IMG/VR virus record: IMGVR_UViG_3300030116_003560
Coordinates: 1-36,977 of that record
Length of the DNA: 36,977 bases
DNA from: a virus
Direction: 5' to 3' (one strand)
In this document: positions 1-36,977 of the stretch, piece by piece
How the letters are laid out: every line of letters begins with the position of its first letter
Numbering within the stretch: position 1 is the stretch's first letter
Notes under the pieces: generated by a model
Seen by the model: only the letters and a program-made list of their open reading frames with translations
What the model was told of the DNA's origin: nothing
Databases searched by the model: none
Made by a program: the position numbers and the translations under genes

Positions 1-1
1 C

Positions 2-913
2 GCAATCCTCAACGTAGAGGCGGCCACCGGGCCTTTCTCCGTTCCAGATGCGGTTCTTGAGCAGACCCTAAGAGACTTCATCCAACTACAGAGCAACACT
101 ATCGCAATAGCGACTGACCTAGTAGGTGTTAGGTCTGTTCCGTGGCTAGAGTTTACTTGGTATACCGGCGTAAACGGAACCTTCGACTACCCACTAGACG
201 ATGTGGCCCTAACTGACCCCACAAAGGTCGGAACGGCCAACTACTCGACCAAGTTGGAGAAGGGACAGGGTAGAGTCACCTTCCTAGACGCCGTAAGACT
301 ACGAGGCGAGACTTGGGAGAACATTGACAGGCAACAGTTGGCAATAGTCCGAGGAAGGGCTGACAAGATTGACAACAAGATTCTGACTGACCTAATGGCA
401 GGCGCACCTTCGGGCAACGATGTTGCTACAGGCGGTGCCGGTGACGCAACCAAGAAGTGGGGCGGCACAGGTGCAGACGAGGAAGGCAACGTTCTTTCGG
501 CTATGGACAACATCTTTGCTAACGCAAAGGTTAGCGGCAACGAGCCACTAGCGATGGTTGTCCCTGCTGACAAGAGAAGCGCTCTTCTCAACACCACTCT
601 TTACGGAAACGTTGTTGAGTCCCTAGCAGACCACCTAGCAAGAATCGCATCCCTGCGAATCTACTACACAAGAGACATTGGCTCTGGTAGCGCTATGGTA
701 AACGATGCACTTCTAATGGTGCCCGGTGCTGAGACGGCTGAATTCTTCACCTACAACGGTGAGGGTTTCCAAGAGACTGAACTAACTAGAATCCCCGGTC
801 TAGGGTTTGATTGGATGCTAACTTCCTACATGGGAAGCGTTGTCCACGAACACCAAGACGGTGCAGGCGCAGGCGAGAACAACAGACTTGCTAAGATTAC
901 GACTGTAAGGTGA
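2..913 (+). CDS. Major capsid protein, HK97-like fold (5' end outside window)
   Basis: The frame is open from base 2 with no stop, so the gene begins upstream; 303 residues are visible. A GTG at 203 is an internal Val codon, because the upstream sequence continues as plausible protein (for example VPWLEFTWYTGVNGTFDYP). The visible part has the mixed alpha/beta character of HK97-type shell proteins: a long charged helix near ENIDRQQLAIVRGRADKIDN, a strand-rich region around AMVVPADKRSALLN, and a conserved-looking C-terminal part with FTYNGEGFQETELTRIPG. It heads the late operon just before adaptor-like genes, where capsid genes sit in siphoviruses. Codons are strongly biased to AAC, GAC and TTC compared with the later fibre genes, as expected for the most abundant virion protein. 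No maturation protease or scaffold is visible; they may lie upstream. The family call rests on context and character, not on a catalytic motif. Confidence 0.72.
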   Translation, partial: AILNVEAATGPFSVPDAVLEQTLRDFIQLQSNTIAIATDLVGVRSVPWLEFTWYTGVNGTFDYPLDDVALTDPTKVGTANYSTKLEKGQGRVTFLDAVRLRGETWENIDRQQLAIVRGRADKIDNKILTDLMAGAPSGNDVATGGAGDATKKWGGTGADEEGNVLSAMDNIFANAKVSGNEPLAMVVPADKRSALLNTTLYGNVVESLADHLARIASLRIYYTRDIGSGSAMVNDALLMVPGAETAEFFTYNGEGFQETELTRIPGLGFDWMLTSYMGSVVHEHQDGAGAGENNRLAKITTVR

Positions 914-917
914 TTAA

Positions 918-1322
918 GTGGCCGGTAAAACGGCTAAGAAGAAGACTACGGCAAAGCCAAAAAAGGCGGCGCCAAAGTCTCCTTCTAAAGCCTCACTAGT
1001 AAAGTCTTTGAAGGCTAAGGGTATTCCTGTGCCGGAAGGGGCAGTAGTGGCAGACCTAGAACACAGGCTAAAGTATTGGTCGGGCGAAGCAGGTTATAAT
1101 GTAAGACTACACAAAGGTCTTGGAATAAAGTGGGATGACCACGTTATTAGCGCACTTAAGGATAGAAAGGCTCTATATTGGCTACCCGCCTCTGCTTTTG
1201 CTGATGCAATTGTTAGGACTAGAATGGTTTTGGTTGTAAAGAGGGGTGAACCCTTAAACAACGCTATTGTCCTAGACGTTCCAGAGGGGTTTGATGACGG
1301 TATCAACGGCGCAGATTCGTGA
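918..1322 (+). CDS. SAP-like, lysine-rich protein next to capsid gene
   Basis: GTG start at 918, with the strong SD AGGTGATTA made by the end of the capsid gene. The 134-aa protein begins with a basic, disordered Lys/Ala/Pro tail (residues 1-24). A helix-extended-helix segment follows at about 25-54 (SKASLVKSLKAKGIPVPEGA then ADLEHRLKYW), resembling SAP/HeH or Rho-N type nucleic-acid-binding modules. The rest (60-134) is a small alpha/beta domain I do not recognise. The position directly after the capsid gene and the basic tail suggest a minor capsid or DNA-contacting head protein. That role is inference. Confidence 0.6.
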   Translation: MAGKTAKKKTTAKPKKAAPKSPSKASLVKSLKAKGIPVPEGAVVADLEHRLKYWSGEAGYNVRLHKGLGIKWDDHVISALKDRKALYWLPASAFADAIVRTRMVLVVKRGEPLNNAIVLDVPEGFDDGINGADS

Positions 1323-1725
1323 TTTGCTTAACAGACCGAGAGGACTGAATGAGAATACGATTTCTGAGTATATTACCATAAGAACCGCAGAAGTCAATAA
1401 GAAGGCTAGAGCATCCGGCTATGTTGGAGTGACAACTAACGCCCCTACTGACGCACTAAAGGAGTCGGCAATAAAACTATTAGTTTGTGTTGATTGTCTT
1501 AGAGTGCTGATAGATACTGTCCATACGGTTGTTCCAGAGAAGGAACAAGGCCAACAAGACATTAGATTCGCAAAGCAATTAACATCTTTTGAGAAAGATG
1601 CTAATAATGCTTTGAGAGCGATAGAAGAGAAGGGTGGAACGGCGTTTAAAGTTAAGGCTACTACTACGAGAGTTGGTGGTGCGGCGGGGGCACAGTTGAG
1701 CGGAAGTTTGCACCCTAAGAATTAG
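1294..1725 (+). CDS. Putative head-tail adaptor protein
   Basis: ATG at 1294, preceded by GAGGGG; a TTG at 1291 is possible but less likely. It overlaps the previous gene by 29 bases in another frame. The 143-aa product is mainly helical: QIRDLLNRPRGLNENTISEY, a second helix with ALKESAIKLLVCVDCLRVLIDTV, and a third with IRFAKQLTSFEKDANNALRA. This helical-bundle pattern and the position after the capsid gene match head-completion or adaptor proteins of the gp6/gp15/YqbG group. No signature motif is visible, so the family is inferred. The C-terminus is a Gly/Ala/Ser-rich tail. Confidence 0.45.
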   Translation: MTVSTAQIRDLLNRPRGLNENTISEYITIRTAEVNKKARASGYVGVTTNAPTDALKESAIKLLVCVDCLRVLIDTVHTVVPEKEQGQQDIRFAKQLTSFEKDANNALRAIEEKGGTAFKVKATTTRVGGAAGAQLSGSLHPKN

Positions 1726-1735
1726 GGTGTAATTT

Positions 1736-4700
1736 ATGGCAGATTATTATTGGAAAGGTAAATCTGGTAGTGGTGCAGACCATTACAAACCTAGTCTTGC
1801 AGGCAATTGGATGACCACTTCTGGTGGTTCAACGGCACATACACAGGCGCCCGGAGTGAACGATAATCTATTCTTCGATGGAACGGCAACAATAGATTGT
1901 CATTTTGGCGCTTCTGAGTTTAGCGGTTCTAGTGGTTTTAATAATTTTACTGTAGAATCAACCTTCCCTAACAATCTGAATATTGAGTTTACTAGCCATA
2001 CTATGCTTCTATGTGGTATTGCTACATTTAATAAGTATGGTGTTATTGAATCTGCTACGGCAGGTAAAATTGGTTTTATTGGTGAGAATAGCATAGGGTC
2101 TACTTCATCTATGTATGACGGAAACCCCTTTCTCATATTTGGTAGCCAAGCGCCGACACAGTATGGTATATTCTTAAACCAATCTGCTAGAGAAAATTTT
2201 ACAATAGCAGTAGACTTACTATATATTGATAATCAAGACCTAATACTTCTAAATGGTATCTATCCAAACGTGCAGATTGTCAATACACAAGGCTCTTCAA
2301 CTAACGAAACTTTTAACCCTACAGAAGACCCGATAGCGTATAGCAATATCCAATACTCAGAAGTAGATATGTTAAATTTTGAATGTGCTATCCCCATTAA
2401 ACCGGCCGGTCAAACACCTACTTTGGGTTCACATAATAAAACTTACAGGATAAGAGGAACGCTGACTATCTCAGACCCTTCCTTTTTCTGGGGTAATACA
2501 ACCCTAAGACTTACCCCTACTTCTGTGGGTCAATATCTTCCTGTTAATGGTGAGCATCAAACTTATGGTGGCTCTGGTAGTATCTTTACTGCTAAATTTA
2601 ATAAATTAATTATTGACGCAAATACTTCAACCCCACAAAATTATTTTAGGATTAGGGCAGGTCTTACTTTATTCTGTAATAAATTAGAAATAAGGTCTAA
2701 TGCTAGACTTTATGGTGCGGTGCAAAATACGGCATCCCACGCTAGAGGTTCAGAAATACACTCTATCAATAAACCCACCATTCATGGAGATTGGAATTTC
2801 TCACAGATTTCAGAAGGTATCTATAGAAGCACCGGAACGCTACCTTTGCTTTCTCACCTTTATGGTGGAACAGGATTACATTCTCTAGGAACCGCAGGTC
2901 AAGTCCTTGCGGTCAATTCTGGTGGAGACGCTATAGAGTGGTCTTCCTCGGCGGGGGGCGGCGGTCTTGACAGTATAGAGTTAAATCCGGCAGGCACATA
3001 CTCTTCGTGGGGCACATCAACACTACAGAACCTAAATGATTTGTCAATACATGAGGGTGCAGGTATAGACTTGCAGACTTCTACAGAAAATAGCAAGACT
3101 TCTTTAAAGATTAATTTAGACCTATCAGAAGTGATAGCCAACGATGGTGCTAATAAAATACTAACTTCTGACAACGATGGCACACTTAGCGCAGAAACCA
3201 TTTACGTTAATACTAACAAATTAGGTATAGGCACCGCAACACCCGATGAAAAACTAGAGATATTTAACGGTAAACTAAAAATAACAAGAGAAGAGACAGA
3301 AACCGTAGATGGGTCACAAGTAGTGCAAGAAGACCACGTTCACTTATCCCCCTATGACGGTTTGTTATTTAATTACTCAATAGCCTACGATGACCCTAAC
3401 CCTGTCCCTATTGGAACCACATCAGACCAAGATATTAGAATTAGAAGATACAATAGCACCCACCACAGGTGGTTTTGGAATGCAAGTAGAAGTTATGTTA
3501 ATCTACAAGTAGAAAAAAGCAACCCTGTATTTAGTCTACGGACAGGTGATACTGACATAGCCTCTGGTGATAGTCTAGGTGAAATAACTTTCTCTGCCCC
3601 GTATGAAGGGACAGGTAGTGATGCAATATTAACTGCGGGCGCAATCAAGGTTATATCAGAGGGAGACTTCTCGACAAGCAACAACGCTTCCTCTATGCTA
3701 TTCTCTACGGGGGCAAGCGAAGCCGCTACCGAGAAGATGAGACTTACATCTGCCGGTAATCTAGGTATAGGCAACACTCCCGAATACAAACTAGATTTAC
3801 AGGGCACCATGAGAATATTACCTACTATTACATCTACTGCGGGAACCGCTATCAGAATAGGTGCGGGCGGCGGTGGACATGATATTACTTTATTGAGAGT
3901 AGATGGGTCTGCAACTGATAATCAAGGAGAGACTAATTCTGGTCATTTTGGTGCTTCTATAAAATACATGGGAACGAGAACAGGTAATGAGAACTCACTT
4001 GCTTTCTTTATGGATAACTCACAATTAGGAACGCAAGTAGAAGCATTAAATATTTTGCAGAATGGTGTTATACAGATAAAATCAAACGCAACAACCGCCG
4101 CTAACTTCCCCAAACTAGAATTTGTCTCACAAGATACTGCTATCGCTAGTGGAGATAGTCTAGGGTATGTTAGTTTCAAATCTGGTGCCGACTCTGATGG
4201 TGATGATGGGTATGCCCAAAACGAAGGCGCATTTATAACCGCCGTAGCATCAGCAGATTGGACAGATTCATCCAATAGAGCAGAGTTAAAGTTTGGAACT
4301 TCTTACGCAGGCAACCCCGTAGAAAGTATGAGAATAAAAACTGCCGGAGAAGTAGGTATTGGTAGAAATAATGTTGATACTGCTTATGGTCGGCTACAAG
4401 TAAACCAAAGCGCAGATAACGATGAAGCAGGCATAGCGGTTAAGAATGTCGGCGGAAATAGAACAATTCGTATTTGGATTAATGGTCTTACATCAACAAT
4501 TAACTCTGGGGATGGTGGCGGTGGTGCCCTACAACTCAATCAAGGTAGCGGAACAGTATCTACCGGCACAGGCTTGTTTACTGCGGGTGGTGACGCTAAG
4601 ATTACAGGTGGCGATTTAACCTTTGGCAACGCCCAAGATGGTAAGGTTGGTTTAGAGGCTACTGCGGCAGGCACCGTAGGCAAGAGACTTACTCTGGCCG

Positions 4701-7700
4701 CAGGCTCTCCTGTAGCGGGCACGACAGACAATATTGCCGGTGGTCTTTTACTTCTACAGGGTGGACAGGGCAAGGGTTCTGGTGACGGTGGGGCTATACA
4801 ATTCCAAGTAGCGACAAGCGGTTCTTCAAACGTAGGCGGAGATAACAGTTATCCACTAAACACTTATACCACATCATTTATGCTTACTCAAGACAAACAC
4901 GTTTGGATTCCAGAAGACAATTCTGAGTTAAGATTAGGTGCTAGTAGCGAGTTAAAATTGATGCACTCGTCTAACGGACATTCATACCTAGACCATAATG
5001 GCGCAACAGATTCCTATCTGATTATTAGAAATATTGATGGTGACGGCATTCTCTTACAACCCAAATCGGGAGAACAAGGCATAAAAATATTAGATAATGC
5101 AGGCGTTGAATTATATTACGACAACATAAAGAAGTTTGAAACTACTACTAATGGGGTCACGGCAACGGGTAATAGTCATTACTTTGACCATTCAAACTCC
5201 CCTAATTTCTATATTAGGACAACGGCTTCTAATAGCCAACAGGCAAATCTGATATTGAAAGGTGCTAGAAATGGTGATAACACCATAGCAGAAATCCTAT
5301 TCAAAAATATAGATGATACAGGCGACCCAGATGTGACATACAATGCCGGTATAATTAGAGTAAACAATGAGGGTGGGGCTAATAGTGGCGCCATGAAATT
5401 CTACACTAATAATAACGATACAGAAAAATTGGGCATGACTATAGACAAGAATGGTTATGTTTCTACAAGTAGGTTATATCTTACAGATGGTAATAATACT
5501 TATTCACACCTTAGAGATGATGATGCTAATTTCAAAATCGTTGGTAATACCCAAACTCAGTATCAAGTGAATGGACAATGGGGGGCGCACATTTTCTATA
5601 CTCAAAATGCAAGCGGTTCTGCACCAAATAACTATACACAAGTCTTCAAGATTGACACTACAGGCAACATTACTCTTGGTAATAATGCAGATAGAACCCT
5701 GTCTAATCTGGCTACCGGAACGGGTGATGCAGGTAAGAATCTCACAATATCTGCCGGAAGCACTACTGCCGGGACTACAGATAACATAGCAGGTGGAACG
5801 CTTACTCTTCAAGGTGGGCGAGGTAAGGGAACGGGTGCAGGTGGAGACATAGTATTTAAGGTAGCGAATGAGGGTGCGGCAAATCAAGGCGGAGATGGCA
5901 GTTATCCTCTAAACTCCCTAGCAACTGCGATGACAATCTCAGATGACACTACTATTACAACTGCATCTAACTTGACAGTAGGGGGTGACTTAATTGTAAG
6001 TGGAACAACCACAACTGTCAATTCAAACACAGTAAACATAGGAGATAGCATAATTACTCTAAACGCTGACGCAACAGGTAGCGCAAGCGAAGATGCAGGT
6101 ATAGAAATTGAAAGGGGAGATGATGCAAACAAGTCATTTATTTGGGATGAAAGCGAAGACGCTTGGAGTTTGGGTAGTGAATCTCTCGTTTTAGGTTCTC
6201 AGAGTATGAGTGACGGCACATGGTCTAGTAGTCTAGGTAATAGACAATTAACCTTTACTCACGCTGATGCGGCCTTTAGAATAAGACAAGAAAATTGGGG
6301 AACTATTTTAGGGACTACTACCGGAGATAACTTAGTTTTCCAATGGAATAGCACAGAGAAAATGGTTTTAGAATCTGCGGAATTACAGTTATCAAGCATA
6401 AACTTAAATGTGACAGGTAATGACAAATCTGTTTTGTTTGATGGGGGAACCAAGCAAATAGGCGACCATTCTGTAGACGGACTACAGATTAGGACTAATG
6501 ATACTGACGGCATAGTATTCAAGACTGATGGTAATAATACTAGAATGAAAATCACCGGCGATGGAAACATAGGTATTGGGACTACATCACCTGCATATCC
6601 TCTGCACCTAAAAAGGACTACTCCGGGCGAAGCCACAACCTTGCTCTTGGAAAGGGCGGGTGGAGAACAATACCCACAAATGAATGTAAACCAAACCGTA
6701 GATGTTCTAAAGGCTTATGTTAAGAAAGAAGACTCGCCTACCTATTTTACACCCGGCACTACATCTATCACACTAGATGGACTAGATGTGGCTTCTTGGC
6801 CTACTTCAAGCGGCACTTACTACGTTTATGTTCCCGGCATGGATTGGACTTTTAGTTATACAAGCGCTAGTTTAGATGCGGGTGTTTTGACTCTATCTGG
6901 TATACCTGCAAGTGGTGATTATAGAATAAGGGATAATTTTGATAACAACCTTATATTGGCTTTGTCAAACCAAACCTTTACTTCTACACAAGTATCTAGC
7001 GCAGGGCAAAATTTCGATGACACTACTACGGATGGTTTCACATACTATGTTATGAGAAACGGAGATAAATTTACTGCTAACTTCTCATGGAATTCTGGCA
7101 CTAGCGTAGGAACGTTTTCAAATGTTAGGGGTCTTTCAGAAGACTTAGTATCTGGTGATAGGATATTACAAGAGTCTCCGTTTTCTTCACAGATAGCATT
7201 CCAACAAGGAGATGAGGCAGGCACAGGTGGAACACCCTCTGCGGCCATTAGGCACAGGGTTGTAGACCCCTATGGTGGCGCAGGTAATCTTGAATTTGGT
7301 GTAGGCACCTATACTGCTAAAGACGTTTATGAAGCAGGCGCAGGTAATTACGAAGTATTTACTATACCCCGTATGACAATTAAGGGTTCTGATGGGCGAG
7401 TGGGTATTAACACTACATCACCTAATTATATGCTTGATGTGGTAGGAAACTTTAGAGCAATAGGTGACATGGATGGGTATTCTATCATTAATAACACAGG
7501 CGACCAACAAGCGATTCTTGCAGACCACACCGGGGCCGGAACGCCCGTTCCGTGGGACATTCGTGAATCATCAACTGCTAGTAGCAACTCAGCAAACTAT
7601 GGGCCACTTAATATCACTAGAATGAATATGACCGCAGATGGGGCCGGTTCTAACCTTCACTTTAGGACTAAGAAGAATGATGGGTCGGCTACAGAAGTAG

Positions 7701-9865
7701 GTGGTATAGGCGCTACTATAGATTCCGGGCTTACGGCTAATACTGCCGTAAACGGTAGCCTGCGCTTCTATACTACTGCGGCGGGCACCGGCAGACAAGA
7801 AAGAATGACTATAAAATCTGATGGTAAGGTGGGAATAGGCTACAATAGCCCAAGTGCCGCTATGCTTGAAATATCACATAGCACCACACCAAATATTAGA
7901 TTTAGAAGAGCGAATTCCTATTGGTGGGAGATGGGTCATACAAGTAGCGATTTCTTCATAAAAAGTCAAACCGGCGGTAATATTCTCTTTATGGAATATG
8001 ATGGTAATGTGGTTGTCGGTGGAAATGATACGTTTTCTAGCGGTAAATTAAATGTCACGGATGGCGGTCACGAAGCACTTACACTACATAGAACCGTTAA
8101 TAATACTGACTACGGCACAGGTATACATTTCAAATTACAAGATGAAGATACAATTTCTCATCTTTATGGGTCATACTATGTCACAATAGAAAGCAACCTT
8201 TCTACAATGGGTAATCAGCCTCTTGGTGCCCACGTTTGGTATACTGCGAGCGGTGGTAGTAATACAGAAAAGATGCGTCTTTCTGGTCTTGGTAATTTAG
8301 GTATAGGGTATGGTGCAGGGACAATTAACGAAGGCGCTAACCACGCTAAACTACAAGTCAATGGAACCATACTAGCAGACCCCGGAACATACAATGCGAT
8401 AACAGGTAGTGGTTCAGATACTTCTACACAGGCCGCTTTAGTCACAAGAGGTTTTGCCTCTTGGATGAATGAAAGCAACGGGTATCTGCGTAATATAATT
8501 GGTTATACGGCCGGTGGAACCATTACTATAGGTCATTCGGGCACTTCACAATGGAACACCATTGATTTGATACCCGGACACTCCGGTAAAATCAGAATGT
8601 ATTCTGATGACCCCGCCACTAATTCTGGTGGCGGATTCCAAACATTAACTGTTGATGACGGTATGGTTGGTGTGAGAACAGACACCCCCGTAGCGAACCT
8701 AACCGTAGACCAAGTGACTAACGATGTTGAAGGGTTGAGAATACAGAATAGTGCAGGTAATCCGGGTGACGTTCAAGGAATAACTAGATTAGGTATATCC
8801 CCTAGATTAGAACAGGTTGCGGGGGCGCAAATTATCGCTAAGGAGTATGACCAAGCAGACTATAGAACAGAGATGCTATTCGCTACTAAGGGAACGAATG
8901 CAAGCGGCGATGCCTGCACCGAAAGAATGAGAATTAGAAGCGATGGACAAGTCCTCATAGGCAAAACCGCAGGGGAAGCAAGTATCGCTAGGAAACTAGA
9001 GGTTGATGGGACTATTGCCGCCTTTGATTCTGGTTCGGGTGGTGGGATTGGATTCCACATGGGCAATTCCGAAGGAGAATTCCTTGTTTACACCGATGCC
9101 GGTGCATTGATTGTCAAGGACTATGCAGGTTCAGACACATATCCATTCAAGATAGTAGGCGGCGCCGCAACCGATACTTTCCGTGTAAACACAAGTAAAA
9201 ATGTGGACATAGTAGACACACTAAGAATAGGTTCTACAACTTCAAGTAGTATGTATCACATAGAATGTAATGGGCTTGAAACAGGCAATACTTATTCCGG
9301 TTTCAAGAAAACTGTGTCTTCCGGTAGCGGTAGCGGGAGTGAAATAAACCTAATGCAATCTTGGGGCGGCTCTTTCCAATGGCAACACAATAGTAGCGCA
9401 GGGGCCAAAGTATTTGCTAAGTTTGTATCAAGTAGCGAAACAGGAAGAGTGGAATTATATCACAACAATGTCAAGAGATTAGAAACAGTAGCCGCCGGAG
9501 TGACCATTACGGGACTTCTCTCTGCTACTACAAAGTCTTTCGATATAGAGCATCCCACAAAACCCAATATGCGCTTGAAGCATGGCTCTCTTGAGGGGCC
9601 AGAACATGGTGTTTACATTAGGGGTAAAAATAACTCTGGCACCATTTCACTACCGGACTATTGGGAAGGTCTAGTAGATGAAGATAGCATTACGGTTCAA
9701 CTCACGGCTATAGGAAACCCTCAAGAACTATATGTCCGTGAGATTAAAAATGGGAAGGTGCGGGTAGCCGCAAAGCAGAGGGGCAAACATTTGAATTATT
9801 TCTTCTTCATACAAGCAGAGAGAAAAGACGTAGAGCAGATAGAGGTAGAATCACATGACATATAA
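1736..9865 (+). CDS. Giant tail-fibre / adhesin protein (2709 aa)
   Basis: ATG at 1736; one uninterrupted frame of 2709 codons. Residues 1 to about 380 are beta-rich, starting with a Trp/Gly-rich segment (YYWKGKSGSGADHYKP) and probably forming a beta-helix or adhesin-like head. From about 490 to 2590 the protein is made of fibre repeats, with at least eight copies of a G-[NKER]-[VL]-G-I-G-x-x-x-P-x-x-x-L motif (near bases 3217, 3754, 4350, 6560, 7397, 7825, 8295, 8660). They alternate with LYYDN..K-x-x-E-T type strands and duplicated Gly-rich blocks (4681 and 5732). Residues about 2598-2705 are a distinct C-terminal domain: HPTKPNMRLKHGSLEGPEHG, then LPDYWEGLV, ITVQLTAIG and YFFFIQAERKD. This domain type is common at the end of marine phage fibres. 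The role is host-surface binding; the receptor is unknown. Repeat content could cause assembly errors, but the frame is intact. Confidence 0.85.
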   Translation: MADYYWKGKSGSGADHYKPSLAGNWMTTSGGSTAHTQAPGVNDNLFFDGTATIDCHFGASEFSGSSGFNNFTVESTFPNNLNIEFTSHTMLLCGIATFNKYGVIESATAGKIGFIGENSIGSTSSMYDGNPFLIFGSQAPTQYGIFLNQSARENFTIAVDLLYIDNQDLILLNGIYPNVQIVNTQGSSTNETFNPTEDPIAYSNIQYSEVDMLNFECAIPIKPAGQTPTLGSHNKTYRIRGTLTISDPSFFWGNTTLRLTPTSVGQYLPVNGEHQTYGGSGSIFTAKFNKLIIDANTSTPQNYFRIRAGLTLFCNKLEIRSNARLYGAVQNTASHARGSEIHSINKPTIHGDWNFSQISEGIYRSTGTLPLLSHLYGGTGLHSLGTAGQVLAVNSGGDAIEWSSSAGGGGLDSIELNPAGTYSSWGTSTLQNLNDLSIHEGAGIDLQTSTENSKTSLKINLDLSEVIANDGANKILTSDNDGTLSAETIYVNTNKLGIGTATPDEKLEIFNGKLKITREETETVDGSQVVQEDHVHLSPYDGLLFNYSIAYDDPNPVPIGTTSDQDIRIRRYNSTHHRWFWNASRSYVNLQVEKSNPVFSLRTGDTDIASGDSLGEITFSAPYEGTGSDAILTAGAIKVISEGDFSTSNNASSMLFSTGASEAATEKMRLTSAGNLGIGNTPEYKLDLQGTMRILPTITSTAGTAIRIGAGGGGHDITLLRVDGSATDNQGETNSGHFGASIKYMGTRTGNENSLAFFMDNSQLGTQVEALNILQNGVIQIKSNATTAANFPKLEFVSQDTAIASGDSLGYVSFKSGADSDGDDGYAQNEGAFITAVASADWTDSSNRAELKFGTSYAGNPVESMRIKTAGEVGIGRNNVDTAYGRLQVNQSADNDEAGIAVKNVGGNRTIRIWINGLTSTINSGDGGGGALQLNQGSGTVSTGTGLFTAGGDAKITGGDLTFGNAQDGKVGLEATAAGTVGKRLTLAAGSPVAGTTDNIAGGLLLLQGGQGKGSGDGGAIQFQVATSGSSNVGGDNSYPLNTYTTSFMLTQDKHVWIPEDNSELRLGASSELKLMHSSNGHSYLDHNGATDSYLIIRNIDGDGILLQPKSGEQGIKILDNAGVELYYDNIKKFETTTNGVTATGNSHYFDHSNSPNFYIRTTASNSQQANLILKGARNGDNTIAEILFKNIDDTGDPDVTYNAGIIRVNNEGGANSGAMKFYTNNNDTEKLGMTIDKNGYVSTSRLYLTDGNNTYSHLRDDDANFKIVGNTQTQYQVNGQWGAHIFYTQNASGSAPNNYTQVFKIDTTGNITLGNNADRTLSNLATGTGDAGKNLTISAGSTTAGTTDNIAGGTLTLQGGRGKGTGAGGDIVFKVANEGAANQGGDGSYPLNSLATAMTISDDTTITTASNLTVGGDLIVSGTTTTVNSNTVNIGDSIITLNADATGSASEDAGIEIERGDDANKSFIWDESEDAWSLGSESLVLGSQSMSDGTWSSSLGNRQLTFTHADAAFRIRQENWGTILGTTTGDNLVFQWNSTEKMVLESAELQLSSINLNVTGNDKSVLFDGGTKQIGDHSVDGLQIRTNDTDGIVFKTDGNNTRMKITGDGNIGIGTTSPAYPLHLKRTTPGEATTLLLERAGGEQYPQMNVNQTVDVLKAYVKKEDSPTYFTPGTTSITLDGLDVASWPTSSGTYYVYVPGMDWTFSYTSASLDAGVLTLSGIPASGDYRIRDNFDNNLILALSNQTFTSTQVSSAGQNFDDTTTDGFTYYVMRNGDKFTANFSWNSGTSVGTFSNVRGLSEDLVSGDRILQESPFSSQIAFQQGDEAGTGGTPSAAIRHRVVDPYGGAGNLEFGVGTYTAKDVYEAGAGNYEVFTIPRMTIKGSDGRVGINTTSPNYMLDVVGNFRAIGDMDGYSIINNTGDQQAILADHTGAGTPVPWDIRESSTASSNSANYGPLNITRMNMTADGAGSNLHFRTKKNDGSATEVGGIGATIDSGLTANTAVNGSLRFYTTAAGTGRQERMTIKSDGKVGIGYNSPSAAMLEISHSTTPNIRFRRANSYWWEMGHTSSDFFIKSQTGGNILFMEYDGNVVVGGNDTFSSGKLNVTDGGHEALTLHRTVNNTDYGTGIHFKLQDEDTISHLYGSYYVTIESNLSTMGNQPLGAHVWYTASGGSNTEKMRLSGLGNLGIGYGAGTINEGANHAKLQVNGTILADPGTYNAITGSGSDTSTQAALVTRGFASWMNESNGYLRNIIGYTAGGTITIGHSGTSQWNTIDLIPGHSGKIRMYSDDPATNSGGGFQTLTVDDGMVGVRTDTPVANLTVDQVTNDVEGLRIQNSAGNPGDVQGITRLGISPRLEQVAGAQIIAKEYDQADYRTEMLFATKGTNASGDACTERMRIRSDGQVLIGKTAGEASIARKLEVDGTIAAFDSGSGGGIGFHMGNSEGEFLVYTDAGALIVKDYAGSDTYPFKIVGGAATDTFRVNTSKNVDIVDTLRIGSTTSSSMYHIECNGLETGNTYSGFKKTVSSGSGSGSEINLMQSWGGSFQWQHNSSAGAKVFAKFVSSSETGRVELYHNNVKRLETVAAGVTITGLLSATTKSFDIEHPTKPNMRLKHGSLEGPEHGVYIRGKNNSGTISLPDYWEGLVDEDSITVQLTAIGNPQELYVREIKNGKVRVAAKQRGKHLNYFFFIQAERKDVEQIEVESHDI
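4681..4868 (+). repeat. Gly-rich fibre repeat, copy 1
   Basis: Encodes LTLAAGSPVAGTTDNIAGG, then LLLLQGGQGKGSGDGGAIQF and a segment ending in SYPLN. The same block recurs about 1.05 kb downstream in the same gene, with conserved protein and many synonymous changes. It is therefore an old internal duplication rather than a recent DNA repeat. Confidence 0.75.
5732..5922 (+). repeat. Gly-rich fibre repeat, copy 2
   Basis: Encodes LTISAGSTTAGTTDNIAGG, then LTLQGGRGKGTGAGGDIVF and a segment ending in SYPLN, parallel to copy 1 at 4681. Spacing in the protein is about 350 residues. It probably marks duplication of a whole fibre segment. Confidence 0.75.
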
Positions 9866-10616
9866 GTATGGCTCATCATTTGTAGAAGCAGACCCCGCAA
9901 GCGGAAACAATGTTTTGGGGTGCGTCTTAGATGTGCAAAACCCCAAATCTTATCCGGGGAGTGGAACAGATGTTAAAAATTTAGGAACGCAACTTGCTTA
10001 TTCATCTGGTGATACAATAAAGGGCGTTTTAGGTGGAGAAATGACCGTTCCTACTAACCCACTAAGATTTAAGACTAATACTGTTAATAGTGCCTCTAAT
10101 GATGATTATAATATAAATTTAGTAGATGCTTTGGATGATGGCGCCGAATCATTTCATTTCGCAGACCAAGCCGCATGGAGTCAAGAAATGGTGGCAAAAA
10201 TTGTCTCCGGCCAAACAAGTTATCATTCTCTTACAGGAAGAAGTGCTACTACGCCGTGGTGGAATTTGTATGTAAGTAGTGATACTAATTGGATAATGAG
10301 ATACAGAATTAGTGGGGGCGATTACAAAGATTCAACTACACAAACTACTGACCTATCTGAATGGCACCATTTAACTATTACTTGCGCTACAGATAGAACG
10401 CTTAGTTTTTATGTTAATGGGCAATTAACAAATAGTGTAGATGGCGTAAATACATACTGTCAAGTAAGTAGAGTAGGTGGCGGCTATATATGTTGTAGCG
10501 GTGCCGCTTACCATAATCTAAGGGGGGAATTTCTATATTACAGACTATACAACAAAACACTAACGGCAAACGAAGTTAATCAAAACTACGGGGCCGCATT
10601 GGGGAGAATGATATAA
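9855..10616 (+). CDS. LamG/concanavalin A-like lectin protein
   Basis: ATG at 9855 overlaps the fibre gene by 11 bases. The 253-aa protein has two hallmarks of LamG-type phage adhesins. Near the N-terminus is VLDVQNPKSYPGSGTDVKNLG, cut here to VLDVQNPKSYPGSGTDVKNL. At the end is YYRLYNKTLTANEVNQNYGA, which corresponds to the closing strand and helix of the jelly-roll. In between, WHHLTITCATDRTLSFYVNG is the usual central LamG strand pair. It is probably a virion surface lectin binding host glycans, acting with the fibre gene before it and the second lectin after it. Ligand specificity cannot be read from the sequence. Confidence 0.8.
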   Translation: MTYKYGSSFVEADPASGNNVLGCVLDVQNPKSYPGSGTDVKNLGTQLAYSSGDTIKGVLGGEMTVPTNPLRFKTNTVNSASNDDYNINLVDALDDGAESFHFADQAAWSQEMVAKIVSGQTSYHSLTGRSATTPWWNLYVSSDTNWIMRYRISGGDYKDSTTQTTDLSEWHHLTITCATDRTLSFYVNGQLTNSVDGVNTYCQVSRVGGGYICCSGAAYHNLRGEFLYYRLYNKTLTANEVNQNYGAALGRMI

Positions 10617-10720
10617 TGAGCGATAACCTTTATGTTTACGATTATTGTGATAAATGCGATGATGAAGAAGTAGGTTGTATACTATGCAACCCGGCATGGC
10701 CGGAACCGGAGACTGAGTAA
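10616..10720 (+). CDS. 34-aa CxxC-x6-CxxC microprotein
   Basis: The ATG at 10616 shares one base with the stop of the lectin gene (TAATG), and the next ATG lies one base after this stop, so it sits tightly inside the operon. The acidic 34-aa product has Cys11, Cys14, Cys21 and Cys24 (CDKC and CILC), a pattern that could bind one zinc ion as a minimal knuckle. Function is unknown. The exact packing between genes and the Cys pattern argue that it is translated. Confidence 0.55.
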   Translation: MSDNLYVYDYCDKCDDEEVGCILCNPAWPEPETE

Positions 10721-10721
10721 T

Positions 10722-11564
10722 ATGGGTGTATGTGGTGGAGTAAAACTTCCTCAAGTAGACAAACTTGTGATGTGTCTTGACGCAGGCAATTTCAAAAGTT
10801 TTGTTATGGGCAATCAATGGAAAGATGCTTCTAATAACGGACACGATATGTGGTCTTATGATGATAACGTGCTACAAGGCTCTGGTTCTCTTTCTAATTC
10901 TACTGTTATAAATTCTAACGATTATGTATCAACGGGTTGGAGTAGAGGAATTATTACGCAAGCGGGCGGTTGGGTAGGGACAGATAACCTTGCCGGTGGT
11001 GCGCCGTTTGCTTCTGGTAGTAATACTTTAGGCATCACATCTTCTACAGGTGCCACAATTCATATAGTAAGAATGAATACAGGAAGTGCGTATACGAATG
11101 CCGGATTTAAAATCTTCCAAAGCGGAGACGCAGGTGGCCCTAGTAGGGGTTATTTCGCACATATAACTTGGTCTGATGGTAAAGTTTACTTTGATACTAG
11201 CGGAAGCACTAATGGCGGGAGTGGTGGCGGTAGGGTTGGCCCTACGGCAGTTTTACACTCTGCGGGTGATTGGCAACATTGGACTTTTACTAAAGATACA
11301 GGTTCTTCTGGAAGTAATACACAAACAATTTATCTAAATGGCGCACAGGTTTTACAAAGGACAAATGCAGGTGCCTGCCCTACATTGAGTGCAGACCCTA
11401 TGACTATAGGGGTGGATGAGGGTTATGACGGTAATGGTAATGAAAGACACGGTTTATTTATGCTATTCAATACTTGTTTGACGGCGGCAGAGGTCAATAA
11501 ACTTTATCGTGGTTTTGCGGGAAATGCTTATGACATTCCGTGTGGTAGGTGGGTTCAAGCGTAG
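10722..11564 (+). CDS. Second LamG-like lectin protein
   Basis: ATG at 10722. The 280-aa product shares the architecture of the lectin at 9855: an N-terminal VDKLVMCLDAGNFKSF strand, a central WQHWTFTKDTG...TIYLNG strand pair, and a closing LFMLFNTCLTAAEVNKLYRG. The two are diverged paralogues or independent LamG acquisitions, with low identity by eye outside these motifs. The predicted role is binding of host surface sugars as part of the virion adhesion apparatus. It lies between fibre genes in one transcriptional direction. Confidence 0.78.
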   Translation: MGVCGGVKLPQVDKLVMCLDAGNFKSFVMGNQWKDASNNGHDMWSYDDNVLQGSGSLSNSTVINSNDYVSTGWSRGIITQAGGWVGTDNLAGGAPFASGSNTLGITSSTGATIHIVRMNTGSAYTNAGFKIFQSGDAGGPSRGYFAHITWSDGKVYFDTSGSTNGGSGGGRVGPTAVLHSAGDWQHWTFTKDTGSSGSNTQTIYLNGAQVLQRTNAGACPTLSADPMTIGVDEGYDGNGNERHGLFMLFNTCLTAAEVNKLYRGFAGNAYDIPCGRWVQA

Positions 11565-11572
11565 GTGGTATT

Positions 11573-12907
11573 ATGGCAGATAGCGATAAGAATATTTTGA
11601 TAAAGCCATCAGTAGGTAGTGCTACTAATTTCCCAGAAATTAAATTTACGGGTAAAGATAACATACCTTTCTATCTTCATGTGTTAGATGATGGAACCCT
11701 GTCTTTTTCTGGTAGGGAAGGTGAAGTCTTTTCTATTAGTGAAACATTGACAACCGGAGATATATTTGCAGTAGCAGATATTTCTGGTGTAAGAAGCATG
11801 GCAGTAAACGCTTCTGGCGCAGTAGATATTTGGCTTAATGAGTCGCATCCATTTAGAGTTAGTAGTAGCAATACAGAAAGATTTAGGGTGCATCAAGACG
11901 GCAACGTGGGCATCAATGATAGTGCGCCCGATAAGGAGTTATCTATTATAGGCATCGGTGGCGGCAACGCCGATGTTGATATTGCTAGAACGGGCGGTGC
12001 TACGATTAACCTACAAGCGCAATCCGCCGCAGGTATTCTCGGAACAAGCAGTAATCATAATTTACAGTTTAAGAGTAATGGTTCAGTTAGGATGACTGTC
12101 GAAACAGGCGGTGATGTGGGTATAGGCACTTCAAATCCCGGTTCAGCCCTATCTATAAGAAGAGCAAGCACATCACATCAACTTTTAGCAATTAATAGGC
12201 CCGATTCTGATACTGCGGCACTATACTTGGGTAATAATGGAAACAATGGAACAATTGCATCTAACAATGCTAATCTATACTTGGGTCGAGATTATCAAGG
12301 CACAATGACTACCTACATGACAATACTAAATTCTAATGGGAATGTAGGGATAAACGATACAACACCTTCAACAAAATTAGACGTAAATGGAACAATTTCG
12401 GGAACAGGGACTAGAGGATTAAGACCTTATTACTTCAAGGCAATTCTCAATAACAGTAGTAGCACCACAGGTAGAAAAGACCTATCCACTACAACAAGCG
12501 ATGTGACGATAGATTGGTATTCATTTGATGTTGAGAATGACGGTAGTGCTTATTTTTCTTGGTCTGTTCTTGATAGAAGTGAGATAAGAATTGAGAAATC
12601 CGGTCTATACACTATTAATTTTAACATTGGGTGGGACAATAACGGGACAAATAGGGCAACTCTTTATGCTTCTATTTGGGTTAATGGGACTGAGTTAGAT
12701 GAAACAAAATCCTATGGGTATTCAAGAGGGTCTTCCTATGGTGACAAAAACAACTGTGTAGGTTCTTATACGGGAATGTTTAACGCTAATGATGACATAG
12801 AAATTAAATGTAGGGGTATTGATTTTGATAACGCCGCTCAAGCAGTTTATACTATTAACGATGAATGCACTATACAGATATATGGGTGGCCCGATAGAGG
12901 AACGTAG
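11573..12907 (+). CDS. Short tail fibre with C1q/TNF-like C-terminal domain
   Basis: ATG at 11573 has AGGTGG upstream and lies 8 bases after the preceding stop. A GTG at 11549 would extend it by 8 residues into the previous gene and is less likely. The 444-aa product contains three copies of the fibre motif also found in the giant fibre: GNVGINDSAPDKELSI, GDVGIGTSNPGSALSI and GNVGINDTTPSTKLDV. The last about 160 residues form a beta-sandwich with IRIEKSGLYTINFNIGWDNN, ATLYASIWVNG and a final CTIQIYGW strand, typical of C1q/TNF-like trimeric receptor-binding tips. This is probably a second receptor-binding fibre. It ends the adhesin block; a promoter follows. Confidence 0.8.
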   Translation: MADSDKNILIKPSVGSATNFPEIKFTGKDNIPFYLHVLDDGTLSFSGREGEVFSISETLTTGDIFAVADISGVRSMAVNASGAVDIWLNESHPFRVSSSNTERFRVHQDGNVGINDSAPDKELSIIGIGGGNADVDIARTGGATINLQAQSAAGILGTSSNHNLQFKSNGSVRMTVETGGDVGIGTSNPGSALSIRRASTSHQLLAINRPDSDTAALYLGNNGNNGTIASNNANLYLGRDYQGTMTTYMTILNSNGNVGINDTTPSTKLDVNGTISGTGTRGLRPYYFKAILNNSSSTTGRKDLSTTTSDVTIDWYSFDVENDGSAYFSWSVLDRSEIRIEKSGLYTINFNIGWDNNGTNRATLYASIWVNGTELDETKSYGYSRGSSYGDKNNCVGSYTGMFNANDDIEIKCRGIDFDNAAQAVYTINDECTIQIYGWPDRGT

Positions 12908-12910
12908 TCC

Positions 12911-12918
12911 TTAAATAC
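12911..12918 (+). promoter_or_regulatory. TATA-box promoter for a probably leaderless transcript
   Basis: TTAAATAC is centred about 26 bases before the ATG at 12940, the usual archaeal TATA-to-start distance. That ATG has no SD sequence. Transcription would therefore begin at or near the ATG itself. It lies in one of the few gaps in the late strand, after the adhesin block. No promoter assay is implied. Confidence 0.5.
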
Positions 12919-12939
12919 ACTATTTCTATCGCTTGGGCT

Positions 12940-13149
12940 ATGAGCGAAGAGATGAGCGAGTTAGAGATGGTAAGACAGGTTGCATCAGACCGATTGATTT
13001 ACATGAGGCTGATGGAGAAGTGCATTAACGATATGGATATGGCACTTCTATCTTTGAAGAGAGATGTTGCAGAGGTTTCGCAACAGGTCGCTTCAAGAAA
13101 CGAAGACTTGACTTTGGAAGAATCTGACGAGGAAAAGTCTGATGACTGA
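12940..13149 (+). CDS. Small acidic coiled-coil protein
   Basis: ATG at 12940, without SD. The 69-aa product is nearly all helical with a heptad-like pattern (MVRQVASDRLIYMRLMEKC, then MALLSLKRDVAEVSQQVASR) and an acidic tail, LEESDEEKSDD. I do not recognise the family. It heads a cluster of tiny genes between the fibres and the neck module and is expressed from the TATA-like site at 12911. It may be an assembly or scaffold factor or a regulator of the small-gene cluster. Neither role can be shown. Confidence 0.6.
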   Translation: MSEEMSELEMVRQVASDRLIYMRLMEKCINDMDMALLSLKRDVAEVSQQVASRNEDLTLEESDEEKSDD

Positions 13150-13204
13150 TGTAGACGGGTTTGCACGATGGATTTTGGAGAAAATCGGTGCGATTATCCG
13201 TTGA
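13142..13204 (+). CDS. Possible 20-aa peptide
   Basis: ATG at 13142 overlaps the previous gene by 8 bases. It encodes MTDVDGFARWILEKIGAIIR, a short amphipathic helix. The overlap resembles other junctions in this operon, but the length is so small that chance cannot be excluded. Confidence 0.25.
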   Translation: MTDVDGFARWILEKIGAIIR

Positions 13205-13226
13205 ACACTAGTGGTAATGTGATAAT

Positions 13227-13394
13227 ATGGTGGGCAGACTAGGTAAAATTGTTTACCAACCCCCAGAAAAGTCTTACACTAAAGTATTGATAGAGGAAAC
13301 GCCTCACGGCTATAAACTGTATAGAGAGGGACAGGAAAGAAATTTTACCGTTATTCCTTTCTCAGCAGTAAAACAAATAATTTATGATAGGTGA
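13227..13394 (+). CDS. Small hypothetical protein (55 aa)
   Basis: ATG at 13227 with a GTGAT element about 4 bases upstream. The product is strand-rich: GRLGKIVYQPPEKSYTKVLI, GYKLYREGQERNFTVIPFSA, then a short helix ending IIYDR. It looks like a small beta-barrel with one terminal helix. No family is recognised. It is followed after 5 bases by a membrane protein gene in the same cluster. Confidence 0.5.
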   Translation: MVGRLGKIVYQPPEKSYTKVLIEETPHGYKLYREGQERNFTVIPFSAVKQIIYDR

Positions 13395-13399
13395 TTCAA

Positions 13400-13516
13400 A
13401 TGATAGAAATACACGATATGGATTGGCTAGATGACTTGGAAATAGAAATTCCGTGGTTTAAAGTTGTAGGGGCAATAGTTTTTATAATAGGAGTAATGTG
13501 GGTCACATTAAGGTGA
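13400..13516 (+). CDS. 38-aa single-pass membrane protein
   Basis: ATG at 13400 with a strong SD (AGGTGAT) formed by the end of the previous gene. Residues 1-18 are acidic, and residues 19-37 (WFKVVGAIVFIIGVMWVTL) form one membrane segment ending in a single Arg. The architecture fits a small holin-like or membrane-anchoring protein, but there is no diagnostic motif. It is one of three consecutive membrane proteins here. Confidence 0.55.
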   Translation: MIEIHDMDWLDDLEIEIPWFKVVGAIVFIIGVMWVTLR

Positions 13517-13521
13517 ATATT

Positions 13522-13881
13522 ATGGAGAATAATACAACGGTAGCAGATTGTGTCGCAGATTGCGTAGAGGCTTCTTCCGGCCTACTAGATGACATTGAGA
13601 TGGTTCTAGTAGCGGGCGGTGCCCTTCTTGGTCTAGCGGCTTGGGGCTACAAGAAATACAAATCAATGATGGCAGACGGCAAGATTACTCTTGATGAATT
13701 GCTAGAAGCAGTAGATGAAACCAAAGAAAAACTAGAAGAAGCCGAAGAACACATAGAGGTTCTTGAAGAGGCTTATGACAAGTATAACGTGGCCGAATTG
13801 AAGGCTATGCTCAAGGAGAAAGGACTTCCTGTTGGTGGTAAGAAAGCCGACCTAGTTGCTCGCCTTGAGGAAGCACAATGA
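13522..13881 (+). CDS. Membrane-anchored coiled-coil protein with C-terminal SAP domain
   Basis: ATG at 13522 follows AAGGTGA at 6 bases; a GTG at 13498 lacks such a site. The 119-aa product has an acidic N-terminus with two Cys, a membrane segment at about 27-43 (MVLVAGGALLGLAAWGY), a basic stop-transfer KKYK, a coiled coil at about 55-85 (TLDELLEAVDETKEKLEEAE), and a SAP motif at about 87-117 (YNVAELKAMLKEKGLPVGGK then ADLVARLEE). SAP domains usually bind DNA. A membrane anchor plus SAP suggests tethering of viral DNA or a nucleoprotein to the membrane, or a lysis-related protein. Both roles are inference. Confidence 0.65.
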   Translation: MENNTTVADCVADCVEASSGLLDDIEMVLVAGGALLGLAAWGYKKYKSMMADGKITLDELLEAVDETKEKLEEAEEHIEVLEEAYDKYNVAELKAMLKEKGLPVGGKKADLVARLEEAQ

Positions 13882-14057
13882 GTGGGCGCATGGCCCCTGC
13901 TTGGTTTCGTTGGTGTGAAGAAAGGCTAACATCAACCAACGTTAGGTTGAATAACCTTGAAGAATCACTCAAGTCTTACAAACAAGCACAGAAGCGTATG
14001 CTTTACTTTATAGGAGTGTTGGTGGTATTAAATGGTGTATTATTGTTCGGAATCTGA
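13878..14057 (+). CDS. 59-aa protein with C-terminal membrane segment
   Basis: The ATG at 13878 overlaps the previous stop (ATGA), and the 3' end overlaps the connector gene by 26 bases. Residues 1-40 are helical and basic (RWCEERLTSTNVRLNNLEES). Residues 41-58 (MLYFIGVLVVLNGVLLFG) form a tail anchor. Candidates are a holin- or spanin-like or virion membrane-interacting protein. No family is recognised. It belongs to a trio of membrane microproteins at 13400-14057. Confidence 0.55.
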   Translation: MSGRMAPAWFRWCEERLTSTNVRLNNLEESLKSYKQAQKRMLYFIGVLVVLNGVLLFGI

Positions 14058-15039
14058 TGTTGGTAGTAGGTTAGGGTTTAATAACGCTCAGAGAACGCAA
14101 GCATCTAGTAAAGTAAAGGCCGCTATACGCAGAGCATCTATTGAGATAGACCAAGAATTCAGAGATTACGGTAGAGACGCACCAAGCCGTGAGAGTGGTG
14201 AGACTACCACTACAGGCGCAGTTAATGTAGGTGCTACTACTATTCCTATCACTACAGGGGCAGACTTCGGTGTGTCCGGTAGTGGAAACATAGACGGCGA
14301 CTCTTTCAAGTGGACAGGCAAGGATGGGGCTATCACAAGCATCACTCTTGCCAACGCAGGTAGTGGATATGCTATGAACGCTAACCCTAAAGCATTAACG
14401 GCTACAGGTGGCACAGGAAGCGGCTTTGCAGGGACTTATGTGACAAGCACTACTGTTGATTCTATTTCTCTAGGTGGCTCTAACCAAAACGCTCGTGACC
14501 AAAGCGGCGGTCTGCATGGCCCCGGCACCTTTACTCTAAACGGTGCGGCAGGCGGAACGTTTACTGTTGCTGACGGTGTAATATCTAACATTCAAATCAC
14601 AAACACCACTAAGTTTTCTTCTGCACCCACAGTAGCGGCAAGCAATAGCACAGACTTTGGTGATAACACACTAACTGCGGTATTGGCAAACACAGGGGTT
14701 ATTTCTAGCGTAGCCATAACTTCGGGCGGCGTATACACAGTAGCACCAACCGCTATAGCCATATCAGACAATACCGGCAGTAGTGGTTCTGTCACATCAG
14801 CATTTACATTCAACCGCCTTACAGGGGTCACAAACATATCCGCAGACCACGCAAGCGGTGTGACAATTCAAGAAGGGGATATGGCTCACGTTCTCCGTGA
14901 GGTATGTGCAGACCTAGCGGCGGCTTTTTACATGGAAGATGAAGGCGGAACAATAATGAGTGAACAAGGCGGCACAGTCCTTAGAGATAGAGGAACGCTA
15001 AACCTAAAGAGACTAGCCCATCTGGGAACGGCTCAATAG
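14032..15039 (+). CDS. Head-tail connector (gp6-like) with a large inserted beta module
   Basis: ATG at 14032. Residues 1-45 are helical (YYCSESDVGSRLGF, then KVKAAIRRASIEIDQEFRDY) as in gp6-type neck proteins, and residues about 280-335 are helical again (MAHVLREVCADLAAAFYMED). Between them lies the small beta domain seen in many phage connectors, IDGDSFKWTGKDGA...LTGVTNISADHASG. About 160 residues (100-261, bases 14329-14814) interrupt that domain. The insert has three loose repeats of a GVI(S/T)S(V/I)xITxxGxxYxxAPT type. It should form part of the neck ring joining head to tail, followed by gp10-like and terminator genes in the usual siphovirus order. The insert probably decorates the virion neck surface. 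Confidence 0.62.
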   Translation: MVYYCSESDVGSRLGFNNAQRTQASSKVKAAIRRASIEIDQEFRDYGRDAPSRESGETTTTGAVNVGATTIPITTGADFGVSGSGNIDGDSFKWTGKDGAITSITLANAGSGYAMNANPKALTATGGTGSGFAGTYVTSTTVDSISLGGSNQNARDQSGGLHGPGTFTLNGAAGGTFTVADGVISNIQITNTTKFSSAPTVAASNSTDFGDNTLTAVLANTGVISSVAITSGGVYTVAPTAIAISDNTGSSGSVTSAFTFNRLTGVTNISADHASGVTIQEGDMAHVLREVCADLAAAFYMEDEGGTIMSEQGGTVLRDRGTLNLKRLAHLGTAQ

Positions 15040-15047
15040 GTGTTAAT

Positions 15048-15683
15048 ATGGTAAGACAGAGAGAAGCAGAAAGAATACAGGGGTCTGTGACTGTTGATTG
15101 GCAAATTGATGAGCAATCATTAAAGAAAAATATGAGAAAGCAAATTAGGAAATTTACCAAGAGACAAAAATTAGAAGTTAGAAAAGCACTTAAAAAAATC
15201 GGTGAAGAAGAAAAGAAACTTTTAAGAGAATACATGAAAGGCAAGGGCGGTAGAGCCGAAGCCGTTGGTGAAAATGCTTATTTCCAAACGAGTTTTAATA
15301 AAGACAGTAATGATTACCCTACATTAGAAATAGGAGTCACAGAAACATTACCGTCAAAGGGTAGGGGTTCAGCAAATAACAAAGGGTTTCCAACAATGGA
15401 TTTGGCTAAACTTCTTCACTTTGGCGGCAAGAAACCCAAAGCCGTTAGAAGTGAAGGTATGGCTATGGAACGATATGTTTGGTTTGGAAACAATTGGCCC
15501 GGAATGCCAAAAACATTAGACATTAAATTAATACCCGGTAAAGAATATGGGGAAGCGGTTGCTAAAATACCGTTTCTAAAGGTAAGGCAACAGTCTGTAG
15601 AAAGAAAATTGCCAGAAAGAATAAATGACGCTTTGGCTAAGACGGCAAAGGACTTAAGAAGAGAACAGGGGAAGGGAATGTAA
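15048..15683 (+). CDS. Neck/tail-completion protein, HK97 gp10-like
   Basis: ATG at 15048 with AGGTG 6 bases upstream. The 211-aa product starts with a long basic helix (LKKNMRKQIRKFTKRQKLEV, then RKALKKIGEEEKKLLREYMK). A strand region follows with AYFQTSFNKDSNDYPTLEIG, then FGGKKPK and a C-terminal helix. A basic N-terminal helix followed by strands with a glycine-bearing loop is typical of HK97-gp10-like proteins. The gene sits between the connector and the tail terminator, as expected. The assignment leans on synteny. Confidence 0.55.
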   Translation: MVRQREAERIQGSVTVDWQIDEQSLKKNMRKQIRKFTKRQKLEVRKALKKIGEEEKKLLREYMKGKGGRAEAVGENAYFQTSFNKDSNDYPTLEIGVTETLPSKGRGSANNKGFPTMDLAKLLHFGGKKPKAVRSEGMAMERYVWFGNNWPGMPKTLDIKLIPGKEYGEAVAKIPFLKVRQQSVERKLPERINDALAKTAKDLRREQGKGM

Positions 15684-15805
15684 TGGCAGACTGTGACGTA
15701 TGTGGGCTTCCTTTCGTTTCCGATGTAGTATTAGAGGATGATACTGAGGTAGCGGTTTGTTGCACTAACGTTTCGTGTATTGAATATGGGAAGTTGGCAA
15801 CATGA
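15683..15805 (+). CDS. 40-aa Cys-rich microprotein
   Basis: The ATG at 15683 shares a base with the preceding stop (TAATG), and its stop overlaps the next ATG (ATGA). The product begins MADCDVCGLPF and continues with VAVCCTNVSCIEYG: Cys4 and Cys7, then Cys26, Cys27 and Cys32. The arrangement suggests a small zinc ribbon. It lies in the neck gene set, so it may be a virion accessory or an assembly factor. Function is unknown. The tight packing supports translation. Confidence 0.55.
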   Translation: MADCDVCGLPFVSDVVLEDDTEVAVCCTNVSCIEYGKLAT

Positions 15806-16863
15806 CTATAGCAACAAAGAATCAGTATTGGAATGCGAGGATGACAGGGGTAGACCCTTCTAACCCCGGTGGAAATAGCAACGATTTATGGTCTGGTAGT
15901 GGTGGTAGCACCGTTGCAGGCTCTTGGGTTATAACTAACGGGTCTTGGTCTATAACTCCGGCCGCAGATGATAATTCTCTCACTATTTTGGCTTGTTTGG
16001 AATACACTACTGCGCCTTCTGATAATACAGTCTTGCTTTCTCTATCAAACGGTAGCCATAAAGTAGATGTAAAATCTGATGGCACTAAAACAGGGCTTAA
16101 AGTAGTCGGTGCTACTACGTCTACGTTTACCGATTTAGATTTAGGGCTTGATGAGGAAAACTCCGTTCCTATAATGATAAGACTTACTCTAGCAGAAGGT
16201 GGCGCAGTAAAGTGCTATCGTTATGAGATAGAGGAAAACGATGATGCGGTAGATGATTACCTGTCTTTGACGGCCGTTAGTAGTAGCGATAACGCAGTTA
16301 TCTTTGGGAACAATAACGGTGAAGTTAAATGGCATAGTGTTTATTACAGTAGATTTGGTGCCTTTGCACCCAAAGAATTAATGTCGGCAGACTTCGCACA
16401 GGACATACACGTTAGAATGGCTCTTGGTGTAGTAGAACACCTAAAGGATAGCGCCAAACCATACCTTAAGACGCAAGTGCCAGACTCTAATATTATCTTC
16501 GCATACGACTTATCAGAAGATAAATTGCGGTCTTTGACTACTCCTTTTATCCATGTGTATATAGATAATATCACTTCCCCAGAGTTTGATGCTCTATCTG
16601 GCTCTTCTATACAACAGTTATATGATGTAGACATTTATATCACCACAAAAGGCACCAACTACGAGAATGCGTATATGTTAGGATTAAATATAATGGGTGA
16701 AATATTCGATGAATTATACACAACCACAGGGCTAAACGGCACTACAGATAGCCTTGATAGTCACGAAGCAAGACTCGATACTAGAACCGATAATGACGAT
16801 ATAATTTGCACCCACCAACTTACTTTGACCTATAGAAGAAGAATTAAGATGACTAGGCGCTGA
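15802..16863 (+). CDS. Tail terminator-like protein with N-terminal lectin-like domain
   Basis: ATG at 15802. The 353-aa product has two parts. Residues 1 to about 190 are beta-rich (GSWVITNGSWSITPAADDNS; VKWHSVYYSRFGAF) and look like a concanavalin/LamG-type or similar jelly-roll. Residues about 195-353 have the alpha/beta pattern of tail terminators: a helix IHVRMALGVVEHLKDS, strands IHVYIDNI and LYDVDIYITTKG, a helix AYMLGLNIMGEIFDEL, and a last strand HQLTLTYRRRI. The position directly before the tail tube gene supports a terminator that caps the tail and binds the neck. Fusion to a sugar-binding-like domain is unusual. A promoter follows its stop codon. Confidence 0.55.
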   Translation: MTIATKNQYWNARMTGVDPSNPGGNSNDLWSGSGGSTVAGSWVITNGSWSITPAADDNSLTILACLEYTTAPSDNTVLLSLSNGSHKVDVKSDGTKTGLKVVGATTSTFTDLDLGLDEENSVPIMIRLTLAEGGAVKCYRYEIEENDDAVDDYLSLTAVSSSDNAVIFGNNNGEVKWHSVYYSRFGAFAPKELMSADFAQDIHVRMALGVVEHLKDSAKPYLKTQVPDSNIIFAYDLSEDKLRSLTTPFIHVYIDNITSPEFDALSGSSIQQLYDVDIYITTKGTNYENAYMLGLNIMGEIFDELYTTTGLNGTTDSLDSHEARLDTRTDNDDIICTHQLTLTYRRRIKMTRR

Positions 16864-16877
16864 TTGGTGTTTTACGA

Positions 16878-16886
16878 ATATTTATA
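16878..16886 (+). promoter_or_regulatory. TATA-box promoter for the tail tube gene
   Basis: ATATTTATA lies in the longest non-coding gap of the window (about 63 bases). The expected start of transcription is near 16908. That leaves a short leader holding the SD element AGAGGT (16915-16920), 6 bases before the ATG at 16927. A dedicated promoter fits a protein needed in high amounts. Confidence 0.5.
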
Positions 16887-16926
16887 GGACACTTCGTTGT
16901 TAGGTGAAACACATAGAGGTATCATT

Positions 16927-18873
16927 ATGGGTGTAGATTGGACAAATCGTTATGTCGCTTTGGAAAGAGAGACTTCATACGGTGTAGAAAACGGAATTAT
17001 AACAAGTGTGGCATTAGACGGCACCGGAAGCGGGTATAACAACTCAAGTGCGGGAACGTTTACTTGGAGACTAGGAACAAAGGCTTCTCCGGTTTGTGGT
17101 GGCTATGGTGCTACAGGACAGATTACTTTCAACGGTAGCGGAACGGCAACGGCCATTACACTAACCAATCACGGACAGGGCTACACAAGCGAACCAAACG
17201 CCGCCGCTAACCATGCCACAGGCATTGAGATTGTAGGTGCGGCCTCTGGTGGCTCAAACCTTACTTTCACTATCGCAGGTCGCTTCACAAGCAAGGGAGT
17301 CACCTATGGAGAAGTAGATGACGAGTCCATGAAGCAAACCTTTGAGTTGCTTACTCGCTCTGACATGAGCCGACAGGTTGCATCCAAAGCCGTGACAAAC
17401 ACCCAATACGGTGAGGGTTCAGTAAACTTGGCCGTTCAGCCAGACGATTTCATGGGCAAAATTATACACTCCTTCCTACCTGCAACAGAGACGGGAACGG
17501 CATTCGCTGACCACGTTAAGATGACAAACAGGGGTGGTTTTTATTCGGCCGCAGGGACTTTTAGCGTTCCTCTAGCCACTAACTTTGGGACAGAAAATGC
17601 AGAAGTAGTCTGCAAGATAGAATTAATATCTACAGGTCTTGCACCTGCGGCCCAAGTAGCCGCAGATTCTTCTTCCGCTTTTGACGTAGGTGGCGGTTCA
17701 AGCCTTACAACAACACAACAAATGACAGAAGTAAGAACCCTAACGGGGCAACAAAAGTATCATAACTATCTATCTTCTGATGGTTCTGCCGCAGAAGCCG
17801 CAGTAGCAAACAGAGCGCTTTTGAATGACAACGACAAACTTTACTTCTATCACACGGATGGCACAGTTAAGTTTGCAGGTGATGTAAACGGCAACCACTC
17901 AAGCGCTACACAACTAAACCTAGATGGTAGCAACAGAAACGTAATACCCGCAAACACAACTCTTTACTCTTACAGAGTCACAGAGGTTCATATAGTGAAC
18001 CCCGGAAAGGGCTACTCTGGTGTTCCTACCGCTTCCTTCGCAGGTGCGGCAGGTGCGGCAATAGGTGGGCTTACTTCTGGTGGAAACGCCGCCGGAACAG
18101 TAAACATGGGTGCATCAAGAACACACGTTTTCAACGAGCCTGTGCTAACAACCCACGCTTACCCATCCTACACAATGAGGGTCGGTAGGGGAGACAGGGA
18201 ACACACCTTCACAGGTATGGTATGTTCCAAACTATCTTTCAGCGCTAACCTAAACGAGTATGTGATGGCTTCCGTGGACTTCGTAGGGAAGAACGAAGAG
18301 GCTACTTCTACGCTACGAACAGACGTTGATTTCGCCGGTCTAGCAGTAGACGCACTTCACTTCGCTGACGCAGAGGTTTACTTTGAAGACCACCCAGACA
18401 AGACTGTGAAGGTTCAGCAGATTTCCTTTGAGATTAACGTGAACCGTGACCTTGACTCTGCATACGCAGTAGGAAACAGGTCATTCACTCGTGCCCCACC
18501 TACCCAGACAAGGGAGATTACGGGAACGATGGAATTCAACGAGGTTCTTTATAGCGACACCGCAGACTATGTAAACGAGCCTACTTATGACGACCTAACA
18601 GGCTCAAGCGTTCACAAGATTCAGCCCGGTGCAGGTAAGCCTGCTATCAAGTTGAAGTTTGCTAGTGAAAGCGGTGCTGATTACATTGAGTTTAAACTCT
18701 TCAACGTGCGATTTGAGGCGCCCGAAGCATCAGTTAGCGGCCGTGACCCAAACAGAATGTCTGTCGGTTTCCAAGCATACTACGATGCTACTACGCTAGG
18801 TTCTGGAAAGGCCGTAGAGTGTAAACTCGTGGGTAGCGGTTCTCATATACAAACTACAAACTACGGGGCTTGA
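16927..18873 (+). CDS. Major tail tube protein with inserted GSGY-type modules
   Basis: The ATG at 16927 is chosen for its SD and promoter; a TTG at 16897 has neither. The product is 648 aa, well above the roughly 200-350 aa of ordinary tube proteins. Segments typical of a tube fold include YGEVDDESMKQTFELLTRSD, GEGSVNLAVQPDDFMGKIIH, YVMASVDFVGKNEE, VKVQQISFEINVNRDLDSAY, then TREITGTMEFNEVLYS and a final strand region with YIEFKLFNVRFEAPEASVSG. The extra length comes from Gly-rich modules at about 16990-17287 (ITSVALDGTGSGY; ITLTNHGQGYTSEP) and 17970-18115 (VHIVNPGKGYSGVPTASF). These probably stick out from the tube. Codons are optimised as in the capsid gene, consistent with high expression. 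It is followed by chaperone and tape measure genes, as in siphoviruses. Confidence 0.75.
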   Translation: MGVDWTNRYVALERETSYGVENGIITSVALDGTGSGYNNSSAGTFTWRLGTKASPVCGGYGATGQITFNGSGTATAITLTNHGQGYTSEPNAAANHATGIEIVGAASGGSNLTFTIAGRFTSKGVTYGEVDDESMKQTFELLTRSDMSRQVASKAVTNTQYGEGSVNLAVQPDDFMGKIIHSFLPATETGTAFADHVKMTNRGGFYSAAGTFSVPLATNFGTENAEVVCKIELISTGLAPAAQVAADSSSAFDVGGGSSLTTTQQMTEVRTLTGQQKYHNYLSSDGSAAEAAVANRALLNDNDKLYFYHTDGTVKFAGDVNGNHSSATQLNLDGSNRNVIPANTTLYSYRVTEVHIVNPGKGYSGVPTASFAGAAGAAIGGLTSGGNAAGTVNMGASRTHVFNEPVLTTHAYPSYTMRVGRGDREHTFTGMVCSKLSFSANLNEYVMASVDFVGKNEEATSTLRTDVDFAGLAVDALHFADAEVYFEDHPDKTVKVQQISFEINVNRDLDSAYAVGNRSFTRAPPTQTREITGTMEFNEVLYSDTADYVNEPTYDDLTGSSVHKIQPGAGKPAIKLKFASESGADYIEFKLFNVRFEAPEASVSGRDPNRMSVGFQAYYDATTLGSGKAVECKLVGSGSHIQTTNYGA

Positions 18874-18877
18874 TTAA

Positions 18878-19015
18878 ATGCAAGACATTAACCAACCTAT
18901 GGAAGACGCTATGGCAGACCCTACTACTACAGTTATAATGGCAGAGCCAGAGCCAGAGCCTAAGAAAAAGGCCGCACCCAAGAAAAAAGCCGCTTCTAAG
19001 AAGAAAGATGAGTAA
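18878..19015 (+). CDS. 45-aa protein with lysine/alanine-rich tail
   Basis: The ATG at 18878 lies 4 bases after the tail tube stop, with a TGATTAA context. The first 28 residues are acidic and end in AEPEPEPEP-like repeats (EPEPEP). The last 17 are KKKAAPKKKAASKKKDE, like a histone H1-type tail. It is disordered overall. It could bind DNA or the negatively charged tube interior, or act as a small tail assembly factor. The family is unknown. Low complexity limits confidence, but the position and start context are good. Confidence 0.5.
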   Translation: MQDINQPMEDAMADPTTTVIMAEPEPEPKKKAAPKKKAASKKKDE

Positions 19016-19017
19016 TT

Positions 19018-19164
19018 ATGGATAGGCAAACCTTTACAAACTCTATAGGGGTTTGGGAGATTCAAGAAGACGGGTCAATACGTCTTATTAGTGAGGCCGA
19101 AGTGCCAATAGAGAGAAAGGTGAGAAAAAATGCCGGTGGCGAGAAAAGACATAGAATTAGATGA
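19018..19164 (+). CDS. Small hypothetical protein (48 aa)
   Basis: The ATG at 19018 is 2 bases after the previous stop. The product has a short strand pair (TNSIGVWEIQEDGSIRLISE) followed by a basic tail. It overlaps the next gene by 35 bases in a different frame, so part of its 3' end is constrained by that gene. No family is recognised. Confidence 0.45.
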   Translation: MDRQTFTNSIGVWEIQEDGSIRLISEAEVPIERKVRKNAGGEKRHRIR

Positions 19165-19513
19165 TGGAAGCATAATAACGGTTAGACAAGTTTCTGGTAA
19201 GAAGAAACTTAAACTTGAGGCTAGACAAGCCAAAGTCTTTAGGGATTATAGACATTTTGGGGAACCTACTGATTGGACTACAGAGCAACACGAAGAATTT
19301 GCTGATGCGCTTGATGAAGCAGGTGCGGGACTACAGGCCCAAGTAGATGAATGGTTAGAAGACTGTATAGTATCTGAGGGTATTGAAATAGATGACCTTA
19401 CATCAGCAGAATTACTAGAAGTCCTTTCCTTTGTTCGTGGAGATTTAGAAATTGATGAAGATACTGACACAGAGGAAGGTCACTCAGTCCCTTTGGAACC
19501 TTCGCAAGAGTAG
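19130..19513 (+). CDS. Tail assembly chaperone, first frame (G-like)
   Basis: ATG at 19130 with AAAGGTGA upstream. The 127-aa product starts with a beta hairpin (ARKDIELDDGSIITVRQVSG), then helices (LKLEARQAKVFRDY; EQHEEFADALDEAGAGLQAQ) and an acidic end. Its place between the tail tube and the tape measure is the usual site of the two-frame chaperone pair (lambda G and GT type). Near its 3' end it contains CCCTTTG, read as CCT TTG, a -1 slippery heptamer. Slippage would join it to the frame at 19468-19812 and give a product of about 227 aa. Such chaperones coat the tape measure and recruit tube subunits. Confidence 0.65.
   Translation: MPVARKDIELDDGSIITVRQVSGKKKLKLEARQAKVFRDYRHFGEPTDWTTEQHEEFADALDEAGAGLQAQVDEWLEDCIVSEGIEIDDLTSAELLEVLSFVRGDLEIDEDTDTEEGHSVPLEPSQE
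19489..19495 (+). promoter_or_regulatory. Predicted -1 ribosomal frameshift site CCCTTTG
   Basis: The heptamer has the form X XXY YYZ (C CCT TTG) in the zero frame of the chaperone gene. The -1 frame is open from 19468 to 19812. A purine-rich SD-like stretch (AGGAAGG, 19473-19479) lies 9 bases upstream, a placement known to stimulate -1 slippage in bacterial dnaX. I see no strong stem-loop at the usual downstream spacing. Confidence 0.6.
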
Positions 19514-19527
19514 CGCCGTCTCTTTGC

Positions 19528-19812
19528 ATGGCCTTTAAAGGCGTTCTTCCCTCAGATTTGTGGGATAGGTATGACCGTGAGGATGGTTATTATAGATTAC
19601 AATTAGATTTATATGTGGCCGCAGAAATAAACGACCAAGTTTCAGAAGCACACGCTAAGGCTGAAAAGGGCCATAAAGGTGCGGGTGATGCTAACGCTAT
19701 GGTTGCTCGCCGTAATCAGAGGCGCAAGCAATATTTAAGCAACACCGATGACTTCTTTAGTGCCGTAGAGAAAGCAGGGGTGCCTGTAAGGAAGAGTGGA
19801 GAGGGTGATTAA
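19528..19812 (+). CDS. Tail assembly chaperone, second frame (T-like), probably made by -1 frameshift
   Basis: An ATG at 19528 would give 94 aa, but it has no SD, unlike most neighbours. The frame is open upstream to 19468, overlapping the first chaperone gene in the -1 frame. The product is helical and basic-acidic mixed (GYYRLQLDLYVAAEINDQVS; AMVARRNQRRKQYLSNTDDF), as in the T half of lambda-type chaperones. Its stop overlaps the ATG of the tape measure by one base. Expression as a fusion with the upstream frame is more likely than independent starts, though both could occur. Confidence 0.6.
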   Translation: MAFKGVLPSDLWDRYDREDGYYRLQLDLYVAAEINDQVSEAHAKAEKGHKGAGDANAMVARRNQRRKQYLSNTDDFFSAVEKAGVPVRKSGEGD

Positions 19813-22568
19813 TGGCAAAAATTAGTGGCCCAAGAATATTCTTCGACATTGTAGGAACGTTTCAAGCAAACAAACTACTAAAAGATTCATCAGCCGCTAT
19901 GACGGCTATGAATGCTATAGCCCTAGACGGGCTAACAGGCATTATGGATTCTGGGGGCGCTATTGCCGAGCAAATGCAGGCGGTAGTAGATGCTACTGTT
20001 CCTCTATCCGCAGAAATAGAAAGAGCGCAAATTGAGTTTCAAAAGTTTTTGGGAATTGGCGAACAATTCCATGATGGGATTACTAGACAAGTAGAAGACG
20101 TAGGTATGCAGTTTGGTTTTACTGCTACACAATCTCTAAATGCGGGCGCAAGAATGGCGCAGTTATCTAAAATTATAGGGTCTGAAACTATTCCCGCCGC
20201 TACTGAAATGGCGTTTGCTTTCGGTCTTATTGGTGACATGACGCCAGAGGATGCGATGACTAAACTTATTAACCTGCAAGCCCAAACTAACTTCTTGTTT
20301 GAGGAAACAAGTAGGGCTACATACAACACTATGAATGCCGAGCAAAGAAGGCTTCATGTGACAAAAGAAATGGCTTCTGTTCTCAACCAACTTAACTCTA
20401 TAGAAGATAAATCGGCCGCAACAATGGCTAAGATTACTAGAGTAATGAACGAGTTTGCTTCCCAAGCAGACCTTACAGGTGAAAGCATAGCGATGATGGC
20501 CGCTATGTCTGCTACACTCATTGAAGCAGGTGAGGAACAAGGAAAGGCAGGCCGTGGTCTAAGAATGATTTATGCCCGTTTGGGTGCAGATACATCGGGT
20601 GCGGCTTCTTCTTTACATGAATTGGGTATTGAAACCAAAAATTCTGATGGTAGCCTAAGAGCGCTTTCAGATATTATCCTAGATTTGAAGCCCGCTTGGG
20701 ATGGTTGGAATGCGGGACAGAAGCAAAACATCGCTCAACAAGTAGCGGGGAACAGACACTATGTTAGATTCATTAAATTGATGGAGAATAGCGATAGGGT
20801 TATCGAATTAAATAACGAAGCACTTATCGAGTCTGGTGCAGTAATGAGCGAGACAGGAGAGGCTACAGGTTATCTTGAAACATTGGTAGAAAGTAATACT
20901 GTTGCTTTAGACAGGCAAAGAGCCTCTTTGGAAAGAACGGCCGCTATGTGGGGAGACGTTTTTATTCCGGGCCAAATAGAAGGAATAGCAATACAAGAAG
21001 AAGTCTATAAACTTCTACTAAATATTGTCAATGCACACGGCAAACTTGGTGGGGCATTATCTGGATTAGTAAGATTTAAGACAGTAATAGAAACTACTTA
21101 CGCACCTATGCTATCAGCATTGATAAATGTAAAGGCTATGACTATTGCTATGGCTACACAAAAAGCGCTAATGAGAGCGCTTTCTGGTGAGCAATTGGCT
21201 TATGCTAATAAGCAACAAGCGAATGCGGATATGGCCCAAATAGATAGTGACCAAGCCATAGCAGATATAATGGCAGAAATAGATGCTTTAGAAGCAAAGA
21301 GAAATCAACAGATAGAAAATTCTACGACAAATATGCAAATTTCAGAACGAAATGATATGCTTGCTAATGAAGAATTACTAAACTTGAAAGCGATTAAACA
21401 AGAAATAATTACAGGTGGCGCAATTAAAACAAAAATTGCTAGTAAAGACAAACTTATAGGTGATTATGTCACAAACAACAAACAAAAAGAATTACTTCTA
21501 ACACAAGCAACTACCGCTAAATACGATGCGGAATCAATTGCTAAAGGCAACAATATGATAGAGACAAGACAATTACAAGAAAGCATAAATCAAGAAAAAA
21601 ATACTAGGCAACAAGTAATTGCTCAAATAGAAATACTCATACAAAACTTGAAAGAATTCATAATAACAAATGACCAATACAGACTATCCGTTCAAGAAGG
21701 AACTATGTCCACAGAAGAATATGAAATGGCTTTGTTTGAATTGAATTTAAAATTACAACAAGTCGAAGGCACTACCGAAAGAACGAAACATAGTTTTAGT
21801 GGTATGAATATGGTAATGATGAAAATGTCTATGGCTTCTATGGGAGTCCACATGGGCATGAGTCTTCTTTCTCCTATCTTATTTAAGAATAAAGATGCCG
21901 CAGAAAAGGCTAGGTTAGAAATGGCCGCTATGACAGTCACTTCCGTTATTATGGGTATAGAAATGCTAGTCTCTATGTCCCACATGATGAAGAATACCGC
22001 CGCTATGACAGGTCAAGGTGCGGCGGCTGGATTTTCGGCTATGATGAATAAACAACTTTCTAGGGCTTTGATTGCGGTAGGTTTTAGTGCTAAAACTGCA
22101 ACAATTTGGTCGGCTAGACTTATGACAGTCTTGAGTCTGGGGGTTATGGTAGCGGTAATAGCAGGTGCTATCTGGGCACTAGACAAGTTATTGAAAAAGT
22201 ATGACGATATTGGTGATTCTGCGGCAGATGCGGCCGGTGCCGTAGAGGATTTAAACACATCGTTTGCTACTAATGTCGCAGATGCAGAATACACTATAAG
22301 CCCAGACATAGATTTCTCTGCCGCAACTGCAAGTATGCAAGAATTTGCAGGCGCTAGAGAAGAAATGTTCTTTGGTTTCAAAGCAGGTAGGGTGACAGGA
22401 GATATGATTAAGCAGGTGCAACAGGGCGGTATTGAAACCTTTATTTCTAATACAGAAGTGATTATGACTAACAACTTTAATGGGATGACTACAGAAGAAG
22501 TAGCAGAGCAAATCCTAGATGAGATTGAAAGAGGCGGTAGAGCAAGAGGGATGGCTATTGGTGCGTAA
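19812..22568 (+). CDS. Tape measure protein
   Basis: ATG at 19812 with GAGGGTGAT upstream. The 918-aa product is almost all helical. Residues about 90-390 resemble the conserved TP901/lambda-type tape measure core (VEDVGMQFGFTATQSLNAGA; AAMSATLIEAGEEQGKAGRG; YLETLVESNTVALDRQRASL). A coiled-coil stretch lies at about 470-650 (IMAEIDALEAKRNQQIENST). Three hydrophobic segments lie at about 672-692, 708-728 and 770-792 (LSLGVMVAVIAGAIWALDKL). It sets tail length and is expelled at DNA entry; the hydrophobic segments may insert into the host membrane. At about 0.15 nm per residue it would correspond to a tail near 130-140 nm, which is a family-based estimate. It is followed by the hub gene with a short overlap. 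Confidence 0.85.
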   Translation: MAKISGPRIFFDIVGTFQANKLLKDSSAAMTAMNAIALDGLTGIMDSGGAIAEQMQAVVDATVPLSAEIERAQIEFQKFLGIGEQFHDGITRQVEDVGMQFGFTATQSLNAGARMAQLSKIIGSETIPAATEMAFAFGLIGDMTPEDAMTKLINLQAQTNFLFEETSRATYNTMNAEQRRLHVTKEMASVLNQLNSIEDKSAATMAKITRVMNEFASQADLTGESIAMMAAMSATLIEAGEEQGKAGRGLRMIYARLGADTSGAASSLHELGIETKNSDGSLRALSDIILDLKPAWDGWNAGQKQNIAQQVAGNRHYVRFIKLMENSDRVIELNNEALIESGAVMSETGEATGYLETLVESNTVALDRQRASLERTAAMWGDVFIPGQIEGIAIQEEVYKLLLNIVNAHGKLGGALSGLVRFKTVIETTYAPMLSALINVKAMTIAMATQKALMRALSGEQLAYANKQQANADMAQIDSDQAIADIMAEIDALEAKRNQQIENSTTNMQISERNDMLANEELLNLKAIKQEIITGGAIKTKIASKDKLIGDYVTNNKQKELLLTQATTAKYDAESIAKGNNMIETRQLQESINQEKNTRQQVIAQIEILIQNLKEFIITNDQYRLSVQEGTMSTEEYEMALFELNLKLQQVEGTTERTKHSFSGMNMVMMKMSMASMGVHMGMSLLSPILFKNKDAAEKARLEMAAMTVTSVIMGIEMLVSMSHMMKNTAAMTGQGAAAGFSAMMNKQLSRALIAVGFSAKTATIWSARLMTVLSLGVMVAVIAGAIWALDKLLKKYDDIGDSAADAAGAVEDLNTSFATNVADAEYTISPDIDFSAATASMQEFAGAREEMFFGFKAGRVTGDMIKQVQQGGIETFISNTEVIMTNNFNGMTTEEVAEQILDEIERGGRARGMAIGA

Positions 22569-25500
22569 AGTTAATACAAAATACGGTGCTTGGCTTGCCG
22601 GATATTATGATGATTTCTTAGGTGCTAGGGCTATCCCAGATGATAGAAACACACCTAGCAAATCTGCTGATTATGACCATACAAATTCACACCACGGAAA
22701 CCCAATGAATGGTGAGGCTACACTCAATCCTCGCTTTAGGTGGGCTAACTGTGAGAGGGCACATACTAGCGGAATAGTATATTTTACAGGATTAAATAAT
22801 AAACTACTAAGGAACAAAGGATTATTTGAATGGCTATCTTGGGATTCTATTAGAAACAGGCCCGATGATTGGGAAGGTAGAGCGCAGATACAATATCCAG
22901 ATGGACACATACCAAATAGGGGGAGATTTAACAATGCGGCAGGTTCATCGTATCAACTTATTTCTAATGGGTATAATACAAATTCTAACTACTTTATCCC
23001 TAGTGGAGATATAGATGCTACCTTTGGTAGAGTCACAATAGAAAATTGGAGTAATAATAACCTTAATAATAAAATATCTGGCGGTATTAATTATAATACT
23101 ACCGAAATTAAAAGTGGGGCTTTCTTTACTCAAAGGGCACACTTAACGGGTATATGGGCAGGTGAATGTTTCCCTTTTTCTACTGACGAACACAACAAGA
23201 ATATGTTTGCGCCTGTAAGAACGGCTAGTGGAAAACCTTTTTTAGTAGTGCAATCTAACAGGACTACTTACAATGCTCAGAATGATAAACCCACCATTGT
23301 TTATGATGGTGATTTAAATTCCAGATTAGATAACGATGTTTTTACTGCTAGGGTTTGTGTAAGGTCATTTAATGGTAGTGATTTTGCACATCCTATGGAT
23401 TCTTCTACAAATAAATCACATATTTATCCTAGTCTTGAATTTAGAATAGGGTATGCAAAACCCGCAGACCCAATGCTAACAGAGTCGGGTTTTAGTGGCA
23501 CCCCCGCTATACAATATACCCACGATTTTTATACGGGTGGTGGGGCTAACTTAGATTACGATTTCTACGGCGCAAAATATCTTGATAACAATACTAAGGT
23601 TGATATTAAGACAGAAGATATGTGGATAGATTTTGAGTTTGTTATTAATTACACCACAGGCAAATATAGAGTTTTTATTAATGGGGTAGAAGACAAAGCC
23701 AACGTTTATAACCTAGCAGGTAGCCCTACTGCCGGTTCTTTGTATGGTTGGGAAATGGACTTAAGACCTCAATTCTTTACTGCGGGTCAAAGAGATGATG
23801 GTGTAAACGCTAGTTATGCCCCAAAACAAACTACGCAATATCTTATGTTAGATAGGGTAGGGTTGGTTCACCACCTAAATGATTCTCCTATATTTGATAA
23901 TCCAGACGATACAACAATTCATAGTTTAGAAGTGACTTTGCCTGCTAACGGTATTTCTAACGCTAGATTAAAGTTGTTTGATGATGCACAATACGAGGCT
24001 AATACAGATTCTTTTGGGAAGCAAACTTCTAGTTATTATTTAAATCTAAAGAAAGTCCTTACGGAAGGTAATGATTGGGAATTGTTAGTGTTTGGTGATG
24101 AAAATAGTTCCCATGTAGATAGACCTATTTGGCGTGGAGTATTATCAAATTTAAAGATAAAACAAAAAAATAATCAAGGTAGAGAAATAGAAATTTCAGC
24201 AGAAGATAGAATAAGTATGTTAGGTAAACAAATTCCTCTTTGGGAAGTAGGGCAAAAGGCTACATCAGACGAGGGAGACACATCGGCCTATTGGTTATAT
24301 GACGCAAAAGGTTTTGGGAAGATAATGAATTTTGGCGCCAGAGAGTTAGAAATGCTTTCTAACAAACTAGGGTTTGATGTTGATGATGGCTACCAAGAGC
24401 AATCAGACCAAAGAACACAAATGGGTGCTTCTCACCCCATACAAATGTATAATAACGAAGATGAAAACGGGCCTAACTATGTAGAAAGATATTATGATGG
24501 TAAAGGTATTATTGGTTTTAGCCAAGAATATGTAAGTAATACATTAAACACTATTCTTTATTTTAACACTACTTCTGGGTATAGTGCCGGAGATAATATA
24601 ACCATTAAACATAGTGGTTTTCACGATGGAACATACGCTATTGCTAGTGTAGATAACACAAGAAATACTGTCAATATTTTAGCCTCTAATTTAGCCTATT
24701 CGCCAGAAACGGCTAAAATTATTATGCTTACTAATTATGTTGTAGAACCTAATTTTGACTTTGAAGAATGGGGGTCTACTTATGATTCGACAACAGGACA
24801 ATACGGAAAGAATGTTTGGGATTGGAATGTAAACGAAAGACAACACCCAAATACAAATGATGCTACTTCTGATTTTATGACTGTGGTATTTGATAGCGAC
24901 CCCGGATTAAAGATAGGTGATGATTTCTATATTACTGCTGAAAAGAAATCTAGTAATAGCGCTTCGGAATTTACCGCACCTGTCGGGGTAAAACACGTTA
25001 AACATACTGTGAGAGAAATTGTGTCTGGAAGAAATTACTATCTTCAAAATAGAGTAGGGTATTCACCGGCACTTTCTCATAGCACCGCCTTTAATGAGAG
25101 CGGTGATTATTCATGGAATCATAAGTGGTATATTGTAAGAACATTTAGTGAAGTAGCAAACCCAGAATTACCTCAACATACGGGTGATAACGGAACGGCA
25201 ACCGGAACATCATTCCATGTTGATAAAATAACAGAAAACCTTACTCCTGTAGCAAATAGCGGCGATGATAGATTCAAACTTAATGGAACATCAACAGTTA
25301 TAGCAAAAATTGATGTTGGGGATTACTTATATCAAATGAGCGGGCAAAATGAAACTTGGGGCGCTATAGTAGTAGAAAAAATAGGCACTACGCAAATAAG
25401 AGTAGAAAACCAATGGAAGCCGGGTGGCGCAACAAACTCACAGGCTTTTAACATACGAAGAAGCAGACCTCTTAGACAGATAGGTTCCCCTACACAAAAT

Positions 25501-28500
25501 AACAATGTTTGGTCTTATGATAAAGACGATAGGTGGACTTGGTGTAAAGATACAGGATTTACTACCCCTAATACTACCGGAACAACGGCGGCTCATAAGG
25601 CCATACACGCTACTTGGATGAGAGATTTGCCCCACTCTTTGTGGTTCCAATATCACTTCGGCCAAATTAATAAAAACCCCGTTAATAGTTGTGATGAGTT
25701 TGTTTCAAACACAGGGTTAGCATGGACAAAGATAAATCCTACAGAGCAAAGTAATAATGGTATTACAACGTCTACTACACAAGTGCCCATACCACAACAT
25801 ACGTTTAACGAATTAATTGCGGCGGGCAAATCAAGTGGTGTTGCCGAAATGATAAGCACAGATTCTAACGGTAATGTAGGAATTCCTTTTAGGTTTATAT
25901 TTAGGGGTCTGGGTATAGAAACCACCACAACAACGGGCGGAAGTCTTACTACGAGTATAGGATATAATACCCATAAATATTATCTACAGGACTGTATGTA
26001 TATTAGTCAGAAAATACCCACTACTCACAATCATTATATTAGAATAGAAAATTTTTCAAATGATTATAAGCACCTGTGGTTGTTGTGGTCTGATATGAGA
26101 AATAACGGTAAAGCAAACGCCGCCAACAATACAAGAAAAGTAAACTTTGGTTTTGCTCACCCCCTTATGGATAACTACACAGTAAAATTAGCCTTTATAG
26201 ACCAAGTAAATGATGAAGGCTTCGCTGAAGTTTTCACAGAGTTAAAAATAGGTGAAGATATTGGTATGTGGAATATAGACCCAAGCACAGACCCAACGAC
26301 AGGTATGCCATTCCATACTCCTGTTGATTGGGATGCCGCAACCAAAAACGTGACTATGCAATATCAAGGTAATAATAATTACCAATTTACTTTACCTACA
26401 GGCGTTTTGAAATCTGGCGATACTTTTACACTAAGAAATCTTCACCCCGGAACGCAATTAGAAGGTAAAACTTTTACAATTACTACCGGAACAAACGCTA
26501 TAGTAAATCATGGTAATGGCTCTTCCACAGTATATGGAACATTAACAACGCCGCCAATGGCAAGACCAAGCGGCACTAATACCGCAGACAATTATGGTGG
26601 GACTACAATAAGCAAAGATGGTGGAACAATAGTCGGTAAAATAGTAGGAACGCCACTACTAGATTCTAAATATCAAAATTGGGGAGATAAGGGCGGCTCT
26701 TTAGTTATAATTGACTCTTCAAGATTCTTTAATCTTAACACAGGTAGTAATGGTGGTATGTCTGGTAGAGACGCAGGTGGTGAGACAAAATTAGAAGACT
26801 TTGTTGCTACTATTAGGGGCTATCCGGCTCTTATTGATAACTATTGGAATCAAATACTTACCACTTCTAAGAATACGGGAGATATATTCAGTAATCACCC
26901 AAATGAATTAAAACTAATTAACGATAGTGCTAGAGTTAATGGTAATATTTATGTCGGAGACACTTCTATACAATTAGAATCTACAGAAGAGTTTGGGGAT
27001 GCAGGTTATGGTATAATACAAGCGTTGGGAGATGAGGCTACAAAAGCGAGTATACCACAAAAATTCTTTTTTCATTGGGGTTGTAAAAACCCCACAGAAA
27101 GAGAAGCGCATATACATAACACCGCAAACCATTCTTCTTCTAACGAGTTTTTAGTGCAATCGGGAACGGGCTTTACAAATGGGCCTACCGCATCTACATG
27201 GGAAACATGGGGAATAAAAGCGGGTATGGTGTGTCAGTCATCCTATAATGGTTTATATTACACGGTCACGAGAGTTATTAGTAATACAAGTTTAAAACTC
27301 CATAGAATACCTAGAGGATATACCGAATTAGTAGAGGGTGGGGATATAGATGCAAATTTAGGGCCGGAAAATACAGGAGAATCACTAACGTTTTCCCCAC
27401 AATTAGGTAAAGTATATCTTACTTCTTTGGCAGAGTCGGAAGCGGGTAGCCAACAAAGAATAGAGACAATAGATAATAGTATACCGTCTACTCTAAGACT
27501 TACTTTCAATAGTGATAATCTAGCCGATATTTCAGAAAATGCAAACACAACGGCAGGCGGCTCTAACAAACACGCCGGGTTTTATTTCCTCTATGAAGAT
27601 ACAACATTTAAAGACGTAAGAGATTGGTGGTCGGCTTATTACGCAGAAACAGAAAATACTTATTTGGGAACAGGAGATTGGAGAAACAGTTTAAATGGTG
27701 GGACAGGTCATAACGCATCCTTACTAAATAGTTATCTTTTCAATAAAAAAAGACTAACTTTTATCTATAGAAAAACAGGCAATCAAGGAGATATAGATAC
27801 GGGGTGGCAAAACACGAAATTCAAAACAACGGAACAGTATGGTTGGTATGGGTGGCCTAGAACGAGAACGCAACTTGGTGATGGGCCTGTTATTATCAAT
27901 GTGTTAAAAGACAAAGACGGAAATTCTACAGAAAACACAGGAGTTTTAATTGCCTTCACTAACGGTTATAATGCTGATACTGTCACTACCTTTTCTGTTG
28001 ATACAGTAAACCCGACCACTCAATTTACTCAAGGGGAGAAAGTATATGTTGAGGCGGGCGATAGTAGTATTGTTGAAGTAGGAACGATACAATCTATGAC
28101 AGGAACAACTATTACTTTAACGGCTAATAATCTTGTAGCCCTACCAAATAATACACAACTAAGGCGAAATATACGAGAAAGCAAGGAAAATACCGCTTCT
28201 ATTCTACATAAACTTATCAACGATAATTATTCTGATATATTTAGTGCTACATTAAATGCCAACCAAGTTGTAATTACAAGGAAAAACCCAGATTTATATG
28301 ATACTCATAATGACCCCGGAGATTTTATCCCTTTCAAATTGGGCGTTTCTGATTATGGCGACCCGGATGACGAGTATGGGACTTATGGTGCAGGTCTTGA
28401 AGTGACATTGGCGGGAGTAGGAAACGTGATTGGTTTTACTGTAGGTATACCTTCTGAAAATAATAAGGTTCAGATAGGCGGCATAACTTACCAACAAGAA

Positions 28501-31236
28501 ATAGCCCGTTTGTATACACAATCTATATTGGCGCAAGTTTCTGATACTGCCGAAGGGGATGTGGGTTATGGTTCAGAAGTAGAAATACATAAAAATAATT
28601 ACCCTACTGTCTCAGCCCATAATTCTGTAGCGCCAGATTTCGCTCTAAGAATGATGATGTTTATTGGTGGGCAAGTAGAAGATAGAAACATAGGAACATT
28701 CTACGATAATGATAAATTTAGAGTCATGTGGAATGCCGGACTAATGAAGAGTTGGTTGCCACCCACAAATATTGCTACACCTATGGACATAAATAACGTG
28801 CCTATAACTAGAAACATGACTACAGATGGAACGACTACAAACTCAGATAGTTTTGGGGGTATAATAGATTCTAGGGGTAAGAATATCTACAACACTATAA
28901 AAGATATACACAAATCTTCTGGTGTAGGTATAAACAATACTATCAACACATTTAGTTTCCAATTAGGTAGAGATGGTAGGGTAGACTTTAGACCTAAATT
29001 TAATAGCGGTTTAATAATGAATAGAGACAGTCTAATGGTTAGCGAAATGGATAGTAGTATAACGTCTAAAATTAGTCATGTTAGGGTTTACTATAATGAC
29101 AATGCCTCTTTCTACGACCACCCTACTACTTCTATGGAAGATACTACCAAGTGGAAAATATTTAAATTCCCCGCTATAAAAAATGCAAAAGAAGCGCAGG
29201 CCATAGCAGAATCGGAATACGCCACACTACAAAACTCAACACTTTCTATCCGAGCCAGACCTAAATTAGACATTAATGAAAAGGACAAGATGATACACAA
29301 AGGAAGATACGGTTATCTAGCAGACCCATACCTAGCAAATCAAGGGGTTAATGATACAGATGATTCTACAGACCATTTTAACAGTCACCAATGGACTAGA
29401 ATAGGAACAGGTGGTGCGTTTATTAACGGTATGGTAAACGCTTTAGATGGAAGGCAAAATCAAGGAGATGATTCTCATAGATATGGGTCATCAGACAGAC
29501 CTCACGCAGTAAATGATGTAAACGCAACGGATTACACAGAAAATTTCTTTTTCTATGGGGCTAACAGTCTATCTTATGCTCTCCAAGTAGTCCACATACC
29601 TAACGGGGCGCCTTTATCGGATGATGACGAAAATGATTTGAGGGTAATAATTAGTTTAAAGAATGGGCAGGGCACCTTCGCTAACGATAGCGCTACAGAT
29701 GCCGATATAGAGGCGGCAGAGTTTACTGTGCATTTATTCCAATTCACCTTCTCCAATGGCAATACAGGAGATGCTAGGGCAAGAAGAAAGGGCGCAACAC
29801 AGGTGGCTCATACCTCGGTAAATGTAAAGGGTAGTGGATTCTATGAGATTGAAATGCCTAACTATGCAGGTAAAAATATGGTTATTTCTGTAAACGCAGA
29901 ATACCTAAGAGCGCTTCTAAGACATAGGTGCGGAAACCCCAATCAGTCTAACATACTCAAGAATGCTCACAGTATACCCAATACGGGTGGCAGTAGCCTG
30001 TCTTTAGATACAGGAAATGATGACTCTATATTCCCTCTGGGTATAAGACATTGGACTACGCAATCAAACGGTATGTATTCTGGTCTTAGGTCATTTTATT
30101 ATGCACCTAGAATCCATGTCTGTCAAGACTTGGCTTATTGGCCGGGAACCTTCATCAAGTATACTGATGCGGGGCTTGGTCTTGACAACGAAACTTTAAC
30201 TATAGAACAAGTAAAATGGCAAGTAAAGGCGGGCCAAGAGCCAATAATAAGTTTACTATTAGAAAAAGATTTATCTTTTAGGGCTAAAAATATTTTGGGA
30301 AGTATTTTGCCCGGTGGCCCAGACTACGGTGAAACTAGCCACAGTATAGGTGCTTACGTCACTCCCTCTCAAGAGCCATCAGATAATGCGGGCGCAAATA
30401 CTTTACCGGGCGCAGGCACCAACCCACCCAACGCACCGCCAAGTTTTAGTTATACAGAAGAAGACCAAAACGTATCACAAGCAATAAACCAACAGGGATT
30501 CCAACATCAAATACCCAACGATGGTGGGAGTAATGTTGGTGGTGGTTATAACGATAACACAGGGCAAGGGTCTGGTCACAATAGCGGCGGCTCTACTATT
30601 AATCAAATAGGTAGTGGTGCTTATGCTAATATTAGGGGGCATGGGGATATGTTGATGGATAACATAAGTAGTCAAGGTCAATGGTCTATACTAGGTCAGA
30701 GAAAGCCCGCACCTACACCTAAGAGCATAAGGGGCGCAGACGCACCAATAGATATGAAACCCGTTGGTGGAACGGCTTGTAATACAGACGATGGTTATTC
30801 TTTACCGGGCAAAGGAACGTCTTCGTCTGAGGGTGGCTACCAAGATAACAACGCTATCTCTGGTGAAATTATTATTCCCCCAGATATTATGGGTGACGAA
30901 ATAGAATTGTGGGGAGAAGTAAGTCACGCTATAGGCTCTTTAGATAATACTAACGCTACCATAACTACAACGATTACTTGTAATGGTATACAAGATTCTC
31001 ACACGCAAACAATAAGGAGTAATACTAGCAATTCTCGTGTTTCTTTACTCCCTAGAAGAAACTTAAGTGGTTTGGCTACAAGCGGAAACAGAGTTAAAAT
31101 AAGAGTAGAAAGAACAAGTCACTCTAGTAATGACTCAGACTACAGTAGCGTTATTATACACAACGTAAACGTTGGATTAAATAGAGCGGTTTCTACTGCG
31201 CCTAACGCAACAAATAGTTTTGTCGCTAATCAATAA
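22561..31236 (+). CDS. Giant baseplate hub / host-recognition protein (about 2890 aa)
   Basis: The start is uncertain. GTG at 22561 has GAGGG 10 bases upstream and a short overlap with the tape measure. ATG at 22519 would add 14 residues read from inside the tape measure gene, with no good SD. By order it takes the place of distal tail plus tail-tip (gpJ/gp27-like) genes. Residues about 365-460 have LamG-like strands (YRVFINGVEDKANVYNL). Residues about 464-573 resemble one half of a hub domain (RPIWRGVLSNLKIKQKNNQG; EIEISAEDRISMLG). Another hub-like half appears near 2139-2580 (INTFSFQLGRDGRVDFRPKF; LTIEQVKWQVKAGQEPIISL). About 1500 beta-rich residues separate them. A Gly/Asn/Pro-rich linker (about 2600-2700) and a final beta-sandwich (about 2780-2890) end the protein. 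It probably forms the tail tip and binds the host surface. Confidence 0.7.
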   Translation: MRKVNTKYGAWLAGYYDDFLGARAIPDDRNTPSKSADYDHTNSHHGNPMNGEATLNPRFRWANCERAHTSGIVYFTGLNNKLLRNKGLFEWLSWDSIRNRPDDWEGRAQIQYPDGHIPNRGRFNNAAGSSYQLISNGYNTNSNYFIPSGDIDATFGRVTIENWSNNNLNNKISGGINYNTTEIKSGAFFTQRAHLTGIWAGECFPFSTDEHNKNMFAPVRTASGKPFLVVQSNRTTYNAQNDKPTIVYDGDLNSRLDNDVFTARVCVRSFNGSDFAHPMDSSTNKSHIYPSLEFRIGYAKPADPMLTESGFSGTPAIQYTHDFYTGGGANLDYDFYGAKYLDNNTKVDIKTEDMWIDFEFVINYTTGKYRVFINGVEDKANVYNLAGSPTAGSLYGWEMDLRPQFFTAGQRDDGVNASYAPKQTTQYLMLDRVGLVHHLNDSPIFDNPDDTTIHSLEVTLPANGISNARLKLFDDAQYEANTDSFGKQTSSYYLNLKKVLTEGNDWELLVFGDENSSHVDRPIWRGVLSNLKIKQKNNQGREIEISAEDRISMLGKQIPLWEVGQKATSDEGDTSAYWLYDAKGFGKIMNFGARELEMLSNKLGFDVDDGYQEQSDQRTQMGASHPIQMYNNEDENGPNYVERYYDGKGIIGFSQEYVSNTLNTILYFNTTSGYSAGDNITIKHSGFHDGTYAIASVDNTRNTVNILASNLAYSPETAKIIMLTNYVVEPNFDFEEWGSTYDSTTGQYGKNVWDWNVNERQHPNTNDATSDFMTVVFDSDPGLKIGDDFYITAEKKSSNSASEFTAPVGVKHVKHTVREIVSGRNYYLQNRVGYSPALSHSTAFNESGDYSWNHKWYIVRTFSEVANPELPQHTGDNGTATGTSFHVDKITENLTPVANSGDDRFKLNGTSTVIAKIDVGDYLYQMSGQNETWGAIVVEKIGTTQIRVENQWKPGGATNSQAFNIRRSRPLRQIGSPTQNNNVWSYDKDDRWTWCKDTGFTTPNTTGTTAAHKAIHATWMRDLPHSLWFQYHFGQINKNPVNSCDEFVSNTGLAWTKINPTEQSNNGITTSTTQVPIPQHTFNELIAAGKSSGVAEMISTDSNGNVGIPFRFIFRGLGIETTTTTGGSLTTSIGYNTHKYYLQDCMYISQKIPTTHNHYIRIENFSNDYKHLWLLWSDMRNNGKANAANNTRKVNFGFAHPLMDNYTVKLAFIDQVNDEGFAEVFTELKIGEDIGMWNIDPSTDPTTGMPFHTPVDWDAATKNVTMQYQGNNNYQFTLPTGVLKSGDTFTLRNLHPGTQLEGKTFTITTGTNAIVNHGNGSSTVYGTLTTPPMARPSGTNTADNYGGTTISKDGGTIVGKIVGTPLLDSKYQNWGDKGGSLVIIDSSRFFNLNTGSNGGMSGRDAGGETKLEDFVATIRGYPALIDNYWNQILTTSKNTGDIFSNHPNELKLINDSARVNGNIYVGDTSIQLESTEEFGDAGYGIIQALGDEATKASIPQKFFFHWGCKNPTEREAHIHNTANHSSSNEFLVQSGTGFTNGPTASTWETWGIKAGMVCQSSYNGLYYTVTRVISNTSLKLHRIPRGYTELVEGGDIDANLGPENTGESLTFSPQLGKVYLTSLAESEAGSQQRIETIDNSIPSTLRLTFNSDNLADISENANTTAGGSNKHAGFYFLYEDTTFKDVRDWWSAYYAETENTYLGTGDWRNSLNGGTGHNASLLNSYLFNKKRLTFIYRKTGNQGDIDTGWQNTKFKTTEQYGWYGWPRTRTQLGDGPVIINVLKDKDGNSTENTGVLIAFTNGYNADTVTTFSVDTVNPTTQFTQGEKVYVEAGDSSIVEVGTIQSMTGTTITLTANNLVALPNNTQLRRNIRESKENTASILHKLINDNYSDIFSATLNANQVVITRKNPDLYDTHNDPGDFIPFKLGVSDYGDPDDEYGTYGAGLEVTLAGVGNVIGFTVGIPSENNKVQIGGITYQQEIARLYTQSILAQVSDTAEGDVGYGSEVEIHKNNYPTVSAHNSVAPDFALRMMMFIGGQVEDRNIGTFYDNDKFRVMWNAGLMKSWLPPTNIATPMDINNVPITRNMTTDGTTTNSDSFGGIIDSRGKNIYNTIKDIHKSSGVGINNTINTFSFQLGRDGRVDFRPKFNSGLIMNRDSLMVSEMDSSITSKISHVRVYYNDNASFYDHPTTSMEDTTKWKIFKFPAIKNAKEAQAIAESEYATLQNSTLSIRARPKLDINEKDKMIHKGRYGYLADPYLANQGVNDTDDSTDHFNSHQWTRIGTGGAFINGMVNALDGRQNQGDDSHRYGSSDRPHAVNDVNATDYTENFFFYGANSLSYALQVVHIPNGAPLSDDDENDLRVIISLKNGQGTFANDSATDADIEAAEFTVHLFQFTFSNGNTGDARARRKGATQVAHTSVNVKGSGFYEIEMPNYAGKNMVISVNAEYLRALLRHRCGNPNQSNILKNAHSIPNTGGSSLSLDTGNDDSIFPLGIRHWTTQSNGMYSGLRSFYYAPRIHVCQDLAYWPGTFIKYTDAGLGLDNETLTIEQVKWQVKAGQEPIISLLLEKDLSFRAKNILGSILPGGPDYGETSHSIGAYVTPSQEPSDNAGANTLPGAGTNPPNAPPSFSYTEEDQNVSQAINQQGFQHQIPNDGGSNVGGGYNDNTGQGSGHNSGGSTINQIGSGAYANIRGHGDMLMDNISSQGQWSILGQRKPAPTPKSIRGADAPIDMKPVGGTACNTDDGYSLPGKGTSSSEGGYQDNNAISGEIIIPPDIMGDEIELWGEVSHAIGSLDNTNATITTTITCNGIQDSHTQTIRSNTSNSRVSLLPRRNLSGLATSGNRVKIRVERTSHSSNDSDYSSVIIHNVNVGLNRAVSTAPNATNSFVANQ

Positions 31237-31948
31237 ATTTATCTCTTAGGGCTAATATTTTTTTGGCTTTGGTTCTACCTATCCCCTTTACTTCCATTAG
31301 AGATTTTTGAGTTTGTCTACTGTGCAAAACTTTTGGGAGAGAACCAAAGTGTTGTAGTAAATCTACTGCCATAGCGGGAGTCACACCCGATATAGAAGAA
31401 AGCACCGCAACCCTATCATCGCTTGGTTTACTATTTTCCTTTCTTACGAAGTCTGGAAGTCTATTTATCTGGGCGCCGCCATCCATCATCATTTGTGTAT
31501 GGTTTATGATAAGCCAATCTACAAACTCTTCCATGCTCTGTAATTCCATGTATTTTATTTTTGGGAAGCGCTGATAAAAAGTCAGTTTAAATCTGGAAAT
31601 AACTTTTTTCATTTTACTCATTTCGATTGCCATTTTTTGTCTGTTAGCATAGCCGGGAACATAGGGCTTAAGTTTAGTGCCGTAGACAACCAACATAGGG
31701 TTCTCCCAATTTTCTTCCAAGTCCCTTAATTGGTCTACTATAGTCCTTGTTCTACCGCTACCAATTATACTGCGGTAGAGGTCATTGATTTCTTTAGCCT
31801 CTATTCCCCATTGGCCCATGCCATAGTCAGCACTAACCATGCGCTTTACTTTAGCCTTGCCATTTTTATTGTCTTGCGACCAATCGCCTAGCCTCATCAG
31901 TATTTTATTCACGACTTTGGGGTTTTCTCTATCGTCTATTAGTAGCAC
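31226..31948 (-). CDS. XPF/Mus81-family (ERCC4) nuclease with tandem HhH
   Basis: GTG start at 31948, with no close SD but a TATA-like box 26 bases upstream. The 240-aa product has an N-terminal ERCC4 nuclease core: IDDRENP (D5, D6, R7, E8), ADYGMGQWGIEAKEINDL (D41, E50, K52, D56) and YRSIIGSGRT. It is close to the family pattern GDXnERKXXXD but reads ADY and EAK, so the GD and ERK motifs are each altered at one position while the acidic residues and Lys remain. The C-terminus has two helix-hairpin-helix units (LSSISGVTPAMAVDLLQHFG; LMEVKGIGRTKAKKILALRD), the (HhH)2 DNA-binding end of XPF/Hef. No helicase part is present. The predicted role is cutting branched or flap DNA during viral replication or recombination. 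Its 3' end overlaps the hub gene by 11 bases. Confidence 0.85.
   Translation of the reverse strand: MLLIDDRENPKVVNKILMRLGDWSQDNKNGKAKVKRMVSADYGMGQWGIEAKEINDLYRSIIGSGRTRTIVDQLRDLEENWENPMLVVYGTKLKPYVPGYANRQKMAIEMSKMKKVISRFKLTFYQRFPKIKYMELQSMEEFVDWLIINHTQMMMDGGAQINRLPDFVRKENSKPSDDRVAVLSSISGVTPAMAVDLLQHFGSLPKVLHSRQTQKSLMEVKGIGRTKAKKILALRDKFID
31257..31263 (+). terminator. Possible oligo-T terminator for the late operon
   Basis: A run of seven T lies about 20 bases after the hub stop, in a T/A-rich context. Archaeal termination often uses such U-tracts without a hairpin. It lies inside the 3' end of the convergent nuclease gene. Evidence is weak. Confidence 0.3.
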
Positions 31949-31969
31949 AAATACTTGTGAACCTGTAGC

Positions 31970-31977
31970 ATATTTAA
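31970..31977 (-). promoter_or_regulatory. TATA-box promoter for the ERCC4 nuclease
   Basis: On the minus strand this reads TTAAATAT. Its centre is about 26 bases before the GTG at 31948, which fits a transcript beginning at the start codon. The element has the same TTAAATA core as the promoter at 12911. It lies within the 34-base gap between the microprotein gene and the nuclease. Confidence 0.5.
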
Positions 31978-31981
31978 GTAG

Positions 31982-32122
31982 TTATATGATGCAACCGTCA
32001 TCTCCACAACAAGATACTATCTTAGTGTGGCAATTTAGACAAGCGGATGAACCATGCACTTCTATAAATCCCTTATCGCTAAAACAAAGCGGGCATCTAA
32101 CTTTCTTCTGTGTCATTGTCAT
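31982..32122 (-). CDS. Zinc-ribbon microprotein (46 aa)
   Basis: ATG at 32122, preceded by AGGAGA from the end of the primase gene; an internal ATG at 32116 is possible. The product contains VRCPLCFSDKGFIEVHGSSA and then CLNCHT, i.e. Cys10/Cys13 and Cys28/Cys31, the classic spacing of a zinc ribbon like those in TFIIB or TFS. A further CCGDDGC lies at the C-terminus. Possible roles are a DNA- or RNA polymerase-binding accessory factor. It is encoded just after the primase in the replication operon. Confidence 0.65.
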   Translation of the reverse strand: MTMTQKKVRCPLCFSDKGFIEVHGSSACLNCHTKIVSCCGDDGCII

Positions 32123-32127
32123 ATTTA

Positions 32128-33132
32128 TCATTCTCCTGTTCCGTGTAGCCAACAGGAATCATTACAAAGGTTTCTTGCTTTGAACCAATTAGCCGAGGGA
32201 GTGCGAGCGTATTTTAGAAGAGACATTACTTGACTTTTAGTAGTTTGCCTATTGTAATCACGCCACCCCAGAGTAGAGATAAATTCTGTTATCTCTTCCC
32301 CTATTTGGGCCGTCTCTTCTGCGTTGAAATTGTCTGGTGGGGCAAACCACCTAAGATTGTCTGCTAGATAGAGTGCTAGTGCTACTCTTATCTCGTGCTT
32401 AGGGTTCTCGTGCTTGATGGCCTTTGCTAGACAAGGGGGGATAGGCACTTGATTCATCGTGCTTATCTCACCATCGAATGGTTCTAGGCTAGGCTCTTGG
32501 ATTTCAAGAGCGGGGTTATCAGCAATCCACCTAACTATATTAAAATTAGAGGGTCTTTTTTCTCCCCTAAATGGGTCATTTTTCTTTAACTCCTTCTTGG
32601 GTTCTTTAGGGATTGTATAAGTCAATGGGCTTTCTTTGAATTTATCCACATCAATATTTACTGCCCACTTACCACGAGCCACATTAAATGTGTCTGGAAC
32701 CCTTGTAAGTTTTTGGGGGTTTCCTACCCCATCTAAAGTCACAAGCCCTTTGGCTTTTTGTGTCTGGTATCGTGTGATGTGTCGTGCTATTGCTTGTCCC
32801 TTTACGGGCTTCTCAAATATCTCATGCACATGGAAGCCACGACCCGTAGCAACCACCCTCACATCTCCATTTAATTTAGAGAGTAAAGTAGCAACGTCTT
32901 TTTTTACTTGTTCTATTCCATGCGTAGGTGTAGTGTCAAAGTCCCACCATGCTCTATCTATGATTACTGATTCTGGGTCATATTTCCAAGCCTTAGTAGG
33001 GTGCCTTCTCTCGTAGGAATACAATGAAGTATAGATGGATGCTTTACCGTTTAATTTTCTTACATACTCGTCAAACTTTTCCCTAGTATCACAAGGTCTA
33101 CGCCTAAGACCCATCTCTCTAGGGAATAACAT
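32128..33132 (-). CDS. Archaeo-eukaryotic primase with PriL-like C-terminal domain
   Basis: ATG at 33132; 334 aa. The N-terminal half has AEP primase motifs: I, WWDFDT (D64 and D66, metal ligands); II, ATGRGFHVHEIF (the SxH-like motif around H101/H103); and LTRVPDTFNVARGKW (R144), followed by VNIDVD as a candidate third acidic motif. The C-terminal part (about 228-330) looks like the iron-sulfur domain of the archaeal large primase subunit: PIPPCLAKAI (C234), HEIRVALALYL (H246, R249), WRDYNRQTTKSQV, and NLCNDSC (C323, C327). One of the usual four Cys appears absent. It probably makes primers for the viral PolB encoded upstream in the same operon. A single-chain PriS-PriL arrangement is the unusual feature. 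Confidence 0.75.
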   Translation of the reverse strand: MLFPREMGLRRRPCDTREKFDEYVRKLNGKASIYTSLYSYERRHPTKAWKYDPESVIIDRAWWDFDTTPTHGIEQVKKDVATLLSKLNGDVRVVATGRGFHVHEIFEKPVKGQAIARHITRYQTQKAKGLVTLDGVGNPQKLTRVPDTFNVARGKWAVNIDVDKFKESPLTYTIPKEPKKELKKNDPFRGEKRPSNFNIVRWIADNPALEIQEPSLEPFDGEISTMNQVPIPPCLAKAIKHENPKHEIRVALALYLADNLRWFAPPDNFNAEETAQIGEEITEFISTLGWRDYNRQTTKSQVMSLLKYARTPSANWFKARNLCNDSCWLHGTGE

Positions 33133-33136
33133 ACTA

Positions 33137-33304
33137 TCACTCTGGTAAAACTATTGTCTGTTGATAACCGCAAGCGCAACCCGCTACGGTAATCATCTCT
33201 GGCTTATCTCCTTGACGGCCGGTAAGCCTAACCACATCTTCATATCCTTCCCACATATCATCTGCACCACAACTTTCGCATTTAATCATTTTTTCTATTG
33301 CCAT
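33137..33304 (-). CDS. Zinc-ribbon microprotein (55 aa)
   Basis: The ATG at 33304 overlaps the end of the nuclease gene by 10 bases, and the primase ATG lies 4 bases after its stop. It has Cys9/Cys12 (IKCESCGADD) and Cys43/Cys45 (GCACGYQQT), with strands between, so it looks like a degenerate zinc ribbon with a CxC second knuckle. The location between a Cas4-like nuclease and the primase suggests a replication or repair accessory. Function is unknown. Confidence 0.6.
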   Translation of the reverse strand: MAIEKMIKCESCGADDMWEGYEDVVRLTGRQGDKPEMITVAGCACGYQQTIVLPE

Positions 33305-34152
33305 GTCTCCACATCTCCCGTTAATTCAGATTCACAATTTAAGTGAAAGTCACACCATACAGGACAAAAATATTCGTTCCAATTCATGGGGTAATTCTGG
33401 GAATTGAGAGATTCTATGGTGTCATATAAATTGTTCTCAAAGGCATTAATAGACCTGTTAAGTATAGGCTCTAAAAGAGCGAAACCACCTTCGCTACCAA
33501 GCCACATTGTCTTTCCTCTCTTTTTATACTCGTCTAAAAGTTTGTCTCCTTCTACTACTTCGTAGTCGGGCGAGAGATACAGGAAGTGTGTTATTTCATC
33601 ATAACCCATTAGTTTCAAAAGACGGCTATAATAAACCAATTCTTTTCTCGTTCTACCTAACTTCCCCATATTCATTTTTCCTGTCTTCAATTCGACAAGT
33701 ATCAATCCGCCCTGTGGATGACGAATAACACCGTCAATCATACCAACCCATACTATAGGGAGTATTCCACTTTCTAATTTCAATTCCTCATAGACTTGGT
33801 GTTTTATTTCTGCCTCTACAACATCAAAACCACCTAAGTCTGCGGCGATAGAATGTAGTAATTGTTGTAATGAAACCGCACCGTCATCTTCATCTAATTG
33901 TTCTGCTTCTAGGAATCTTATCATGTCATCTGGTTCACCTAAGATGCCATGTTCCATAGCAGAGTGTATGAGGCTTCCCCTAATAGCCGCCTCTGTTGGT
34001 GGGGGGCTAGGAACATCTGCCACATAGCGCCAATAGAATTGTCTAGGGCACATCTTGTAAGTCATAAAGGATGACTTACTTACCCTTAAGACAGGGCCAC
34101 CGGGTCTGTAAGATGAGGCTTTAGTTTGTGCCTCTGTTGCCGCAGGGCACAT
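33295..34152 (-). CDS. Cas4/RecB-like PD-(D/E)XK nuclease with iron-sulfur cysteines
   Basis: The ATG at 34152 overlaps the previous stop (TGATG), implying translational coupling; a GTG one codon earlier is possible. The product is 285 aa. Motifs are VSKSSFMTYKMCPRQFYWRY (C35), RGSLIHSAMEHG (H63), WVGMIDGVI (D140), LVELKTGK (E154, K156) and a C-terminal CPVWCDFHLNC (C263, C267, C273). The order His, Asp, Glu-x-Lys plus one N-terminal and three C-terminal Cys is that of Cas4 and AddB-type nucleases holding a 4Fe-4S cluster. The likely activity is exonuclease or end processing in viral recombination or replication. No CRISPR genes are nearby, so a role in adaptation is not suggested. Confidence 0.85.
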   Translation of the reverse strand: MCPAATEAQTKASSYRPGGPVLRVSKSSFMTYKMCPRQFYWRYVADVPSPPPTEAAIRGSLIHSAMEHGILGEPDDMIRFLEAEQLDEDDGAVSLQQLLHSIAADLGGFDVVEAEIKHQVYEELKLESGILPIVWVGMIDGVIRHPQGGLILVELKTGKMNMGKLGRTRKELVYYSRLLKLMGYDEITHFLYLSPDYEVVEGDKLLDEYKKRGKTMWLGSEGGFALLEPILNRSINAFENNLYDTIESLNSQNYPMNWNEYFCPVWCDFHLNCESELTGDVETWQ

Positions 34153-34454
34153 CACTCTTCCTCGGTCTTTCCGTTATCCCATTGGTCTATAGTCATCTGG
34201 CCTTCTGGTGCCACATTAGACCCACACTTAGGACAAGTAGTATCTTTCGGTATTGCTTTTAGAAGTGGTTGGAATAGCACCTGTCCACAGGCACCACACG
34301 CCGTTTCCTCTAGTAAGTCAAACTCTTTCAATAGTCCGTATAGTAATCCATTTATTCTAGCCAAATCTGCCGATACTGCATCTATCAGATTATCTACCTT
34401 ACTATCAATTTGCTTTGTCGTTAGTTTTCCACTTAGTCTTCTGCTTCTTCCCAT
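34152..34454 (-). CDS. Helical protein with C-terminal zinc ribbon (100 aa)
   Basis: ATG at 34454. A basic start (GRSRRLSGKLTTKQ) leads to a helix (IDSKVDNLIDAVSADLARIN) and then a zinc ribbon with Cys53/Cys56 (TACGACGQ) and Cys74/Cys77 (TTCPKCGSN), ending in an acidic tail. The gene lies between PolB and the Cas4-like nuclease and overlaps the latter by one base (TGATG). It may be a DNA- or protein-binding subunit of the replication machinery. A TATA-like element lies about 28 bases upstream. Confidence 0.65.
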   Translation of the reverse strand: MGRSRRLSGKLTTKQIDSKVDNLIDAVSADLARINGLLYGLLKEFDLLEETACGACGQVLFQPLLKAIPKDTTCPKCGSNVAPEGQMTIDQWDNGKTEEE

Positions 34455-34478
34455 AATTACTACCCCTACCGTCTCCGC

Positions 34479-34485
34479 ATATAAA
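34479..34485 (-). promoter_or_regulatory. Possible TATA box before the zinc-ribbon gene
   Basis: On the minus strand TTTATAT is centred about 28 bases before the ATG at 34454 and abuts the PolB stop codon. This is close to the spacing of the other two proposed leaderless promoters. A GGGGT element 7 bases before the ATG could also serve as an SD for a readthrough transcript. Confidence 0.35.
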
Positions 34486-36699
34486 CTATAGCCAAGACAT
34501 ATTGCCTAGACCTTCAAGAGTGTTGTGTAATGGTTGCATAGACCACCCTACCATCTCATAGTATGGTGATACCTTGTCTACAATAAATCGCTTACACATT
34601 ACTTTAAAGCCTATATCTATATGGCCTATATCTTCTGGTTCATCGAACCCGATATACTTTCCGTTAGTATCTAACAACACACGGAAGTATGAGCCTTTAC
34701 TATAACCCTTACCTAGAAACTCATTAGCCCAAGCCGCCGCCGCAGAATTACCGGACAACACTTTGTATTCACTAAGGTTCTTCTCTAGTTTACCCTTCAT
34801 AGATAATTCTAGTAGTGGGTAGTCTCCATTTAAAATAGTGCTTATAGTCTCTTGTAGAGTGTTGGTTATTTCTTCTTCCTCTTTATTGGCAAGTATTCCC
34901 TCTATAGTAGTGGTCATACATTCCTTCATCACAGGTGGCATACGGGATTGTTTCAATTCTATACCCTTAACATAAAGTGTGGGTTCATGGGTTCTTCCAT
35001 CAGTCCAAGTGACCCTACCCGCATACCTGTTTTTAGCGAGTAAAATCATGCTTGAACACCACTTCTCAAACTCGACCTCGATAGGGGCCATTTGCGTGTT
35101 GATAGAGGCCACTAATTTCTCTCCGGTGGTCGGACTACCTATTTCACAAAAGACGCTATCTGTGTGGCCGTAAAGCACCTTAGAACCGGCATTCTCAGCG
35201 AGCGTCTTGAGAGTGTTTAGAGTTTGTCTTGAAGTATGGGTAATTGCGGCCGCAATTTCTGGGTGATATAGCCCGTATTTTGCGTCACCTGCGACCCCAT
35301 ACATAGATGCTACTAGGGACTTACAAGCAAACTGCATGGTGTCCCATCTATCGTAGTTATCTGGGTCATCTTTCATTAAAGTCTTGAACCTGTTTCTTAG
35401 GTTAGTCATGTTATCCATTTGTCTAACAAGAAGCCCTTTGTTTCCGATGGAAAATGTAGTGCCATTACCACAGTCCTGTCCTTGAGAATCTAGTGTGTCC
35501 CAAGAAATATTGTAAAGGTCTGCGTTGCTATGATACATCGCTTTAATGTCTAAAATACCTACCTTTTCATGGACTCCGGGTTCGACTTCCATAACGTCTG
35601 CGCCTTGATAGTCCACCTTACCAAACTGTGGTTTAGTGGGTATTCTTGCCTCAAACTGTGGGTCGGTAAGTGCTAGTGTTGTAAACATTTTAGTGATAAA
35701 AGGAGTGGAACGTATGTCGCATTGGACTAGGTGTTGTAAAGCCAAATAGTATTTTATGGCATTTACTTTACTGTCTAATAATGGCAAGAGTCTTACGTCT
35801 TGTCGGCAATAGTGAATGTAAAGTGGCAAGTCAGTATGATAGGTATTGTGCCCGTCTGGTAATTCTACCTTCTTCTGCTTGAGCGCTTCCCAAGCAACAT
35901 CATCTAATTTCTTAGAGGGAAGTTTACCGTTCTTTAACTCCCATAGTTTTGTGAATGCTACCATCAAGTCTATACAAAGCCTGCCATCTATGGGTTGTTC
36001 CCAATCCTTGAATGAGTATCTTATGCCTCTTGTGGGTGACATTCTGGAAGCAGAGAGATTGTGAACCCGACACCTTTCTATAATAGTCTTAATATCAGCG
36101 CCGACAACATACCATCCGGTTATCACATCGGGGTCTTGTAAGTCCATGTGACTTAAGAAACTATCAAGCATCTCTCTTTCCGAGGGGAATGCCTTAGCGG
36201 GCGTCTCATAGTCATAATCCCCTAGTTTATTGAGTAAAACTGTCTCTTCCCTCTCCTTGTCTACAAACCAAATATACTCTTTATTTGTATACGAGTCGTA
36301 GACTATCATTACAGTAAGAGCGTTGGTTATGGGGTTCCACTCACAATCAAGATACCATACTCTATGGTCATAATTCTTGAAGGGCTTCTTACCCTCATTG
36401 ATTCTATCAATCAAGACCCTGTTAGGGTAAGGTATGTTTGCTTCCCATGTTTGTATGTGGGGATGCTCTTGTTTGAATTCAAAAATATCGTTGGGGTCTG
36501 CTACTACAATCTTCACCAAGTCTTCTCCATAGACGCCTTTGTAGCCCCTCTCTTTCCTCACGGCATGGCATAAGTAGGAATCTTCCTGTTTAACGAAAAA
36601 GTAGGGCCAATAACCATTTATCTGTTCCTCTACTCTAGCCCCATCTTCATTACGAGAACGGACAAGGACACTTCTGCCTCTGCCCTTAGTGACTATCAT
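34486..36699 (-). CDS. polB: Family B DNA polymerase with altered active-site motifs
   Basis: ATG at 36699 with AGGTGA upstream; 737 aa, near the compact end for archaeal and viral PolB. The 3'-5' exonuclease has Exo I LDCEW (D118, E120), Exo II GWYVVGADIKTI (D202; the usual Asn and Phe of the GYN..FD form are changed) and Exo III YCRQD (Y297, D301). Polymerase motif A is ILDIKAMYHS (D384, where most have D-x-x-S-L-Y-P). Motif B is KSLVASMYG (K460, Y467, G468; Ala instead of Asn). Motif C is YGHTDS (D514; His instead of the first Asp). NRYAG and KGIELKQSRMP match the KKRY and KG regions of the thumb side. Both core metal-binding Asp (motif A and the second of motif C) are retained, so activity is expected. 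It copies the viral genome with the downstream primase. Confidence 0.93.
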   Translation of the reverse strand: MIVTKGRGRSVLVRSRNEDGARVEEQINGYWPYFFVKQEDSYLCHAVRKERGYKGVYGEDLVKIVVADPNDIFEFKQEHPHIQTWEANIPYPNRVLIDRINEGKKPFKNYDHRVWYLDCEWNPITNALTVMIVYDSYTNKEYIWFVDKEREETVLLNKLGDYDYETPAKAFPSEREMLDSFLSHMDLQDPDVITGWYVVGADIKTIIERCRVHNLSASRMSPTRGIRYSFKDWEQPIDGRLCIDLMVAFTKLWELKNGKLPSKKLDDVAWEALKQKKVELPDGHNTYHTDLPLYIHYCRQDVRLLPLLDSKVNAIKYYLALQHLVQCDIRSTPFITKMFTTLALTDPQFEARIPTKPQFGKVDYQGADVMEVEPGVHEKVGILDIKAMYHSNADLYNISWDTLDSQGQDCGNGTTFSIGNKGLLVRQMDNMTNLRNRFKTLMKDDPDNYDRWDTMQFACKSLVASMYGVAGDAKYGLYHPEIAAAITHTSRQTLNTLKTLAENAGSKVLYGHTDSVFCEIGSPTTGEKLVASINTQMAPIEVEFEKWCSSMILLAKNRYAGRVTWTDGRTHEPTLYVKGIELKQSRMPPVMKECMTTTIEGILANKEEEEITNTLQETISTILNGDYPLLELSMKGKLEKNLSEYKVLSGNSAAAAWANEFLGKGYSKGSYFRVLLDTNGKYIGFDEPEDIGHIDIGFKVMCKRFIVDKVSPYYEMVGWSMQPLHNTLEGLGNMSWL

Positions 36700-36703
36700 T
36701 ATC

Positions 36704-36977
36704 TCACCTGTGATTTCCTCTGGGTCGTGTCGGTATATTATGTTTGGTGAGCCATTGGTTTACTGCCGCCGGACTAATACCAAACTCTCTGCCTATGTCA
36801 GCCATGCTTCTCTCTTGTCCCACATATTCATCGTGCAACCATACAGGGTCACGGTATTTTTTTGGCTTGGTATTATCTATAAGGGTAAATCTTACTGTGT
36901 ATTGGGAGTCTGATGCTATCGCATCTCCCTCTACCCCTAATTCAATCATCTTTCTAAGCGTCTCACTTACGTCATTT
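36704..36977 (-). CDS. Helix-turn-helix protein (5' end probably outside window)
   Basis: The stop is at 36704 and overlaps the SD of PolB. An ATG at 36949 would give 81 aa, but the frame stays open to the window edge, reading a plausible helix (DVSETLRKMIELGVEGDAI), so the gene may begin further right. Near the end is a helix-turn-helix, MADIGREFGISPAAVNQWLT, followed by KHNIPTRPRG, a form common in phage DNA-binding proteins and in the specificity ends of HNH-type proteins. It could be a regulator of the replication operon. No catalytic domain is visible in this window. Confidence 0.6.
   Translation of the reverse strand, partial: NDVSETLRKMIELGVEGDAIASDSQYTVRFTLIDNTKPKKYRDPVWLHDEYVGQERSMADIGREFGISPAAVNQWLTKHNIPTRPRGNHR

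What the first reader, a model, noticed from the sequence alone, without database searches (positions are those of the whole stretch)
19468..19812. Programmed -1 frameshift in the tail assembly chaperone of a probable archaeal virus
Seen: the gene at 19130-19513 contains C CCT TTG in its zero frame at 19489. The -1 frame is open from 19468 to 19812. The ATG of the second frame (19528) has no SD although most neighbours have strong ones. AGGAAGG lies 9 bases before the heptamer. Known: lambda-like G/GT chaperones use -1 slippage at such heptamers between the tube and tape measure genes, and an SD-like element stimulates slippage in dnaX. Inference: a fusion of about 227 aa is made. The heptamer CCCTTTG and an archaeal host would make this an uncommon case.
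Basis: partly seen in the sequence, partly recalled or inferred. Interest (0 to 1): 0.75.

Follow-up and report, generated by a model that had tools for sequence, protein, structure and literature searches.

The report
Conserved frameshift in archaeal-type tail gene
Just before the gene for its tail ruler, this marine virus has a site where ribosomes very probably slip back one base to make a longer tail-building helper protein; the trick is known from other tailed viruses, but here a different slippery word, CCCTTTN, is kept across dozens of related, probably archaeal, viruses.

Summary
CCCTTTG lies in phase (C_CCT_TTG, 19489-19495) near the end of ORF G (19130-19513), and the -1 frame is open from 19468 to 19812, between a tail-tube gene and the tape-measure gene. 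In 94 distinct G/T overlaps (window plus 93 IMG/VR relatives) T is always in the -1 frame. 79 carry CCCTTTN, 7 carry TTTTTTG, and 8 keep only the tetramer T_TTT. The slip-to-AFKG spacing is exactly 14 codons (13 for TTTTTTG) in all 94, although the G stop moves. Between the G stop and the T ATG, substitutions fall mainly in third positions of the -1 frame. The T ATG is absent in 6 of 63 representatives and has no Shine-Dalgarno in any of the other 57. So T is made as a G-T fusion (about 227 aa here). The proposed dnaX-like SD stimulator is not supported: the conserved RGD..EGA peptide explains it. No conserved downstream RNA structure was found. The host is probably archaeal (magrovirus-like), not proven. 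Such frameshifts were already inferred in haloviruses. New here are the CCCTTTN word, its deep conservation, and its decay only where the A-site codon is TTT.

The parts
16897..18873 (+). Tail tube / major tail protein, 658 aa
   Evidence: Pfam PF18906 Phage_tube_2 E 3.6e-7; PHROG 290 E 1.9e-14
19130..19513 (+). Zero-frame ORF G, tail assembly chaperone (127 aa)
   Evidence: 77-member alignment A4. AF2 model pLDDT 82.7. Weak fold matches to HK97 TAC 2ob9 and phage TACs
19473..19479 (+). AGGAAGG, proposed SD-like stimulator; not supported as a selected element
   Evidence: Synonymous-recoding test
19489..19495 (+). Slippery heptamer C_CCT_TTG
19489..19812 (+). -1-frame extension T (codons used after the shift 19495-19809, stop 19810-19812)
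19528..19530 (+). ATG in the T frame; not needed as a start in relatives, no SD
19812..22568 (+). Tail tape measure protein (918 aa)
   Evidence: Pfam PF10145 E 1.1e-17; PHROG 5448 E 9.7e-18

Best explanation
Ribosomes translating the tail assembly chaperone gene G (19130-19513) mostly stop at TAG 19511-19513 and make the 127-aa G protein. A fraction slip back one base at C_CCT_TTG (19489-19495). Pro-tRNA re-pairs from CCT to CCC and the A-site tRNA from TTG to TTT. They then read GGA ACC TTC... in the -1 frame to 19812, giving a G-T fusion of about 227 aa. By analogy with lambda, G would coat the tape measure protein and the T part would recruit tail-tube protein. Shown here by comparison: the fused reading frame and its shift point. 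Inferred: slippage by ribosomes, its frequency, the tRNA re-pairing, the G/GT roles, and the archaeal host.
For: All 94 distinct overlaps have T in -1 relative to G. CCCTTTN occurs in 79, TTTTTTG in 7 and T_TTT only in 8. Slip-to-AFKG spacing is invariant while the G stop lies 7 to 34 nt after the slip. Downstream of the G stop, 4867 of 7364 pairwise substitutions are in third positions of the -1 frame. The codon before CCT ends in C in 51 of 51 CCCTTTN representatives although ATC, GTC and CTC are rare (0.15, 0.11, 0.06), and Pro is CCT in 51 of 51 (usage 0.39). The T ATG is missing in 6 of 63 representatives (3 changes on the tree); L168 has no start codon for 99 nt after the slip. No SD at the T ATG in 57 of 57. 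In four TTTTTTG and four CCCTTTG representatives the -1-frame stop and the G stop bracket the shift to 13 or 19 nt that contain the heptamer. The AF2 model of T makes residues 2-15, mostly upstream of the ATG, a confident helix. C_CCU_UU[A/G/U] shift in E. coli (PMC4066793).
Against: No protein or reporter data exist. No stimulator was identified: the SD-like element is explained by the peptide, and no conserved downstream structure appears. 8 of 94 relatives lack the P-site triplet. G and T have no significant match to a named chaperone family by sequence, and the structural match is weak. TTG to TTT is a near-cognate A-site re-pairing, not the best class in E. coli (PMC4066793).
Confidence: 0.93

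Rival explanations
1. T is a separate protein started at ATG 19528 by internal initiation or termination-reinitiation after the G stop 15 nt upstream; the heptamer is incidental.
For: The ATG is present in the window and in 57 of 63 representatives, and the G stop lies a short distance upstream.
Against: ATG lost in three places on the tree; L168 has no start codon for 99 nt after the slip. No SD in 57 of 57. -1-frame coding signature and invariant spacing upstream of the ATG.
Confidence: 0.04
2. Frame change by transcriptional slippage (RNA polymerase stutter) rather than by the ribosome.
For: The TTTTTTG clade carries T6, and T-rich runs can slip.
Against: The window and most relatives have runs of only 3-4 identical bases (CCCTTTG); transcriptional slippage is described at longer runs (A or T runs above 7-8 nt, PMC3711429). 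Codon phasing X_XXY_YYZ is kept, and the C before CCT is kept by codon choice.
Confidence: 0.02
3. Annotation or assembly artefact: one gene broken by a one-base sequencing error.
For: None beyond the -1 offset itself.
Against: The same offset occurs in 94 of 94 distinct overlaps, while the zero-frame tail and stop differ by clade.
Confidence: 0.005

Closest known systems
Lambda G/GT tail assembly chaperones (Xu, Hendrix and Duda 2004; reviewed in PMC5009743)
   Same: Two ORFs between tail tube and tape measure; second in the -1 frame without its own start; in-phase X_XXY_YYZ near the end of G; fusion product predicted.
   Different: Heptamer CCCTTTN instead of GGGAAAG; no detectable sequence similarity of G or T to named families; no measured frequency.
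Haloarchaeal tailed viruses HVTV-1, HCTV-1/-2/-5 (PMC5009743) and Hardycor1 (PMC7911831)
   Same: Inferred -1 frameshift for G-T in archaeal tailed viruses.
   Different: Slip sites reported are GGGAAAC, AAAAAAC, GGGAAAG and GGGAAAT. HSTV-2 and HF1-group haloviruses are thought to use +1 (PMC5009743, PMC7230728).
Phage P2-type TTTTTTG site (from memory)
   Same: One sub-clade of the relatives uses T_TTT_TTG.
   Different: Most of the family uses CCCTTTN.
E. coli phage 9g G/T, CCCUUUUUUU (PMC4276943)
   Same: CCCUUU run in a tail chaperone pair.
   Different: Reported as a -2 shift.
Magrovirales / Aoguangviridae (PMC10768690)
   Same: Relatives here encode family-B polymerase, RFC small-subunit-like clamp loader and GroEL-like chaperonin; the family's map shows a tail assembly chaperone.
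   Different: PCNA, MCM and TFIIB were not found by Pfam models in 22 relative contigs; no named magrovirus genome could be compared.

Membership tests
Lambda-type G/GT frameshifted tail chaperone pair | Gene pair between tail tube and tape measure genes | tested here: met
   PF18906 at 16897-18873, PF10145 at 19812-22568, G/T between
Lambda-type G/GT frameshifted tail chaperone pair | Second ORF overlaps in -1 frame and lacks its own initiation signal | tested here: met
Lambda-type G/GT frameshifted tail chaperone pair | In-phase slippery heptamer conserved in relatives | tested here: met
   86 of 94 carry CCCTTTN or TTTTTTG; 8 keep T_TTT
Lambda-type G/GT frameshifted tail chaperone pair | G is homologous to known tail assembly chaperones | tested here: inconclusive
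   PHROG 344 (tail assembly chaperone) in 4 members, best E 0.07; HK97 TAC 2ob9 rank 3, E 0.5; mycobacteriophage TAC E 0.01
Lambda-type G/GT frameshifted tail chaperone pair | G-T fusion made at a low fixed ratio and needed for tails | not testable with these tools
   Needs proteomics, reporters or mutants
dnaX-type stimulated frameshift cassette | Upstream SD-like element under selection | tested here: not met
   Observed mean -8.5 versus -9.3 kcal/mol for synonymous recodings of the same peptides
dnaX-type stimulated frameshift cassette | Conserved downstream stem-loop or pseudoknot | tested here: not met
   RNAalifold consensus empty; fold z-scores like control windows; pseudoknots not modelled
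Magrovirales (archaeal marine tailed viruses) | Archaeal-type replisome genes and GroEL | tested here: inconclusive
   PolB nearest to haloviruses, RFC-S nearest to Pyrococcus RFCS, GroEL-like chaperonin; PCNA, TFIIB and MCM Pfam negative
Magrovirales (archaeal marine tailed viruses) | Phylogeny of MCP, terminase or portal with named magroviruses | not tested
   ON649702 not held

The most novel reading that the evidence does not exclude
A large lineage of probably archaeal marine tailed viruses has kept a C_CCU_UUN frameshift site without any conserved stimulator, and it forms a natural mutational series. The P-site triplet is lost repeatedly, but only where the A-site codon is UUU (7 of 17 representatives against 0 of 41 with UUA/UUG), which would mean that archaeal ribosomes tolerate A-site-driven tetramer slippage when re-pairing is cognate.
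Probability: 0.35. Interest if true: 0.55.

Novelty: new member of a known kind. Interest (0 to 1): 0.42.

Why it matters
It extends inferred G-T frameshifting to a widespread group of uncultured marine viruses with a slip word not reported for this gene pair in the papers I could read (apart from phage 9g's CCCUUUUUUU, a -2 shift). It corrects gene calls in many genomes where T would be annotated from a false ATG. It also offers a ready set of natural heptamer variants to test frameshift rules on archaeal ribosomes, where almost no experimental data exist.

Tried and rejected
SD-like stimulator: strong pairing upstream of the slip in 94% of representatives versus 12% of control positions looked convincing but vanished under synonymous recoding. 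Downstream RNA structure: no consensus structure, z-scores like controls. Phage records: no match to G or to the 5' capsid-region ORF. Bacterial and archaeal genomes: no relative of T or of the tape measure, so no host name. TFIIB, PCNA and MCM as archaeal markers: none found. 'Marine virus AG-345-P14' as a host clue: classed as Kyanoviridae, dropped. Several key papers (Xu 2004, Sencilo 2013, Philosof 2017, Pietila 2013) are not held or were not read; statements on them come from PMC5009743 or memory.

Full report
WHAT IS THERE. The zero-frame ORF G runs 19130-19513 (127 aa...EEGHSVPLEPSQE*). CCCTTTG lies at 19489-19495 with zero-frame codons GTC CCT TTG GAA, i.e. C_CCT_TTG. The -1 frame is open 19468-19812. 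Upstream is a tail tube gene (PF18906) and directly downstream a tape measure gene (PF10145). Only 2.3% of synonymous recodings of the overlap would contain any in-phase X_XXY_YYZ.

RELATIVES. G had no match in phage records, but the tape measure and the T frame pulled in about 170 IMG/VR loci. After removing duplicates there are 94 distinct G/T overlaps including the window. In all 94, T is in the -1 frame of G. Heptamers: CCCTTTG 54, CCCTTTT 14, CCCTTTA 11, TTTTTTG 7; eight have lost the CCC triplet (ACCTTTT, GCCTTTT, TCCTTTT, GCATTTT, ACATTTT) but keep T_TTT.

WHY IT IS ONE FUSED READING FRAME. (a) From the slip to the AFKG motif of T the distance is exactly 14 codons (13 with TTTTTTG) in all 94, while the G stop lies anywhere from 7 to 34 nt after the slip. 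(b) In the stretch after the G stop and before AFKG, pairwise substitutions fall 4867: 1634: 863 on third, first and second positions of the -1 frame (pairs are not independent). (c) The codon before CCT ends in C in all 51 CCCTTTN representatives although such codons are rare for Ile, Val and Leu, and Pro is always CCT. These representatives were chosen by heptamer, so the fairer figure is 51 of the 58 non-TTTTTTG representatives. (d) The T ATG is missing in 6 of 63 representatives, three changes on the tree. L168 has no ATG, GTG or TTG for 99 nt after the slip. (e) No representative has SD pairing at the T ATG (0 of 57 at or below -6 kcal/mol). (f) The shift point is bracketed by a -1-frame stop upstream and the G stop downstream: 13 nt in four TTTTTTG representatives and 19 nt in four CCCTTTG ones, the heptamer included. 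(g) The predicted T structure starts with a confident helix at residues 2-15, most of which lie before the ATG.

STIMULATORS. AGGAAGG is present as described. In relatives SD-like pairing within 24 nt of the slip is very common (59 of 63 against 12% of control positions). But the peptide there is conserved (RGD..EGA), and synonymous recoding with the family's own codon usage gives even stronger pairing (-9.3 versus -8.5 kcal/mol). There is therefore no sign of selection for the SD-like word itself; that the region helps anyway cannot be excluded. No conserved downstream structure appeared (pseudoknots not modelled).

THE BROKEN HEPTAMERS. Loss of CCC occurs only where the A-site codon is TTT (7 of 17 representatives) and never where it is TTG or TTA (0 of 41; Fisher p 6e-5, not corrected for relatedness). 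The losses are scattered among CCCTTTT relatives in several places of the tree (parsimony gives 5 changes of heptamer class in all). In E. coli the U_UU.Y tetramers are among the shiftiest, cognate A-site re-pairing is the main rule, and C_CC.U_UU.A/G/U shift at above 0.1% without stimulators (PMC4066793). The pattern fits that rule; it remains an inference for these hosts.

IDENTITY OF G. The AF2 model has HK97 tail chaperone 2ob9 as third hit in PDB with weak score (E 0.5), and several annotated phage tail assembly chaperones among the best viral hits (E 0.01-0.1). Sequence profiles give nothing significant. The assignment as tail chaperone rests mainly on position and architecture.

HOST. 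PolB in the window is nearest to haloviruses (127-157 bits against up to about 100 for the other listed records). A relative encodes an RFC-small-subunit-like protein whose best solved matches are archaeal, and 12 of 22 relative contigs a Cpn60-family chaperonin, GroEL-like in the one compared further. This matches the description of Magrovirales (PMC10768690). PCNA, MCM and TFIIB were not found, and no cellular genome holds a detectable relative. Archaeal host: probable, about 0.8.

KNOWN OR NEW. G-T -1 frameshifting in archaeal tailed viruses has been inferred before: HVTV-1 and HCTV-1, -2 and -5, with GGGAAAC, AAAAAAC and GGGAAAG given for the three HCTVs (PMC5009743), and Hardycor1 with GGGAAAT (PMC7911831). 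Some haloviruses are thought to use +1 (PMC7230728). No paper in the searched library discusses this for magroviruses (one search found one paper holding both words; its only 'frameshift' is in its reference list). CCCUUU in a tail chaperone is reported for phage 9g, as a -2 shift. The finding is a new member of a known kind with a distinctive slip word.

LIMITS. Everything is comparative; no expression data were available.

Noticed in passing
18878-19015 and 19018-19164 (+): Two short ORFs between the tail tube gene and G: a Lys/Pro/Ala-rich 45-aa ORF (KKKAAPKKKAASKKKDE) and a 48-aa ORF overlapping the G start whose relatives share FTN.GVWEI.EDG..RLI.EA.; function unknown.
   Followed up: partly
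1736-9865 and 22519-31236 (+): Two giant ORFs (2709 and 2905 aa) without any Pfam match, flanking the tail and lectin genes.
   Followed up: partly
9855-10616 and 10722-11564 (+): Two neighbouring proteins with Laminin_G_3 / concanavalin-like lectin domains, possibly receptor binding.
   Followed up: no
31226-36699 (-): Replication and repair module on the opposite strand: ERCC4-HHH nuclease, PD-(D/E)XK nuclease, family-B DNA polymerase.
   Followed up: partly
L001, L004, L005, L007 tape measure starts: Many relatives have an N-terminal hydrophobic extension on the tape measure protein (e.g. MIVFCGVLMVVLRAGASRVFF) that the window, L002, L003 and L010 lack.
   Followed up: no
L177:5172-6671 (-), L172:1441-3030 (+): GroEL-like group I chaperonin genes in relatives, next to replication genes.
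   Followed up: partly
L179:5024-5986 (+): ArdC-like protein (ArdcN plus zincin-like metallopeptidase domains), annotated in Pfam as an anti-restriction factor, in one relative.
   Followed up: no
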